Shown piece after piece: positions 1-64,000 of a stretch of DNA of 64,000 bases. The notes under the pieces were generated by a model. The model did no database searches. It worked only from the letters and a program-made list of their open reading frames with translations, and had not been told where the DNA came from. Position numbers and translations under genes: made by a program. Numbering within the stretch: position 1 is the stretch's first letter; each line of letters begins with the position of its first letter. This DNA is from Aporhodopirellula aestuarii (lineage in GTDB: Bacteria > Planctomycetota > Planctomycetia > Pirellulales > Pirellulaceae). The DNA is taken from NCBI RefSeq assembly GCF_023701485.1, contig NZ_JAMQBK010000014.1, positions 62,001 to 126,000 on the forward strand, given 5' to 3'.

Positions 1-997
1 AATTCCCACCCGCCGTATTCAACTTGGCGACGAAGTCGATCTCGATCGGAAACGTTCCTTCGGAAGGAAACTGCAACTGATAAACCGAGCGTTTGCCTTC
101 GGTTACCAATCGCAATCGATAGTTCGGATCGTTCGGCATACGGCTGATTGCCGCACCGCCGGACAGCACCGTGACGGTCGCATCGGCTTCCGTCACGTGC
201 GCGGTCCCCCGAAGTTGAAAGCGTGCCGATTTTCCATCGGAGCTCACTTCGCCGCTGAGTGACGTCTCGACCAATTCGACGTCTGCAGGTGCCGCCCCAG
301 CTTTCGAGATCGAAAGTTTGATCTGGCCGCCCGTGGAAGTGCGCAGTCTCTGAACCCGATCCGCAGACTCCAGCGGCACGAATCCTTCCGCTTCCGTGAC
401 CGTCGCTTTCACTTCGCGGGATTCTCGGATCGTCACCATCGCATCGAAACCGATCGCCTCACCTTTGCTCAAATGGGCGAGCTCAATATTCGTCGGAAGA
501 GATTCGATTGGCGAAACGATTTGGATGGTCGCTTGAAGACTCGTCGCGTTTTCTTCGATTTCGAGATCGAGAAACCGCTCGCCACCGACTTGGCGGATCG
601 CCCACGACAGGAGATTATCAGCCTCAACTCGCGTGACCTCGCCGGAACCATTGAGGCCATAGCTCAATGTTTTCGCGGTCCCTTGAATCACATCGACGTT
701 CAACTTGATCGATTGTTCAATTTGCTTCGCAGTCACCTGAACCGTCGCTTCCGCTTGTCCGGTGTGTAGCAACGGCGGATCAGGCGCCGCGTCGTGCGTT
801 TCGATTACGATCACCCCTTTGCGTTCACTGCTGATCGACGCGGTCGCGTCCGACTCCGCGGCTCCATCGTCCGCGTGGGACGGTTGTCCCGTCATCGAAA
901 CGAGGAACGCTCCGAGCAAGAACAGTACAGTGACCGGGCGGAATGCGCGGCGATCGTCGATGATGTTTCGAAACATCGGCTGGATTCGGTGGGGCAT
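1..997 (-). CDS. Secreted protein of unknown function, 3' end beyond window
   Basis: Reading leftward from an ATG at 997 the frame stays open to the left edge (about 332 codons), so the C-terminus is missing. The first ~43 residues form a signal peptide: a basic start, a hydrophobic stretch reading VTVLFLLGAFLVSM, then a small-residue region near SHADD. The remainder is beta-rich, with alternating Val/Thr patterns and no transmembrane segment, suggesting an exported, possibly Ig-like or adhesin-like protein. An AGGAA ribosome site lies about 9 nt before the ATG, and the gene begins only 15 bp after the vWA gene, so it is the third gene of the sigma factor/vWA operon. I do not recognise the family. 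The signal peptide and operon position are seen; the surface role is inferred. Confidence 0.72.
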   Translation of the reverse strand, partial: MPHRIQPMFRNIIDDRRAFRPVTVLFLLGAFLVSMTGQPSHADDGAAESDATASISSERKGVIVIETHDAAPDPPLLHTGQAEATVQVTAKQIEQSIKLNVDVIQGTAKTLSYGLNGSGEVTRVEADNLLSWAIRQVGGERFLDLEIEENATSLQATIQIVSPIESLPTNIELAHLSKGEAIGFDAMVTIRESREVKATVTEAEGFVPLESADRVQRLRTSTGGQIKLSISKAGAAPADVELVETSLSGEVSSDGKSARFQLRGTAHVTEADATVTVLSGGAAISRMPNDPNYRLRLVTEGKRSVYQLQFPSEGTFPIEIDFVAKLNTAGGN

Positions 998-1012
998 GGG
1001 AGTCGGTTCCTG

Positions 1013-3850
1013 TTATTGTTCTAGCTGCTGGGCCTGTTGGATCATTTGATTGAGTTGGTTGACGCGATCTGCGCTGCGAACTCGTTCGGGCAAAGCCGAC
1101 ATCATTTGGTTAAGCACCTTCAAGTCGACATTTTCGGCTCGAGCTTCCCCTCGCAATTTGGTCGCTAACAACGCGGCAGACGCGGCAAGTTGCATCGAAG
1201 GATCCGCCTCCTCGAGACGGGGAGGGTCGGCTTGGTAGGTGATCGGCCAACGGTTCTCGACCATCTGGCCAGTCGAGAGATCTTGAAAACGCACGGATAC
1301 CGAACCCACGTCGCCCTCACCATCCGGTTTAGCTTCGAATTCATAGACCGCGACCCCCGCTTCCTCGGCCGCCATCTCGGCCGCATCGACGGCATCGTTG
1401 CGAAAATCTTCTTTCTTCAGCCGATGCTTCTCAAACCCGAGCAGCCGGTAACTGCCGACGCGTTGCGGGTTGAATTCGACTTGCACTTTGACGTTTCGAG
1501 CCGAAGGACGAAGGGCACCGGCGATCTGTTTGACGAATTCATCGTCCGCCGATTCGACCGAATCGAGCAGATAGTAACGACCATCGCCTTGCCGCGTCAT
1601 CGATTCGAGCACTTCATCGTTGAGCCCATCTGCGATGATCCCCGCAGCGTCGAAAGAGATCCCTGAATCGCGAATCGTTGTAATCATGCGTGACAAACTC
1701 TCGGGATCGGCGTCGCCAAGATTCACAGCCCCATCGGTCAGTAACACGATTCGGTTTTGCGAGTTGTCGTCCTGTCGTTCTCGAGCCTTTTCGAACGCCA
1801 ATTGCAACGCCGCCTCGATATTCGTTCCACCTTCGCTGGGCAACTCATCAATCAACTGAACCAATTGGCCCGACTGATCGCCTCGGACTCGATCGGCCAA
1901 CAACCTTGGCTGACGGGCGAAACTGATCAAGGTGATTTCGTCGAACGGTTTGAGTTGCCCCGCCAACAGCGCGAATGCGCGGCGAACGGTTTCTTGACGA
2001 TCAATACGTTCCATTGATCCCGAATTGTCGAGCAAACAAGTCAACCGAAGCGGGATGTCGGCGGCCCGTCCCGCGGCAGCAGTCCGCATCGACACACGTA
2101 GCAAATTGCGTTGTTGTCGGAAGGGATGGATCGATTGTTCGACGCGACAGGATACTTTCTCGTCGCGGCCAGGCATCGGATCGCCGTAATCGAATGCGTT
2201 TACGAACTCCTCAACGCGAACTCGTTCGGCGTCCGGCCATTGGCCACTGGCGAGAGCTGCACGGGCTAGTTTGAAAGAGACATCGCTGACGTGGAGCGAG
2301 AAAGTCGAGAACGGTTCACTCGCGGCAGATTTTTCGTTGACCTCGACGAGTGTCCTGGACTTCCGAGACAATTGACGCACTGAATCGACACGAATATTAC
2401 CCAGCCGCTGTTCCTCAGCCTGCAATTGGCCTGCCACGCGAGGTTGTTCCTCGGCCAAAGGCTGTTCACGTAATCGTCCCAGTTTTTTTGCGACACCCGT
2501 GATGCCTCGCGGTTCCGGAACATTTGGTTCATTGAATTTAAAATCAACATCAAATTCTGATTGACTGCTAGTGTCTTCGACTCCGTACGCTAGTGCCGGC
2601 TGGCCTGCACCCTCAAACGTCGGCACTTGTTTCGCCTTGCTAGCTTCTTTTTTGGCTGCTGCTTCACCTCGCCAGCGCTGTCCAATAACGCTGCCACCAT
2701 AGAGCGCTCCTCCTCCTCCGACCGAGCTCGATTCGCTGCTGAAGTTTGCGTTCGAATCCGCATCGGAAGTCGACTTCTTCTCGAGGCCACGAACGAACCC
2801 TGACGTTGGGCTGCTCGGAACGGCCGTCACGCCCGGCACGGAAAGATTGAAACCACCGTCCATGTCGATGCTCTCCATATCAGTGACTTCGACCGGCCGC
2901 CCAAATCGTTCGGTCTCGCCTGCAATCGCTGGCTGGGCAGGCATGTTGTAACGGCGCTCGAACAATTTCGATTGCGGTTCCAGTTCCTCCAATGCCTCTG
3001 CCGATTCCGCACGTATGTCTGGTCGGCTGAGCCGCTCAGAGTGGACCTCCAAATCATAGGTTTGAAGCCCGTCCGAAAAATAGCTCGCATCAGCCTTTCC
3101 TTGACGTCTCGTCGAACCCGACACGCTACCGTACCAATCCTTTGCTCCTTCGCTTTGGCTCTCCCTGACGCTAAGACGTGCTGGAGCTGACTCCGCCACG
3201 ATCACGTCATCCGCGAGGTTGCTCATTTCCAACAGGCTCTCTGTTTCAGCCAGCGACTGGACCGAATCATCAAGTGACGTTTCCAATGAAGAACTGTCTT
3301 CGAACATCATAAAACCGCCGGCTGCTCCGTCCTCACCAGCAAATGGTCCCGCAGCTGATTGCTCCTCGATTTCCAAGTAAGCGAACATGTCCATCGGGAC
3401 ACTCGTGTCAGCACCGCTGCGCATTGCCAGCGAACTGACATTACTTGTGAGAGCCAACAGACCGACTCCGCCCGCGAGTAGCAACAACGCAGCCACCGCA
3501 CAGAGCTTCGTTAAGAAACCTCGAGTCAAAAAGACGGACTCGGCTACCGGCTCGAACACTACGGTCTCGCCAGACGCATCACCAGCAGCTTTGTCGATTT
3601 GCGTTAGGACGATATCACGCAGCGGCGGCGGCAGTTTCCAATCGTCGGGTTCGGTTTCGAGTGTCGCCGCGCCGTGCATCAGTCCATGCAACAATTCCAT
3701 TTCGCTCCGAAATGCAGCCAATTCGGTGTTCTCAGCGATCAGACGATTGAGCTGCTCGCGTTCGAAGTCGGACGATTCGCCTAAAACGAGGGCAACGATG
3801 CGAGCCTCGAGTTCGGGATCAATTCGGGGAGTTTGGGATGGATCATTCAT
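1013..3850 (-). CDS. Membrane-anchored von Willebrand factor type A (YfbK-like) protein
   Basis: A 945-residue protein. Residues 1-100 resemble the cytoplasmic segment of anti-sigma-type proteins (helical, acidic, no zinc motif). A single membrane helix follows near 115-135 (AALLLLAGGVGLLAL), then about 300 low-complexity Ser/Glu-rich residues. From about 500 it matches the YfbK/vWA arrangement: a vWF-A N-terminal region (EEFVNAFDYGDP), a vWA domain with intact MIDAS start DNSGS near 607 and TDG near 707, and a C-terminal DUF3520-like part. The start codon overlaps the sigma factor stop (ATGA), implying translational coupling. By analogy with sigma/anti-sigma pairs, the cytoplasmic segment may hold the ECF factor while the extracytoplasmic vWA domain binds a ligand in a metal-dependent way; that role is inferred. 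Confidence 0.85.
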   Translation of the reverse strand: MNDPSQTPRIDPELEARIVALVLGESSDFEREQLNRLIAENTELAAFRSEMELLHGLMHGAATLETEPDDWKLPPPLRDIVLTQIDKAAGDASGETVVFEPVAESVFLTRGFLTKLCAVAALLLLAGGVGLLALTSNVSSLAMRSGADTSVPMDMFAYLEIEEQSAAGPFAGEDGAAGGFMMFEDSSSLETSLDDSVQSLAETESLLEMSNLADDVIVAESAPARLSVRESQSEGAKDWYGSVSGSTRRQGKADASYFSDGLQTYDLEVHSERLSRPDIRAESAEALEELEPQSKLFERRYNMPAQPAIAGETERFGRPVEVTDMESIDMDGGFNLSVPGVTAVPSSPTSGFVRGLEKKSTSDADSNANFSSESSSVGGGGALYGGSVIGQRWRGEAAAKKEASKAKQVPTFEGAGQPALAYGVEDTSSQSEFDVDFKFNEPNVPEPRGITGVAKKLGRLREQPLAEEQPRVAGQLQAEEQRLGNIRVDSVRQLSRKSRTLVEVNEKSAASEPFSTFSLHVSDVSFKLARAALASGQWPDAERVRVEEFVNAFDYGDPMPGRDEKVSCRVEQSIHPFRQQRNLLRVSMRTAAAGRAADIPLRLTCLLDNSGSMERIDRQETVRRAFALLAGQLKPFDEITLISFARQPRLLADRVRGDQSGQLVQLIDELPSEGGTNIEAALQLAFEKARERQDDNSQNRIVLLTDGAVNLGDADPESLSRMITTIRDSGISFDAAGIIADGLNDEVLESMTRQGDGRYYLLDSVESADDEFVKQIAGALRPSARNVKVQVEFNPQRVGSYRLLGFEKHRLKKEDFRNDAVDAAEMAAEEAGVAVYEFEAKPDGEGDVGSVSVRFQDLSTGQMVENRWPITYQADPPRLEEADPSMQLAASAALLATKLRGEARAENVDLKVLNQMMSALPERVRSADRVNQLNQMIQQAQQLEQ

Positions 3851-4398
3851 GAGAGATTGTCGATTCCCAAAGGACGCATTTTGACAGCTAGTTCTTTCAA
3901 GATGTGATGAAGCCGGTAACCCACGTTCCCGACGCTCAGTCCCGTCTGATCGCTGATCTCGCGATAGGGAAGGTTCTTAAAATATTTCAGTGTCACGAGT
4001 TTTCGATCCGTCTCGTCCAGCTGCGCGATCAGATTTCGCAGCGCACCGGTTAGCTCAATCCGTGACAACATCGACTCGGGTGACTGACATGTCCCGTCCG
4101 ACTGCGGCTCGTGTTCGATACCATCGAGTACTTCCCGTTGGTGTTTTCTAAGAAGATCGAACGCGCGATTCCGAACACCGCGAACCAACCAAGCACGCGG
4201 TGTTTCAACGGTGTCCCAGTGGATATGCAATTGCAAGAAAACGTCCTGCACGATTTCTTCTGCCACCGCACGTCGTCCCGTCAGCGAAAAGGCATACCGC
4301 AGCAGCGACGTCTCCTCAGAATCAAACAGCTCCCGGAGGCTCGCTTCGCTTGCCTCCGCGTCGTCGGAACGATTGACTCGAGGAGTCTCTTGCAACAT
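3847..4398 (-). CDS. RNA polymerase sigma factor, ECF (sigma-70) family
   Basis: About 183 residues with both ECF regions. Sigma2 includes AEEIVQDVFLQLHIHW; after a short linker, sigma4 reads LDETDRKLVTLKYFKNL and then a helix-turn-helix YREISDQTGLSVGNVGYRL. I chose the ATG at 4398 (MLQETPRVN); a TTG at 4434 preceded by GAGAGGA is the alternative and would add 12 residues. The stop overlaps the vWA gene ATG as ATGA. Known for the family: ECF factors direct RNA polymerase to stress or envelope regulons and are restrained by a partner. The coupled membrane vWA protein is the natural partner candidate here, which is inference. No zinc-binding ZAS motif is visible in that partner. Confidence 0.9.
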   Translation of the reverse strand: MLQETPRVNRSDDAEASEASLRELFDSEETSLLRYAFSLTGRRAVAEEIVQDVFLQLHIHWDTVETPRAWLVRGVRNRAFDLLRKHQREVLDGIEHEPQSDGTCQSPESMLSRIELTGALRNLIAQLDETDRKLVTLKYFKNLPYREISDQTGLSVGNVGYRLHHILKELAVKMRPLGIDNLS

Positions 4399-4720
4399 GA
4401 GTTCAAATCGATGGAATTGGCCGTTGTGGATCAAGACGCGTTCATCCTCTCAACAGGATAGACGCACCAGCACGAAATCTCTTAGGCGAAATAAATCAAT
4501 AATTATCGCCTCCCCCCCGCGTCGCGGATGGCCTGACCCAACGAAGCGACGTTCAGCCGCGTGAAGCTCCCGCAAGATTTCTTTGACATCCGATAATGAA
4601 GCGTTTCTCCATCTTACTCTGAATCCCTGTTGACAATGACGCGGCATCGGATGCAACGAGGAATGATTGCCAGGCTGATGTTTCGTCTAACCTGAAAATG
4701 GCGGTTACCTGGACACGAGA

Positions 4721-4771
4721 GGTCACGCCGTTCCACTAAAGAACTTAGCGGAACGGCGTGAGCCGTCCGGT
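4721..4771. repeat. Dispersed palindromic element, diverged copy
   Basis: Two facing half-elements. 4721-4739 reads GGTCACGCCGTTCCACTAA and 4745-4771 begins TTAGCGGAACGGCGTGAGCC, then GTCCGGT. The arms share the TTAGCGG termini and CCGTCCGGT inner ends of the copies at 12343, 12511 and 18112, but here the TTAG ends face each other, as if two elements abut. Sequence after 4771 (CAATGCTGGTAAACCAG) weakly resembles the interior of the 122-bp copies. Confidence 0.65.
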
Positions 4772-4784
4772 CTCACACCGAATT

Positions 4785-4937
4785 TCAATGCTGGTAAACC
4801 AGTTGCGGACGCGGTCCCGTCGAATCGAGCGACCTCCGGAGATCGCTAAGTAGCACCATCGCAGCTTCAGACGGATATAAACGGATCGCTTCGTCCACCG
4901 CGGCATGCGCGTTGCTTGATAAGCGAATCAAATCCAT
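4785..4937 (-). CDS. Small ORF of 50 residues, unknown; possible 3' remnant
   Basis: The frame starts MDLIRLSSNAHAAVDEAIRL and ends with QLVYQH and a TGA. It has the amphipathic, Ala/Leu/Arg-rich look of a genuine helical C-terminus. Upstream, the same frame is open only about 12 more codons (…ELGRRRQ) to a TGA. Its stop sits just inside the palindromic repeat at 4721-4771, so the repeat may have truncated it. It could be a small gene or the tail of a decayed longer one. No ribosome site is obvious and no family is recognised. Confidence 0.25.
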   Translation of the reverse strand: MDLIRLSSNAHAAVDEAIRLYPSEAAMVLLSDLRRSLDSTGPRPQLVYQH

Positions 4938-5384
4938 TTGCCGACGTCGCCCCAATTCACAGCCAGATCAGGAAGACTCATGGTAGTCCGCGAAAGAATG
5001 CCAAAACGCCGGACTCGGAACACTTCGAAACAGTGCCGTCCCACTACCTGGCGGGACATCACGACGTCGAGCTTAAACTCTACTGAGCGAATCCGCACAG
5101 AAAGCGTGTCAATCGCACAAGCCGCATGGCGTTGGCAGATCAGAGACGACGGCTTCCCAAACGCTCCGGACCATCGGCGTTCCAAAAGGTTGGCGCAACC
5201 GTGATCACTGCATTGCTGGGCCACTTACGGACATGTCCAGCACGCTCACTTTGATCAGTCTCTCCCTCAGCCCAAACGACCAATGTTCCAATGGATTGTC
5301 GTTAATCGCCTTGTTCACGGCAATTCATAATGGAGACGGATCCACTGCTTCTTAAATCACAGCGACGGACTCTGCAGGCATAGC

Positions 5385-8000
5385 ATGAACACGCGCCGCC
5401 CCGAACAGGTGCTGAGAGCTTGGCACGCGATCAAACAGGACGAAGTTTGTGCGTTGCTCGAGGCGAGCGAGCACGGCCTGGGGCGAACCGAAGCTGCGCG
5501 TCGTTTGGCGAAGTTTGGACCGAACCACCTTCCCCAGAAGCCACCGACTCCGATTTGGGAGATCGGGCTACGACAGTTCCGCAGTCCGCTGATTTACATC
5601 CTCGCATTGGCAGCGGTGGTTTCTGCGTTCCTCGGTGATGTCAAGGATGCCGGTTTCATTGCTGCCGTCTTAGTACTCAATGCCGTGATCGGGTCGTATC
5701 AAGAATGGAGAGCCGAACAAAGCAGTCACGCGTTGAAAAAACTATTACAGATTCGCGCGTCGGTGCATCGCGATGGTGAAGTGCGTGAAGTTCCCGCTGA
5801 AGAGGTTGTGCCGGGTGATGTCGTATGGCTGGAGTCAGGGAACCGTGTGCCCGCCGACATTCGACTGCTGACCGCTCACGGACTGGAATCCGACGAGTCA
5901 CTGCTGACAGGGGAATCGTTACCCGTATCCAAAGACGCGAATTGGCAGGGCGAGGAATCGACAGCGGTTGCCGATCGGCTAAACATGATCTACGCCGGCT
6001 CGATTGTGACGCGAGGACGGGCGAAAGGACTTGTGGTGGCCACGGGCACTGCGACGAGCGTCGGTCAATTAGCCTTGGACGTCTTGGCGGAGTCTGGCGG
6101 TCGCCCACCGCTGCTCGTTCGTATTGAGCGGTTCACCCGCGTGATCGCGGTCGCTGTGCTTTCCGCCGCGGCATTGATCGGCACGCTGGGAGTGGCCATC
6201 GGTGGCTACACCGTCACTGAAATGTTTATGTTCGCTGTCGCTCTCGCGGTCTCAGCGATTCCCGAAGGATTGCCGGTGGCGATGACGGTCGCGCTTGCAA
6301 TCGCCACGACTCGGATGGCCAAGCGTGGGCTGATCGTTCGGCGGCTCACCGCAGTCGAAGGTTTGGGAAGCTGCACGATGATCGCCACCGATAAAACCGG
6401 AACACTGACGTGCAATGAGCTGACCATTCGCGAGGTTCGCTTGCCAGGCGGTCAGACGTTCCACGTGACGGGAGAAGGCTTCGTGCCATTGGGTGAGGTT
6501 CTCCAGAACAATCGACCTATCGAACCAGGAAGCTGTCCGCTGCTGCAATGGCTGACTCGCGCCGGTGTGCTTTGCAATGAGTCGGACCTTCATCCCAATA
6601 ACGGAGAATGGACATGGCACGGCGATGCCGTCGATGTGGCATTGCTATCGTTTGCTCACAAGCTGGGTTGGAATCGCGAGTCGACACTCGACTCCTATCC
6701 GCAAGTCAATCAAATCCCTTTTGAGCCGGAGCACCAGTTTGCGGCGTCGTTTCATCGCGTCGATCAAAACGTTTCGGTGTTCATCAAAGGCGCACCCGAA
6801 CGTGTGTTGGCGATGTGTAGTGAATCCAGTGAGGGGGCATTCTCCCAGTCGGCTCTGGAGTCGACGGCGACGCAGATGGCCGCCAAAGGTTATCGCGTGC
6901 TGGGATTGGCGGACCAACAACTCGACCAGCCGCTTACGTCAGCCGACGTGCCCACCGTTCCTGCGGAGCTTCGTTTCTTGGGCTTTGTCGGCATGATCGA
7001 TCCGCTCCGTCCCGGTGTAATCGACGCCGTGCGTTCGTGCAACGAAGCGGGAGTTTCGGTTTCCATGATTACCGGCGACCATCGCGTCACCGCATTGGCG
7101 ATCGCTCGTGATCTCAAGCTGGCAGAGGACGACAGCCAAGTCATGATCGGATCGGAACTGCATGAAAAGAGCCCCGAAGAACTGTCCGAAATTGTCGGAC
7201 GCATTCGCGTCTTCGCACGTATCGCTCCGCGGCAAAAGCTGGAGATTGTGGACGCTGCTCGAAAAGCCGGTCATTTTGTTGCCGTCACCGGTGATGGCGT
7301 CAATGACGCACCGGCGTTGCGCGCATCGAATATCGGTGTGGCAATGGGCAGGAGCGGCACCGACGTTGCGAGAGAGGCAGGCGAGCTGGTCATTAGCGAC
7401 GACAACTTCGCCACAATCGTCGCCGGCATCGAGGAAGGCCGCGTGGCCTACGACAACATTCGCAAGGTCATTTACCTGCTGATTTCCACGGGCGCAGCCG
7501 AACTCGTGTTGATGGCCATGGCCGTCGCGACGGGCACGCCGTACCTTCCCTTACTACCAGTCCAGATTCTGTGGCTGAACCTGGTAACCAATGGCATCCA
7601 AGACGTCGCCCTGGCCTTTGAGCCGAATGAGGGTGGTGTCCTACAGCGTCAGCCACGTCCACCGAAGGAACGCATCTTCAATCAGTTGATGATCGAGCGG
7701 ACATTGATTGCAGCGTTCGTGATGGGGGTCATCGGATTCCTGACCTTTCGTTGGTTCCTGCCGGAGGAAGCGACCGAGGGACAGGTTTCTTCGGCCCGCA
7801 ATGCACTGCTGCTACTCATGGTGTTGTTTGAAAACATTCACATAGGTAATTGCCGATCGGAAACCAAATCCGCATTCCGGATGTCTCCACTGCGTAGCCC
7901 CATTTTGCTGATCGGAGCAATCACGGCGTTCTGCATTCATCTAGTTGCCATGCACACCTTTTTGGCCCTTCAATCTTGGGGGCCGAACCGGTCGCTCTGA
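5385..8000 (+). CDS. P-type cation-transporting ATPase (P2/PMCA-CtpF-like), 3' end frameshifted
   Basis: An 871-residue P-type ATPase pumping a cation (Ca2+ or another) across the inner membrane with ATP. Seen in order: cation-ATPase N-terminal domain (residues 1-70), M1-M2, the actuator motif TGES near 173, the M4 motif IPEGLP, the phosphorylation site DKTGTLT near 336, the hinge GDGVNDAP near 636, then M5-M9. The M6 segment reads NLVTNGIQDVALAFEP. The frame stops at 8000 after SWGPNRSL, but the next frame continues at once with AEPVALKHWGILFLLSLSIL and a basic tail to a TAA at 8102-8104. That is the expected M10, so one base appears missing in the GGGGG run near 7979-7983. The protein as read lacks M10. 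It heads the stress island; mycobacterial CtpF, a DosR-regulated Ca2+ pump, is a relevant comparison. Confidence 0.9.
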   Translation: MNTRRPEQVLRAWHAIKQDEVCALLEASEHGLGRTEAARRLAKFGPNHLPQKPPTPIWEIGLRQFRSPLIYILALAAVVSAFLGDVKDAGFIAAVLVLNAVIGSYQEWRAEQSSHALKKLLQIRASVHRDGEVREVPAEEVVPGDVVWLESGNRVPADIRLLTAHGLESDESLLTGESLPVSKDANWQGEESTAVADRLNMIYAGSIVTRGRAKGLVVATGTATSVGQLALDVLAESGGRPPLLVRIERFTRVIAVAVLSAAALIGTLGVAIGGYTVTEMFMFAVALAVSAIPEGLPVAMTVALAIATTRMAKRGLIVRRLTAVEGLGSCTMIATDKTGTLTCNELTIREVRLPGGQTFHVTGEGFVPLGEVLQNNRPIEPGSCPLLQWLTRAGVLCNESDLHPNNGEWTWHGDAVDVALLSFAHKLGWNRESTLDSYPQVNQIPFEPEHQFAASFHRVDQNVSVFIKGAPERVLAMCSESSEGAFSQSALESTATQMAAKGYRVLGLADQQLDQPLTSADVPTVPAELRFLGFVGMIDPLRPGVIDAVRSCNEAGVSVSMITGDHRVTALAIARDLKLAEDDSQVMIGSELHEKSPEELSEIVGRIRVFARIAPRQKLEIVDAARKAGHFVAVTGDGVNDAPALRASNIGVAMGRSGTDVAREAGELVISDDNFATIVAGIEEGRVAYDNIRKVIYLLISTGAAELVLMAMAVATGTPYLPLLPVQILWLNLVTNGIQDVALAFEPNEGGVLQRQPRPPKERIFNQLMIERTLIAAFVMGVIGFLTFRWFLPEEATEGQVSSARNALLLLMVLFENIHIGNCRSETKSAFRMSPLRSPILLIGAITAFCIHLVAMHTFLALQSWGPNRSL

Positions 8001-8249
8001 AACACTGGGGAATCTTGTTCCTACTTTCGCTCTCGATTCTTCCCGTCATGGAACTGCATAAGTGGAGTTGGAGAACGCGACACCCCAATCACAATCCAAG
8101 TTAAGCGTTAAGATCTACTTACTGGGGGCGTCCGTCGGTGAGCAACACCATTTACAGCTTTCCGCTGGACTACGACCAACCAAGCACCGAGCCGAACAAC
8201 ACGTCAACGATTCCAGGCAAATACAAAATTCTGTGAAGAGCTTTCCTTG

Positions 8250-9971
8250 ATGCCACCCTCAACAATCGAACTCGGCGCCCTCGTCACAGGTCTGGGAGGC
8301 GGTCTCGCCCTCTTCCTGTTCGGGATGCGGCAGATGACCGAGAGCCTAAAAACGGTCGCCGGCAGCAGCATGAAGAATTTGCTCGCGCGTCTGACTGCGA
8401 ACCGATTTACCGCGGCACTTGCGGGAACCATTATCACCGCGGTGATTCAATCGTCGTCCGTGACGACGGTGCTTGTCGTTGGCTTCATCTCCGCAGGACT
8501 ACTGACGCTGAGTCAGTCGATCGGGGTCATCATCGGAGCAAATATCGGCACGACGATCACGGCTCAAATCATTGCGTTCAAGGTCTATCAGTACGGCTTA
8601 TTGATGATTGCGATCGGCTTCCTCATGGATGTCGCTGCCAAAAGTGAAAAGATCAAACAATGGGGTATGGTCTTGATGGGGCTAGGTCTGATTTTCTTTG
8701 GCATGGAATTGATGAGCAACGCGACCGGACCGCTCCGTCAGTGGCAACCGTTCCTCGATGCGATGCAAAACATGCAGAATCCGCTGCTGAGTATCGTGAT
8801 CGGCATGATTTTTACCGCGATTGTCCAGAGTTCGTCCGCCACGACCGGGATCGTTATCGTGTTGGCGAGCCAGGGCATGATCTCGCTCGAATCCGGTATC
8901 GGGCTAATCTTTGGAGCAAACATTGGCACCTGCGTGACAGCAATCATCGCTGCGTTTGGAAGGCCTCGTGAAGCCGTTCAAGCCGCGTGGATACACGTTA
9001 TGTTCAATCTCGGCGGGGTCTTGCTGTGGATGTTCTTCATCCCGCAATTCGCCCAGGTCGTGCGGGATATTTCCCCGTCCGCCGGTGATCTGGAAGGGAC
9101 AGCACGGCTCGCGGCAGAGACACCGCGACAAATCGCGAACGCGCATACGCTATTTAACGTCGGCAACACATCGCTGTTTATTTGGTTCACCGGTCCACTG
9201 GCGAGGTTGGTCGATCGAATCGTCCCCAAACGGAAGGATCCGATCGGGATTTGCCCGAAGTATCTCGACGAGATGTACCTGGAACATCCGGCGTTAGCCC
9301 TCGACCAAGTGCGACGTGAACTGGTCAGACTTGCCGAGTTGGATCGGGAAATGCTCGAACGGTCTTTGGGTGTCGCAACAGTCGGTACTCAAGGCGACGT
9401 CGCTCGACTTCGAAAGGCCGAAGACGACGTTGACGCGTTACACGGTGCAATCATTACTTACCTTGCCCAACTCTCACAAAAAAATCTAGTTGCCCCTCAA
9501 TCGACGCAGTTGCATCAATACATCAGCATCGCCAACTATCTGGAAAATGTAGGTGATGTCATCGAAAACAACGTGCTGATTGATGCGGTCAAGCGAATGC
9601 GGCTCGCGGTGGTGGTCAGCCCCTCAACCATTGATGTGTTGAGTACGGTTCACGACAAAGTCTGCTGGGCTTTCGACCGCTCCCTCGAAGCGTTGCGTGA
9701 CGGAGATCAAGAGGCCGCCCAAGCGGCCGTGGAAAGTAAAACTAAGGTCAACGAGTTAGCCGAAAAAGCAACATCGCATTTAGCCAAGCGATTGATCGCC
9801 TACGAGCCGAATCGGCTGGCCGCATTCAAGGTAGAAACCGATGTCATCGAGAATCTGAAGCGAATTAACACTTTAACGCGGCGAATCGCACGCGTTGTAC
9901 TCATGAACGCAAGTAAGCTAGAAGTACCGGTCGCCGATGAAGCAGCCGACACAAAATCAACGACAGCGTAA
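8250..9971 (+). CDS. Na+/phosphate cotransporter (NptA/PNaS family) with PhoU-like tail
   Basis: A 573-residue protein. Residues 1-310 are polytopic and carry the two inverted QSSS motifs of the Na/Pi symporter family: AVIQSSSVTTVLVVGF, then AIVQSSSATTGIVIVLAS, each followed by GANIGT. Residues ~340-560 form a helical PhoU-like domain. The family couples inward sodium to phosphate uptake. I start at the ATG 8250; a TTG directly before it is less likely. It follows the ATPase gene (true end probably 8104) by ~145 bp on the same strand, so co-transcription is possible. Supplying phosphate fits an energy-stress island, but that link is inferred. Confidence 0.9.
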   Translation: MPPSTIELGALVTGLGGGLALFLFGMRQMTESLKTVAGSSMKNLLARLTANRFTAALAGTIITAVIQSSSVTTVLVVGFISAGLLTLSQSIGVIIGANIGTTITAQIIAFKVYQYGLLMIAIGFLMDVAAKSEKIKQWGMVLMGLGLIFFGMELMSNATGPLRQWQPFLDAMQNMQNPLLSIVIGMIFTAIVQSSSATTGIVIVLASQGMISLESGIGLIFGANIGTCVTAIIAAFGRPREAVQAAWIHVMFNLGGVLLWMFFIPQFAQVVRDISPSAGDLEGTARLAAETPRQIANAHTLFNVGNTSLFIWFTGPLARLVDRIVPKRKDPIGICPKYLDEMYLEHPALALDQVRRELVRLAELDREMLERSLGVATVGTQGDVARLRKAEDDVDALHGAIITYLAQLSQKNLVAPQSTQLHQYISIANYLENVGDVIENNVLIDAVKRMRLAVVVSPSTIDVLSTVHDKVCWAFDRSLEALRDGDQEAAQAAVESKTKVNELAEKATSHLAKRLIAYEPNRLAAFKVETDVIENLKRINTLTRRIARVVLMNASKLEVPVADEAADTKSTTA

Positions 9972-10085
9972 CTGGCCCACTTTTCACATTTTCACGTTCC
10001 GTCTTGCATCGTGCACGCACCGAAACGTAATCGAGATGTCGTCGCACGTCCGCCAACTGAAAACTAAAAGATCTGGATCGCAACC

Positions 10086-12314
10086 ATGAAACTTACCTTC
10101 CTTGGCGCTAATCGCAACGTCACCGGCTCACGCTATTGTCTAGAGGCGAATGGAAAGAGGGTAATGGTCGACTATGGTTTGGTTCAGGAACGCGACCACC
10201 TTTCGCGCAACTGGGAAACCTGCCCCAACGGGGCCGACAGTCTCCATGCGTTGGTCGTGACTCACGCCCACATCGACCATATCGGTCTCATTCCTAAATT
10301 GGTCGCCGATGGCTTTCGTGGAAAAATCTTGGCGTCTAGGCCGACCGTGGCATTAGCCGATGTGATGTTGAAGGATTCAGCGAAGATTCAAGCGGAAGAC
10401 GCAAAATACAAGCAACGCCGCCATCGCAAGGAAGGACGCACCGGACCACACCCACCCTCGGCACTCTACACCGCCAAGGATGTCGAGAAAGCACTTCAGC
10501 TTTTCCGCGGAGTCGACTATCGGGTACCGACCGAGATTGCACCCGGCATCATTGTCACGTGGCACGATGCCGGTCACATTCTCGGCTCCGCGTCATTGGA
10601 AGTCCTGGTGCGGGAAGCTGGGCGTGAGCGGACAATCATCTTTTCGGGAGATCTCGGGCAACACGATAAGCCGTTGATTCATGACCCCACCTATTTCCGC
10701 CATGCGGACTATGTCGTGATGGAATCGACCTACGGTGACCGGGACCATGAAGCTTTCGGCAACGTCGAGGAGCAGTTGGAGGTTATCGTCAATCAAACGA
10801 TCAAGCGTGGCGGGAATGTGGTCATTCCTGTGTTCGCGGTGGAACGCGCCCAGGAGATGATGTACTTTCTCAGCCGCTTGGTTCATAAGAATCGGATCCC
10901 AGAGGTTCCCGTCTTTCTTGACAGCCCGATGGCGTACGACGTTACGAACATTTTCCGACGGTTTACGAGTTGGCTTGACGACGAAACCGTGCGAGCGATC
11001 GAAACAGACGAACCTCCGCTTCACTTTCCGGGATTGAGTCTGACAAGAACCGTTGACGAGTCAAAATCGATCAATCACTGCAAGCAGCCCTGCATCATCA
11101 TGGCTCCGGCCGGGATGTGTAACGCGGGCCGGATCAAGCATCACCTCCGAAGCAACATTTCCCGCCCCGAGTCGACGATCCTGTTCGTGGGTTTCCAGGC
11201 AGTAGGAACTCTCGGACGCCGCCTTGTCGATGGCGAGAAAGAAGTCCGAATTCACGGCCGCGAGTATCGCGTGGGGGCGAGGATCGAGCAGGTCTTTGGC
11301 ATGTCCGGACACGCAGATCGCACGGGGCTGCTGCAATGGCTCAACCACTTCGAGCAGCCGCCGCGGAAAGTGTTCCTCACCCACGGCGAAGAACACGCCG
11401 CAATCGCACTCAAGAAAAGTATCGAAACACGCTTCGGTTTCGACGTTTCAATTCCCGAGTACGGAACCGAACATGAATTCAACGACGAGGGGCCAACCCT
11501 TGTCGATGGCAGCCGTCCCAATGCGGTTTCCTTATCGCGGCGTCCGACGAGCACCGCGATCGACGTCGAAACAAATGGTGAAGCGATTGTCGAACCGGTC
11601 AGCGTCAATGAGATATTCTCTGCTTCTCCGGAAGACCCCGATTTGGAGTTCTTGGATAGCTCCACCCGTCGCCCGGTGAGCTTCCTGCACGAAGACCCAT
11701 GGCGAGTGCTGAGAATTCAAAGTGACTTGATTCAAGGAATCGAAGTCATGACACGAGCCTTGGAGGGCCGACGCCGAGCCGTGGCGGTATTCGGTAGTGC
11801 TCGGTTGCCTGAAAGCGACCCGTCGTACCAACTCGCTCACCAAACGTGCCAACTGTTGGGCGAACGAGGGATAGCGATCATCACAGGAGGCGGTCCCGGA
11901 ATCATGGAAGCGGGAAACCGCGGCGCGCGTGACGCCGGTAGTCCATCCATTGGTCTGAACATCGAACTGCCACACGAACAAACCTTGAATCCCTACTGCG
12001 ACACATCCTATACGTGCCGCTATTTCTTTGTTCGCAAAATGATGTTCGCAAAATACTCCGGCGGCTTCCTAATCTTTCCAGGCGGTTTTGGAACGTTCGA
12101 CGAATTCTTTGAATCCTTGACGCTGATCCAAACAAAGAAACTCGCGCAGTTTCCGGTCGGATTGGTGGGGAGCGAGTTCTGGGGGCCACTCGTCGATTGG
12201 CTACGGAACGTCGTGCGTGAGAAAGGTTGTATCGACGACAGCGATCTGCAGCAGTTCAAGGTCATGGACGATCCACACCAAATCTGCGAATGGTTGGATC
12301 AAGTAGTCACCTAG
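10086..12314 (+). CDS. Beta-CASP metallo-beta-lactamase nuclease fused to a LOG domain
   Basis: A 742-residue fusion. Residues 1-460 form an MBL/beta-CASP RNA-nuclease-type unit: zinc motif THAHIDHIG near 58-66, GHILGSASLEV, SGDLGQHDKPL, the beta-CASP helix region PVFAVERAQEMMYFLSRL, then SGHADRTGLLQWL and the terminal FLTHGEEHAA. After ~100 linker residues comes a LOG/'lysine decarboxylase-like' Rossmann domain (~560-740) with GGGPGIMEAGNRGA and PGGFGTFDEFFE, the two conserved family motifs. LOG enzymes are nucleoside-5'-monophosphate phosphoribohydrolases; beta-CASP proteins cleave RNA. Both active-site sets look complete. The pairing could join RNA cleavage to nucleotide salvage; that is inference. 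It sits among stress genes, as stand-alone beta-CASP proteins do in anoxia clusters. Confidence 0.88.
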   Translation: MKLTFLGANRNVTGSRYCLEANGKRVMVDYGLVQERDHLSRNWETCPNGADSLHALVVTHAHIDHIGLIPKLVADGFRGKILASRPTVALADVMLKDSAKIQAEDAKYKQRRHRKEGRTGPHPPSALYTAKDVEKALQLFRGVDYRVPTEIAPGIIVTWHDAGHILGSASLEVLVREAGRERTIIFSGDLGQHDKPLIHDPTYFRHADYVVMESTYGDRDHEAFGNVEEQLEVIVNQTIKRGGNVVIPVFAVERAQEMMYFLSRLVHKNRIPEVPVFLDSPMAYDVTNIFRRFTSWLDDETVRAIETDEPPLHFPGLSLTRTVDESKSINHCKQPCIIMAPAGMCNAGRIKHHLRSNISRPESTILFVGFQAVGTLGRRLVDGEKEVRIHGREYRVGARIEQVFGMSGHADRTGLLQWLNHFEQPPRKVFLTHGEEHAAIALKKSIETRFGFDVSIPEYGTEHEFNDEGPTLVDGSRPNAVSLSRRPTSTAIDVETNGEAIVEPVSVNEIFSASPEDPDLEFLDSSTRRPVSFLHEDPWRVLRIQSDLIQGIEVMTRALEGRRRAVAVFGSARLPESDPSYQLAHQTCQLLGERGIAIITGGGPGIMEAGNRGARDAGSPSIGLNIELPHEQTLNPYCDTSYTCRYFFVRKMMFAKYSGGFLIFPGGFGTFDEFFESLTLIQTKKLAQFPVGLVGSEFWGPLVDWLRNVVREKGCIDDSDLQQFKVMDDPHQICEWLDQVVT

Positions 12315-12342
12315 GCAGAACCGCGGACTCAAACCAAGCCTA

Positions 12343-12464
12343 TTAGCGGCAGGGCGCGAGCCCTCCGGTTCAAGCAACACTCAACGCGATGCTGAACCAA
12401 CCACCAATACCTTGTCAGCGTGACTACTTGGCGCGACACCGGACGGCTCGCGCCGTTCCGCTAA
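12343..12464. repeat. Palindrome-ended 122-bp repeat, copy 1
   Basis: Begins TTAGCGGCAGGGCGCGAGCC, continues CTCCGGT, and ends ACCGGACGGCTCGCGCCGTT then CCGCTAA, so the ends form an imperfect ~27-bp terminal inverted repeat around a ~68-bp interior. A second copy at 12511 differs at only three positions, indicating a recent duplication. Lies just after the stop of the MBL-LOG gene. Confidence 0.85.
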
Positions 12465-12510
12465 GCGTTGTAACGACAACCCGCCAACCCTCCCGTTCCG
12501 GCGTTCTTTG

Positions 12511-12632
12511 TTAGCGGCAGGGCGCGAGCCCTCCGGTTCAAGCAACACTCAACGCGATGCTGAACCAACCACCAATACCTTGTCAGCGTGACTACTTGGT
12601 GTAACACCGGACGGCTCGCGCCGTTCCGCTAA
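12511..12632. repeat. Palindrome-ended 122-bp repeat, copy 2
   Basis: Direct repeat of 12343-12464, offset by 168 bp, with three substitutions clustered near the end (TTGGTGTAACACC against TTGGCGCGACACC). The 46 bp between the copies are not repeated within this region. No flanking target-site duplication is evident. Confidence 0.85.
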
Positions 12633-12732
12633 GTCCTAGGGCGGGTGTGCTATTTTGGCCGGTGGGCGGGACAGATCGAGCGGTATCGCGCGCTTTTGTT
12701 GTTTTTTGGGGAAGGGTGGCTGATTTCCTTGA

Positions 12733-12748
12733 TGGTACTCAGTTTGCA
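12733..12748 (+). promoter_or_regulatory. Candidate sigma-54 (-24/-12) promoter of the USP gene
   Basis: TGGTACTCAGTTTGCA matches the TGGCAC-N5-TTGCA consensus at all but one position with the required 10 nt between GG and GC. Transcription would start near 12759, about 40 nt before the USP start codon. No enhancer site was identified. Confidence 0.5.
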
Positions 12749-12798
12749 ATGTTGGCAACCATCTTTCCCCACCTGCAATCGGAAAATGGAGCCGACCA

Positions 12799-13755
12799 AT
12801 GCGAGTTCTTCTTGCTAACGATGCTTCGAAGCATTCTCATGCGGCCGCGGAGTACCTGCTCGCGATGCCATTTCGAAAACCGATCGATTTGGACATTGTT
12901 TCTACGGTGACGCCGCCAGTAATGATGGATAACGCATCAGACGCGTTGTCCGACGATCTCGCGGAGTTCATCAATCAGGAGTGTGCGAGCGCTAAAGCTC
13001 GCGTCGAGAAAACGGCGGACGAGCTGAGCGGCCCGGTACACAGTGTACACACACACATTCCGGTTGGACTTCCGGCGTTCGAATTGTTGCGGTTGGCGGA
13101 CGAAACCGATACCGACCTGATTGTACTTGGTGCGGTAGGGCATTCGGCGCTTCGTCGCGTGCTATTGGGCAGCGTTTCGGACTACGTGGCGACGCACAGT
13201 GCCGTGTCGACGCTGGTCGTGCGACCGAGCCGTGATTCTGACATCCCGCCGAACCTCGACAAAATTGTGATCGCACTCTCGGGTAGCCCAGAAGATCACC
13301 GAATGGTCGATTGGTTGCGACAGTTGCACTTGCATCCGAGTGTCGAAGTGCACTTGGTTCGCGTACTCCGTTTGGACACGTTTTACCGTCAAGACATTCG
13401 TCAAAAAGCATCGAAGTTCTGGAATGGATTTGTGGACCAAGCCCAAGCTCAGATACTTGATCTGGAAACACAAGTACAAGCGATGGGATTGACCACCGAA
13501 ACACACCTGGTTGAATCTGACCACGTGGGCGATGCACTCATCAACTATGCCGAAGCCCACGGTAGTGATCTGTTGATAACAGGAGACAGTGACAGTGGGA
13601 TCTTGACGCGTGTATTCATCGGCAGCACATCTAGATACGTGCTGCGTCATGCCGAATGCAGCGTCCTAGTCGTTCGCGATAAAGAAGATCGTGCTAGAGA
13701 CAAGGAGAGGACCGTTAGCGAAACGCAACAGACTGCCGGAAGCACTGCTCAATAG
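12799..13755 (+). CDS. Universal stress protein, two USP domains
   Basis: A 318-residue cytoplasmic protein of two tandem UspA-type alpha/beta domains. Each ends in the ATP-binding signature G-x2-G-x9-G-S/T: GAVGHSALRRVLLGSVSDYV near 112-131, and near 265-290 a weaker second copy (GDSDSGILTRVFIGSTSRYV). The family binds ATP or other small molecules and is induced by starvation, oxygen limitation and other stresses. A good sigma-54-like site lies 51-66 nt upstream. It closely resembles the USP at 22846-23751 (both have LLGS-x-SDYVATH), so these are paralogues at opposite ends of the island. The ~20-residue C-terminal tail is charged and likely disordered. Confidence 0.92.
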   Translation: MRVLLANDASKHSHAAAEYLLAMPFRKPIDLDIVSTVTPPVMMDNASDALSDDLAEFINQECASAKARVEKTADELSGPVHSVHTHIPVGLPAFELLRLADETDTDLIVLGAVGHSALRRVLLGSVSDYVATHSAVSTLVVRPSRDSDIPPNLDKIVIALSGSPEDHRMVDWLRQLHLHPSVEVHLVRVLRLDTFYRQDIRQKASKFWNGFVDQAQAQILDLETQVQAMGLTTETHLVESDHVGDALINYAEAHGSDLLITGDSDSGILTRVFIGSTSRYVLRHAECSVLVVRDKEDRARDKERTVSETQQTAGSTAQ

Positions 13756-13948
13756 GGCAGCGTCACAACTGGTTTCCAAAACCGCGTTGCGGTGTGCTCT
13801 GAACGTGCAGCCGTTCTTCGCCAATCTCCTAACAGATCGCATCATCGAATGTCAACGATGAGATTGTCTGTTCGCCACGTTTCGAACGCACGCAGTCCGG
13901 ATACGACCGCTGGAAGTAATCCGTGACTGACAAGACGCGAGTTCTGGG

Positions 13949-14400
13949 ATGCTGATTCGAATCGATCTTGAATCAAACTTCGAAGCGACCGCACTCCTCT
14001 CCGACGACTCTCGATCGCACCTCCCTTCGCTGGAGTCTTTCGCTGACGGTTACTCCCGGACCGACGCGGTAGAGAAGCTCGTCGAACGTATCCAAGCTTC
14101 GACATCATCCGGGATTCGTGGCGAAGAGGCAGCTGAGCGTCTAGCTACCGGCGGTGCCAATACGCTGCAGTCCGGGGATGTCGTCCGGCGCTACCAAGTC
14201 TTGGTGCGCCAGCTCAAAGACGTACTGATCCAGATCCTGCTGATCGCGGGAAGTCGTGTCCATCGCAGTGCGTGCGATTACTGACGCGGTAACAATCTTC
14301 GCGATCGCGTTACTCAGCCGTGCACTCGGATTCGTGCAGGATTGGAGATCACCGCCAACTTGACTCGCATGACGATTGCCTAGGGGCCGCAACCACATGT
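13949..14400 (+). pseudogene. Remnant of a P-type cation ATPase N-terminus
   Basis: The frame from 13949 contains GEEAAERLATGGANTL and then VRQLKDVLIQILLIAG, the N-terminal cation-ATPase domain and M1. It then runs into a stop at 14282. In another frame from about 14251 the expected next part appears: VVSIAVRAITDAVTIFAIAL then LSRALGFVQDWR, i.e. M2 and its exit, ending at a stop near 14362. The actuator, phosphorylation and nucleotide domains are absent; fbaB follows directly. So a second ATPase gene has been frameshifted and lost about 85% of its length. The resemblance to the intact ATPase at 5385 is at family level, not a recent duplicate. Confidence 0.7.
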
Positions 14401-14431
14401 TTTCCCTGAGCTTGACCGCATTTGCTGTGCA

Positions 14432-14447
14432 CGGCGCACGAATTGCA
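14432..14447 (+). promoter_or_regulatory. Candidate sigma-54 (-24/-12) promoter of fbaB
   Basis: CGGCGCACGAATTGCA: GG and GC are 10 nt apart and the TTGCA half is perfect; the -24 half matches TGGCAC at 4 of 6. Predicted start near 14458, about 50 nt before the fbaB ATG. It sits just past the ATPase remnant. Confidence 0.4.
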
Positions 14448-14509
14448 GATTTGAATTTGCGTCTAAGAGCGAACTTTTTTTCAGTACCAAAAATGCGGAG
14501 AAGTGTGCG

Positions 14510-15562
14510 ATGACTACCTCGATTGAAACACTATTGGGAAACGATGCCGCGTACTTGCTAGAGCACACCTCCACCACGATGGATAGCGATCGTTTCTGTC
14601 TCCCAGGACCCGATTTCATCGAACGTGTTGTCTGCGGCAGCGACCGCAATCAACGCGTGATCAATAATTTAGCCCGCCTGTTCGGGAACGGTCGCTTAGC
14701 CGGTACTGGTTACGTCTCGATCCTTCCGGTTGACCAAGGGATCGAGCACTCCGCGGGGGCTTCGTTCGCGCCCAACCCCGACTATTTTGATCCGGAAAAC
14801 ATCATACGGTTGGCAATCGAAGGAGGCTGTAACGCGGTTGCCTCGACGTTCGGTGTGCTGGGCGCGGTCGCGCGGAAATACGCACACCGAATTCCGTTTT
14901 TGGTGAAGATCAACCACAACGAATTGCTCAGCTATCCGAACTCCTACGATCAGGTCATGTTCGGAGGAGTCCAACGGGCCTACGATATGGGTGCCGCTGC
15001 GGTCGGTGCGACAATCTATTTCGGGTCGGCTGAGTCACGTCGCCAACTTGTTGAAGTCGCGGAAGCATTCGAAAAGGCCCATGAACTCGGTATGGCGACG
15101 GTTTTGTGGTGTTACCTGCGCAACTCGGAATTCAAGAAAGACAAGGACTATCACACGTCGGCCGACTTGACTGGCCAAGCCAACCATCTCGGTGTGACTT
15201 TGCAGGCCGACATCATCAAACAAAAACTGGCTACCAACAACGGCGGCTATACCGCAATCAAATTCGGTAAGACGTCGCCGTTAGTCTATGACCAATTGAC
15301 CTCGGATCACCCAATCGATCTGTGCCGCTACCAGGTCGCGAGCTGCTACATGGGTCGCGCGGGATTGATCAATTCCGGTGGCGCGTCGTCTGGTGCGTCC
15401 GATTTAGCCGAGGCGGTGAAGACGGCTGTTATCAACAAGCGTGCCGGTGGAACAGGACTAATCTCCGGCCGGAAAGCGTTTCAACGGCCGATGAAGGACG
15501 GAGTCGAATTGTTGAATCGCATTCAGGACGTTTACCTCGACAAAACGGTTACCATCGCTTAA
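14510..15562 (+). CDS. fbaB: Fructose-bisphosphate aldolase class I (FbaB/DhnA type)
   Basis: A 350-residue TIM-barrel enzyme, the same length as E. coli FbaB, which cleaves fructose 1,6-bisphosphate to dihydroxyacetone phosphate and glyceraldehyde 3-phosphate through a Schiff base. Visible blocks include [15 protein letters not shown] (~78-92), [15 protein letters not shown], and the lysine segment [15 protein letters not shown] that should carry the Schiff-base lysine. A GGAG ribosome site precedes the ATG by 9 nt. It begins an operon with a small acidic protein and the glycogen debranching enzyme (gap 24 bp, then 8-bp overlap), which ties glycogen breakdown to lower glycolysis/gluconeogenesis under stress. 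A sigma-54-like site lies upstream. Confidence 0.95.
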
Positions 15563-15586
15563 TCAAATAGATCGAGGAGACCAACG

Positions 15587-15895
15587 ATGAAAGACGTGTT
15601 TGTTCAATCGCAGTGGGACGAACTGTGTGATCACCTAAATCAGGTCGCTGGGTACTTCGGTAGCAAAGCAAACCGCACTTCACAATTTTCGGACGAGTCG
15701 AAAGCCTTTCGGCAATCAGATCCGCCCGTGCGGTACCAAGACCTACTCGAACGTACCCGCGAAGCGGCGGCATTGGCGGCACGATGGCGAAGCGAAATTG
15801 CGCTTCACGACCATGACGAAGAGATGATCGACGAGGCGAGTGAAGAGAGCTTCCCGGCGAGTGACCCACCTGCGTTCAGTCATTCTCATGCATGA
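15587..15895 (+). CDS. Small acidic protein with DEASEESFPASDPPA tail
   Basis: A 102-residue, charged, soluble protein with no membrane segment. Residues ~80-96 read EEMIDEASEESFPASDPPAF, a C-terminal motif seen in many short uncharacterised bacterial proteins. The middle is helical (RYQDLLERTREAAALAARW). A GAGGAG ribosome site precedes the ATG, and the stop lies 8 nt inside the glgX start, so the two are coupled. The function is unknown; its place between aldolase and debranching enzyme suggests a part in stress carbohydrate metabolism. Confidence 0.8.
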   Translation: MKDVFVQSQWDELCDHLNQVAGYFGSKANRTSQFSDESKAFRQSDPPVRYQDLLERTREAAALAARWRSEIALHDHDEEMIDEASEESFPASDPPAFSHSHA

Positions 15896-17957
15896 AAGCA
15901 GAGACGGCGGGTGGGCCTCTCGCGAAGGCTCGCCCTACCCGCTCGGTGTGACGTACGTGGCGTCTGATGACGCGTACAATTTTGCAATCTACTCGAAACA
16001 CGCCGAACGCGTGACGTTGCTGCTTTTCCGCGACGACAACGTGACCGCCCCCATTTTGGTTTTCGAGCACGATTACCTGCATCACAAGTCTGGATCCGTA
16101 TGGCATTGCCGATTAAGCGCTGATTCATTGCGTTCGGCGAAGTACTACGGATACCAGATCGATGGGCCGCGTCCGGGCGAAACGTTCGAATTTCATGCCT
16201 TTGACCATGAAAAGCTCCTTCTGGATCCATACGCACGCGCAGTTCACTTTCCACGCGGCTTCAATCGGGAGGCAGCCCGTTGCCCCGGATCGAACATGGG
16301 TTTCGCGCCGCTCGGTGTGCTGCCCGCGATTGGATGTACTTTCGACTGGGGCGACGAGCCGCGACCGTGTCATGATTCCGATCTAGTCATCTACGAAATC
16401 CACATCCGCGGCTTTACTCAGCATCAAAGCTCAGCGGTCGATCCACAACGACGCGGATCGTTCCTAGGCGTTTGCGATAAAATTCCTTACCTGAAAGAAC
16501 TCGGCATCACCGCGGTTGAATTGATGCCCGTCTTTCAGTTCGACCCCGATGAAGGAAACTATTGGGGCTACATGCCGCTGGCCCTCTTTGCCCCGAATCA
16601 CCGATACGCAACCGATCCACTCGGATGCCGACAACGCGATGAATTTCGCACCATGGTCAAGCAATTGCACTCCGCGGGAATCGAAGTGTTGTTGGACGTG
16701 GTCTACAACCACACCTGCGAGAGCGATCACACCGGGCCTACCTACAGTTTCAAGGGGATCGACAATAGCACCTACTACGTCGCGTCCGGAGATACGACTG
16801 TTCCCTACGCCAATTTCAGCGGAACCGGCAACACTCTACACACCGCCAATCGCACCGTGCGTTGGATGATCGTCGACAGCATGCGCCACTGGGCCGAAGA
16901 CATGCACGTTGATGGATTTCGTTTCGACCTAGCGTCCATCTTCACACGCAACTCGGATGGCTCAATCAACTCGGTCGATCCACCAATCATCGGACAAATC
17001 GGTGCGGAGGATGATCTGGCACACCTACGGTTGATCGCCGAACCATGGGACGCGTCGGGAACCTACCAGCTCGGTCGCAATTTCCCAGGTTTGCAATGGA
17101 TGCAATGGAACGCACGTTTCCGCGAGTGCGTCCAAAGGTATGTTCGGGGGGATCAAGGAATGATCGGCGAATTGATGACGAGAATCTATGGCAGTTGTGA
17201 TCTGTTCCCTGACGAACGGATGTACGCCTATCGGCCATTCCAGAGCGTCAACTATGTATCCTCTCACGATGGATTGACCATGGCGGACCTCGTCTCATAT
17301 TCGCTTAAAAAAAACTGGGCCAACGGACACGACAACACTGACGGACCGGTCGACTACAACTGCAATTGCGGTTTCGAAGGATTCCCCAACGCACCTGACG
17401 AAGTGGTTTCCGAACGCAAGCAACGCGTCAAAAACTTCTTCTGCATCTTGCTGCTCTCAGCAGGCACACCAATGTTTCGCATGGGGGACGAATTTCTGAA
17501 TACACAGTTCGGAAACAGTAACGCGTATAACCAGGACAACGAAACCAGCTGGCTGGATTGGTCCAATGCAGAGACACATCAGGATATTTTTCGGTTCGTA
17601 AAAATGATCATCGCGTTTCGCAAAACGCACCCGTCGATCAGCCGATCGCGTTTCTGGCGAGAAGACATCAAGTGGTATGGAACCGACCACTGGGTCGACC
17701 TTAGTCTTGAGTCTCAGCAACTCGCGTATTGCCTTCACGGGGCAACGGAGAACGATAATGATCTTTACGTGCTTCTCAACAATGCGGACGAACGCGTTCG
17801 ATTCGGCATCCAAGAGGGTAGCCCAGGAACGTGGTGCCGTGTCATCGATACGGCACGTTCCAGTCCCGATGATATTTGCGACGAAGACGCCGCTGAGGTC
17901 CTGTATGATCCGTTTTATCAAACGGCAGCGCATAGCGTCGTCGTCTTCGTGCGTTGA
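15888..17957 (+). CDS. glgX: Glycogen debranching enzyme (isoamylase/GlgX type, GH13)
   Basis: About 689 residues. An N-terminal carbohydrate-binding CBM48-like domain (~1-140) begins PYPLGVTYVASDDAYNFAIY. The GH13 barrel follows: VLLDVVYNHTCE (region I), DGFRFDLASIF with the nucleophile Asp (region II), IAEPWDASGTYQLG with the acid Glu (region III) and YVSSHDGLTMADLVSY (region IV), then a beta C-domain. It hydrolyses alpha-1,6 branches of glycogen or limit dextrins. The open frame extends to 15840, but I chose the ATG at 15888, which overlaps the previous stop by 8 nt; an earlier start would overlap by 56. The GlgX-type reading is favoured over plant-type isoamylase from length and context. 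Confidence 0.92.
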   Translation: MHESRDGGWASREGSPYPLGVTYVASDDAYNFAIYSKHAERVTLLLFRDDNVTAPILVFEHDYLHHKSGSVWHCRLSADSLRSAKYYGYQIDGPRPGETFEFHAFDHEKLLLDPYARAVHFPRGFNREAARCPGSNMGFAPLGVLPAIGCTFDWGDEPRPCHDSDLVIYEIHIRGFTQHQSSAVDPQRRGSFLGVCDKIPYLKELGITAVELMPVFQFDPDEGNYWGYMPLALFAPNHRYATDPLGCRQRDEFRTMVKQLHSAGIEVLLDVVYNHTCESDHTGPTYSFKGIDNSTYYVASGDTTVPYANFSGTGNTLHTANRTVRWMIVDSMRHWAEDMHVDGFRFDLASIFTRNSDGSINSVDPPIIGQIGAEDDLAHLRLIAEPWDASGTYQLGRNFPGLQWMQWNARFRECVQRYVRGDQGMIGELMTRIYGSCDLFPDERMYAYRPFQSVNYVSSHDGLTMADLVSYSLKKNWANGHDNTDGPVDYNCNCGFEGFPNAPDEVVSERKQRVKNFFCILLLSAGTPMFRMGDEFLNTQFGNSNAYNQDNETSWLDWSNAETHQDIFRFVKMIIAFRKTHPSISRSRFWREDIKWYGTDHWVDLSLESQQLAYCLHGATENDNDLYVLLNNADERVRFGIQEGSPGTWCRVIDTARSSPDDICDEDAAEVLYDPFYQTAAHSVVVFVR

Positions 17958-18111
17958 TGCTTCGCCATCTCATTTAGCTGGACAGCGCCATTTTCTGTCA
18001 GACGTATTGGAGTTTTCGACTTTCGCAAAGCGGAGCCACGCCGAGGCTCCGGAAGCGGGTAACGCCCGCAATTCTCAGTCTCGGGGGACATTGATTGTTT
18101 TAGCGCCTTTT

Positions 18112-18172
18112 TTAGCGGAACGGCGCAAGCCGTCCGGTCCCGAGTCACCGGACGGCTCACGCCGTTCCGCTA
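18112..18172. repeat. Palindromic element, compact hairpin copy
   Basis: Arms TTAGCGGAACGGCGCAAGCC+GTCCGGT and ACCGGACGGCTCACGCCGTT+CCGCTA pair almost perfectly around an 8-nt loop (CCCGAGTC). Lies between the convergent glgX and dihydroorotate-dehydrogenase-like genes, where a bidirectional hairpin could also end transcription. It lacks the interior of the 122-bp copies, so it is a minimal form of the family. Confidence 0.85.
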
Positions 18173-18350
18173 CTTTTGAAATCCTACAGTAATTATACCC
18201 ACGTTTTGGAGAGACCGAGCGACGTGACGAGTGCGGCTGTCCAGATAGCACAAAAACTCGTAAGTAGTGCATGATTTGCCGTCCGGCGTTAGCGCTGCTT
18301 GAACGTTGAAATCGTGCTTCGCGCCGAACAGCCAATCGACCGCGTGATTG
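18170..18350 (-). pseudogene. Possible gene remnant ending in the palindrome
   Basis: Leftward, in a frame shifted from the neighbouring gene, about 60 residues read like protein: HAVDWLFGAKHDFNVQAALT, then PDGKSCTTYEFLCYLDSRTR and HVARSLQNVGIITVGFQK. The TAG stop is supplied by the end of the palindrome at 18172. No ATG, GTG or ribosome site begins the frame; upstream it overlaps the end of the dihydroorotate-dehydrogenase-like gene. It may be the tail of a lost gene or chance. Not assigned to a family. Confidence 0.25.
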
Positions 18351-18362
18351 CTGACGACCGGT

Positions 18363-19412
18363 TCAGTTGGTCGGATGGCCCCAGCGATCCGAGTGCATGA
18401 CGGGAACGCTGGCGTCGGTATCAGTTGGATTCAACCGCGCGGTCAGCGCCGCGATGTAGGCTGACCTTTCTTCATCGTTGGTGAACTCGAGGGGACGCTG
18501 AGTTTGCAAGTCACGAAGGGTTGTCATTTGGTGCCGGTCCATAAACACAGTCAAGCCATCGAGCAGTGAACGAATCACGTCCGGTCCTTCGCGATAGAGC
18601 ACCGACGTCACCATGCCAATATCGGCCCCGGCAAGCAATGCTTTGATCAGATGATCGGCATGACCAATTCCTCCGCTCGCAGCGAGCGGCATTGCCGGAC
18701 AAAAACTGTGGACCTGCATCAACATATCGAGAGCGTCGATGTCATTTTCCGACGCGGTGAGCTTCCAACGAGACGCGAGCTTCAAGGTGTCGAGGCAGAT
18801 ATCCAGGGTCGGGGCACGACCATGCAAGACGAGCCCTTGGGCACCGGACAGTAATTGCCGGGCGAGGTGCGGGATACTGGTAAAATTGCGTCCGAGTTTG
18901 ACGTACAGTGGGATGGTAATGGCTGCGTTGACATCACGCACAGCGTCTAAAATCGTCGTTTCAATCTCAGACGACGATATGTATTCTCTTGCTCGACTGT
19001 GGTAGACGTTTAGCTCGATCGCCGCAGCGCCCGCTTCCTGGAGTTCCCCCGCAAAGTCCATCCAACCGCCCGCGGTAAAACCGTTTAGGCTGGCGATGAC
19101 CGGGATGGACAACATGGAACTGACCCGATTCACCAACGCAAGATACGACTCCGCATCTGGACACGACCACTGATGACGTGTCATCTCAGCCGAGTTAAGA
19201 ATTCCCCGTTCTTTCCTGGTAAGCGATCGCCCGATCTTAACGCTCCACTGGATCACTTGCTCCTCAAAGAGTGAAGGCAAGACAATTGCTCCCGCCCCCG
19301 CGTTTTGCATCGCAATTCGCGTTTGTTCATTCATTGTCATCGGGCAAGCGCCGACCACGACCGGCGAAGCAAGCGTCAATCCGCCAAAATCGGTATGCAA
19401 ATGGGAATACAT
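18363..19412 (-). CDS. Dihydroorotate dehydrogenase-like (PyrD-related) flavoprotein
   Basis: About 349 residues with the FMN TIM-barrel pattern of the DHOD-like group: LASPVVVGACPMTMN at the N-terminus, PVIASLNGFTAGGWMDFA, IELNVYH, PLYVKLGRN, GLVLHGRAP, and the phosphate-binding end ASGGIGHADHLIKALLAGAD. I start at the ATG at 19412, which has an AGGA ribosome site; the frame extends upstream into the previous gene, which is an artefact. It is not the classical pyrimidine enzyme; DHOD-like proteins of this group often sit with redox or fermentation genes and their substrate is uncertain. It is third of a leftward operon: cytochrome-like protein, APT/ATPase, this gene. Confidence 0.85.
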   Translation of the reverse strand: MYSHLHTDFGGLTLASPVVVGACPMTMNEQTRIAMQNAGAGAIVLPSLFEEQVIQWSVKIGRSLTRKERGILNSAEMTRHQWSCPDAESYLALVNRVSSMLSIPVIASLNGFTAGGWMDFAGELQEAGAAAIELNVYHSRAREYISSSEIETTILDAVRDVNAAITIPLYVKLGRNFTSIPHLARQLLSGAQGLVLHGRAPTLDICLDTLKLASRWKLTASENDIDALDMLMQVHSFCPAMPLAASGGIGHADHLIKALLAGADIGMVTSVLYREGPDVIRSLLDGLTVFMDRHQMTTLRDLQTQRPLEFTNDEERSAYIAALTARLNPTDTDASVPVMHSDRWGHPTN

Positions 19413-19452
19413 CGGAATGGTCCTAAAGAAAAGGAAAGAGATTAGGGGGTTC

Positions 19453-21009
19453 TCAAAGTCGCTCCACCGTGCTGACGAGGCTGGGAATCTCGATAGCAAA
19501 ACGCCGCTCAGAATCAGTTAGCGGTTCCTGTTGGGCCAACTGTGCTTCGAGAACCTTGACGTCGGCATCCGAAGCGCTGGTGTCTTTTGCGATCCGGTCT
19601 GCGACGCGTTGATGTAAGGTTTGCCGATCCGACCGACATTCCAATATACGGAACGCTACCCCTTCGGCTTCGGCGAGACCCACGAACAACTCACGTTGTT
19701 TCTGTTTCAAAAATGTCGCGTCCACGATCACGCTATAGCCGGCACGCAATATTCCACGCGAGAGTGTTGCCAGTCGTTGGTACGTGGCCTCCGTATGAGC
19801 GTCGCTGTACAGACGCGTTTTCATCTCGTCGACGACCCGTTCGGTCGGTCGAATACCTTGCATCCGCTTGCGTTCAACGTCACTGACAACACGGAAACAT
19901 TCGTGACGCTGGATCACCGTTTCGCTAAGTGTGGTCTTGCCACTGCCGCTGACGCCGTGAGTGATCCACAGGCTCGGCTCCTCTCGTAGCGTGAATCGAT
20001 ACGCCAAGTCGACGTGACGGTGGGCATCCGCCAACGCTTCAACGCGTTCCTCCTCGGCAACGTCCAATTGGCTCGCCCTCATCGCCGGCACCATCGCGCG
20101 GACGATTGCACGGTAAAACAGAAACCATCTCAGGAGTTCCAGCGATTCGTAATCGCCGGTGCGTTGCACGTAGGCGTTGATGAAACTGCGGGATAGGTCG
20201 AGGTGCCCACGCGCGGCGAGATCCATGCTTAGAAACGCGGCATCACTGAGCACGTCGATCCATCGCAGTCGCTCGCTGGATTCGATGCCGTCAAAGGGGA
20301 TGAGACGGTCACCCCAATGCACAACATTTTGCAAGTGCAGATCGCCATGACATTCGCGAATGAAGTTACCCTCAACACGCCGTTCGAAGCGATCACGATG
20401 TTCGCAAAGATACTCATCCGACCAATTTCGCAAGACTTGCAGCGTTCCGATGGTTTCATCACATAAAAACGCTTCCAACTGTTCGAGGATATGAAGCGAG
20501 TTTGATTTGAGAAAACCGGTCCAACCTTTGGCAAATTCCGGATCGCAGATCGCCGCGTTTTGGTGAAACGTGCCCAGCCAACCAGCGAGCTGAACAACTT
20601 CATCGGAAGTCAGAACTCCGTGTTTGATCCGCTCACTCAGTAATGCATCGCTGGGGAACCGTTTCATCTTTACCGCAAATTCGACCGGTTCACCATCGCC
20701 TTCCACTCGCAACTTGCCGTCATCGAGGCTGATCGCCACGACGCCTTGGTACAAGTCTTCATCGTACCGCTTCCCTAAACGCACTTCTTCGTCGCAGTAG
20801 TGTTTGCGCAGTTCGAGGGTGCTGTAGTCAAGGAAATTGGTCGTGATCGGCTTCTTGACCTTGAAGACGTAGTCGCCGGCCAGAAAAACGTTGGAGATAT
20901 GAGTCGTGCAAATCTCGATATCACCATCTATCGGGTAACGATACGCATCGGGTTGACTCAACGAGTCGACCAATTCCTTGGTGTTGGGGTTACCGGTCGA
21001 GGTTGGCAT
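19453..21009 (-). CDS. Bifunctional aminoglycoside-phosphotransferase-like / P-loop ATPase
   Basis: A 518-residue two-domain protein. The N-terminal half is an APH/choline-kinase-type fold with the catalytic loop ECHGDLHLQNVVHWGD near 217-232 and a following IPFDGIE magnesium-binding segment. The C-terminal half is a gluconokinase/zeta-toxin-like P-loop kinase with Walker A GVSGSGKTTL near 347. The same architecture occurs in mycobacterial Rv2004c, a DosR-regulated dormancy protein, and commonly near USPs. The phosphorylated substrate is not known. It starts 6 bp after the cytochrome-like gene, in the same operon. Antibiotic resistance is unlikely from this context. Confidence 0.88.
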   Translation of the reverse strand: MPTSTGNPNTKELVDSLSQPDAYRYPIDGDIEICTTHISNVFLAGDYVFKVKKPITTNFLDYSTLELRKHYCDEEVRLGKRYDEDLYQGVVAISLDDGKLRVEGDGEPVEFAVKMKRFPSDALLSERIKHGVLTSDEVVQLAGWLGTFHQNAAICDPEFAKGWTGFLKSNSLHILEQLEAFLCDETIGTLQVLRNWSDEYLCEHRDRFERRVEGNFIRECHGDLHLQNVVHWGDRLIPFDGIESSERLRWIDVLSDAAFLSMDLAARGHLDLSRSFINAYVQRTGDYESLELLRWFLFYRAIVRAMVPAMRASQLDVAEEERVEALADAHRHVDLAYRFTLREEPSLWITHGVSGSGKTTLSETVIQRHECFRVVSDVERKRMQGIRPTERVVDEMKTRLYSDAHTEATYQRLATLSRGILRAGYSVIVDATFLKQKQRELFVGLAEAEGVAFRILECRSDRQTLHQRVADRIAKDTSASDADVKVLEAQLAQQEPLTDSERRFAIEIPSLVSTVERL

Positions 21010-21015
21010 CTGGCG

Positions 21016-21435
21016 TCACTCCCTTTTGAAATTCATTAGTTCGATCCTGTGTTTCCGCATGTAGGAGTGACACTCAACGCATCGAACCGTTAACGCGACG
21101 TAACCGAGCGCCGCCCGATGGATGTCCTTGTCTTCCGCGGCCTCGACGATCAGGTCAGTACTGCGTTGGAAATCGCGACTCTGCGATGCGTATTCTTGAG
21201 TCTGTATCACGTTCCATCCCGCCTCCGTGCTGAGCAAACGCAAACCCCGCGCGTTCTTCGCGATCATTTCATAGTCTTCAACCGTTAATCCCTCGAGGAT
21301 CGCTTTTGATTTGTCGAGCTTCATTCTCATCAACGGCGTGATCTGAGTCCTGGTGTTTTCAGGCGGGTCGGCCTTTAGCTGCAGCGTGAGTGCTAACGCA
21401 GCGATGACAACTGTGCAAACGACGATCCGTTTCAT
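21016..21435 (-). CDS. Secreted c-type cytochrome-like protein
   Basis: 139 residues: a signal peptide (RIVVCTVVIAALALTLQL, cleavage near KADP), a mostly helical body, and one haem-binding CVECH motif about 20 residues from the end. A four-helix body with a C-terminal CxxCH is the plan of cytochrome c'-type proteins, though no axial ligand can be identified by eye. Likely periplasmic. It is first in the operon with the APH/ATPase and DHOD-like genes and adds a redox element to the island. Confidence 0.75.
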   Translation of the reverse strand: MKRIVVCTVVIAALALTLQLKADPPENTRTQITPLMRMKLDKSKAILEGLTVEDYEMIAKNARGLRLLSTEAGWNVIQTQEYASQSRDFQRSTDLIVEAAEDKDIHRAALGYVALTVRCVECHSYMRKHRIELMNFKRE

Positions 21436-21805
21436 GACGATTCTCCAGGGACAGGAACACGCAACCCATGTTGGCGACGTGAGGCAATGAACTCGACTGC
21501 GGGATTTTGGTTGTTGCGGTACTTCGGTTGTAGCTGATGTGTTTTGATAGGCCTACAATTCAGTTTGCAGTTGGCTCGTTATTGACAGCTGGTGGTGGAT
21601 TTGGAATACGAGTTTTCGCCACCGCCGCTGATCGATTTGCAGTTAGGAAGTGTCGCTTCCGAAGTCCCTCGCTGTTCAGAACTGAGAAGTCGGTAGGTAA
21701 TTGTCCAATCCCTCAATTACGTTTTGTTTGGTGATTACATATGTTCAATACGGAGACTTGGTGCAGGAATATTTGAGTGAGATTCTTGATCGTTTTTGGC
21801 ATGCG
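21436..21805. other. Intergenic region, nothing recognised
   Basis: 370 bp between the cytochrome-like gene start and the end of the next USP gene (both leftward). It should hold the promoter of the cytochrome operon. A search by eye for a -24/-12 pair on the minus strand found none; no repeat or hairpin stands out. Confidence 0.5.
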
Positions 21806-22780
21806 TTAAATGAGTGGCAGCGGTTCGTCCTCCTTGGATGAAACGGATCCAGACAAAGCCACGGGTGATACAAATCCATCGGGCTTCAGAGCTAACAGCG
21901 AGCAGTTGATATCCGAGACGACGGTTTCGGCGGTATTCCCGATCAACAGCCCTGCAACGCCGGTACGACACACCGTTCCCATCACAAGTAGGTCCGCTTC
22001 CACTTCGTCGGCAACATCGCGGACCACCGCAGCGGGACTGCCCTGCCTCAAATGCACTTTGACGTCATCCGCTTTGGAGAACGGAGCTTGCAGTAGCTCG
22101 TCGAGGGATTTTTGAACCCGGCTCGCATGCTCGCGACGCATGGATTCGACCTTGTCGGCGCCGGCATGGTGCAGCATGGAATCTTCCATCCACAACCTCC
22201 ACGCGGCGACGATATGCAGCGTCGCCTTGTCTTGCTGCGCAATCGAGTAGGCGAAGTCGAGGATTTTGCGGTTGAGATCGAGGTGTTTGCCGTCGCAGGC
22301 CTCCACGTCAATCGCTGCGACCACTTGATCGAATTCGCCATGAATCTCTGGCTTGAGCAACAGCACCGGACACGGACAAATCCGCAGCAACGACGTCCCC
22401 ACGCTGCCGAACAGACGTCCGGTGGGCGAGAAACTGTCAGCATTTTTGACGAAAAGGTCGTGTCCAGCTTCGAGCACCTGGCGAGTGATTTCGGTTGCCG
22501 CATCACCCACCGCGACGACCACATCAATCGGCAAACCGATGTCGGATATCTCGCTAGCGATTTCCATCAACCGTCGACGTCGATCGGCCGCAACGAGGGT
22601 TTCGATTTCCTCTGGCTTGGCCACGTCGGTCATCAACCCAAGCACAGTTGGCATCGGCTTGACGACGTCTATTAGCGTCAGTGATGCTTTGTTTTCGAGC
22701 GCCAATTGAGCAGCCCGCGTCACAGCCGAATCACGATGTGCGGTGCCCGCATAGACAAGAATACTTTGGAAGCGTTTCAT
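21806..22780 (-). CDS. Universal stress protein, two USP domains (UspE-like)
   Basis: About 324 residues from the ATG at 22780 (MKRFQSILVYAGT); a possible ATG 12 nt further upstream is the alternative. Two USP domains. The first lacks the usual ATP signature (KNADSFSPTGRLFGSVGTSL) and the second has GTVCRTGVAGLLIGNTAETV. This RTG..GLLIGNTAE form is typical of the UspE group, thought to bind lipid-like ligands rather than ATP. It lies 65 bp after the USP at 22846, on the same strand, and is probably co-transcribed from the sigma-54-like site at 23779. Confidence 0.9.
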   Translation of the reverse strand: MKRFQSILVYAGTAHRDSAVTRAAQLALENKASLTLIDVVKPMPTVLGLMTDVAKPEEIETLVAADRRRRLMEIASEISDIGLPIDVVVAVGDAATEITRQVLEAGHDLFVKNADSFSPTGRLFGSVGTSLLRICPCPVLLLKPEIHGEFDQVVAAIDVEACDGKHLDLNRKILDFAYSIAQQDKATLHIVAAWRLWMEDSMLHHAGADKVESMRREHASRVQKSLDELLQAPFSKADDVKVHLRQGSPAAVVRDVADEVEADLLVMGTVCRTGVAGLLIGNTAETVVSDINCSLLALKPDGFVSPVALSGSVSSKEDEPLPLI

Positions 22781-22845
22781 CAGTCCGACTTTCATTTTGG
22801 GGATAATGAGCGTTCGTTCTGGAGTCAATCCATCGCGAGTTTAAT

Positions 22846-23751
22846 TCATTCTAGGGATGCACCGCTTTGCTGCATTTCCTTCTTGTTCACTCCGTGGATC
22901 ATGCGATTGCGTGTGATCCAAACGCTGCATGGTGCGTGCCGAAGCACAAAACGTGTCAGGCTGCCCATCAGGACTCGACCCAATCGGGTCCGTGGTGTTT
23001 CGCCGACAACCATCAAATCGACTTCATGAGACTCGGCGAATCGGACGAGCCCTTCACCAACGTGATCACTCTCGATCATACAGCCCTTCGCCTTGGGTGC
23101 GACCTCGTGGAGTTCCTCGGCAGCCCGGACCACATCTTCCTTGGAAACTTCTGGAGGTGGCGCATCGTAGAACCTCGCGGGATAGACGACCGAAACCAAA
23201 CGCACGTTGCACTCTGGTCCCCAATCAAACTCGGCGAACTCTTCGAGTGCGGCGCGAGAGGGCCCTGACCCCTCGTATCCGATGACAACACGCAGCGGAT
23301 GAATTCCCTCGACCGCGCCGGTCGGACGGATCACCAGAACACTGCATGGCGCATGGGTTGCCACATAGTCGCTCGTACTTCCCAACAGCACACGGGCGAT
23401 TCCGGAATGCCCCGTCGCACCAACGACCACAAGTTCAGGCTTGATCTCGCGGGCGACTGCCACGATCGTCTCCGCAGGTTGGCCCTCGCGGACGATATGT
23501 TTTAATTGGACATTGGCACCACTAAACATTTCCTCAACGCTAGCAAACGCGTGAGCGGCTCTCTCGCGTTCACGAGCCAAACAGGATTTGTACCAGTCAC
23601 CGACGACGTAAGTCTTCTGTGTGCCGGGCACGTACAGGGCTGTGACAACGGTCAATTCGATTTTTTCGTCGTGCGGCAAATGCGCTAGAAATCTCGCAGC
23701 GTCATTGGCAACAGAAGAACCATCGGTGGCGAGCAAGATCGATTTCATCAT
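22846..23751 (-). CDS. Universal stress protein, two USP domains
   Basis: 301 residues. Domain 1 carries a full ATP-binding signature (GATGHSGIARVLLGSTSDYV, ~131-150); domain 2 has a variant (GETPRTRLGRVLMGSLTRFV). Strong AAGGAG ribosome site before the ATG. Closely similar to the USP at 12799. Proposed first gene of a two-USP operon with a candidate sigma-54 promoter immediately upstream. Confidence 0.92.
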   Translation of the reverse strand: MMKSILLATDGSSVANDAARFLAHLPHDEKIELTVVTALYVPGTQKTYVVGDWYKSCLARERERAAHAFASVEEMFSGANVQLKHIVREGQPAETIVAVAREIKPELVVVGATGHSGIARVLLGSTSDYVATHAPCSVLVIRPTGAVEGIHPLRVVIGYEGSGPSRAALEEFAEFDWGPECNVRLVSVVYPARFYDAPPPEVSKEDVVRAAEELHEVAPKAKGCMIESDHVGEGLVRFAESHEVDLMVVGETPRTRLGRVLMGSLTRFVLRHAPCSVWITRNRMIHGVNKKEMQQSGASLE

Positions 23752-23778
23752 AGACTCCTTGGGGGCGAACTCAGTGAA

Positions 23779-23794
23779 TGCATTCTCAATGCCA
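23779..23794 (-). promoter_or_regulatory. Candidate sigma-54 (-24/-12) promoter of the two-USP operon
   Basis: On the minus strand TGGCATTGAGAATGCA matches TGGCAC-N5-TTGCA at 5/6 and 4/5 positions with correct GG-N10-GC spacing. Predicted start near 23769, just upstream of the AAGGAG ribosome site of the USP at 23751. Confidence 0.5.
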
Positions 23795-24097
23795 AACCGA
23801 AAGTTCTTCTAAATGAGGAAGGAAACATAAAACGCATGCTCCACAACACACGGGTGCGACGATGCAAACCACAAACGTGCTTTCGTGTGCTGTTGAGACC
23901 TTACGAGCGGGATGGTATTTCGTAGTCGCGCCCGCCCACGCCGAACTGCTGACGATAAACAGGAACCAACCACGAGTGCATTGTCGGCATTCGAAGTTCG
24001 CGTACGACCGGACAACTCTCGTCGTTTCGCAGCGTTTGTCGCAGCGAGACGCGATCCCTCCGGCTGGAGCAACCTTCAGTCTAAGTATGACGAATCA
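23795..24097. other. Intergenic region, nothing recognised
   Basis: About 300 bp between the two-USP promoter and the end of the helix-hairpin-helix gene. Overlapping short ORFs on both strands have no family likeness. No repeat copy is present. Confidence 0.45.
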
Positions 24098-25093
24098 CTA
24101 GGTGGCCGTAGCGTGTCCGTGTCCATCGTCCCACATCAGCGGAAGTTCGGGATACGGTGACTGTCCCGCCACGGGATGATGAAACTCACACCCACCCTTG
24201 TAATGTTTACGACATTCGTCTTCGCGGCCACGCACAATGCGGCACCCCTGCAATTGCCCGTATTGCGAAGTGATTACCGTCCAACTGCCATGCGAATCGG
24301 CGTCGTCACGAAAGATGACCACCCAATCTCGCGTCATGTTAAGTTGATGTGCTCGCGCCGAGTTCGAGAACAGGGCGGTGTAATGCCTGCCCTTTCGCTC
24401 GGTGTGCAGGATAGGTAGCCACGCGAGGTTGTTGGGATTGAATTTCGAGGGTGCGATTTTGGGCAGTTGTTCTGCGGTCGCCTTCGTCCGGTACTCTTTG
24501 TCAATGTCGAGCAACTCCTCGATCGATACCGTTCGATCCATTTCACGACTTGACGCATCCGGCTGCGTATCCTCGTGCGACAGCTTTTGAGCCAGCGTGC
24601 TCTTAATCGCTTGGATCCGTTTGCGCCCAATACCGGGCACTTGCTCAAGACGTCCTTCCCACGCAGCCGCATCGAGCTCGGACAGCGTCTCGATATGAAG
24701 GTGGTTGTGGATCCGATGAGAGAGCTCCGGTCCGATACCCGGAAGACTCGTGAATAGTTGCTCCGCATGCGATTCGCCACGCAACCGATCGACCATCGGA
24801 ATGCGCCCGGTGTTGACAAATTGTTGGATCAAATTGGCGATCGACTTCCCGATCGCTGGCAGGGCGATGAGCCCCTTAAGCCCATCCTTTTTGAGAAGCA
24901 CGCTGACGGAAGTCGGCAGGCTGCGAATCGTCTTGGCGGCAGCGTGATACGCGCGGACACGAAATTCGTTTGCCTTTTGTTCGTGCAAGAGGTTCGCGAT
25001 TTCATCGAGCTTCTGCGCGATGGTTTGGTTGTCGTGAATCGCCTCGATCTCGCTGCTCGCGTGCAACGGATCCGAAGAATGCAGGACTGCCAT
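24098..25093 (-). CDS. Helix-hairpin-helix DNA-binding protein (PolX N-terminus-like)
   Basis: About 331 residues. Residues ~20-100 match the beta-like DNA polymerase X N-terminal domain (EIANLLHEQKANEFRVRAYH, then LPAIGKSIANLIQQFV); two further hairpin motifs follow, LPGIGPELSHRIHNHL and VPGIGRKRIQAIKS. The polymerase palm and PHP domains are missing. The C-terminal half (YTALFSNSARAHQLNMTRDW, VVIFRDD) is an uncharacterised module found with such HHH domains. I chose the ATG at 25093 with AAGGAA upstream; the frame continues 25 codons further. Probable role: binding gapped or branched DNA. It is the leftward gene that closes the island. Confidence 0.8.
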   Translation of the reverse strand: MAVLHSSDPLHASSEIEAIHDNQTIAQKLDEIANLLHEQKANEFRVRAYHAAAKTIRSLPTSVSVLLKKDGLKGLIALPAIGKSIANLIQQFVNTGRIPMVDRLRGESHAEQLFTSLPGIGPELSHRIHNHLHIETLSELDAAAWEGRLEQVPGIGRKRIQAIKSTLAQKLSHEDTQPDASSREMDRTVSIEELLDIDKEYRTKATAEQLPKIAPSKFNPNNLAWLPILHTERKGRHYTALFSNSARAHQLNMTRDWVVIFRDDADSHGSWTVITSQYGQLQGCRIVRGREDECRKHYKGGCEFHHPVAGQSPYPELPLMWDDGHGHATAT

Positions 25094-25703
25094 GACGAGT
25101 TCCTTGAGTGCTACTAGCCGTCGTATACCGCGTCTTCCTGACGGTACGAGCGATGCCATCGATGACATCGCGTTGAGCGGAATCGCGTAACGCTCCGTTG
25201 ATTTCGGAGCCCGACTAAAATCGCAAGCCGAGGGACTCTCGATTCCCTGTTAGCGAATTAGGTCAAAACAGCCCGCTGATGTCATCAACGCAGTACGCGG
25301 CAATGGAGGTGGTGATCGTGGATTTTGTTAAAGGCCCCCATATTGCGGGGCTTTTAGCAAAGCCCACCTCTGTTAGATGAGTCGCACCGAGCACTTTCGA
25401 AAAGATAATGGCAAACGCTGTACCAGCCTTTTGGATCGCTTTTAGCGAGCGTTTTGTCACACATCCGTGCCACGGTGTCACATTGATCAGCGCCGATTCG
25501 CACCCACCCGATTTTGCGCCACCAATCGGGCGCTCAATCGGGAGACTCACCGCCTGGCAATATGAGGATACTTTTTAAGGCGAGTGACCACTGCGGTCAG
25601 TTCATGCGATCTGTGAAACGCCGAGGCCAACGGGCCTGAACAGGTGTGCAAAGCGGCAGATTGCGGTGCCGTATCAATAACGGATGGCTGGTTTTCGCGC
25701 CGG
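25094..25703. other. Intergenic region of ~600 bp
   Basis: Separates the stress island from the hybrid-kinase locus. It holds a terminator-like hairpin (25329-25355) and a second small hairpin CCCGATT...AATCGGG (25507-25530). A 95-codon leftward frame at 25263-25550 lacks family likeness and is not called. Confidence 0.45.
25329..25355 (+). terminator. Hairpin with T-run, possible terminator
   Basis: AAAGGCCCC and GGGGCTTTT pair (one bulged G) around an ~8-nt loop; the plus strand ends in TTTT. No plus-strand gene ends just before it, so it could only serve minus-strand read-through from the kinase gene if the shorter T-run there suffices. Confidence 0.3.
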
Positions 25704-28700
25704 TCAGACTTGCTGAGACGGTCCGATCCCGCACAACCTTGCCACGCGACTGACAAGATCGGCCGCGTCCACGGGTTTGGCAACAAATTCGCTGCATCCA
25801 GCCGCGAGGGCCTCACTAATTTCTTCGGACGTTGCCCCTGCGGTCAGAGCGATGACTGGAATGGTAAAACCCAGATCGCGGATCTTCTGGGTGGCTTCGC
25901 GGCCATCGAGTTCGGGCATTTGCATGTCCATTAACACGCAGGCAAATGGTCGCCCTTCTTGATCGGCCTCACGAACCGCGTTGACAGCTTCGGCACCGTT
26001 AACCACTTGGACCACCTCCGCCCCGGCACGCGATAGAAAACGTGTGGTTAGCAGCCGAATGTCACGCGCGTCATCGGCAACCAATACCCGCGCAGTGATT
26101 TTCTCCAACTTCGCACCACTTGCACGTCGTGGCTGGAGATCAGCCGCAGTCGGCTCAATCATCTCCACTGGCTCTTCGACGGGAAGACGCAATGTAAATT
26201 CGCTTCCGAATCCTTCCACGCTGGAAACGGAAATGTCACCGCCCAGCAGGTTTGCGAGACGTTTGCTGATCACCAACCCGAGACCAGTCCCCTCAACTCC
26301 AACGATCTTGCGATCATGTACCTGTGTGAACGTTTGAAACAAACGATCGAGGTTCGCTCGAGAGATGCCAATCCCGGTATCAATCACTCGGAAACAAACC
26401 GCATCTCCTTCGGATCTGTCCATGTTGACGACGACCCGCACGTTTCCTTTGGGAGTGAACTTCAGTGCGTTTCCGATCAGGTTGACCAAAATCTGTTCCA
26501 CACGCGATCGATCGCTTCGCAAACGATCCGCAACCGGGCCGTCGAATTCAATCGACAAAGGCACGCCAGTGGACTCGCTGCGATGTCGCATCAGTTCAAA
26601 GATATCGGCGAGCATCGGAACGAGTTTGAACCGCGAACGACGAACATCCAGTTTGCCTGCTTCCACTTTGGACAGGTCGAGGATGTCGTTGATGATTCTT
26701 AGCAGAAAACGTCCGTTGCGAATCACCGTTTCAAGGTGTCGCGGGTCGACGTCTCGCCCCTCGCGGAGATCCCTGAGTGACAGATCAGCAAACCCGAGTA
26801 TGGCTGACATCGGGGAGCGAATCTCGTGACTCATGTTTGTCAGGAAGTTGCTCTTCGCCAGACTTGCTTCCTCGGCTGCCACCCGAGCGGCTTCCAAATA
26901 GGACTCGGTTTCTTTGCGACCAGTAACGTCAGTCATGTAGACCGCCGCTCCATCGTCGACGGGAAACACTCTGGCGTCGTACCATCGTTGCAGACGGCGC
27001 GAGTAGTATTCGCTGGTCTCACCCTTCTGTGACCGGTGAACACGTGCCAGCGCCGAGACCAGCGGTGCATCCATATGATCGGAAAAAACGTCGGAATACT
27101 GATGCCCGAGTAGTGGGTTATCGATTCCGGCTAACTGATGAGCAGCCTGGTTTGCGAACTGAATCGATCCGTTTTCGTCAAAACTGATAAACGGATCATG
27201 ACTCTGTTCGATCACTTCGGTAATGATCGCACGTGACGCAGCGAGTTTTTGCTCGGTATTTTTGCGTTCGGAAATGTCCTCAATCAGCGAAATACAACAC
27301 TCGGTATTGCCTTCGACGTCACGCCGCAGCGAAGTTGTCAGGTTCGCCCAAACGGTATGTCCGTCACGGTGCAAGTAACGTTTCTCAAGCGTGTATCCGT
27401 TAATCTCGCCACGTTTCATTTGCGCGAACAAAACCAAATCTTTATCGAGATCATCGGGATGAGTGATATCTTGAAAGGATCGTTGTTTTAGTTCATCGAG
27501 CGTATAGCCGAGTATGTTGCAAAGTTTTTCGTTCGCTCTCAGCCATTCACCGCCGAGTCCGACGTGGGCGATCCCGATCGCCGCATTTTCAAACGTCGTG
27601 CGATATTCCATCTCACTCTTGCGAAGCGATTGGTTCGCTTCGACGACTTCGGTCACATCGCTCTGGATGCCAACAAAATGGGTGACGCGTCCGCCCGAGT
27701 CGGTGATCGGCGTTACAATCAAATCGTTGTAAAATGGAGTGCTGTCGCGGCGATAGTTCAGAATCGTGACCCGGCAGCTCTCCCGATTTGTGATCGCGTC
27801 GCGGATCTTTTGAACGTCCTCCGGATCGGTTCCCGCCCCTTGCAGAAACCGACAGTTGCGACCGGAAATGTCTTCGAGACGATATCCCGTCAGGTTTTCA
27901 AAACCTTTGTTGGCGTAGACGATGGGCATGTCGTCTTTTAGTGCATCGACGATCAAGAACCCGTTGCTGGCGGCATCAATCGCTCGGGTACGCAAACGCA
28001 ATTGCTCTTCTGCCTTACGAATCGCCGTGATGTCATAAAGCGTGATCGCGGCGGAGTGCACCCGTTCGTATTCGTCGAGCACAGGAGTCACGCGGATTTG
28101 CAACATCACCTGTCTGTTGTCAATCAACGCGGATAGTTCCTCCGCCCCCACCTCTCCTCTGCGGACCAATTCTCGCAACATGGTTTCACAGACGTCGCAA
28201 ACGGATGTCGGTAGCACGTCGCACAATTCAACACGGGACGATAGATCGACCTCTTTGTTGAACAATCGGACCGCCCCACGATTCCAACTGGTGATTTGCG
28301 AATCCAAATCAACGCCAATGATTGCGTCGGTACTGTCCTGCACAATCGACGTGACTTTTCGCAGTCGATTCGCGGTATCTTTGACGCTGTGCAGATTCGT
28401 CATCGTCATCACGATTCCGCCGCGATCACGGTACGGAGCAACTCGCAATAAGATCGGATCGCCACGTCTATCACTCGTCTCACACTCAACGGCTTGATTC
28501 TTAGCCTCGACCGAGCGAACGATTTCAACTAGGTCGATTCCTTCGAGAGCTCGGGTATAGTCTTGTAATCGCTCGCCTTGCCCGTCGTTACGTCGGATCA
28601 GCAGGATGTCTGCCGCGGCGGGTGTGACGCGGCGGATGTTCAGATCCGGATCAACCAGAACAATTCCCACATTGATCTCGCTCATCACGTTCTCGAGATC

Positions 28701-30938
28701 GCGGGTCATTTCGGTCAACAGCTGCAAACGCCGGCTGCTTTCCGCATTGGTGGTGTGCAGTTCCTCGTTGACGCTGTGCAGTTCTTCGTTGGTGCTTTGC
28801 AGCTCCTCGTTACTACTGGTTAGTTCTTCGTTGCTCGACTGCAGTTCCTCGTTAGTCGTTTCGACCTCTTCGATCGTCGCCTGCAAGTTTTCGCGGGTGA
28901 AGTCCAAATCCATTTCTAACATACGAATTCGCTCGGCCGCGAATGCATCCATTGACTTACCAGATTGCGAGACGCTGCCGCTGTCGTTCGCCGGCACCGC
29001 CGTGGACACCGGCACAATCGAACCGGGCTCGACGTGAGGCTGGCTCGTGGAGGTCGCACTCAAAAACGTGATGAAGTAATGCGTCTCGGATTGTGCCGCG
29101 TGATGAAACGCACGGACTTGAACTTTGACGTGATTGCCATCGATGATCGCACTTTCACTCATGACGATTGATTGTTCAAATCGCATTCGTTGAATGGTTA
29201 CTGCCACAGGCAACCGCAAGGGTTCGAGCAGCATGTCGTCGATCGTGCCGGTGAGTCGGCCCGCTCGTGTCTCGACGAATCGCGACACATCTCCAAAAAC
29301 CTGCAGCGGACGCATGTTTTCATCGATCAAGATCCCCGCCGGCGCGAATTGCTCCAATAACCGGTCATAGGAGGCGACCAATGACGCGGACGGTGCGTTT
29401 AAAGACCGCGGTCGCAAGGATAGAGACGCATTGGTGAGAGGTCGTTTCCGCAGACGCAGATCCAGCGGCAAACGCGATTCGCGTTCTTTCTGGAAGATCC
29501 GCCATTGCTTGTCGAGAACCGCAAAATCGTCTTCCAGATCGCCGGGCGTTTCGCTCGGGCCGAGCCAAAGCAGACCGCGAGAACGCAGTGCGTGGGCGAA
29601 CATGTTCAGCACGCGCGTTTGTGCGTCTTCGACCAAATAGATCAGCAGATTGCGGCACGTGATCAGGTCCAGGTTCGTAAACGGGGCATCCTGCAACACA
29701 TCGTGTCGAGCGAAGACGATCGAATTGCGGATCGCCGGGCAAATCTCAAATCCATCGGCGCGTGCGATCAAATACTTGTCGCGTAGTTCATTGGGAATTT
29801 CGGGCAGCGAACTTTCGGGATAGAGCCCGCGTTGGCCAAATCGAATCGCCTCGGGATGGACGTCGGTTGCAAAAATCTTGACCGCGAAATCAATTCCTGA
29901 TTTTTCCCGTTCGTGATGGATCAACATCGCGACGCTGTAAGCTTCTTGACCGGTCGCACAGCCGGCGATCCAGGCTCGAAACTCATCGCCCTCGGACTTT
30001 GTCGCCACCGCGGTTCGGATACATCGATTGGCGAGGCGATGGTAACCGTCTGGGTCACGAAAAAAACGCGTTACACCAATCATCAGGTCATCGGCCAGAC
30101 GCGAAAGTTCCGTCGCATCTGTGTCGAGCATCTCGATATAGCGTTCGAGCTGATCGACTTTGGATAACATCATCCTTCTCGAAAGCCGCCGCGTGAACGT
30201 CCCGTGTTTGTACTGCCCGAAATCAATTCCGCACGATTTTTCTAATCGGCGATAGACTGCGGCGAGATCATTGCGTTCGATCGAAGGCGCAGATTGTTCG
30301 ATGACGCTCTTAACGTCGGCGCCGCCGAGGTAGGCGACCAACGACTCGGCTAACTCCGCAACGGTCGCGACGACATGAACGGCGCCAGTCTTGATCGCGT
30401 TAAGGGGCATGCTGTTGAACTGCGCGCTGTCTTCGTCTTGCGAGAGCACTAGGCCGCCGATCCGGTTCACGTCGACAATGCCTACACTGCCGTCACTTCC
30501 GGTACCCGACAAAACCACTGCGGCGACTTGCCGATCTTCGTTCTCCGCCGCGACGGATTGGAAAAATTTGTCGATCGGAAGGTTCAGCTCTCCGCCATCT
30601 TCACGATTCTGCAAATCAAGTCGCCCCTCACGTAGTACTACGTGTTTCCCCGGAGGCAACAGGTACACCGTATTGGGCTGAGGAACTTGCGGCTCGGTGA
30701 CCTGAATGGTCTCCATCTTGGTCCGCCGGCCAAGCAATTCGCTCATGTGGCTTTGATGCGCCGGCGAAAGATGCTGCACAACGACGTAGGCGGCTCCCGT
30801 GCTCGCGGGCAGCTGCTCGAACAACGTCTCCAACGCTGAGAGTCCCCCCGCTGATGCACCGATTCCAACGATCGGAGTCCGGTCACCCCCGGATTTAGGT
30901 ACGGGAGCCAATTCGTCGTGGGCAGCGTGGGAGTCCAT
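25704..30938 (-). CDS. CheB-CheR-PAS/LOV hybrid histidine kinase with receiver domain
   Basis: About 1744 residues. In order: CheB methylesterase (~20-210; GIGASAGGLSALE, QHLSPAHQSHM, Asp in LSGTGSDGSV near 147); CheR methyltransferase (~235-490; GCATGQEAYSVAM near 329, LITCRNLLIYL); a coiled coil of NEELQSSNEEL repeats (~680-735); about five PAS units (~740-1345); HisKA with NMSHEIRSP near 1370; HATPase (NLIGNALKF, DTGIGI, GTGLGL); receiver with phosphoacceptor in VLMDMQMP near 1670. The third PAS is LOV-like: GRNCRFLQG near 1028, a matching NYRRDSTPFYN and GIQSDVTE. The start ATG 30938 is where homology begins; the frame runs 36 codons further upstream. Such CheB-CheR fusions act outside classic chemotaxis; a light input is suggested here. 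Divergent from the next kinase. Confidence 0.9.
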   Translation of the reverse strand: MDSHAAHDELAPVPKSGGDRTPIVGIGASAGGLSALETLFEQLPASTGAAYVVVQHLSPAHQSHMSELLGRRTKMETIQVTEPQVPQPNTVYLLPPGKHVVLREGRLDLQNREDGGELNLPIDKFFQSVAAENEDRQVAAVVLSGTGSDGSVGIVDVNRIGGLVLSQDEDSAQFNSMPLNAIKTGAVHVVATVAELAESLVAYLGGADVKSVIEQSAPSIERNDLAAVYRRLEKSCGIDFGQYKHGTFTRRLSRRMMLSKVDQLERYIEMLDTDATELSRLADDLMIGVTRFFRDPDGYHRLANRCIRTAVATKSEGDEFRAWIAGCATGQEAYSVAMLIHHEREKSGIDFAVKIFATDVHPEAIRFGQRGLYPESSLPEIPNELRDKYLIARADGFEICPAIRNSIVFARHDVLQDAPFTNLDLITCRNLLIYLVEDAQTRVLNMFAHALRSRGLLWLGPSETPGDLEDDFAVLDKQWRIFQKERESRLPLDLRLRKRPLTNASLSLRPRSLNAPSASLVASYDRLLEQFAPAGILIDENMRPLQVFGDVSRFVETRAGRLTGTIDDMLLEPLRLPVAVTIQRMRFEQSIVMSESAIIDGNHVKVQVRAFHHAAQSETHYFITFLSATSTSQPHVEPGSIVPVSTAVPANDSGSVSQSGKSMDAFAAERIRMLEMDLDFTRENLQATIEEVETTNEELQSSNEELTSSNEELQSTNEELHSVNEELHTTNAESSRRLQLLTEMTRDLENVMSEINVGIVLVDPDLNIRRVTPAAADILLIRRNDGQGERLQDYTRALEGIDLVEIVRSVEAKNQAVECETSDRRGDPILLRVAPYRDRGGIVMTMTNLHSVKDTANRLRKVTSIVQDSTDAIIGVDLDSQITSWNRGAVRLFNKEVDLSSRVELCDVLPTSVCDVCETMLRELVRRGEVGAEELSALIDNRQVMLQIRVTPVLDEYERVHSAAITLYDITAIRKAEEQLRLRTRAIDAASNGFLIVDALKDDMPIVYANKGFENLTGYRLEDISGRNCRFLQGAGTDPEDVQKIRDAITNRESCRVTILNYRRDSTPFYNDLIVTPITDSGGRVTHFVGIQSDVTEVVEANQSLRKSEMEYRTTFENAAIGIAHVGLGGEWLRANEKLCNILGYTLDELKQRSFQDITHPDDLDKDLVLFAQMKRGEINGYTLEKRYLHRDGHTVWANLTTSLRRDVEGNTECCISLIEDISERKNTEQKLAASRAIITEVIEQSHDPFISFDENGSIQFANQAAHQLAGIDNPLLGHQYSDVFSDHMDAPLVSALARVHRSQKGETSEYYSRRLQRWYDARVFPVDDGAAVYMTDVTGRKETESYLEAARVAAEEASLAKSNFLTNMSHEIRSPMSAILGFADLSLRDLREGRDVDPRHLETVIRNGRFLLRIINDILDLSKVEAGKLDVRRSRFKLVPMLADIFELMRHRSESTGVPLSIEFDGPVADRLRSDRSRVEQILVNLIGNALKFTPKGNVRVVVNMDRSEGDAVCFRVIDTGIGISRANLDRLFQTFTQVHDRKIVGVEGTGLGLVISKRLANLLGGDISVSSVEGFGSEFTLRLPVEEPVEMIEPTAADLQPRRASGAKLEKITARVLVADDARDIRLLTTRFLSRAGAEVVQVVNGAEAVNAVREADQEGRPFACVLMDMQMPELDGREATQKIRDLGFTIPVIALTAGATSEEISEALAAGCSEFVAKPVDAADLVSRVARLCGIGPSQQV

Positions 30939-31052
30939 AGGCGGCTGGTTTGGTGCCTCAGGGGAGAACTGAGGCAAGCGAGAGTGCGACAACAAAATGA
31001 AGTGGAGAAGTTTCGGAACCGCAGCCAAACACTGTCCAGCCGCCAAGGATGA

Positions 31053-33254
31053 GTGTGTTCGGGGATGACCTCTGTACCACGTGCTCTATACCGACGCGAC
31101 GAATCTACCAGTGATCGTAGTAAGGTGTCAAATTGGACACCACTCGTCGCGGCGATCGAGAGAGCACGCCATGGCGTTTGTGCGGCGTCGGCCATCGCCA
31201 TTGAAAGCCTCGGAAAAATTGCACAAAATGCCCGCCTCACCCTCGTTAAAGTTGCCCGCAACCATTTCCCAAAAGCCCCCACAGGCCCTTCCCCCTTGAA
31301 ACGTCACAGCACGAGCGAAGAACGACTGAGGCTCGCGGTTTCGGTAGCGGAATTCGGTATCGTCGAAATCGATTATAAAAGCGGAACGGCGATCGCGGAC
31401 CAGAAGGCGGCCGAGTTATTTTGCGTTCCCAATGAGGTGGAAATCACGCGGGAGGAGCTACACCGTCGCTTTCACCCGGACGACGTAGAGGAAATCGAGC
31501 AACGAGTGGCGCAATCACTGCGTCCCGATGGTATGGGCGAATTCGCGATGCAGCATCGCGTGGTCGATGACGACGGAAGCGTAAGATGGGTCAGCATACG
31601 AAAACGCATCTTCTTTTCGGAAAACGGCGAGCAGAAAATCCCGGTATCAGGAATGGTCGCCGCCGTCGACATCACCGAACAAAAGGAAGCCGAGCAGAGC
31701 ATTCTTTCGAACGAGAATCGTCTCAAGCTCGCCGCCAAGACAACGGGTTTCGGCACCTATGACCTCGACGCTCGCAGCGCCGAAACGATTTGGTCGGACG
31801 AGATTTTTCAAATCTTCGGAGTCGATCCGGACAAGCCCTTACCCCGCAGCGCGATCTTCGACCAGATCCACCAGGACGATCGCGACCGCTATCGTGATTT
31901 GTTTCAGCGGTTATCGCGAAAAGACGCTCCCGAGCATTTCAAAATCGAACACCGAATCATCCGTCCGTCCGGTGAAATTCGCTGGATCGTGAATTCCGGT
32001 TGCGTGCTGTTTAAGGAGGGACAGACATCCGGCTTCCCGACGCGTGTGATCGGGACGATGCAGGATATCACCGACCGAAAACTGTTCGAGCAATCACTGC
32101 AGCGTGCCAAGCGTGCCGCTGAAACGGCAAATCGCTCGCGCGGCGAGTTTCTGGCGAACATGTCGCACGAGATCCGCACGCCGATGGCGGCGATCATCGG
32201 GCACGCGGACATTTTGCGAGATCACCTGAAGGACCCGGACAATTTGCAAGTCGTCGATACGATTCGTCGAAATGGACATTTCCTGCTCGGTATCATCAAC
32301 GACATCCTCGATCTTTCCAAAATCGACGCTGGGAAATTGGAGATCGAACGCATCCCGATCCGACCGGAAGCGATTGTCGCGGAGGTTCGGTCGCTCATGG
32401 ATGTGCGAGCAGCCGAAAAAAAACTGCCGCTGCAGATCGCATTTAGTGGCCCGGTCCCCGAAACCTTTACGACTGACGCCATCCGCGTGCGTCAAATCCT
32501 AGTCAATTTGGTCGGCAACGCGATTAAGTTCACCGATGAGGGACACGTCGAGCTGACGGTTCGCTTTAATGAACCCACAAACGAATTGCTCTTTCACGTT
32601 TCTGATACGGGCATCGGAATCCGCTCCGAAGATCTCGAAACGTTGTTTGATCCCTTTGTGCAAGCGGACAATACGTCGACGCGTTCATTCGGCGGCACGG
32701 GATTGGGGCTGGCGATCTGCCAACGACTCGCCCATGCACTCGGCGGTGAAGTGAAGGTTGAAAGCCAGTTCGGCGTCGGCAGCGTTTTCACACTGGCGGT
32801 CAAAGTTACCCCCGGTGTTCGATTGATCGAACCTGATCTCGGTCTCGATATCTCGGAGGAACGACCTGACGACGAGATACAATTGTCCGCCCGTGTGCTC
32901 GTCGTGGATGATCGGCGAGACATCCGTTACCTCGCCCAACATTTTATTGAAAAAGCTGGCGGCGTTGTCACGACCGCGACCAATGGCAAAGAGGCACTCG
33001 ACTACATCGCTGATAAAAGCAAGCCGGACGTCGACGTAATCGTCATGGACATGCAGATGCCGGTGATGGACGGGTACGAAGCCACCAGTGAACTTCGCAA
33101 ACGCGGTTGTGGTCTACCGATCATCGCATTGACCGCTAATGCAATGAAGAGCGATCGAGATGCGTGCTTGGCTGCCGGATGCAGTGACTACACCACCAAA
33201 CCGCTCAACAGCAACAAACTGATCACGATGATTGATCAATTTGTCAAAGCGTGA
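31053..33254 (+). CDS. PAS-containing hybrid histidine kinase with receiver domain
   Basis: Up to 733 residues. Two PAS domains of the PAS_3 type (~85-205 and ~215-345, each with HPDD/HQDD and a W.S/RWIVN strand), HisKA with NMSHEIRTP near 370, HATPase ([24 protein letters not shown]), and a C-terminal receiver (VLVVDDRRD; acceptor Asp in VIVMDMQMP near 665; conserved Lys in TTKPL). No membrane helix: a cytoplasmic sensor. The start is uncertain. The ATG at 31053 gives an 80-residue leader without domain likeness that also covers a palindrome; a TTG near 31297 just before the first PAS is possible. Kinase and receiver regions match the divergent neighbour closely, so the two may share a phosphorelay. 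Confidence 0.88.
31124..31141. promoter_or_regulatory. Near-perfect 18-bp palindrome between divergent kinases
   Basis: GGTGTCAAATTGGACACC is symmetric at 16 of 18 positions. It falls about 190 bp upstream of the CheB-CheR kinase start and inside the extreme 5' end of the other kinase's open frame, a stretch without domain content. It may be an operator, which would argue for a later start of that gene. No known binding protein is recognised. Confidence 0.3.
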
Positions 33255-33316
33255 GTCACGGTTTCTACGCGACGGCGGCCGTTGGTCCGCCGCGCGACGA
33301 CACACGTCGGATCGGA

Positions 33317-34528
33317 TCACACATGATTATTGGATTCGAAGTCCGGCTCCGAGGCGGGATGTTTGAATTGACGCCGCGCGGCGATTGCGATTCCGGTCGC
33401 GACTGCAATGATCGCAGGGTAAACGGCAGACGGAAGCTGCAAAATTGTCGTATCCGCGATCGGTTGATTTTGTGACATCGCGGCTTCTTCTAGCGAAGCC
33501 ATGATGGCGTCTAAAACAGGACCGGATAGTGGAGGCACGACTCCGGTGGCCACCATGCCGAGCGAGCGGTGCAGCATGATCGCGGATTCGAGTTGCACGT
33601 CGATTGCGAAATCGTCGATGCTCAAATACTGCGTGGGCAACACGACACGATCCAACGAAATCAGCCCGGCGGGGCCGCTGAACCAATCTGCCATCAAGCT
33701 ATCAACAATTTCGCCGCGTTCCTCCGGCGATGCTTCGATCACTCGTTGCAGAAGTGGTATCGTGTCTTGGCTTAATTGCCAGGGTGTTTCGACTTTGGAG
33801 TCGCTTGGTTTCGCTAGGTTCAGTCCCCAAAGTGGGAACCAATGCAGTAGCCCATCGTCGGCCGCGTCAGGTATTGAGTCGGCGGAGACAATGAGTTGCA
33901 CCGCCTCAGTCGTCTCCGCTGTTTCATTTTCAACCACACGTGTGTCCGATTCCGGTTCAATCGTCGAAACGGCTTCGAGCACTTCGGACTCGACTTCATT
34001 CGCCTGACTACTGTCAACTGATGTCAGCGATGCGATCGCCGCATCCACTATCCCATTGGGCACCGGCACGACCGTCTGCGCTATCACTACCCGCGATGTA
34101 ACTGGAGCCGAATTGACGTTGCGTGGCGACTCTGCAATCGGTTCGCCGACGGGCTCACTTACGGATATCGATGCGGCGACCGGTTTTTGAGTGATGGCCG
34201 ATTGTTGGTTGCTGACCGATTGTTGACTGTTGACCGGGGCCGCGATCTCCTGCTGTTGCAATCGTTGCCGCTGCGAGAAATCTCGCTGTCTGTCCGCAGA
34301 CGCGGATCGCCGTCCGACGTCGGCACCGCGTTCAAATCGTCCTCGATTACCGGGGGTCGACGACTCTTCGGCGCCAACGGAACGAGAACCTTGCGGAGTG
34401 GGCGTTTGCGATGCATCATTTCCGACAAAGTCGGCGACCTCTGAGAATCCAAAGATTCCGGCGGCCAGTAACGTACGCGTCTCAAGACGCTCCATTCGCA
34501 ACTGTCGAGGGTCGTTGGTATCTCTCAT
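33317..34528 (-). CDS. LEPR-motif protein with C-terminal membrane helix, unknown function
   Basis: 403 residues. Residues 10-22 read MERLETRTLLAAG, the N-terminal LEPR-x-LL-type motif of many exported planctomycete proteins. A long Gln/Ser/Val low-complexity region follows, then an ordered part (~270-370) and one membrane helix near 378-392 (YPAIIAVATGIAIAA) before a basic tail. Its ATG overlaps the Ser/Thr kinase stop as ATGA, so it is the third gene of a coupled operon. It could be a substrate or membrane anchor of that kinase, which is inference. No enzyme motif is visible. Confidence 0.75.
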   Translation of the reverse strand: MRDTNDPRQLRMERLETRTLLAAGIFGFSEVADFVGNDASQTPTPQGSRSVGAEESSTPGNRGRFERGADVGRRSASADRQRDFSQRQRLQQQEIAAPVNSQQSVSNQQSAITQKPVAASISVSEPVGEPIAESPRNVNSAPVTSRVVIAQTVVPVPNGIVDAAIASLTSVDSSQANEVESEVLEAVSTIEPESDTRVVENETAETTEAVQLIVSADSIPDAADDGLLHWFPLWGLNLAKPSDSKVETPWQLSQDTIPLLQRVIEASPEERGEIVDSLMADWFSGPAGLISLDRVVLPTQYLSIDDFAIDVQLESAIMLHRSLGMVATGVVPPLSGPVLDAIMASLEEAAMSQNQPIADTTILQLPSAVYPAIIAVATGIAIAARRQFKHPASEPDFESNNHV

Positions 34529-37065
34529 GATTCGCCTCTTAATTGCTTCAAATTGGTTTCGTGTTTATGCAAGTAGGTTAAATACCGAGGCACTTGAGGA
34601 GCCAATTCGACGGCGAGCCGTTGGTGCGAAATCGCCTCATTGAAATATCCCATCGCTGCTGCGACATCGCCGAGTTTTTGGTTTAAGAAGCCAAGGTTGT
34701 TCAGGATCCCGCCCATCATGCTATGCACCTCCGCGTCGTCGGCGAACACCTCGACCAAAGCCCCGGCCTGTTCGCCAGCGGCTTCAAATGCGTCCCGCGC
34801 TTGCCCGACCTGACCAATCGCGGCTAGCGAAAGCCCAAGATGATTGAGGCTAATTCCCAAATCACGCCGATACGACGGTTGTTCTGGCCAACGCACACGC
34901 AACTGTTCACTGATTTCAATTGCACGTTGCAATGAGGTGATCGCGTCCCGATGTCGAGACTGTTCCGCCTGCGCCATCGCGAGCGTATTGAGTGTCAACA
35001 CGACTTGCGTCGCCGCTTCGGCATCCCCCCGATCCTGTTCGAGGTGTTGAAGTTGTCGATCGAGCGAACGTTTCGCTAACTCGATCGCTTGCGTGGGATC
35101 GCGCTTAACCAACAAACCAGCGAGATTGGACTGGATCGTCGACCGCAGCTCGGAATGCGACGTGCGACCTTGCAATAACGCGATCGCTCTTTGATAAACC
35201 GTTTCCGCTTCATCGATGTTTGCAGTTTCGCTAAGCATTTGGCCGAGATTGTTGAGCGTCGTTGCCAGCTCCTTGGTGGCGAGTTTTTTGGTCCGTGATC
35301 GCTCGTCTGAGCCCGCATCGTCGAGGGAACTTATACGAGTCTGATTGACGATCGCCTTTCCAAACCACACGGCCGCCGACTGCACGTCACCGCTGCTGGC
35401 GTATCGTTCGGCCAAATTGTTCTGGCTTACCGTCCATTGCAACTGCAGTGGCAAATCCTCGGGATCGCTCGCGGCGAGCTCCGCCATCAACTGCTCGGAT
35501 CGCTTGAGGGACTCGAGCGCCTCGTCATTTTGTCCAAGCTCTCCTTGGAAACTACCGATCTTGCCGTAGGTGATGGCGAGATCGAGTTCTTGTTCACGGT
35601 TCTGCGTGCCCCGTAGTCCCGACTCCGCCGCGAGCCGCTGATAATAGCCGAGAGTTTGCAACAGCAGTCGCTGTCGCACGGAACTCGCGGACGGTATTTC
35701 GGCGAGCAATTCCGCCATTTGGGTTCCGAGGCCGTCGATGGCTTCACGCGCGATCCTCTCGTTCTGTATGGCACGAGCCGCGTTGGCGTCCGACACGCTC
35801 TTTTCGGCAGCCAACAACACGGTTCCGATTGCAAATCCCGCAATCATCAGCAAACCGATCGCGGTCGCTGCGGCCACGACACCGCGATATCGCACGGCAT
35901 AGTGCACGCAGTGGTCGAGCAGCGTTGGCGGACGCGCCACCGTCGGTTCACCGGCCAAAACGCGTCGCAAATCGTCAGCGAATTCCTGGGCCGTTTCATA
36001 GCGATCGTCACGTCGTTTCGACATCGCTTTGGAGATCACCGTATCGAGGTCTCGCGGAATGCCACGACAGATCGAACGGAGCGAGACGACTGCGTCCTCG
36101 TCAATCTGCCTTAGAATCGCGGGCGCGTCGACGCCGTCATGAACTGGGCGTCCCGACATGACTTCGTACAACGTCGCGCCAAGCGAATAGACGTCGGCTC
36201 GACCATCAACGAGGGCTGACTCGCCACGCGTTTGTTCGGGACTCATGTATCGCATGGTGCCGATAACGTCGCCTGATTGGGTTAGCGAAACGTCACCCTG
36301 AACCCGTGCGAGTCCGAAGTCGCTAATCCAAACCTTTCCTTCACGGTCGACGATCAAGTTGGACGGTTTGATGTCCCGGTGGACAATGCCGAGTTCGTGA
36401 GCAGCATGGAGCCCTTCGGCAACCGCAATCCCCTGCGACACCACAGTTTGCCAATCGTACCGCTGGGATGATGTGCGTCCCTGCTGGATCACTTTATCGA
36501 GCGAATTCCCTGCGATGTACTGCATCGCATAGAAATGCGTCCCCCGCTCGCAACCGACCGCAAAGATCGGAACGATGTGGGGATGTTGCAAACATGCCGC
36601 AGCTTCGGCTTCATGTTGGAAACGCGCGAGTTTTTGTTGATTTAGAATCGATGCCAACGGCAGTAATTTGATGGCGACGGTTCGGCGTAGCGAGATTTGG
36701 GTCGCACGGTAGACAACCCCCATCCCTCCCCGACCGATCTCTTCCTGTAGTTCAAAATCGCCCAACCGGTGCGAATCGGAATGAGTCAGTTCGGGCCGGG
36801 TTGGAATCGGATGCCCAACGGCGAGTTGATGCAAGTTTTCCAGACCGTCCACGCACGCACGCAGAGGCTCTCGAAGTTCCGGTTGCGAGCGTGTCAGCGT
36901 ATCCACCGAGGGCGGCAGACCGGATTCGAGCGCTGACATGTATTCTTCGAGTAGAACCGCGAGTTGATTCTTCTGCTGCTCAGTCAAATTTCGCATCGCG
37001 AGTGGCTCGTCATCGGACCAATCGTTCTGCGATCCGAAGGCCACCGAGTCGATGGGAGTGATCAT
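34525..37065 (-). CDS. Ser/Thr protein kinase with membrane helix and TPR repeats
   Basis: 846 residues. The Hanks-type kinase domain (~90-360) is complete: GRGGMGVVYRAT near 110, VAIKLLPL (Lys), HRDIKPSNLI near 227, DFGLARV, and GTMRYMSPEQ with its APE-like segment. A membrane helix follows near 395-420 (AAATAIGLLMIAGFAIGTVL), then ~8 tetratricopeptide repeats (470-840). The topology puts the kinase inside and TPRs outside or at the membrane. The start overlaps the sigma factor stop (ATGA), and the stop overlaps the next gene. ECF sigma/kinase pairs are frequent in Planctomycetes; phosphorylation of the sigma factor is plausible but not shown. Confidence 0.93.
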   Translation of the reverse strand: MITPIDSVAFGSQNDWSDDEPLAMRNLTEQQKNQLAVLLEEYMSALESGLPPSVDTLTRSQPELREPLRACVDGLENLHQLAVGHPIPTRPELTHSDSHRLGDFELQEEIGRGGMGVVYRATQISLRRTVAIKLLPLASILNQQKLARFQHEAEAAACLQHPHIVPIFAVGCERGTHFYAMQYIAGNSLDKVIQQGRTSSQRYDWQTVVSQGIAVAEGLHAAHELGIVHRDIKPSNLIVDREGKVWISDFGLARVQGDVSLTQSGDVIGTMRYMSPEQTRGESALVDGRADVYSLGATLYEVMSGRPVHDGVDAPAILRQIDEDAVVSLRSICRGIPRDLDTVISKAMSKRRDDRYETAQEFADDLRRVLAGEPTVARPPTLLDHCVHYAVRYRGVVAAATAIGLLMIAGFAIGTVLLAAEKSVSDANAARAIQNERIAREAIDGLGTQMAELLAEIPSASSVRQRLLLQTLGYYQRLAAESGLRGTQNREQELDLAITYGKIGSFQGELGQNDEALESLKRSEQLMAELAASDPEDLPLQLQWTVSQNNLAERYASSGDVQSAAVWFGKAIVNQTRISSLDDAGSDERSRTKKLATKELATTLNNLGQMLSETANIDEAETVYQRAIALLQGRTSHSELRSTIQSNLAGLLVKRDPTQAIELAKRSLDRQLQHLEQDRGDAEAATQVVLTLNTLAMAQAEQSRHRDAITSLQRAIEISEQLRVRWPEQPSYRRDLGISLNHLGLSLAAIGQVGQARDAFEAAGEQAGALVEVFADDAEVHSMMGGILNNLGFLNQKLGDVAAAMGYFNEAISHQRLAVELAPQVPRYLTYLHKHETNLKQLRGES

Positions 37066-37721
37066 GGCGAGCCTCCCGATACGTTGATATCGCAGACTTC
37101 TTTAAACTTCGCGATCGCACGCAGCCAGAGCATTCGAGCGGCACCCGATTTGATGTCCATCTTCTTCGCAATTTCGTCAAACGAACATCCCTGCAGATTT
37201 CGATACACGATCACATCGTGATAGCTCGGTTTCAGTTTCGCGAGTTGATCAGACAGTTCGGCGGCTAGCTCGCGACGGGAAACGATCTCGCTCGGCGTTG
37301 CCATGGGATCAGGGATAAGGTTTGACAATCCCGCGATGCTGTCGTCGATCCGTTTGGCGACGCGATCCAGTGAGACTTCCCTGCGGATATCCCGCTTCTT
37401 CGCGTATACGTTTCGCTCCATCGCGTGGCTGAGATGATGACTCAAGATTTGTCGCAACCACGCGAGTAGCTCGCCTTCGCTGTGTCCGCGAAATTGATCG
37501 AAGTCACGGTGGGCGGCCAACATCGTTTCTTGGACGAGATCCGATGTGCTCATCCGTCGTCGCAATCTCGCGTCCAACTGCGTCGTCGCCAACACGTTGA
37601 GGTAATTGCGGTAGATCTGAAGTAATTCCCCGAGCGATTGACGGCCACCGCTGCGAATGCGTGTGATCAAATCCGAAATGGAATTCTCGGGGGCACCGGT
37701 TGCGAGTGGAACGGATGACAT
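37062..37721 (-). CDS. RNA polymerase sigma factor, ECF family, kinase-linked
   Basis: 219 residues. Sigma2: TSDLVQETMLAAHRDFDQF and LLAWLRQILSHHLSHAM; sigma4: LKPSYHDVIVYRNLQGCS with helix-turn-helix FDEIAKKMDIKSGAARMLWL. The ~25-residue N-terminal extension and the linker between the regions are typical of the planctomycete kinase-associated ECF groups. First gene of the ATGA-coupled operon sigma-kinase-LEPR protein. Confidence 0.92.
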   Translation of the reverse strand: MSSVPLATGAPENSISDLITRIRSGGRQSLGELLQIYRNYLNVLATTQLDARLRRRMSTSDLVQETMLAAHRDFDQFRGHSEGELLAWLRQILSHHLSHAMERNVYAKKRDIRREVSLDRVAKRIDDSIAGLSNLIPDPMATPSEIVSRRELAAELSDQLAKLKPSYHDVIVYRNLQGCSFDEIAKKMDIKSGAARMLWLRAIAKFKEVCDINVSGGSP

Positions 37722-38113
37722 ACGTTTGCCTGGATGAGATTATTGGGTTAGCCGGGGACAACGGACGATTTTGACGCGAATGCGCCACGCAATTCAAATC
37801 CGCCGTTGAGACAAGGGGCTACTTCTCCATGCGTGTTTCACAGACGACGAAGGCCAGAAAAACGAATTTTTGTGTGACTTTTAGCCGCAGAAAACTTCCA
37901 AGCAAATATTAGCGAGCCTACTGACCATACACGTGTCCACACCCCCAATTTGGCACGCTGTGTCCATGCAAAATCGCATCAATCGCTACAGCGAGACGGG
38001 CGTTGCGGCTCTAGGAAGCGATAGTCACCGAAATGTGGCCTTGTGGATTCGCAACCGACGCATTCGATCTCGTTGTGACTTTCACAAAACCCAAATCACG
38101 AAAAGGAATTTCA
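37722..38113. other. Divergent intergenic region
   Basis: About 390 bp between the leftward sigma factor operon and the rightward Gly-rich protein gene. It should carry both promoters. No repeat, hairpin or clear promoter was recognised. Confidence 0.5.
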
Positions 38114-38719
38114 ATGAATCCCATCTCCTCCACGTCGGCGTCCGCCCAGACGTACGTCACTTCGGCCACCAGCCGTGGTCAGGCATCCGGTGGCAATCCG
38201 GCCGAGCGTCTCGAGCAATCGTTGACGAGCTATTTCGACGAGCAAGGCGTTTCCAGCGATGAACAAACGGCGATCAAATCGGAGTTGAGCGATGCGATCA
38301 CGTCGTTGAAAAGCTCAGCTTCGACGCTCAGCCCGACGGAAGTTAAAGAATCACTCAGCGAAATCCTGACCAACCACGGTTTGGACGGTGAGGGTTTTGT
38401 AAGTCAACTGGGAACACCGCAATCCGGCGGCGACCAAGGTGGTCAAGAGGCCAGCGAAGGACGTGGCCCCGGTGGCGGGAAGGGCGGAGGCCCGCGAGGA
38501 GCCGGGGGCCCTCCTCCACGCGGAGGCGCCCGGGCCGGTGGTGCGTCAGAGGGCACCGAAGAATCTTCGGCGACCTTGGAATCGAGCGACATTGACGATC
38601 TGCTCGAGTGGCTTGATTCGCAAACGAGTGACAGCGACACGGAAACCACTCAAAGCGTTCAGACGTTTCCCGAATCGTTTATCAAACGAGGCGGAGGAAA
38701 CCTCGACGCCCAAGCGTGA
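38114..38719 (+). CDS. Ser/Gly-rich protein of unknown function
   Basis: 201 residues from an ATG at 38114 with AAGGAA upstream; the frame is open further upstream but without a ribosome site. Three parts: a Ser/Thr-rich, helical N-terminal half (~35-110) with two DE/L-rich segments, a ~35-residue Gly/Pro/Arg tract (~120-155, GGGKGGGPRGAGG), and an acidic tail containing DIDDLLEWLDSQTSD. No signal peptide or membrane helix. The opposite-strand frame in the Gly tract is a shadow. Convergent with the YHYH protein, which also has a Gly/Pro-rich tail. Confidence 0.7.
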   Translation: MNPISSTSASAQTYVTSATSRGQASGGNPAERLEQSLTSYFDEQGVSSDEQTAIKSELSDAITSLKSSASTLSPTEVKESLSEILTNHGLDGEGFVSQLGTPQSGGDQGGQEASEGRGPGGGKGGGPRGAGGPPPRGGARAGGASEGTEESSATLESSDIDDLLEWLDSQTSDSDTETTQSVQTFPESFIKRGGGNLDAQA

Positions 38720-39144
38720 CGGCTAACGCGACGCGATTTCGCAACTGAGCCGCTACAATTTACACCGCCGCAACCCAATCCTTTCCCTTGCTGTCGGGAT
38801 GTCTTTCAATCGCGACAGGAAACTGTATTCGCCGTGGGTGTTAGCTGAAATTCGTTCCGCCATCGGATCTCGCTAGCACCCAACGACGCAACGCGCCATC
38901 GGGAGCCTGATGAGCACATGACTACGCCCGGTCAAGTGTCGGATGACGGTTATCTTAAATGCACACGTAAAGAGCACTTTCATTGACTTTGTCGCCACCT
39001 TTTCCGGACGGTGGGCTGCGTTCGGTCGAACGCAGCTACGAATTGAAAGCCTCTGTGATCTTCAGAAATGCATCACTCAAAAAGTCTTGAAAGGCTTCCG
39101 CTACCCTTGGATCAAGGCCAGGCGATGAATGAACAGACGATGCA
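38720..39144. other. Convergent intergenic region with perfect hairpin
   Basis: Between two genes ending toward each other. Contains GCTGCGTTC-GGTC-GAACGCAGC (39016-39037), a perfect 9-bp-arm hairpin; no T-run follows on either strand, so it is a candidate RNA stabiliser or repeat rather than a classic terminator. Nothing else was recognised. Confidence 0.5.
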
Positions 39145-40392
39145 CTAATCATCAACTCGCATTGGTGTCGGGCCGCCGAGACCTGGGCCGCCAAAACCGG
39201 GGTGTCCGCCTGGTGGACCATTGGGTGGCCCCAATTGCCGCATATGTTCTTTCTGTTTCTCGGTCAGAATGCTGTCGAGACGCTGGTTCACGGTGGCTTG
39301 CAAGGCGTCGAGTTGGCTAATCTGTTGCGAAGTTAAATTCAATGCTTCTCTAACGAATGTTGGAAGCACTTGGCCGGGTGTCGGCGGCATCGGGTGCGCT
39401 CCGGGAGGCCCGAGCCTCATTCGACCTTGATCACCATACCCGCCTCGTTCACCGGCCCCGCTCAATCCGGGATCGCGCGGATTGGGACCACTCGAACCGC
39501 GTCCATGGCGAAAGTCACTCGATGGAGTGCCGCGATAGCACCGTGGCACAACCGGCCATTCTTCGGTCAAGAAATACACGTAGGTACCATCCGGATACTC
39601 CGGAGTAACCGCAAAACGCCCGTTGCATTCGTCCAAGTCGCCACTGCCAGCGACATATTCATAATCTCTCACGAACGTCCCGTCGTATTTGCCACCAGGC
39701 GCATTTCCCCCTGGGCGATTGCCCTGTTTGAGTTGATAGCTCGACTTGAGCTTGACGACTGCCGACGCGGGATTTTGCGGATCCTGATAGCCGTAGACTA
39801 CGTACATCGGAAATCCGTCCGCGGCCCAGCCGATTAACGGCGAGTGTTCACCAGCCTTGACTTCGACCGAATCGATCAGTCCGGTGGGCAGACCGTGATA
39901 GTGGTACTTGCCAGTCGGTTGCACATGGGCATGGGAGACATCGATCCCAAGAGCGATCGCGCCGGACAGTGGTTCGTATTGCCAGCCCGGTTCGCCATCA
40001 TAAAACTCTCCGGCTCCCGGATCGAACGGTACGCCATTGATCGCCACGCCGAACTCACCATGCATGGGAGTGATTCGATCAGCGACTTGTGGGTCAGCAG
40101 GAACTCGGTATTCGTGTCGTTGCGGCGTGATACGGTTCGGGTTTCCTCGATTTGGAAAGACGCCCGTCTTGTGATTAGGAATTCCGTTGGCCCGGATGAT
40201 CCTCTCGCGCCCAACGATTTCGATCGAGACTTCGCTCTTGATGTTCGGTGTCGAGGTCGCGGGGACGGGCTTCAGCACGCTACGCTTTGTCATCGTGTGC
40301 AAGCGGGGAGGAGGCGGCTGCTGGGCAATCGCAATCGCCGCGACGCCCACGCCAAGAGCCGCCAAACCAGGCATGATCAAACTGCGTTTCAA
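39145..40392 (-). CDS. Secreted YHYH-domain protein with LTXXQ-like tail
   Basis: About 415 residues. I chose a TTG at 40392 with AGGGA 8 nt before it, giving a clean signal peptide (LIMPGLAALGVGVAAIAIAQ); the frame continues to an ATG at 40458 without a good ribosome site. The YHYH domain (~80-280) shows THAHVQPTGKYHYHGLPTG-like residues (seen: HAHVQPTGKYHYHG), LIGWAADGFPMYVVYG, and CNGRF. Residues ~345-385 (LTSQQISQLDALQATVNQRL, then LTEKQKEHM) resemble Spy/LTXXQ repeats, ending in a Gly/Pro-rich tail. YHYH proteins are secreted, His-rich, of unknown role; metal binding is a reasonable inference. Confidence 0.85.
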   Translation of the reverse strand: MKRSLIMPGLAALGVGVAAIAIAQQPPPPRLHTMTKRSVLKPVPATSTPNIKSEVSIEIVGRERIIRANGIPNHKTGVFPNRGNPNRITPQRHEYRVPADPQVADRITPMHGEFGVAINGVPFDPGAGEFYDGEPGWQYEPLSGAIALGIDVSHAHVQPTGKYHYHGLPTGLIDSVEVKAGEHSPLIGWAADGFPMYVVYGYQDPQNPASAVVKLKSSYQLKQGNRPGGNAPGGKYDGTFVRDYEYVAGSGDLDECNGRFAVTPEYPDGTYVYFLTEEWPVVPRCYRGTPSSDFRHGRGSSGPNPRDPGLSGAGERGGYGDQGRMRLGPPGAHPMPPTPGQVLPTFVREALNLTSQQISQLDALQATVNQRLDSILTEKQKEHMRQLGPPNGPPGGHPGFGGPGLGGPTPMRVDD

Positions 40393-40644
40393 CGTTGGGT
40401 TCCCTCTCTGTGAAAATTTTGCAGTGGACTCAGACATCCTATTTGTCAATGGAGCCAATACACAATGCGTGGCAAACCAACAAACAAGGCCGAGAAAATC
40501 CTGCTTTTTCTGAGATCACTCCGCGAGTCGATGTGATCCCGCTTTCGATCAGCCGGTCGAGCTCAACGATGCAATTGCATGTAGAACCATTGTGACTGTC
40601 CGATCGGCCTGTTGCAAACTTCGCGAACAAACCCACGCAACTCG

Positions 40645-43600
40645 CTACCGCGTGGCAACCGGGATAACGGCGTCATAGTCAGTAATTTCGATATCCACGA
40701 ATTCATCTTGCAATTGCCACGCTCCCGACTTGGCCGCGTTCGATACGGAAAAGTGAATCGCGGCCGGCGCACCCGTGATCCCGGATCGCGCGTCCATATC
40801 GAGGTGAAAGACATGCTGACCAACACCGTTGGCGACGTCGAAGTAGCGCTGCACCTTGGTGAGCACACCATCATCGTTCGCCAAACCGATTCGCAGGGGC
40901 GTCATGCCTGTCGCGTTCACATCATGAACTTCCAAGATGCGTAGCGTCTTCCTACTTCGCGAAGCGTCGTCCTCCTCGACAGCCATTCGATACACGACAC
41001 CTTCAATTCCCGGCACCACCGTATCTTGCGAGTAAGAATCGGGCGATCGTAAGACCTCGGATAGCAAGACCGACTCAGTCGGTTGCGTCACCTCATTTTT
41101 GCACCAAAAACGCACCCTGGCACGATCAGCTTCGCGGGGCCAATGTTCCGCAGTCCACTGCAAAACCGGAACCGGCTCAAATGGCTGGAAGTGAGCGTCA
41201 TAAAAATAATAGCTGTTGGCGTCTTCACAGATCGGCGTCACTTCTAGCCAAACTTCCGTTGGACGTCGCGTCCAGACTTCATATTGTGCTTGTATCGAAA
41301 CGCTTAACGTAAGACTCGCGTCATGACGAACGGGACGATGCACGCGACAAACGTAGCCCGTCTCCCGGCCGTACTGGGTAACCAAAGGGACCGTCGTCGG
41401 CGAGTTGACGTCATAGGGAATGCTACGAATCTGCGGACGATTGGTTGCAAGCAGTTGAAGCCATTGCCCATCGTAGAGATCGATTTCGGCGGTTGCATCG
41501 CGAAATTGAACTATCGCGGGCGTTACCGTCTCGCGTTGCGTGGAAAGCCGAATGGATTCGTTGAGCAACCGCTGTTGTTGTGACAATTCATCGCCGGGTC
41601 GGTTGGCCGCATCGCCGACTACCGTGTACGTGCCCCCGCCTAGACGACTTTTCAATAAATTCAGCAGGTCACGGCCGTTTGACGCCGTGCGATAACTGCC
41701 GTCACTCGCTTGCGCGATTTGTTCGAAGGCACGCTTCGCTTCCACACGCTCATCCTTCTCGACCCCAAAACCAAGAATGTGGACTGGAATCGAGCTCTCT
41801 TGCACGAGGTCGACAACGCTTGTCAGACTCGTCGGCGCGGTCTCCGCAGACCAACGATCCGAGGGAGTGAATTGGTAATTGACTCCGTCGGTGATCACCA
41901 CAATGCTCTTGTCCGTCTCCCGATCGTCCTGCGTGAACGCGGCGATCGCCTCCATGATGCTCAGATACAGAGGCGACTGTCCCCAAGGCAGCAACCCGTC
42001 AAGCCGAACAGCAAGTTTTGCGGCTTCGGTACTGTCAAATCGCCCCAACGACAAGACCGACTCGACATCCGTACTCGCCGAAACGTTGTCGGGGATCGGC
42101 AATACATACCGGGGTTGTGTCAGCAGTCGCACAGGTGATGATTTACTCCACCCGATGCGGTGTCCGAAAGCAATCACACCCACCCGCGTTGAACCTTCAC
42201 GAGCGAGTTCGTCGAGCATTCCGGCGAGCGTGCTTTTCGCGACTTCGAGCTTTGACAGAGCACCGACGCCCGGCCGTTCACTTGGGGCCGGATCTGACAT
42301 GCTAGCGCTGCAATCGAGCACAAAAATGATGGATGGTTGCTGACGCCCTTCACCAAACAGCGTCAGACGGGCACTTCCATACTCTTGGGGTTCATACGAG
42401 AACTGCGTCCCTTGACCGGTGCTGATGGTCAAAGGCGCATTGAACTCCAGCCCGCGGAAAAACGTCGTCAGCTGGACTCTCCCCTCAATCTCCTTTGAAC
42501 GCTCGAGCGATACCGAGACGAGAGGATAAGAGTCTTCATCAAACGGGAATTTGATGCGGCACGTGTTGGGATGCCCATCGCGATCGGTTGAAGGATGAGT
42601 ATCTTGAACGTCCATCCGTTTTCCCGAACGCGAACGCACAAACACCGTGGCAAGTCCGGGGGCCAATTCAATACCGGGCATCATCGGTTGCAGTTTGGCG
42701 TCTATTCGCACGTCACCCAAACCTGGTGTGGGACTGCTATCCTTGGCCAAACTGGATACACCACCCATCGCGGTGAGGCGTTGATTGGTCAGTAGTCGCC
42801 TCAGGTTTTCGACCTCGCTGCCTAACACCGGACGAGGAATTGCGATCGACTCTGCGGCGTTGATGTAGTCGTCGGCGACCATTGCAAAAAATGGTTGCTT
42901 CGCCGGTTGGCCATTTTCATCGAGCCACTCACCGCCCCAACTATCTCGTAACGACTCAGCCGCCATCCACAGAAATTGCCCGCGTATTCTTTTGAGATGC
43001 TCGAACTGCAATAGATCGACGGCGCTCTGCGGAAACCATAGACCTGAGGCGGATCGGACGTGCTGCTCGCGGCTTAATCGAGGTTTGCCGTCTGGATCCC
43101 CGATGGACTCTTCGACCGATGCCGAGTCAACGCGAGCAAGCGATGCACAGTCCAGCAGATACCGCCTCATCTTTTGATTAACGGTCTCAGCAATCTCCAC
43201 CGGCTTGCCGACCGAAGCGAGCACGCCCACTCTCAAACGATCTTGCTCAAGACTGGCAATCGAGCTCGCTACTTGCGGTGCCCAAGCAAGCAACGACAGG
43301 ATGTGCTCTTGCAACTCCTCTTGGGTTCGAGCATCTTCGGCGTCGGGGATTTCGTCTAACTGTTCGTATTGATAGAGCAGCTGGATCTTCGAGTCTTCAT
43401 ATCGCCCAATGAGCTTTTGACGTGTTTCACTGTCTATGAGCGGAGTTGCGAGCAACGCGTGCATTTCACGCCACCGAGCGACTGTCACATCCGGCAGATC
43501 AATCAACGCTTCGGCATGCAATTTCAATGTCGCACGCAATGCTTGGTGACTCGCCGCAACGTCCCGAGAGTAGCGAACGATTTCATTCAATGCTGGTTCG

Positions 43601-45516
43601 CTTACATCCGAACCGGCGAGCAGCAGGTTCAGCTGCAACACACGTTCTGAAAGTTCCACCAGCGATAGTGTCGGGTTTCGCAGATCGATAACCGCGGTGG
43701 CCGCGTGAGTTTGTAACCAAGGGTCAGCGAGCCATTGTCCTAAATAAGGAAGCTCGTTGTTCACCTCGTCCGCGATCCGAAACGCTTGTGTCAAAGCGAC
43801 CTGCTTTTCCACGATACGACCTAGCAACTCACTGGCACGGTTCGTCTGTGTCACGAGCGCCGCATCTTCACCGTTCCACAGCGTGTCTTCGCAAACACGA
43901 ATCGCGTCAAATGCCTCGGATAGATTTGCACGCAATCGCTCGTGAACTCGCGGATCTCCGAAAGCTTCGCCTTTCATGCCGGCCGCTAACCGCATGCCAC
44001 GCTGGCGTAGGTTTGCGACAACAGACAGCGGCTTATTGCGTGACCATTGATTCAACGTGTCTGCCGCATACGAAATCTGGAGGTACTGTAACTCCGTGTA
44101 TCCGTGAAGCCGATCACTCAACGTCGGCCAGATGAACTCGTCGCCGCTGGCTTCCCGAATGGCTTCGCTGATCGAACCACGCAGATTTTCCGCCTCAACG
44201 GGCGTGATGCTTCCGATCGCTTGCGCAGCTTCGACGCTGTGGGGTTTGGACAGGGGTAAAAAATGAGGCTGATCCCATCCCAGGTTCGCCCATTGTTGAG
44301 AGAGGCTCCCCCAATCGCTTCGGGACAACGCTTCCAACTCAGTCTTTAATTCCGCGTACAACTGAGCTGCCTCCGAGGACAACGATGAATCCGCAGACCG
44401 CAATTGCTCCAGCCTCAATAATTCCTGTTGTAAGTTGCGAAAACGAATCGGATCTAAACGCAGAAACGGAGTCGATTTCAATTGATCCAACGTCTTCCAC
44501 AACTCCATCACATCGGACACTTTGACGCGTGACTCGCTTACTAGAGACGAAAGCTTGTGGTCGGAAAGTCGCTGCACTACCGACTGATGAATCGAAATCG
44601 TCAAGTCGACATCGCCCGCCGAGCCTACATACAGTTGCGGAGTTTGATTTTCGCCGCGGTTTGTTTGCGACCATGACTGCACGCGTGACGAAACAAACTG
44701 GTGAAGCCTGCTGGCCAATATCGTTGCTTCGGTCGAATCGCTATCACTCGCTTGTCCCGCCAATCCTTGGGCGAGATTCAGAGCGAACGTTGATCTTGGC
44801 CATGCGATTTCGCCCGGAGCAGAGGAGGTCAAGATAATCGAGTTCGAATTGCCTTCTTCTAGCAACTGACTCGCGCTTTCCACGAAGTCGTTGTAAAAAA
44901 CACCCAGGTCCCAATCGGTTTGAACGCGCGCACAATCAAGTATGACAAGTCTCTTTGCGTTCGGGGGAAGAGACTCGTCCATCACGTCAAACAGTTGCTG
45001 CACGCGAATCCACGTCGTTACGTCGTGAGGATTGGCGGTGGCGGGGACGATACACGGTTCCCCAAGGTCGTCGACCAAACCGATTGCATTGATATAGAAG
45101 ATGCAGCATCCGCGACGTTCGACCTCGTCAGCATGCTGCTTTAGCAGCTTCGCAAATTGTCCTAGCCCCGCTGCAACCGATTCCCAATTCGACGGCGTCT
45201 GGTAGAGACTAATCGTCTCGCCATCAAGTTGCTGGAGTAGCTTGACGTCCTCCTGCGCCCACGGGTTGACGGGAAATGGAACGGCGTAATTCGATTCCAC
45301 CAAGGCAAAGCACGGCGTCTTGTCAGGTGAGTAGGGCAGCAAATAGATCAGCCCACCCAACAATCCAAACGCAACCACCGACCAAACAAAAAGCCTCACC
45401 GACCGCGTGGCCGACTTACCGCTCACTTTCGTGTCGTTTGAAGACGAGTGCCATTGATGTGGCGACACCGTCGCCGTGTTCGGTTGTTGGTTCGCCCAGT
45501 TGGTCTGTATGCTCAT
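40645..45516 (-). CDS. Giant membrane protein: pseudo-caspase domain plus vWA domain
   Basis: 1623 residues. A short N-terminal tail, one membrane helix (~45-66, LFVWSVVAFGLLGGLIYL), then a caspase-like domain (~70-310): ALVESNYAVPFPVN, a strand CIFYINAIG where active enzymes have the catalytic His-Gly, PATANPHDVTTW, RLVILDCARV near 190 where they have DAC, then SAPGEIAWP and ALNLAQGLAG. The His is missing and Cys is shifted by one. Residues ~330-930 are helical. A vWA domain (~1055-1260) has an intact MIDAS start LDCSASM near 1066 and ITDG near 1209; the rest is beta-rich. Topology: mostly periplasmic. Last gene of the vgrG-led operon. The vWA call is firm, the caspase-like call is by pattern. 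Confidence 0.82.
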   Translation of the reverse strand: MSIQTNWANQQPNTATVSPHQWHSSSNDTKVSGKSATRSVRLFVWSVVAFGLLGGLIYLLPYSPDKTPCFALVESNYAVPFPVNPWAQEDVKLLQQLDGETISLYQTPSNWESVAAGLGQFAKLLKQHADEVERRGCCIFYINAIGLVDDLGEPCIVPATANPHDVTTWIRVQQLFDVMDESLPPNAKRLVILDCARVQTDWDLGVFYNDFVESASQLLEEGNSNSIILTSSAPGEIAWPRSTFALNLAQGLAGQASDSDSTEATILASRLHQFVSSRVQSWSQTNRGENQTPQLYVGSAGDVDLTISIHQSVVQRLSDHKLSSLVSESRVKVSDVMELWKTLDQLKSTPFLRLDPIRFRNLQQELLRLEQLRSADSSLSSEAAQLYAELKTELEALSRSDWGSLSQQWANLGWDQPHFLPLSKPHSVEAAQAIGSITPVEAENLRGSISEAIREASGDEFIWPTLSDRLHGYTELQYLQISYAADTLNQWSRNKPLSVVANLRQRGMRLAAGMKGEAFGDPRVHERLRANLSEAFDAIRVCEDTLWNGEDAALVTQTNRASELLGRIVEKQVALTQAFRIADEVNNELPYLGQWLADPWLQTHAATAVIDLRNPTLSLVELSERVLQLNLLLAGSDVSEPALNEIVRYSRDVAASHQALRATLKLHAEALIDLPDVTVARWREMHALLATPLIDSETRQKLIGRYEDSKIQLLYQYEQLDEIPDAEDARTQEELQEHILSLLAWAPQVASSIASLEQDRLRVGVLASVGKPVEIAETVNQKMRRYLLDCASLARVDSASVEESIGDPDGKPRLSREQHVRSASGLWFPQSAVDLLQFEHLKRIRGQFLWMAAESLRDSWGGEWLDENGQPAKQPFFAMVADDYINAAESIAIPRPVLGSEVENLRRLLTNQRLTAMGGVSSLAKDSSPTPGLGDVRIDAKLQPMMPGIELAPGLATVFVRSRSGKRMDVQDTHPSTDRDGHPNTCRIKFPFDEDSYPLVSVSLERSKEIEGRVQLTTFFRGLEFNAPLTISTGQGTQFSYEPQEYGSARLTLFGEGRQQPSIIFVLDCSASMSDPAPSERPGVGALSKLEVAKSTLAGMLDELAREGSTRVGVIAFGHRIGWSKSSPVRLLTQPRYVLPIPDNVSASTDVESVLSLGRFDSTEAAKLAVRLDGLLPWGQSPLYLSIMEAIAAFTQDDRETDKSIVVITDGVNYQFTPSDRWSAETAPTSLTSVVDLVQESSIPVHILGFGVEKDERVEAKRAFEQIAQASDGSYRTASNGRDLLNLLKSRLGGGTYTVVGDAANRPGDELSQQQRLLNESIRLSTQRETVTPAIVQFRDATAEIDLYDGQWLQLLATNRPQIRSIPYDVNSPTTVPLVTQYGRETGYVCRVHRPVRHDASLTLSVSIQAQYEVWTRRPTEVWLEVTPICEDANSYYFYDAHFQPFEPVPVLQWTAEHWPREADRARVRFWCKNEVTQPTESVLLSEVLRSPDSYSQDTVVPGIEGVVYRMAVEEDDASRSRKTLRILEVHDVNATGMTPLRIGLANDDGVLTKVQRYFDVANGVGQHVFHLDMDARSGITGAPAAIHFSVSNAAKSGAWQLQDEFVDIEITDYDAVIPVATR

Positions 45517-45631
45517 CGAGCCAGCGGTTCCTCAATTCGGCTATTTTCGTCGAGAGCACTGCAAACGTTGCCAAGACTCCATCATCAGACGGAGGATCAC
45601 GCCCAGGCGAAGGTCGATACGACGACCACAC
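45416..45631 (-). CDS. Possible small ORF overlapping the giant gene start
   Basis: A GTG-started 71-codon frame with plausible composition (VLATFAVLSTKIAELRNRWL). It is open a further ~18 codons upstream (…FDRKHWSKRPVW). It overlaps the first 100 nt of the 1623-residue gene; if real, that gene might instead begin at a GTG at 45426 just before its membrane helix. I favour the longer giant protein because the 1725-residue paralogue also has a short tail before its helix. Confidence 0.22.
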   Translation of the reverse strand: MWSSYRPSPGRDPPSDDGVLATFAVLSTKIAELRNRWLDEHTDQLGEPTTEHGDGVATSMALVFKRHESER

Positions 45632-45756
45632 CGGGCGTTTGGACCAATGCTTTCGATCAAATCCAAACTGATCTCGGCAGCAGGATTGTCATTAGATCAT
45701 AAACCGTATTCCGCCCGCGGGCACGGCATTTTCCCCAACAACGCAGGCCAATTCGT

Positions 45757-47097
45757 CTATTGGTCCGCACGCGACAAGACTCGCAGCAGGTACCAGCGAT
45801 GATCACGCGTCAAGATCGGGCTGGTCTTTCCAACGGGCAGCTTTTTCAAATACGACTGCTTCTCATTCCATCGAATCTCGTCCACTGATGTCAATTCAAA
45901 TCTGCGGACCGAAATTTCGTCAGCGGTGAACTCCGGTTTTTCCAAATCCTTGCCGTCAGCTTTGGATTTGAGGAAAACCATGATCTGCCTCGCCCGCTCG
46001 ACGGAATCGAACTCCTGGGGATCAATCGTGATCTCCTCCCACGAAACCTTCATCTGAGACGGTGGACGGGTCCATGCCACGGCGATCGCCGGCGTTTCTT
46101 TTTTTGACCAGACTGCCGGCTTGGTGATCGAAGTGGGGCGTTGGCTCGAACTGCCGACTCCCGACCGCGGATGAGCCGATTCTTCGACGTCCGGCAGACG
46201 CTGAGGCGTGGCAAAATCGACGGCTCCGATCTGATGGACATCGAGCGAGCCCGAATCGCCACCAAGACTACTCGCTACGGTCCCGCCCGGGACGGGATCC
46301 GCCCCGACTTCGGCCGCAGGATCCGTTGACTCCTCAGGGCCTTCTTCCGGTCCCTCCTCGGGAAGTTCCTCGATCGAATCGTCACCGCAGCAACCGCACA
46401 ATGCGAGCCGTGCCTGGCGGCGAACTCGCTCCGAAGGCTCGTCAAAACAGCCGTTCTTGTCGATATCGTAGGCCACTTTCTTCAGCTTTTTCCGAACCGC
46501 TGATCCGCAGCAGGCATCGGCCTTGCAGAAAACGCATGCACTGCCAACCGTCGACCGGATTCCCTTCGCGGCTTCAAATCGAACGGCCTCGGTGCAATCA
46601 TCCAACGCCGCCAACAACGCTTCTTCCACATCCGGATAACATCCGCCACAGCCTAAGCTGGCCAAGTATTGAATTCCTTTGATCTTCTGCTGGGCGGCAT
46701 CTTCCTCCGCCTTCACCTTCGCCGCCACTTTGACCGCGGGGCTGGATTGCTCGCTGAGATTCGCAGGATCGGTGATCGCAAGGAGCGGAGGTGCTCCTTC
46801 CAAACCTGGAAAACGACCTCCCAATTTGTATTGAAAATGCTGCACGCTACCGACAACGCAGCCCGAAACACTTTCGAGAATGTGCGTCACACCGGTCAGG
46901 TCGAGCAAGTTGGGAACCGGCCGTGCGGGGCCCGGCGCAGGCTGAATCGCCACAATCGTGGTGTCTGCCAAATTCGCGCTCGTTTGCGGGACGATCGGCG
47001 TTTCCGTGGGTGCAGGCGGAACCATGGCGCAACCCGCCGCTGAAATCAGCAACGCTAACGAAGCGAATAGCGAAACGGGTTGACGAGTACGACTCAA
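45757..47097 (-). CDS. Cys-rich HEAT-like lipoprotein of the vgrG operon
   Basis: 446 residues. A lipobox LLISAAGC ends the signal peptide at about Cys23, so it is probably anchored to a membrane facing the periplasm; a Pro/Thr tail follows. Residues ~130-240 hold two HEAT-like helical pairs (VEEALLAALDDCTEAVRFEA, then RVRRQARLAL) in a region with about a dozen cysteines, some in CGGC and CCG pairs. A Glu-rich run EELPEEGPEEGPEE follows; the C-terminal 120 residues are folded and unassigned. Position between the two giant genes of the same strand suggests a shared complex. The cysteines might bind metal or form disulfides; unproven. Confidence 0.78.
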   Translation of the reverse strand: MSRTRQPVSLFASLALLISAAGCAMVPPAPTETPIVPQTSANLADTTIVAIQPAPGPARPVPNLLDLTGVTHILESVSGCVVGSVQHFQYKLGGRFPGLEGAPPLLAITDPANLSEQSSPAVKVAAKVKAEEDAAQQKIKGIQYLASLGCGGCYPDVEEALLAALDDCTEAVRFEAAKGIRSTVGSACVFCKADACCGSAVRKKLKKVAYDIDKNGCFDEPSERVRRQARLALCGCCGDDSIEELPEEGPEEGPEESTDPAAEVGADPVPGGTVASSLGGDSGSLDVHQIGAVDFATPQRLPDVEESAHPRSGVGSSSQRPTSITKPAVWSKKETPAIAVAWTRPPSQMKVSWEEITIDPQEFDSVERARQIMVFLKSKADGKDLEKPEFTADEISVRRFELTSVDEIRWNEKQSYLKKLPVGKTSPILTRDHRWYLLRVLSRADQ

Positions 47098-47425
47098 TTT
47101 TCAACGAGGCTCCACCAGGTACATATACAGACGCCACGTACCGACTATCGTCGTATCGGTAAAGCCAACTTTAGCGAATACAACGATTGTCCATGCCCTA
47201 GCGGGTTCCCCGGGGGCATGCTCGGGGGCCCCGCTGAACCAGCGCACCTAGCCGCGGATATTGCACGCGATTCGTAGGCCGTAACGCATAAACCATTGCC
47301 AAGCCGGAACTACGGTCGCAAATCGATTGATTTTGAAAATAACAGAATGTATTTCGAGCAAATCAGGTTGATGCGGATACGGCAGGGTTTTTCGCGACCT
47401 CGGTCCGGCCTACGCAATACCCTGG
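47098..47425. other. Intergenic region with GC-rich hairpin
   Basis: Between the 1725-residue gene end and the lipoprotein start. AGCGGGTTCCCCG pairs with CGGGGGCCCCGCT (47200-47235) with a short internal loop; no T-run follows. It could slow transcription or fold the operon mRNA. Nothing else was recognised. Confidence 0.4.
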
Positions 47426-50400
47426 CTAGTGAGCGATCAACTGAAGCCGAATTGCTTTGCCCGGTTTTGGGATCACCCTGATCTCTTGCTCGGCAAAACG
47501 CGGCCTGTTTCGAGCGAGGCCGACGACGCGAAGCGAATACGCGCCGGGAATCACACTCGGAAAGACAAACTGCCCTTTTTCGCTCGTCGTGGTCGCAAGA
47601 GGAGCCGGTGGCAGCTTCGTAGGAGTTTCTGCTGAATCACCCGCTGCCTTCTTTTCGGTTAGCAACGGCGTTAGCGTCACTTTGGCCGATCCCAACGGCT
47701 CATGATCGTACGTGACCGTCCCACTGACCGTATTGGCTTGCGCAGCGAGCGGATCGGCGGCCGTCTCCGTTACGATTACAGGTGTTGGCACAACGGGGCC
47801 GGTGTTTCCTGCCTTGTCCGTTGCCCGCGTCAAAAGATCGTAGCTGCCTGGCCGAAGCTCTTTGAAAGGAACCTCGGCGACCCAGCGAAGCAGATCGTCT
47901 TGCTTGCCCTCAATCGGTTTGGCGTCTTCCGAGAAAGTTCCCGTGAAGGTGCTGTCGACCAAAAACTCGACCATCGCCACACCGCTGAGGTCATGATCAT
48001 CCGCAACGGCTCGCACTTGGATCGTTCCATCAACTACAACCATCCGATCCGGCACCAATTCAACCTTCGTAATTGTTGGCCCTGCGCTGTCTAAGATGAC
48101 TTCGAGTGGCTCGCTCCACAACTGCTTCTCGCCCGACACCAACTTTGCCAAAACGTTGGCTCGCAGATTGCTCGTACGGTGAGTCGGAATTTCCAATGCG
48201 AAATCGCTAACGCTCGTTTGAATGACCATTCCGGAATCCGCTAGCTTCGTGACCAGATCCACCGAACGATCCGACAGCAACACGGTCGTGTTTTCATTCC
48301 GGAATTCACGGTCGCGATCCATGTCCAATCCGACCTCAATGAAATCCTGCCCGATGTTCTGCAAAGGAAAGGTTCCCACGGGGGAGTCGATTTCCAGATG
48401 GACCGGAATGCTTTTGGCCGCTGCCCCAAACACGGTCCCAGCCAAGGGCGACTTGATGCGAATGTCGAATCGTTCGCTCTGCTTATCGAAGGACGTAGTG
48501 GAGGTTTCGCAGGGTATGCGATAGGTGAACGCGCGTGGATATCCATCGACATCGATCACGACTTCCGCCCATGAGCTGGACGAAGGAACAATACTCGATA
48601 ACGTCGCCACAAAATCGGGTGCCCCTAAGACACCAGTCAATGTTGCCGCGTTTGCCGCACCCGAAGCTTGAACGTGCACACTCAGATTGATTCCACCCTT
48701 CGGCACGATCGCGTCCGAAACAGCCGCGACTTTCACCGACAACTTGCGAGTTTTGGCATCGTAGGACAAACTCGGACGAACAAATCGTCGTGGTCGTTGA
48801 ACAGCGATCGCGATCCGTCGAAAAATCGATTCACCGGTCACGGGGTCTTCGATCCAAAGCACGCTACCGAAGTCGCTCTCAAACGACAACCACTCGGGAG
48901 ACTCGCCCGCTGATGGATCCGCCCCCGAAGGCGGAGCAAGTTCGGTCACGTCGGCAGCATCCGGTGAGACAGGCGGGGCGGCAAGCAAACTCGTTAGCGG
49001 ATTAGCCTGATTCGGTAAAATGGATACGCCGCTTCGTTTGACAACCACTTCCGTGCCCCCAAGTGCCTCAAGCACATCCGCCCCGCGTTCGGCGCTGACG
49101 GAGCCGGCGGGCAATTCAAGTTCAACGGCTGACTTGATCGCTAACAGCGTCAAGTCAACGGTTTGAATCGATGTGTTCTCACTCAACAGAGCTAGGTCAA
49201 ACGAAGTCTCGCGGTTCGGTAATGGATGCAGCAACAGTCCGTCTTGCAGCGACGTCGCCAGCTCACTGGGGCCTCCGGCTATCAACCTCATCGAAGGCGG
49301 AGCCGGCAACATGACGTCGGTCTCATGGCGAACATACGCATCTGCGGAGATGATTTTCGTGATCAGCTTTGTTGTCCGCCCCACCGGTTTCTTGCGCCGC
49401 ACCTTGAACACGATCGGTTTGGGCGAATTGATCTCCAAAATCATCGAAGGCTTGATATCGGCCTTCGAGGGATCGACCGGATACTCCGCAGCCTCACCTA
49501 ACGAGGATGCCATTTGAAGCAAAGCCTTCGTTTGATTTTGCGGATCATTGTTCGCCGCCGACCATTGCGATTTCACCTCGGCCTGCGTTCGCATTGACTC
49601 AAGTGTACGCAAGAGCGACCAGCGAGACTCGACGTAGGCTGAATCGGCAGCTTGCACTTCCAGCAACGACTCGTCGTAATCAAGCACAATCCAAACCGGA
49701 TGCGGCGAATCGGCGAACAAACGCATGTCGAGCGTCAGCGTCGATTCCGGTTGTGTCTCGAGAGAAACCGCCCGCGGCCCAGAGATCGAAATGCGTTGCC
49801 TCGATTCGGTCGTAACCGGAGGTCCAACCTTCGACGCATTGATTTTGCTTCTCGTTTCCGTGACGGCTTGTTTGATGCGTTGGAATTCGGCGTCACTCGC
49901 GTCCCTTTGCGCCAGCAAAAGCTCGTCATGCGCTAAAAGGTACTGATCGTATTCCTTCGCCGCGGTGAGATAGTCGAAAATAGGTTTCGAATTCAGCAGC
50001 GGAAGGTCACGCGAGTCGACCAAGCCAACTGCTCGGATTGACGAATCGAGCAGATTTCTGGTCGTTGCGTAACTATCGAGAGTCTGAAGACCGCTGCGTA
50101 GATCGAATGCTCGGTTGATCGCTGATACACGTTCGACATATCCATCAGCTAAACTTTCATACCGTTCGAAGATCTCAACATCGGAATCGAGAAACTTCAA
50201 ATGCCACTCGGCCGCAAGGTTCAAGCCACGCGTTTTCAATTGCAGCAGCCGCAGTTCGATGGCGGCGTTTTGCTGAAGCTGCTCTTGTTTGCGACGTCGC
50301 GGCTCGTCTGACGGAGTCGCCACCGACTCCTGGACTTGAGAATCGAAGTCTTGCCAAAAGTTGACATCAGCCTTCGGCAACATGGCCTCGATTTCCGAGC

Positions 50401-52603
50401 GTCTTTCAAAAGACACCGCGATCGACCGCGAAAGCAACTCCAGCGTGGCCAGATTGGGTGGCGTCTCCCCAACGGCATGCGAAGCGATATTCTCGGCATC
50501 CGTCGCAATGCGAAAGTGCAGCGGCGAGAGTTCGCGCATCGTGCCGGCAAGCAACTCAATGTCTTGCTTCGCTATCGCACTATCCAAACGCTCCAGCCGA
50601 TCGATTAAACGCTCCAGATCACTTGCCGACAAGAAGTTCGCGCGGGTATCGCCTGCGAGATCGATGCGCAAGGTGAGGTAATCGGGCAACCTCATCAGCA
50701 ATTCAGCCCGCATGCGTTTGGACATCTCAATCAACTGCAAATCATCGATGACGTCCTGATACTGACGACGGATGTCCTCAAAAACCTCCGTCACGAACTG
50801 TCGCCAATCGTCGCGTGTCCGATCAAACAACAATCGCTGCGCGAATAAATTCCGTTGGCCGGTAGCGAGCACTCGTTCCCGCAGGCCCCCGTGGTACGCA
50901 GCCAGATATCGTTTCGCTTCGTCAGCGAGCAACTGAGTCGAAACAGCATCTCGAATTAGTGATTCGTCGAGTTCCCGTTCTGCAGCCAAACGATAGAGCA
51001 GCCTTGTCGCCTCATCGCCGTCAGCTTGAGGGAGCGGATTCGCATCCACCCACTTTCGGATCGATTGATTATCATCGGCGATCAATGAAGTGATCGCCGC
51101 GGACCTGGAGCGTGCCTGAGCGTTCCATAATATTGAGAAGTGAGCCACTTGCGGATCGATCGATTCCGGCACCTGCTCGCCATTGGCCAGTCGCCTCAAT
51201 GCAAAGTGCATCCGTTGAATCGCATTTTTCGTTTGCCGCTTTTCAGCCTGGACTGAGGGCTTGACGAGCGCTTGCTCATACCAAAAGAGTTGCTGGCGAA
51301 TTGAACACCAAAGACTGGGGGCGACATCGATCGGACGTGGAGCGTCGCCTGTATTGAGTTGTTCGATGATTGCCCAACTATCGGCGATCCGTTGTGACGT
51401 TGTGAGTTTGGAACTGTTTCGAAGGCCGGCCCCCGCTTCGGGTGGAACCGGTTCGCCGTCCAAAGGCTCGACCGCGGCGTCCTCTTTCTCCCCGGAAACC
51501 AAAGCCCCCGCTTCCTCTTCTGCCTCGCCGTCACTCTCCTGGACCGTCTCCTCTGGCGTCGCCCCGGTTGATTTTGGCTCAGCGTTAAGAACATCACTTG
51601 AGTTTGCTGACGCGTCGTCAGATTGTTCTCTTTGACGCGACCTGACCACATCGGATATCACACTCGCCGAACTCTCTGGATCGAAGCCCGCAGTCGACAC
51701 AATTTGTGGAAAGACGCGCCCCAACAAATCACCACCTCCCCAGACCAACTCGGGAGTTTGAACGAATAAACCTTGCGACCGCAGCGATGAACTCTGCATC
51801 ACCTGCCGCGAAACATATCGGTGCAATTCACCGATATCCACACTCGTGCTCTGATCGACGTCTGCATGCCCTGCGAGACCACGATCAAACCAAAATCGAA
51901 ACAAAGATTCTTTGAGGGCCGGAGAACTTTGCGCGTATTGCCAGTCGCGATGCGAAGTCAGCACCCACAAATCGTCGCGCCCGCTCTTCCCAACCAATTC
52001 TTTTACCGATGACATAAACCGACCGGGAACTTGGCCAAGTCTCACATCGTACGTTTGGTCTTCCGTCTCGAAGACCAACAACTTCACACTCGCTCTTAAG
52101 TTCCCAATGCGCCGCAAAATATCAGCAACGGCGTAAACACCCTGACCGGGATTCGCAACATTGAAGTCGCGACACACAAGGACAGGCTCGCCTGCGATCA
52201 CCATCCCTCTGGCACGAACGTACAGAACGAGCGAGTCAGAATTCTCAAAGCCGTGCACTTGGAGCGTACGAAGAAAGCCTGACAAGCTGGCGGGTGACGA
52301 GAGTTCGTCGAGTTCGAACTGACCTTGCTGAGAAGGGAACAGCCCTAAAAACGGATCGGTTTCGCCCGTAAAACTTCCCATTAATGGCAGTCCGCTCTCG
52401 GGAGAATATGCCGTTTCGCTTACTGCGGCCCAGTACGTGTTGGGATGCCAGAATGGCGATAGGCTGAGATAGACAAGAAGTCCGATCAATCCAAAGCCGA
52501 AGACCGTGACGAAGACTCGACGTGTCAGCCGACGTACTCGAGAGGGTGCACGCTGCGATGGGTGCCAAGGTTGCCTCAACAACTTTTCTTGATTGCTTTC
52601 CAT
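47426..52603 (-). CDS. Giant membrane protein: pseudo-caspase plus Ig-like and CarboxypepD-like domains
   Basis: 1725 residues, the same plan as the 1623-residue protein. A short basic tail (RVRRLTRR), one membrane helix (~29-50), then a caspase-like domain (~60-300): LVLYVRARG near 130 replaces the YFSGHG strand, KLLVFETEDQ near 178 replaces LDACR, while WVLTSHRDWQYAQSS, FRFWFDRGLAGHAD and DIGELHRYVSRQV keep the rest of the fold. The dyad is absent, so it should be inactive. An acidic linker (~330-395) and a long helical region (400-900) follow. From ~930 are several Ig-like beta-sandwiches, and from ~1624 a carboxypeptidase-regulatory-like domain (VSGTVTYDHEPLGSAKVTL). Mostly periplasmic. 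It follows the FHA gene by ~150 bp. Confidence 0.8.
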   Translation of the reverse strand: MESNQEKLLRQPWHPSQRAPSRVRRLTRRVFVTVFGFGLIGLLVYLSLSPFWHPNTYWAAVSETAYSPESGLPLMGSFTGETDPFLGLFPSQQGQFELDELSSPASLSGFLRTLQVHGFENSDSLVLYVRARGMVIAGEPVLVCRDFNVANPGQGVYAVADILRRIGNLRASVKLLVFETEDQTYDVRLGQVPGRFMSSVKELVGKSGRDDLWVLTSHRDWQYAQSSPALKESLFRFWFDRGLAGHADVDQSTSVDIGELHRYVSRQVMQSSSLRSQGLFVQTPELVWGGGDLLGRVFPQIVSTAGFDPESSASVISDVVRSRQREQSDDASANSSDVLNAEPKSTGATPEETVQESDGEAEEEAGALVSGEKEDAAVEPLDGEPVPPEAGAGLRNSSKLTTSQRIADSWAIIEQLNTGDAPRPIDVAPSLWCSIRQQLFWYEQALVKPSVQAEKRQTKNAIQRMHFALRRLANGEQVPESIDPQVAHFSILWNAQARSRSAAITSLIADDNQSIRKWVDANPLPQADGDEATRLLYRLAAERELDESLIRDAVSTQLLADEAKRYLAAYHGGLRERVLATGQRNLFAQRLLFDRTRDDWRQFVTEVFEDIRRQYQDVIDDLQLIEMSKRMRAELLMRLPDYLTLRIDLAGDTRANFLSASDLERLIDRLERLDSAIAKQDIELLAGTMRELSPLHFRIATDAENIASHAVGETPPNLATLELLSRSIAVSFERRSEIEAMLPKADVNFWQDFDSQVQESVATPSDEPRRRKQEQLQQNAAIELRLLQLKTRGLNLAAEWHLKFLDSDVEIFERYESLADGYVERVSAINRAFDLRSGLQTLDSYATTRNLLDSSIRAVGLVDSRDLPLLNSKPIFDYLTAAKEYDQYLLAHDELLLAQRDASDAEFQRIKQAVTETRSKINASKVGPPVTTESRQRISISGPRAVSLETQPESTLTLDMRLFADSPHPVWIVLDYDESLLEVQAADSAYVESRWSLLRTLESMRTQAEVKSQWSAANNDPQNQTKALLQMASSLGEAAEYPVDPSKADIKPSMILEINSPKPIVFKVRRKKPVGRTTKLITKIISADAYVRHETDVMLPAPPSMRLIAGGPSELATSLQDGLLLHPLPNRETSFDLALLSENTSIQTVDLTLLAIKSAVELELPAGSVSAERGADVLEALGGTEVVVKRSGVSILPNQANPLTSLLAAPPVSPDAADVTELAPPSGADPSAGESPEWLSFESDFGSVLWIEDPVTGESIFRRIAIAVQRPRRFVRPSLSYDAKTRKLSVKVAAVSDAIVPKGGINLSVHVQASGAANAATLTGVLGAPDFVATLSSIVPSSSSWAEVVIDVDGYPRAFTYRIPCETSTTSFDKQSERFDIRIKSPLAGTVFGAAAKSIPVHLEIDSPVGTFPLQNIGQDFIEVGLDMDRDREFRNENTTVLLSDRSVDLVTKLADSGMVIQTSVSDFALEIPTHRTSNLRANVLAKLVSGEKQLWSEPLEVILDSAGPTITKVELVPDRMVVVDGTIQVRAVADDHDLSGVAMVEFLVDSTFTGTFSEDAKPIEGKQDDLLRWVAEVPFKELRPGSYDLLTRATDKAGNTGPVVPTPVIVTETAADPLAAQANTVSGTVTYDHEPLGSAKVTLTPLLTEKKAAGDSAETPTKLPPAPLATTTSEKGQFVFPSVIPGAYSLRVVGLARNRPRFAEQEIRVIPKPGKAIRLQLIAH

Positions 52604-52757
52604 TCAGACCACCATCACTCAGCTGCAATTATCTTAGGAATCAGACCCGCCACTTCGGATCGAATATTTACTCCGTGATGATCTTCGAAAAAAGAACGAA
52701 CACCCACCGATTCGATGTTGCAATTCGCCATTCGGCACGCACGAAACCGCAGCTAGG

Positions 52758-53681
52758 TTAACTCGGGGCCACACACGACGGCAATGCAAATTGTTGGGTC
52801 CAGGGCTCTTTGCCGTTGGCAAGCATTTCTGACATGACGGAATGAACGTTTGGCGGATCGCAATAGCCGGCCACCATCAAGGCTCCCGCCACGAGGGCTC
52901 CGCACAATCGCTCATCCGGCTCCACCGGGTCAACGTCTGGATGTCCGATACCGCCCCCGCTCGTAAACGCAGCATAGGCGATTAACCCTGCTGCGCCACC
53001 GCCGGCCGCTTCCGAGGCCGCTTCCGCGGCCCGGCGCGTCTCGTCAGATGGATCTTTCACCCAATGCTCGGCCGCCTCCAAGGCGGCGAGATCGAGCGTT
53101 TTCATGCTCAGCTTGGACTCCAAATTCCGTACGCAAACACACGCCCACCAAACCGCGTGAATTCTAGGTAACGTATTCGCTCGCAAACGTAACGCCGGAA
53201 AATACATCTCGGTCTCGGTCAATTCGGCAATCAACGGTTCGACATCTTCGTGACGCAGAGCGATCGGTGTCACATCGTCATCCAGGTCCAGGTGGCCACA
53301 CAGGTCCACCATCGTCATCGCGGCCGCGATCTGTGTTGCCTCGGCCGCCAAATCCTCGGACGCCTCGTCGTGCTGAGTTTCGACAGCCCCCTCGACAGTG
53401 ACGGCAAATGTAGTCCGGCTGACGGTAATCGTGTCACCGGTCATGATTCGACCTTCCTGCACAGCCTGTCCATTAACGAGCATAGGTGCATTGGCTCTCG
53501 CAATCACACGGCACTCGCCTCCGCGACAATCCATTTCAAAATGAATCGCTTCTAGGCCGCGATCATCCGCCAACCGATAGTCAGCGTGGTCCGTACCACC
53601 GATGGTCGCACGCTGACCTCCGCGAAGCTGAATTCGACGTCCGATCCCTGGGCCACGGACAACTTGAATCAGTGCAATCAT
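52758..53681 (-). CDS. FHA-domain protein linked to T6SS
   Basis: 307 residues. An FHA domain (~1-95) binds phosphothreonine: RATIGGTDHADYRLADDRGL, HFEMDC, MLVNGQAVQEGRIMTGDTIT. After a linker, residues ~140-305 form an Ala-rich helical module (LAALEAAEHWVKDPSDETRR) that may be the DUF6931 type known beside planctomycete FHA proteins; the name is tentative. FHA proteins often control T6SS assembly through Thr phosphorylation. It starts 22 bp after vgrG with a GGAG ribosome site, so the operon couples the spike to a phospho-signal. Confidence 0.82.
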   Translation of the reverse strand: MIALIQVVRGPGIGRRIQLRGGQRATIGGTDHADYRLADDRGLEAIHFEMDCRGGECRVIARANAPMLVNGQAVQEGRIMTGDTITVSRTTFAVTVEGAVETQHDEASEDLAAEATQIAAAMTMVDLCGHLDLDDDVTPIALRHEDVEPLIAELTETEMYFPALRLRANTLPRIHAVWWACVCVRNLESKLSMKTLDLAALEAAEHWVKDPSDETRRAAEAASEAAGGGAAGLIAYAAFTSGGGIGHPDVDPVEPDERLCGALVAGALMVAGYCDPPNVHSVMSEMLANGKEPWTQQFALPSCVAPS

Positions 53682-53703
53682 GTATACCCTACTCCGTAAT
53701 GCG

Positions 53704-55665
53704 TCAATTAATTTTCAGAATTGCACCACTTAGCTTTAACGTTGCCGCACCTGACACGTCAGCAATCGCACCACCTATTTTGACTTGCGCTTGCGCCGCA
53801 ATCTCAACTTGCGGAGAACTTATGGTTATCTTCGCTGGTTCGATTTTGATGCTGCTCGCACCCACCTTCAGCTCAATGACCTGTCCCGCTTGCGTGACAT
53901 GTTTGCCAACGGGAACTTTGATGGTGCGGTTGCCGAGTTTGATCTCAATCGACTCGTTACCTTTCTCGACCACGGTGTCACGGTTGCCGCTCTTCACCGT
54001 GATCGTTTCATTTCCTTGTTCAACCGTCAGGGTGCGATCGTTGAAAACCTCGATCGTTTGATTCCCTTTGTCCTTTTTGTCTTGCCCAATCTTGATCGTC
54101 GCATCATTCTCGACGATTTGTGTGAAGTCTCTTTCCGCATGAAGGTAGATTTCCTCCTCATCCGCCTTATCCTCAAACCTCAATTCATTGAAGTTTTTAG
54201 GCTTTCCTCCCTTTGTCGAACGTGACTTGATTCCACTTTGCGTTTGATTGTCGGGAAGGTCGTACGGTGTCGTTTGCTTGGCATTGTACACGCGTCCGGT
54301 AATCACTGGACGATCCGGATCCCCGTCCAAGAATTCGACCAACACCTCCTGTCCGATTCGAGGAATATGCACGGAGCCCCAGCCCTTACCGGCCCAGGTA
54401 TTGCTAACGCGAATCCAGCAAGAACTATTCTCATCGTTCTTACCCTCGCGATCCCAAGGGAATTGAACTTTGACGCGTCCATACTTGTCGGTCCATATCT
54501 CCTCCCCGGACTTGCCGACCACCACAGCCGACTGAGGCCCCGAAACAATTGGACGCGGTGTAGTGGAGGGTGAGCGAAACTGGTCCGACTTCTTCATGGC
54601 TTCGAAATGCGTTTCGAATTCATTCGCACCGCCAGAAAAAACTTGAATCTCCGATGACACGATTCGGACGATCGAACTGGTAACTAGGTATTCAACTCGA
54701 TTCTGATCCGTGCGAGGATGATCCTCCATCTCAAAGCAGGAACCAGTAACCAGCGTCACTTCATTTCCGACACCCATGTACCGATTGTGATCCGCCTGAT
54801 ACTCCTCCGCTCGCACTTTTGCCAATTGTGTTCCATTCCCAACCTCGGTGTATCGACCGGGAAAATCATAACGCTCAAACTTTGCGAGCTTATGTCTTCG
54901 AGTCACGTTCGCCCTGGCGGTAATATCCGCCTCGGGTTTCTCAAAGTCGTAATCGCCAATCGTGACAGATGTTGAATGCAGCTGGCTTCGGAAGGTCCAC
55001 GACGAAATATGCTTTTGTTCGGCAGGGGCTTCACCGGGACGACGAAACGGAATGGGATTCATCCCTTTGATGGTCGTGTGACTTGCCGAGTCGTCAACTA
55101 ACACCATCGTGTGTTTCTTTTCCTCATGCACGAAGTAGTAATAGATCCCCTCCTCTTCAAGCAAACGACTAACGAAATCGAAATCCGATTCGCGGTACTG
55201 CACACAGTAATTCCGCTTCGGATGCTGCTTTGTGAGCGACAATTTGAAATCCGTGAAGCCGTGCGTCGTTTTAAAGATATCGCTAACGATTTCGGGAACC
55301 GTTTTCGCTTGGAAGATCCGGCTGTCGGTTGTGTGATTGAGGAACCAAAGCCAAGGTCGGAGCACGATGTCATAGACGCTGAATTCGTTGTGCACTCCTT
55401 GATACGAGATTTCCGAAACTATGCCGTGGATAAATCTTTTCTTGTTCTCGATAGGCTCGTAGTGCAGCGCCAAGGATTCGCCCAGGTACTTGCTGTCATC
55501 GACCGAATGATCTTTGCTGAACGCTCGGATGGCACATTCAAAGGGTCGCCCCAAGGCATCCTCGTACCGAAGATTTTCAAGCAACAGGCCATCCTTATCT
55601 TCTGATTTGCCCAGAGCCGAAACGATGCGGTGAATGCGTTCCTTCTTTACCATCTGATACGCCAA
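53704..55665 (-). CDS. vgrG: Type VI secretion tip protein VgrG (TssI)
   Basis: 653 residues. N-terminal gp27-like part (~1-370) with the usual FQAKTVPEIVSDIF and RESDFDFVSRLLEEEGIYYY; gp5 OB-fold (~390-470) with KYGRVKVQFPWDREGK, WIRVSNTWAGKGWG and EVLVEFLDGDPDRPVITGRV; then the beta-helix needle (~500-653) of repeats like VEQGNETITVKSGNRDTV. No extra effector domain at the C-terminus; it ends LKLSGAILKIN. VgrG trimers cap the tube and puncture targets. Leads the operon with the FHA and giant membrane proteins, separate from the tssEFG-clpV operon. Confidence 0.95.
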   Translation of the reverse strand: MAYQMVKKERIHRIVSALGKSEDKDGLLLENLRYEDALGRPFECAIRAFSKDHSVDDSKYLGESLALHYEPIENKKRFIHGIVSEISYQGVHNEFSVYDIVLRPWLWFLNHTTDSRIFQAKTVPEIVSDIFKTTHGFTDFKLSLTKQHPKRNYCVQYRESDFDFVSRLLEEEGIYYYFVHEEKKHTMVLVDDSASHTTIKGMNPIPFRRPGEAPAEQKHISSWTFRSQLHSTSVTIGDYDFEKPEADITARANVTRRHKLAKFERYDFPGRYTEVGNGTQLAKVRAEEYQADHNRYMGVGNEVTLVTGSCFEMEDHPRTDQNRVEYLVTSSIVRIVSSEIQVFSGGANEFETHFEAMKKSDQFRSPSTTPRPIVSGPQSAVVVGKSGEEIWTDKYGRVKVQFPWDREGKNDENSSCWIRVSNTWAGKGWGSVHIPRIGQEVLVEFLDGDPDRPVITGRVYNAKQTTPYDLPDNQTQSGIKSRSTKGGKPKNFNELRFEDKADEEEIYLHAERDFTQIVENDATIKIGQDKKDKGNQTIEVFNDRTLTVEQGNETITVKSGNRDTVVEKGNESIEIKLGNRTIKVPVGKHVTQAGQVIELKVGASSIKIEPAKITISSPQVEIAAQAQVKIGGAIADVSGAATLKLSGAILKIN

Positions 55666-56129
55666 GCAGTGAGGGATATTTCACATCGGTCAAGCCGAAC
55701 ACTTATTAAACCTATTGTATCAGCAAGGCTCAACCCGTGCCGACAGCATCAACGGCTACTTCAGAGCGAAGTCACCGCGCCCAACTGATTACGCAGCTCC
55801 ACTGGAATACACCAAGACGGTTCCTATTTAGGTCTGCCGATAAACCGAGTTGCATTGCAAAAAAGTGGTGCTCGGCTCAAGAAACCAGAACGTCTTAATG
55901 AGCGAGCGGCTTCTTTTCCATTCGATGCCCCAACACCGATTTGCTGCCGTTTTGCCAGCATAAATCATACTACCCACCAAACGAGCTTACGGGATTTAAC
56001 GATAAAAGCGAAAAATGCCCTGTTTCGTGATAATGCCGACGGTTCGGAACCTGAACGGAACAACTTCTCAACCATTTCACTCCGATAACAAGATTGTTTG
56101 ATCCCTTATGTTATTACGCGGAACGAGAC
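55666..56129. other. Divergent intergenic region upstream of vgrG
   Basis: About 460 bp between vgrG (leftward) and the beta-barrel gene (rightward). A weak -24/-12-like match on the minus strand (55722-55738) was judged too poor. No repeat found. Confidence 0.45.
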
Positions 56130-57254
56130 ATGCTGCGCCACTGCCTACTCCTCATTGCATTCGCTGCGCTGCCTACGGTGGCGATCGCCCAAAGCACCGC
56201 GGCAATTGGAGACAACACTCCGAATCGTCCATTCTCAAATGCAATCACTTCGCTTTCTAACGACCGACAGACGAACACCGCCAACACTCGCAGCAGTCGC
56301 TTAAAACGATTGCCGAGGATGTACGGTGATTCCCTGCAAACCGGATCGCTTAGTTTCTCATCAGACGCTGGATCGGGATATCTCCAATCGCCAACATGTG
56401 GCGCCGCACGCATCGGCGACAACAACTCTCCCATCCCGCAGGATCGCGTCTACTTTCTGTACCAGCACTTTCACAACGCCGTCGATTCGACGTTCGGCCC
56501 CAACAGCCGAACGCAGTCGCTTGACCTCTACACTCTTGGCTTTGAAAAAACGTTCTGTAGTGAGCGTTTCTCGCTCGAAATGCGACTTCCCTTTAGTTCG
56601 TCACTCGCTCAATCGGATGGAAGTGTGAGCGTCACAAACGACTCGCTTCAAAGCATCACGGGTGTTGCTAAAGCCGTTCTACTCGAAAGTGATGACTCTA
56701 TCTTCACCTGTGGACTGGGCATTTCGTTCCCCGTCAGCGATTGCTCTTCACAACTCAAAGTCGATGAAGTGACGACAGGCCTGGGCGGACAATCGGCATA
56801 CTTCTCTCCCTTTGTTGGCTACGCGGCAACATTGTCGGAGCAAACGTTCGTCAATTCGTTTGCCCAGTTGATGATCCCCTCGGGCAGCGAGTTTGTTGAG
56901 GTAGCCGATTCTTCAAGCAGCGATCAGGGTTGGTTTCGCCCCGAGGAAGTTCTGGTGTTTGACATCTCGACGGGACTCTGGTTATTCAGAGACGAAAACG
57001 CGCCTATCTCGGGAATTGCCGCAATGCTCGAACTTCACTACTCCACCACGCTAGGCGATGATCAGACGGCATCGGCATCAACGTCCGGCAACAGTTTCGA
57101 CTTCGATCTCCAGCGATTCGACACGCTCAATTTGACTTCGGGACTACATTTTGAAATCTATCGAACCACCGCGCGCGTTGCGGCGGTCGCTCCGCTCCGC
57201 GATGACCGCTTCTTCGACGCGGAAATTCATTTTTCGTTGAATCGCAATTTCTAA
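56130..57254 (+). CDS. Predicted outer-membrane beta-barrel protein
   Basis: About 374 residues from an ATG at 56130 (GGAACGAG upstream). Signal peptide CLLLIAFAALPTVAIAQ; no other membrane helix. The body has alternating hydrophobic strands and the sequence ends FFDAEIHFSLNRNF, a C-terminal Phe as recognised by the BAM machinery. It resembles generic transporter/MetA-pathway-type barrels; no transport specificity visible. It is the only plus-strand gene in the T6SS region, lying between the tssEFGH and vgrG operons; a T6SS role is possible but unsupported. Confidence 0.72.
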   Translation: MLRHCLLLIAFAALPTVAIAQSTAAIGDNTPNRPFSNAITSLSNDRQTNTANTRSSRLKRLPRMYGDSLQTGSLSFSSDAGSGYLQSPTCGAARIGDNNSPIPQDRVYFLYQHFHNAVDSTFGPNSRTQSLDLYTLGFEKTFCSERFSLEMRLPFSSSLAQSDGSVSVTNDSLQSITGVAKAVLLESDDSIFTCGLGISFPVSDCSSQLKVDEVTTGLGGQSAYFSPFVGYAATLSEQTFVNSFAQLMIPSGSEFVEVADSSSSDQGWFRPEEVLVFDISTGLWLFRDENAPISGIAAMLELHYSTTLGDDQTASASTSGNSFDFDLQRFDTLNLTSGLHFEIYRTTARVAAVAPLRDDRFFDAEIHFSLNRNF

Positions 57255-57404
57255 ACGTCGTTCCGTTCCCCGGTTGGAATCGAGATTTTGATCATCCAGC
57301 GTTGGACCGCGATTGGTCTTCGCCATCGAGGCGTCGCGGGATGCGATTCGCTCGTGCGGAAACTCGCCCGATAGCGCGCGAGTTCGGTCATATTCGTGTT
57401 TCGT

Positions 57405-60110
57405 CTAATTATCGAATGCGTAAGCGAATTCGCCGTCGCTGACACCGAGATTGACGCGTGAAACCTCGCGACCTTCGGCCGTACGCAGCAAAAGTTCGCG
57501 ACTGATTTCGGGCAACACCGTGTTGGTTAAAATCGAATCGATCATACGCCCGCCACTCTCCAACTCAGTACATCGGCTCGCGATGAGCGTGATCGCTTCT
57601 TCGTCGTAGGTCATTGGGATGCGGTATTTTTCTTGGACGCGTCGCTGAATTCGCCCGAGTTGCAACTTAGTGATCTTGCCGATCATCTCGTCACTGAGAG
57701 GGAAGTAGGGGATGGTCACGATGCGACCAAGCAGCGCCGCGGGAAACACACTCAACAGCGGCTCTCGCAGTGCCTTGGCAATCCCGTCAGGCGACGGCAT
57801 CAATTCCGGGTCGCTGCACATATTCATAATCAAGTCACTGCCGACGTTCGAAGTCAACAGAATTAACGTATTGCGGAAATCAATCCGACGTCCTTCGCCA
57901 TCCTCCATCACGCCTTTGTCGAAGACTTGAAAAAAGATCTCGTGAACATCGGGGTGTGCCTTCTCGACTTCATCCAACAACACAACGCTGTACGGTTTTC
58001 GGCGGACCGCTTCGGTGAGAACTCCGCCTTCACCGTAGCCCACATAACCGGGAGGAGCTCCTTTCAAACTCGACACCGTATGAGCCTCTTGGAATTCGCT
58101 CATATTAATGGTGATCATGTTCTGCTCCCCTCCGTACAGCAGCTCGGACAACGCCAGCGCGGTTTCTGTTTTTCCAACACCACTGGGGCCGCAAAACATG
58201 AAGACGCCGATCGGTTTGCTCGGATTATCCAGTCCCGCCCGCGAGGTTTGCACGCGTTTAGCAACCATCTCCAATGCGTGACGTTGCCCGATGACGCGTT
58301 GATCCAGGTGGGTGGCCATGTTCAGCACGGCATCGATTTCATCTTTGAGCATCCGCCCGACGGGGATCCCAGTCCAATCGGCAACGACGGCGGCAACAGC
58401 CTGCTCGTCGACACTCGGTAGGATCAGAGGATTTTCCCCTTGCAGCTCCGCTAATTCGGATTGCAATACGGAAAGCTTATCGAGCAACTGCTGACGCTGT
58501 TCGTCGGAGAGTTCTGGCTTGGCGCCGTCGACGTCGTCGGGCGAGTCCTTTTGCAACGCGTCACTTCGCAGACGGGCACGAATTGCGAGTACTTTTTCAA
58601 CACGCTCCTTTTCGGTATTCCATCGCGACTCCAGTTTCGCCAATTCGGCTCGGAGCGACTCAAGCTTCTTTTCTGCAGCTTCTCGACGTGCCAGTGTTTC
58701 GACGCCAATGGCGCTTTCACTCTTGATGATCTTCAATTCCGTTTCATACGCATGGATATTCCTTTGCACGTACTCCACCTCCGCCGGAACGGAATGCTGA
58801 GTCATCGTCACGCGGGCACAGGCGGTGTCGAGAAGGCTGACACATTTGTCCGGCAGCTGCCGATCGGGAATGTAACGGCTCGACAGCTTCACGGCCGCTT
58901 CGATCGCCTCATCTAAGATTTGGGCTTTGTGATGCTTTTCAAGCGACGCTGCCATGCTGCGCATCATTCGAATCGCCTTCTCTTCGGAAGGCTCGTCGAC
59001 CTTAACAACCTGGAATCGACGTGTGAGCGCGGGATCCTTTTCAATGTATTGCTTGTATTCCGCCCACGTGGTTGCGGCAATCGTCCGCAGTTCGCCGCGT
59101 GCCAGGGCAGGTTTGAGAAGATTCGCCGCATCGCCCGTTCCTTGCTGGCCACCCGCCCCGATCAGAGTGTGTGCTTCGTCGATGAACAGGATCACGGGCT
59201 TTTCAGACGACTGGACTTCTTCAATCACCTGCTTTAGCCGATTTTCAAATTCGCCTTTCATACTCGCCCCGGCTTGCATCGCGGCCACATCAAGACTTCG
59301 CAATGACACCTCTTTCAAGGGCGGAGGAACTTCACCCGACACAATTCGCTGGGCGAGACCTTCTAAGATCGCCGTCTTTCCGACACCCGCTTCGCCCGTC
59401 AGGATCGGATTGTTCTGACGACGTCGCATCAAGATATCAACGATCTGACGAATTTCATCGTCGCGACCGATGACCGGATCCATCTCGCCACTACGAGCTT
59501 TCTCGGTCAAATCATGGGAGTAGCTTTGCAGGGCTTCTTGCTTGCCCATTTGCGCCGGTGCCATCGCGCCGCTGGCGACGCCGGGGGCCACGCCGCCTCC
59601 GATTTGCCGGCCGTCTTTCGCCGACATATTTTCTTCAGGCGATGAGGACACAATCTCGCGAAAGTTGTCGACAAGCTGTTCGATTTTGATCTTGCTGAAC
59701 TCACTCGAAATGGATGCTAGCGCGTGAGCCAGATCTCGCGTTTTCAGCAGCCCCACGATGAGGTACCCCGTCCGAACTTGCGAATCGGCGAACATCAGTG
59801 TGCCGTACACCCAACCACGCTCAACACCCTGTTCGATATGTGGCGAGAAATCCGATATCGATGTCGAACCGCGAGGAAGCTTATCGAGCGAGGTGGTGAT
59901 ATCTTTCGCGAGCCGACCGGGGTCGATTTGAAAGTGGCGTATGATCTCGTGCAGGTCGGAATTTTCGAGCTGCAAGATCTGGTGAATCCAGTGCACTAAT
60001 TCGACATAAGCGTTGCCACGCATTTTGCAGAACACGGTGGCAGCTTCGATCGACTGATACCCGACGGAATTGAGTTTCCCGAACAATGTCGCGCGGCTGA
60101 TTTCAATCAT
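57405..60110 (-). CDS. tssH: Type VI secretion AAA+ ATPase TssH (ClpV)
   Basis: 901 residues. An N-terminal Clp-N domain (~1-165), AAA+ module 1 with Walker A GEAGVGKTAILEGLA near 240 and Walker B VILFIDEAHTLIG, a middle coiled coil (~400-560), AAA+ module 2 with GPSGVGKTETALALSE near 646 and YSVVLLDEVEKAHPD, and a C-terminal D2 domain. ClpV disassembles the contracted TssBC sheath to recycle it. The 77-bp gap after tssG and shared strand make it part of the tssEFG operon. Length and order fit T6SS ClpV rather than ClpB. Confidence 0.95.
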   Translation of the reverse strand: MIEISRATLFGKLNSVGYQSIEAATVFCKMRGNAYVELVHWIHQILQLENSDLHEIIRHFQIDPGRLAKDITTSLDKLPRGSTSISDFSPHIEQGVERGWVYGTLMFADSQVRTGYLIVGLLKTRDLAHALASISSEFSKIKIEQLVDNFREIVSSSPEENMSAKDGRQIGGGVAPGVASGAMAPAQMGKQEALQSYSHDLTEKARSGEMDPVIGRDDEIRQIVDILMRRRQNNPILTGEAGVGKTAILEGLAQRIVSGEVPPPLKEVSLRSLDVAAMQAGASMKGEFENRLKQVIEEVQSSEKPVILFIDEAHTLIGAGGQQGTGDAANLLKPALARGELRTIAATTWAEYKQYIEKDPALTRRFQVVKVDEPSEEKAIRMMRSMAASLEKHHKAQILDEAIEAAVKLSSRYIPDRQLPDKCVSLLDTACARVTMTQHSVPAEVEYVQRNIHAYETELKIIKSESAIGVETLARREAAEKKLESLRAELAKLESRWNTEKERVEKVLAIRARLRSDALQKDSPDDVDGAKPELSDEQRQQLLDKLSVLQSELAELQGENPLILPSVDEQAVAAVVADWTGIPVGRMLKDEIDAVLNMATHLDQRVIGQRHALEMVAKRVQTSRAGLDNPSKPIGVFMFCGPSGVGKTETALALSELLYGGEQNMITINMSEFQEAHTVSSLKGAPPGYVGYGEGGVLTEAVRRKPYSVVLLDEVEKAHPDVHEIFFQVFDKGVMEDGEGRRIDFRNTLILLTSNVGSDLIMNMCSDPELMPSPDGIAKALREPLLSVFPAALLGRIVTIPYFPLSDEMIGKITKLQLGRIQRRVQEKYRIPMTYDEEAITLIASRCTELESGGRMIDSILTNTVLPEISRELLLRTAEGREVSRVNLGVSDGEFAYAFDN

Positions 60111-60186
60111 GATGGACCTTTCTTTTGCCTGGAGATGAGTAAGTTCGGTGAGACTCTGGCGACCTAGCCGGCGTGAACGAAAAGGG

Positions 60187-61209
60187 TTATTGAACAGATT
60201 CCTGGAGGATCAAATCGTCGCGATCAACTTCGCAATTTTCCGTCACGAGCCAGTCACGCCAGCCAAGGTTTCCCGACACCCCGAGCTGCATCGATGGAAC
60301 GTGATCTTTCTTAAGCTGAAAACGTACTTCCCACTGCAACTGATGACCGACGTAATTGCGAACGACCGATTCCAATCGATTGAGACTCTCACCGCCGGGT
60401 AACAGCCGTTGATATTCGTCTAGAGACAGTGGTCCCACGACGATGCGAAATTTTTGAGAGCAGTCCCAAACGTGCGAGCCGATGGTCGCATTGAGCCCGA
60501 GTGTCGTGGTCGCCCCAGAGACGCCAAGCGAATTGCAACAATCGTCGGGAAGTTTGATCCATTGTCCGACAAACTCTTCGATCCTTACGGGCAGCTTGAG
60601 AAATGCCCCCAAAATGACCTCCAGCCCCTCGGCGTTACGAGTCTGGCAGCCCAATCGCCCCGCAAAATGCAACTTGACCAAGTCCGGCATCGCATCGCGG
60701 TCGCGAAACGCAGGAGTGCCGATCCCGATTAAGGAACCCACGTAATCTTGGAAACGATCTTCCTCAGGGCGATCAAAATGCAGCGTCGGTTCGGCATCCG
60801 CCCGGGCGCGGTAGAACAACGACAACATGCGGTGGTGGAATAGATTTAAAAATGACGTGATCGTCGGGTCGTCGTGATTGTGTTGGCGTTGCCAAGCCGT
60901 TTCGGTCAAATGCAATGGCATCGGACCATTGGGCCCTAACAATCCCATGACCTGCTGCCAAATCCGAGTCTGCCCAGTCGGGGTCGAATCCACTTTCGTG
61001 ACCGATCCCGCGGCAAAATTCATCGTTGGCGACTGAACAACTCGGACCCGCTCGTCCGCAGGATGATCGGCCTTGCCGATGCGAGGCTGATCAGGATTCG
61101 CGCACTCAACCGCTCGCATGGCTGTATACAAGCCAAACTCATGCGGTCGCTCGTGCAATCGACGCTGATGCTCTAAAGCAGTGGGCGTCGGCCCATCCTG
61201 GCTGGCCAT
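60187..61209 (-). CDS. tssG: Type VI secretion baseplate protein TssG
   Basis: 340 residues with the TssG signature LLGPNGPMPLHLTE near 88-101, followed by FLNLFHHRMLSLFYRARADA, and a C-terminal half including RLLPGGESLNRLESVVRNYV. TssG joins TssF and TssE in the baseplate wedge. Its start lies 36 nt inside tssF, so the two are translated together. Confidence 0.93.
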   Translation of the reverse strand: MASQDGPTPTALEHQRRLHERPHEFGLYTAMRAVECANPDQPRIGKADHPADERVRVVQSPTMNFAAGSVTKVDSTPTGQTRIWQQVMGLLGPNGPMPLHLTETAWQRQHNHDDPTITSFLNLFHHRMLSLFYRARADAEPTLHFDRPEEDRFQDYVGSLIGIGTPAFRDRDAMPDLVKLHFAGRLGCQTRNAEGLEVILGAFLKLPVRIEEFVGQWIKLPDDCCNSLGVSGATTTLGLNATIGSHVWDCSQKFRIVVGPLSLDEYQRLLPGGESLNRLESVVRNYVGHQLQWEVRFQLKKDHVPSMQLGVSGNLGWRDWLVTENCEVDRDDLILQESVQ

Positions 61210-63053
61210 CGTTTGATCTCGCCTCGTTGTTGTGTGCGAAGTACCGTTTCCGTAAATGAATTGAGTGAAACGTACTTGCTAAAAAATTGCTCCAGCACCG
61301 AGCCGAGCAAAAAGCCTCCTTGTCCCTTAAAAGCCGACTCGTCGAACTCTAATTCCACCTCGACGCCGCGTCCAAACGTGATCGGTCCCGTGGTCGGTAA
61401 CTGACGAGTGATCCCCTTCGACCGGATCGATTGAATTCCGTTGATCTGTTTTTCGATCGTCGATCCGTCGGTAGGACTGTATAGTTCCAACAGTTGACGT
61501 ATCGCTGCGGCACCCGATTTGGAATCGGAATCGCAAAGCGACAGATAGTTCAGCGAAAGATGACTGACAATCCGCCACAACAACTCACCCCTGGCATGGG
61601 CCAACGAGGGCCGGGGAGCAGTCGGTCCGGCGATGCACCGTATGCTTTCGACCGGCGCACCAATGTCGAGCGTAAAGTCAGTCTCTAGCGCGCCAATCGG
61701 AATCTGCAGCGGAAGATCACGGTTGGTACACAACACTTCGACCGACAACATTTGAAGCTCCCGGCGATAGGGAGCGGCACGGCCATCGACCAGCGATAGG
61801 TACACTTCACTCCCCGTGTAACTGGAACGTGCACCTTCGAGTTTTTGTTTGGAGGAAGCGACACGCGGAACTCGGTTGATGGTGTAGTACGCCATCGCAT
61901 CACCACCAAGGCCATCGGTCATGGAATAGAACGGCTCAAAGACCTGGTCGTGTTCCATGTCGACTCCTCGACCGATCACCGACTTCACATCGAACACCTC
62001 CAGGTCCAATGGCCGCGATCGATCGGGAACCACGTGGTGCTCAAAATGACTGTCGGATAGATGAATTGAATCAGCTCGTTGCGGGAACAAATTAATCGCC
62101 GGAGTGCAATGCAACTGAACGCTTTGCTTGTTCACCGAACGCTGCAGAATCGGGTCGGCTCGATCGAAAACGACAATGATTTCGATCTCCTCGTCATCAC
62201 AGCGTCGAATCGCTTGGTCGAGCTGGCTGAGCTTCGCGAACAGAAACTTTTCCGGGAATGCGAAATACTCACGCAGCAGCCGATAGCCTTGGAACGAACG
62301 ATTGTCGAATGGGATCGATGCTTGGTCGTTTTCGAAACCCACCGGCGACACTGACTCTTTGCCCAACACGACCTGCCATGCCGGGTTCGCCCCGACTGGC
62401 TGCACAACAACCGCAACAGTGGTTGCCATCAATTGCTCGTAGAGTCGCACAGGGGTCTCGTCGGGACCGACCAGGTACAGAGGCAATTCTTTCAGCTGCA
62501 ATTCGGAAATTTTAAGACCAGCGGTTGCGCGGAGGCGAATCCGCAGCCCCGCCGACGCGATGTCGCGCAACCGACTCGGCAACGAAAGTGTCGTCACATC
62601 GCGACTGAAATAAGTGCAGTCGATGACCTCCAATGGCCACAAATCGACACCTTGCGTCGTGGTGTATTGACACTGAATTTGCGAGTCTTCTGCCGGTGCG
62701 GTTCGCAGACGAACACCGCGGGGGACGTGGTGCCCTTCGTTCAATCGTCCTTCCGTCAGATCGGGGTTGAACTGCGCAATCGTCGCCGATGGTGTCGGAT
62801 AGAGGTAATGTGGATAAACCAGCTCGAGCAGGTGCTGCGTAAATCGCGGCACCTCCGAATCCATCTTGAGTTGAATACGGGCGGCAAGAAACGCGAATCC
62901 TTCTAGCAACCGTTCCACATAGGGATCCGCGCAGGCGAGCGTTTCGAGTCCCAACCGCCCCGCGATCTTAGGATACTGTTGAGCAAACTCACCGCCGGAC
63001 TCGCGAATGTATTGCAGCTCCTGTTCGTAATAACTGAGAAGTCTCGTATCCAC
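61173..63053 (-). CDS. tssF: Type VI secretion baseplate protein TssF
   Basis: 626 residues. Opens with YYEQELQYIRESGGEFAQQY and LVYPHYLYPTPSATIAQFNP, both family hallmarks; the C-terminus ends WPARMGRRPLL. TssF forms the baseplate wedge core. Starts 3 bp after tssE. Confidence 0.95.
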   Translation of the reverse strand: MDTRLLSYYEQELQYIRESGGEFAQQYPKIAGRLGLETLACADPYVERLLEGFAFLAARIQLKMDSEVPRFTQHLLELVYPHYLYPTPSATIAQFNPDLTEGRLNEGHHVPRGVRLRTAPAEDSQIQCQYTTTQGVDLWPLEVIDCTYFSRDVTTLSLPSRLRDIASAGLRIRLRATAGLKISELQLKELPLYLVGPDETPVRLYEQLMATTVAVVVQPVGANPAWQVVLGKESVSPVGFENDQASIPFDNRSFQGYRLLREYFAFPEKFLFAKLSQLDQAIRRCDDEEIEIIVVFDRADPILQRSVNKQSVQLHCTPAINLFPQRADSIHLSDSHFEHHVVPDRSRPLDLEVFDVKSVIGRGVDMEHDQVFEPFYSMTDGLGGDAMAYYTINRVPRVASSKQKLEGARSSYTGSEVYLSLVDGRAAPYRRELQMLSVEVLCTNRDLPLQIPIGALETDFTLDIGAPVESIRCIAGPTAPRPSLAHARGELLWRIVSHLSLNYLSLCDSDSKSGAAAIRQLLELYSPTDGSTIEKQINGIQSIRSKGITRQLPTTGPITFGRGVEVELEFDESAFKGQGGFLLGSVLEQFFSKYVSLNSFTETVLRTQQRGEIKRWPARMGRRPLL

Positions 63054-63056
63054 AGG

Positions 63057-63563
63057 CTAAAAATCCGCTACGGTTTGAATTCGAATATCCCCGGTCTCGA
63101 GGTCAACATTGGTTCGCAAAAACAGTTTCAATGGGACCGGTGTCGCCCACAAATCGCCTTTGATCTCGAAAACCAACGCGTTGACGGAACTCTCTTGATC
63201 CGAATACGTCGCCTTAACTTGGACCGTATCTGGGATGATCCGCGGTTCATAAAGACGTATCGCGTCTCCCAGACGATTTTCGATGTCGCTGATGTCGACC
63301 GCAGAGAGCGTTCGCCCGGCAAGTCCCGGCATTCCATAATTGATGACCGATGCTGCGACGTTTGGGAAATCCGTCAAATCATGAACCGATTCCGCATTAT
63401 CAGTATTCATCAGCCATTCAAGGTCGCGCAAGACACTCGCACGATGCTGTGTGAGAGAATGGATTCGCTGGCTACGAGATTCCCGTTGAACGCGTGAGGC
63501 ATCATCAATCAGACGATCCAGCAAAGATGGCTGAAGCTTTTCTTTGAGCGATAGGTCAGCCAT
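63057..63563 (-). CDS. tssE: Type VI secretion baseplate protein TssE (gp25-like)
   Basis: 168 residues. LRDLEWLMNT near 47 and VINYGMPGLAGR near 73 are the gp25/TssE core; the C-terminal part forms the beta strands of the lysozyme-like gp25 fold (DTVQVKATYSDQESSVNALV). TssE starts sheath polymerisation. Second gene of the visible operon, 46 bp after tagJ. Confidence 0.93.
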   Translation of the reverse strand: MADLSLKEKLQPSLLDRLIDDASRVQRESRSQRIHSLTQHRASVLRDLEWLMNTDNAESVHDLTDFPNVAASVINYGMPGLAGRTLSAVDISDIENRLGDAIRLYEPRIIPDTVQVKATYSDQESSVNALVFEIKGDLWATPVPLKLFLRTNVDLETGDIRIQTVADF

Positions 63564-63609
63564 CGGTTTGTCCCTTCATTACGACAGACGTGAGCAACGA
63601 GCAAGCGAG

Positions 63610-64000
63610 CTACGATGGGGCGTCAAAAGAAATCGCAGCCAAATCGAGAAGTGCGTAATCGTCCTGATCGGTTGCCAGCATTCTTTGGCCGAGCCCGAGA
63701 TAAGATTCGTCACCCACTTGTTTCCAGTCCGTCTTTCGACCCAACTGAATCAACCCGTCATCACTGTCTTGCGACCCGGGATAGCGAGTCGGCACCATTC
63801 CGACCATCTCGCCTCCTCCAACCCATGTAAACTGCGCGGCGATCCAAACGTAATCTCGGAGGTCCGATACGTCATGGAACTGTACTTCCTGGATCCGTTG
63901 GAAGGGCACCCAGTAGTACTTTCCCTGCATGATGACTTCCATGAAAGGTCCGATGCGGGAATCGGCATCGGCAATCCACTCGAACGCCACACTCTCTCCG
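63610..64000 (-). CDS. tagJ: Type VI secretion accessory protein TagJ (ImpE), 5' end beyond window
   Basis: The last ~130 residues of an ImpE/TagJ protein, open to the right edge. Visible motifs: FEWIADADSRIGPFMEVI, YYWVPFQRIQEVQF, LRDYVWIAAQFTW, VPTRYPGSQDSDDGLI, LGLGQRMLATDQDDYALLD, all in family order. Full-length TagJ is about 270 residues, so roughly half is missing. The codon at 63990 is GTG, an internal Val, not the start. TagJ binds ClpV and the sheath in other bacteria. Sheath genes tssB and tssC may therefore lie just outside the window. Confidence 0.9.
   Translation of the reverse strand, partial: GESVAFEWIADADSRIGPFMEVIMQGKYYWVPFQRIQEVQFHDVSDLRDYVWIAAQFTWVGGGEMVGMVPTRYPGSQDSDDGLIQLGRKTDWKQVGDESYLGLGQRMLATDQDDYALLDLAAISFDAPS

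Follow-up and report, generated by a model that had tools for sequence, protein, structure and literature searches.

The vgrG-led locus

The window, a stretch of 64,000 nucleotides from Aporhodopirellula aestuarii, contains a row of five genes, all on the minus strand, as are all features described below; the coordinates and lengths that the first-pass annotation had given for them proved exact. The gene at 53704..55665 is vgrG/tssI, encoding the spike protein (653 aa), and on sequence grounds the identity of VgrG is certain (TIGR03361, E 3.2e-192; also PF05954, PF22178 and PF04717). It is followed by genes for an FHA-like protein of 307 aa (52758..53681), a 1725-aa protein that we call giant1 (47426..52603), a predicted lipoprotein of 446 aa (45757..47097) and a 1623-aa protein, giant2 (40645..45516), described here from frame and domain searches and from a structural model. 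The gaps between the called frames measure 22 bases between vgrG and the FHA-like gene, 154 from there to giant1, 328 between giant1 and the lipoprotein gene and 240 between the lipoprotein gene and giant2, which makes a single transcript plausible for vgrG and the FHA-like gene.

Inside the window the module adjoins genes for a ClpV/TssH-type AAA+ ATPase (57405..60110; AAA_2, AAA_lid_9 and ClpB_D2-small), TssG (60187..61209; PF06996, E 6.2e-104), TssF (61173..63053; PF05947, E 2.8e-233) and the gp25-like TssE (63057..63563; PF04965, E 1.4e-20); the remaining T6SS core lies just beyond the window. The position of the ATPase in the cluster suggests that it is ClpV and not ClpB. The T6SS cluster also contains a gene for a Ser/Thr kinase with TPRs, and a 595-aa protein is encoded as a neighbor.

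The designation of the second product as an FHA protein fits its relatives, three of four of which match Yop-YscD_cpl and one also FHA, but the window protein itself has no Pfam FHA match. Its second half is DUF6931 (PF22011, E 2e-33), a family on which we found no paper in the open-access literature. In having a putative FHA-like domain encoded within a T6SS locus, the protein resembles the Fha/TagH proteins of T6SS; the fusion to DUF6931 sets it apart. Likewise, “HEAT-like lipoprotein” was a fair but incomplete description of the fourth product. It has a lipobox-like AAGC, although many relatives show none near the called start, and a sub-threshold HEAT_2 match (E 0.11), and it may contain degenerate SurA/PpiC-like parts. 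Among the four relatives scanned, one has HEAT, SurA-like and PPIase matches (L159: Rotamase_2, E 6.8e-11; SurA_N_3, E 4.9e-7; HEAT, E 6.6e-4), one has a weak PPIase match and two have no match. No vWA match to the lipoprotein was found with Pfam.

Architecture of the two giants

Each giant begins with a basic cytoplasmic tail, behind which a single hydrophobic helix follows near the N-terminus, in agreement with the one membrane helix per protein proposed earlier. In giant1, the helix leads into a pseudo-caspase domain, a long periplasmic part and an Ig-like and CarboxypepD_reg-like C-terminus; giant2 continues with a pseudo-caspase domain, a helical part, an Ig-like sandwich, a vWA domain and a C-terminal part. 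The CarboxypepD_reg-like domain of giant1 (residues 1625-1708; 47480..47731) matches PF13620 with E 1.7e-5 and 25.5 bits, below the curated cut-off of 32.3 bits, and the giant1 of one relative (L147) exceeds that cut-off (E 4.9e-10). The tails share a family-wide Trp-basic motif, which in the window is reduced to WH and WA in giant2 (45388..45516) and reads PWH in giant1 (52517..52603), where many relatives have SWR. W[RK] occurs in 68 of 89 giant tails, compared with a mean of 29.4 and a maximum of 43 in shuffled tails; none of 2000 shuffles reached 68.

The first-pass annotation had assigned to both giants a caspase-like fold without its catalytic dyad. The model of residues 62-330 of giant2 (44527..45333) confirms the caspase fold there, and the aligned slice of giant1 (51551..52459) is homologous to the modeled domain. 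At the catalytic motifs the giants read NAIG or RARG for GHG and DCA or FETE for DAC, RARG and FETE being the forms found in giant1. Among 56 aligned giant domains, the catalytic His is present in 34 and the Cys in two; PF00656 matches two of the 56 (best E 2.1e-6), and the window giant2 domain has no match. A single one of the 56 combines His with Cys, and yet the domain has been retained, which suggests that its role is structural. The modeled giant2 domain shares its fold with the C14 peptidases (caspases, metacaspases and MALT1), but 55 of the 56 giant domains lack the complete pair, and the domain forms part of a larger protein with a TM helix and helical, vWA or Ig-like regions.

The helical region and Ig-like sandwich of giant2 (residues 325-1062; 42331..44544) were modeled with AlphaFold2 as helices followed by seven strands (pLDDT 81.0, pTM 0.84). 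The vWA domain behind them (residues 1063-1282; 41671..42330; PF00092, E 2e-6) has a complete MIDAS, with DxSxS, T/S and D in place, and D1068, S1070, S1072 and D1210 are invariant across 17 aligned rows. The giants form two sister clades, in which giant1 and giant2 of the window lie opposite each other, and there is usually one of each per T6SS. They are best read as ancient paralogs kept as a pair.

T6SS core and its membrane components

The genome that contains the window (G000) has TssA, TssB, TssC, TssK, TssL, Hcp, ImpE, TssE, TssF, TssG, the ClpV-type ATPase and VgrG, with genes for sheath, baseplate, tube, spike and ClpV all present. TssL/DotU (PF09850, E 8.1e-26) and a cytoplasmic TssM domain adjoin TssK in a row, as in the canonical TssJLM system (T6SSi). 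In contrast to that system, TssJ (SciN family, PF12790) gave no match in this genome, with a positive E. coli control, and no periplasmic TssM region was detected, as the TIGR03348 match covers just model positions 194-299 of 1168 and the short TssM frame stops after the last TM helix. When eight short TssM proteins were compared with two full ones by hhalign, the match (probability 97.9, E 6e-13) was confined to the domain that precedes the last TM helix.

The same pattern was seen in 60 genomes comprising this one and its relatives, 24 of which have TssC. Direct search found a short TssM in 23 genomes, all of them TssC-positive, and the 24th (G042) was added by a weak TIGR03348 match together with a profile match. 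Full TssM above the cut-off was found in two of the 60 (G032 and G054) and TssJ in one (G032). In G032 the GC content exceeds that of the giant loci at the TssM locus and falls below it at the TssJ locus, and contamination is a possible source of these genes in both genomes.

Distribution and linkage of the giants

A single-sequence search with giant2 found it in 20 of the 60 genomes and a profile of its helical region in 22, in both cases exclusively within the 24 TssC-positive genomes; the single-sequence search found none in the 36 TssC-negative ones. When searches were combined with reading of the neighborhoods, giants were found in all 24, as was short TssM. Within the genus of the window, the four of 13 genomes that have TssC carry both giants, and the other nine show no giant2 match. 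One relative (G039) has two TssC, two short TssM and two giant pairs. Four TssC-negative relatives gave weak giant1 matches, limited to the N-terminal part. Because the genomes share descent, Fisher values overstate the link between giants and T6SS.

A sample of 236 genomes from the phylum contained seven T6SS genomes of the same class, 50 of other classes and 179 without TssC. All seven have giants and lack both TssJ and full TssM. In the other classes, 46 of the 50 T6SS genomes have a matching TssM frame of more than 1,100 aa, 25 of them above the curated cut-off, and 32 have TssJ. The profile scan showed no clear giant in these 50, the one marginal match (G231, E 8e-4) having a stop inside; because the profile missed two of the seven giant-bearing genomes of the same class and two of the 24 among the relatives, this absence is not exhaustive. 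Outside the class, both giants are present in a MAG labeled Kuenenia (L179).

In many relatives, the giants adjoin tssK, tssL or short tssM. The first-pass annotation had named a non-caspase fold, or the lack of this vgrG neighborhood among related genomes, as grounds for refutation; the modeled fold is caspase-like, and the neighborhood recurs. Of 35 named giant loci, 14 include vgrG and four show the full order vgrG-FHA-giant1-lipoprotein-giant2, many loci being incomplete. The giants are often far from the T6SS core, also in genomes of one contig. For example, in G041 giant2 lies at 2.5 Mb, giant1 at 5.4 Mb and the main TssC at 5.9 Mb; in G018 the giants lie at 5.0 Mb and tssF/tssG at 2.2 Mb, and giant2 of G037 is also unlinked from the core. 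The genes of the TssNQOPR complex are likewise often split among several loci (PMC10781749).

A putative replacement membrane complex

In gene content, the two paralogous giants stand in for TssJ and the periplasmic half of TssM. We conclude that the operon probably codes for the membrane complex by which a planctomycete T6SS spans the envelope, and the best reading is that both giants and the lipoprotein form a replacement complex convergent with TssNQOPR of Bacteroidota. In such a complex, giants 1 and 2 would assemble as hetero-oligomers with one inner-membrane helix each, and their short Trp-basic tails would dock in the cytoplasm on the side of TssL, short TssM and TssK. On the periplasmic side of the inner membrane, the dead caspase folds may mediate oligomerization or interaction with partners, and the helical parts would bridge the periplasm. 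The vWA domain of giant2, a putative metal-dependent ligand binder, would point to the outer membrane together with the Ig-like end of giant1; there the HEAT/PPIase-like lipoprotein, perhaps with a beta-barrel such as the 595-aa neighbor, could complete the exit. Through the FHA-DUF6931 protein and VgrG, the complex may be connected with phospho-control and the spike. Weighing against this reading are the frequent distance of the giants from the core, the shared descent behind the co-occurrence, the two marginal profile matches (G231 and G171), the giants of L179, the weak giant1 matches in TssC-negative relatives, the full TssM of G032 and G054 with the TssJ of G032, and the lack of any T6SS protein among the matches listed in a structure search with the helical part.

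The first-pass annotation had left the choice between a planctomycete scaffold and a regulator that couples a phospho-signal to envelope and spike. The scaffold is supported because the giants track T6SS presence and adjoin tssK, tssL or short tssM in many relatives. With TssJ and a periplasmic TssM half both missing, a structural role seems likelier than a regulatory one. A regulatory or sensory module, in which FHA-DUF6931 reads Ser/Thr phosphorylation and the vWA-bearing giants sense the envelope or a neighbor and license firing, but do not form the channel, is nonetheless the alternative that fares best, and we consider it rather unlikely. It fits the FHA-type gene found in 13 of the 35 named giant loci, the FHA domain in relatives, the kinase gene in the cluster and the vWA metal-site motifs, which are kept in 33 of 33 sequences, and dead caspase folds would suit the binding of ligands or partners. 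However, it explains neither why TssJ and periplasmic TssM are lacking nor why giants and T6SS co-occur so closely, and two giants with more than 1,500 periplasmic residues are, in our judgement, large for a sensor.

It is improbable that the giants are remote TssM homologs, derived from a periplasmic half that became separate, was duplicated and acquired a caspase-like domain along with a vWA or Ig-like one. The giants, to judge from the giant2 model, have helices leading into a beta domain, which resembles the layout of TssM, and short TssM stops where the periplasmic half would start. Against this, Pfam and NCBIfam gave no TssM match in the giants, and the structure search with the helical part returned no T6SS protein, TssM included, among the matches listed.

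We give still less credence to the giants as cargo, whether effectors associated with VgrG or adhesins of the cell surface, that the T6SS would deliver or display. Their genes lie beside vgrG, and vWA and Ig-like folds are frequent in adhesins. Caspase-like domains are also described as processing peptidases in secreted toxins (PMC3482391). But the giants are predicted to be anchored in the membrane with the N-terminus inside and share a cytoplasmic motif across the family, 55 of 56 domains lack the catalytic pair, they usually occur as one of each paralog per system, unlike variable effectors, and their linkage extends beyond vgrG to tssK, tssL and short tssM. Passive hitch-hiking, in which the giants would serve a different envelope system that happens to occupy the same genomic islands as T6SS, would account for the unlinked giants of G041, G018 and G037 but is very improbable, since the searches found giant2 in none of the 36 TssC-negative relatives and gave a single marginal match (G171, E 4e-4) among the 179 TssC-negative genomes of the phylum.

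Comparison with TssNQOPR

The membrane complex is the T6SS part known to be reinvented (TssJLM versus TssNQOPR), and TssN of T6SSiii, which has five TM helices, binds TssK. TssNQOPR replaces TssJ and TssM (PMC10781749), as the putative planctomycete complex would do, and likewise combines single N-terminal TM helices and periplasmic domains with Ig-like (PKD) folds, a vWA protein and a lipoprotein. The same paper reports T6SSiii from none of more than 20,000 genomes of other bacteria. TssL and TssM are absent from T6SSiii, whereas the planctomycete system retains TssL together with a TssM reduced to its cytoplasmic domain; the vWA domain belongs to the lipoprotein TssR there and to the TM-anchored giant2 here, and the planctomycete system is distinguished by its two giants, each longer than 1,600 aa and carrying a dead caspase fold.

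T6SS in planctomycetes has already been published, and we found no description of a giant-based membrane complex in the open-access literature. On balance we lean towards a third type of T6SS membrane complex in the class Planctomycetia, in which TssM has been trimmed to its cytoplasmic part, TssJ has been lost, and the giant pair with the HEAT/PPIase lipoprotein would form an elongated conduit across the envelope that fits the wide periplasm of planctomycetes and places a ring of metal-dependent vWA domains close to the outer membrane. The envelope of these planctomycetes is unusual, and such a complex would explain how T6SS is anchored in these bacteria without TssJ and periplasmic TssM. If confirmed, it would be the third known way of anchoring a T6SS and a second independent replacement, implying that the contractile core fits quite different envelope platforms, and dead caspase folds would gain a structural job. 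Annotation rules that demand TssJ and TssM would overlook or misclassify such systems.

Domain organization of the operon

All five genes of the operon are present on the minus strand where the first-pass annotation had placed them: vgrG (53704-55665), the gene for the FHA protein (52758-53681), giant1 (47426-52603), the lipoprotein gene (45757-47097) and giant2 (40645-45516). Domain-profile searches identified VgrG unambiguously, and the 307-aa protein combines an FHA-like domain with DUF6931. Each giant, a large membrane protein with a pseudo-caspase domain (1725 and 1623 aa, respectively), contains the single hydrophobic helix that had been claimed for it, preceded by a basic N-terminal tail. 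Under the positive-inside rule, this arrangement suggests that the tail is cytoplasmic and that more than 1,500 residues of each giant are periplasmic. Giant2 also contains a vWA domain, which the first-pass annotation had overlooked. The C-terminus of giant1 is formed by Ig-like and CarboxypepD_reg-like domains. In the window protein both score under the Pfam cut-off, which the CarboxypepD_reg-like domain passes in the relative at locus L147. The 446-aa lipoprotein carries a lipobox-like AAGC. In a scan of four relatives, one protein matched HEAT, SurA-like and PPIase families, and in a second the PPIase family was matched weakly.

The T6SS core and a short TssM

The contig holding the window (C46) is 194 kb long. 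Genes for a ClpV-type ATPase, TssG, TssF and TssE lie to the right of the operon inside the window, and past the window edge they are joined by those for ImpE, Hcp, TssC, TssB, TssA, a 595-aa protein (u595), TssK, TssL and a 734-aa protein. Judged by its sequence, the 734-aa protein is a short TssM, that is, a TssM cut down to its cytoplasmic part. It has a weak NCBIfam match covering TssM positions 200-300, and a profile comparison of eight short TssM with two full TssM gave a probability of 97.9 (E 6e-13). The match corresponds to the cytoplasmic domain preceding the last transmembrane helix of TssM; a hydrophobic stretch near the C-terminus of the short TssM is taken for that last helix, and the protein stops just past it. 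Compared by eye with the expected motif, the P-loop of the short TssM (GSSNDQQE) appears degenerate.

The u595 protein has a signal-like N-terminus and is encoded between TssA and TssK (C46:131268-133055; L004:11268-13055). It occurs in 6 of the 35 giant loci among the matches listed in named relatives. Of three relatives scanned, two matched the outer-membrane-like family PF13557, in one case above the cut-off, and the domain-profile search returned no family match for the u595 of the window genome itself. We regard u595 as a candidate outer-membrane component.

Co-occurrence of the giants with the T6SS

TssC, the T6SS marker, was found in 24 of 60 genomes, the window's own included. A single-sequence search with giant2 matched 20 genomes, every one among these 24, and none of the 36 TssC-negative genomes (Fisher p = 2.5e-12, a value inflated by shared descent). 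A profile built from the helical region of giant2 matched 22 genomes, again all TssC-positive. In G042 and G046, the two genomes without a profile match, giants were detected by other routes (single-sequence search or neighbourhood), and in the four missed by the single-sequence search (G035, G042, G030 and G018) by neighbourhood reading, so that searches and neighbourhoods combined place giants in all 24 TssC-positive genomes. The single-sequence search with giant1 matched 24 of the 60 genomes, namely 20 TssC-positive and 4 TssC-negative ones, the matches in the latter being weak and restricted to the N-terminal part. Within the window's genus, TssC is present in 4 of 13 genomes and both giants in all four of these; single-sequence and profile searches found no giant2 in the other nine. 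One genome, G039, has two TssC and two short TssM, and its second giant pair adjoins vgrG (L221).

Short TssM was recovered by direct search in 23 of the 24 TssC-positive genomes, and in the 24th (G042) through a weak TIGR03348 match together with a profile match. TssJ was found in one of the 60 genomes (G032), and full TssM, which also has the periplasmic half, was above the cut-off in two: G032, which is 88% complete, and G054, which is without TssC. Contamination is a possible explanation in both; in G032 the TssM locus has a higher GC, and the TssJ locus a lower GC, than the giant loci. The full TssM gene of G054 lies on contig C97 (L039; GC 0.65) and is either an orphan gene or part of a contaminating contig.

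In a phylum sample of 236 genomes, TssC was present in 57, of which 7 belong to the window's own class, taken to be Planctomycetia, and 50 to other classes. None of the seven own-class genomes had full TssM or TssJ, and all seven had giants. Five were recognized by profile, and G195 and G251 by their neighbourhoods, in which a 1604-aa protein (KRSWRAG tail), short TssM and giant2 are consecutive. Among the 50 other-class genomes, 47 had a TssM match, which in 46 lay in a frame of more than 1,100 aa and in 25 was above the curated cut-off, and 32 had TssJ. The giant profile gave a single marginal match in these 50 (G231, E 8e-4, internal stop) and a single marginal match in the 179 TssC-negative genomes (G171, E 4e-4); because it missed two of the seven own-class giant genomes, these negatives are not exhaustive. 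In 18 other-class genomes (for example G123, G154, G167 and G203), TssM frames of approximately 1,180-1,620 aa have a TIGR03348 match that ends by position 555, and 13 of the 18 gave no TssJ match; these frames may perhaps carry yet another kind of periplasmic half.

Gene order, paralogy and the tail motif

A species-genome scan with six giant2 queries returned at least 56 loci, 35 of which were counted as giant loci; among the matches listed, these come from Pirellula, Rhodopirellula, Stieleria, Schlesneria and others. On the same basis of matches listed, giant, lipoprotein and giant are consecutive on one strand in 14 of the 35 loci, and the complete vgrG-FHA-giant-lipoprotein-giant order is found in four (L147, L149, L158 and L170). 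Of these listed loci, 14 contain vgrG at some position, 8 contain tssK, tssL or short tssM, and 11 contain at least one gene from the set tssA, B, E, F, G, K, L and short tssM. Two of the 35 loci come from genomes labelled as other lineages. L179, in a MAG labelled Candidatus Kuenenia stuttgartiensis, holds both giants together with vgrG and two FHA-like genes, and represents either giants outside Planctomycetia or a mis-binned contig. L161, in a MAG labelled Deltaproteobacteria MED660, has giant1-lipoprotein-giant2 and vgrG of planctomycete type, and the MAG is probably mis-labelled.

Giant1 and giant2, regarded as ancient paralogs, form two groups in both trees that were calculated, one from 42 frames of more than 1,000 aa (among them both window giants and at least one frame that looks unrelated) and one from 57 giants of the window and the named loci; the most divergent giants, such as those in L177 and L190, are less clearly placed. 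A pair of giants of more than 1,400 aa each is present in 17 genomes, with further pairs in G030, G035 and G018; the second giant of G018 (1501 aa) combines a WR tail with a helix and gave no profile match. Two giants are present in 24 of the 35 named giant loci among the matches listed, many of which are interrupted by contig ends. The natural reading is that giant1 and giant2 would form an obligatory heteromer.

The tails of the giants are enriched in Trp (4.1% vs 1.8% in whole proteins). Of 89 non-redundant tails, 68 contain Trp followed by Arg or Lys, whereas 2000 shuffles that kept the composition of each tail averaged 29.4 and never exceeded 43; the window giants have WH and WA in its place. 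On these sequence statistics, the motif looks like a docking peptide.

A candidate envelope anchor and its precedent

The T6SS requires an anchor that crosses the envelope, and the planctomycete periplasm is wide. Here the standard anchor is without its periplasmic half and without its lipoprotein, and the giants, strongly associated with the T6SS and suitably oriented by prediction, are the candidates for the anchor. In such a complex the giants may oligomerise, their tails would dock, and their domains would presumably lie in order across the periplasm.

A precedent for such a complex is TssNQOPR of Bacteroidota, in which single-helix anchors and PKD domains are combined with a vWA protein and a lipoprotein, all of them essential for T6SS function (PMC10781749). 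Unlike TssNQOPR, the planctomycete system retains TssL and the cytoplasmic domain of TssM, and its complex is thus not a member of T6SSiii; in our view, the likeness is convergent. A T6SS was already listed for Rhodopirellula baltica in 2009 (PMC2660368) and reported for freshwater Planctomycetacia in 2019 (PMC6461901). Full-text searches of an open-access library brought up no paper that, judged by title or abstract opening, describes a planctomycete T6SS membrane complex.

Neighbouring genes

Two Ser/Thr kinases with TPRs (window 34525-37065 and C46:139731-142304), one of them within the T6SS cluster, are candidate writers for the FHA protein. A 386-aa ORF of unknown family (window 56094-57254, plus strand) separates vgrG from clpV and is oriented opposite to them; it has a paralog at C46:142472, and relatives of both flank giants in several loci. 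A 1780-aa hybrid protein (window 25704-31046) unites CheB, CheR, several PAS, histidine kinase and receiver domains. To the right of the window, C46:144663-175511 (L005, L006) encodes four paralogs of 534, 479, 596 and 506 aa with a near-identical N-terminal module, most of them trailed by differing large proteins, those scanned being without a Pfam family, followed by one 605-aa protein uniting VipA- and VipB-like sheath parts. This region resembles another contractile or effector array, one of variable composition.
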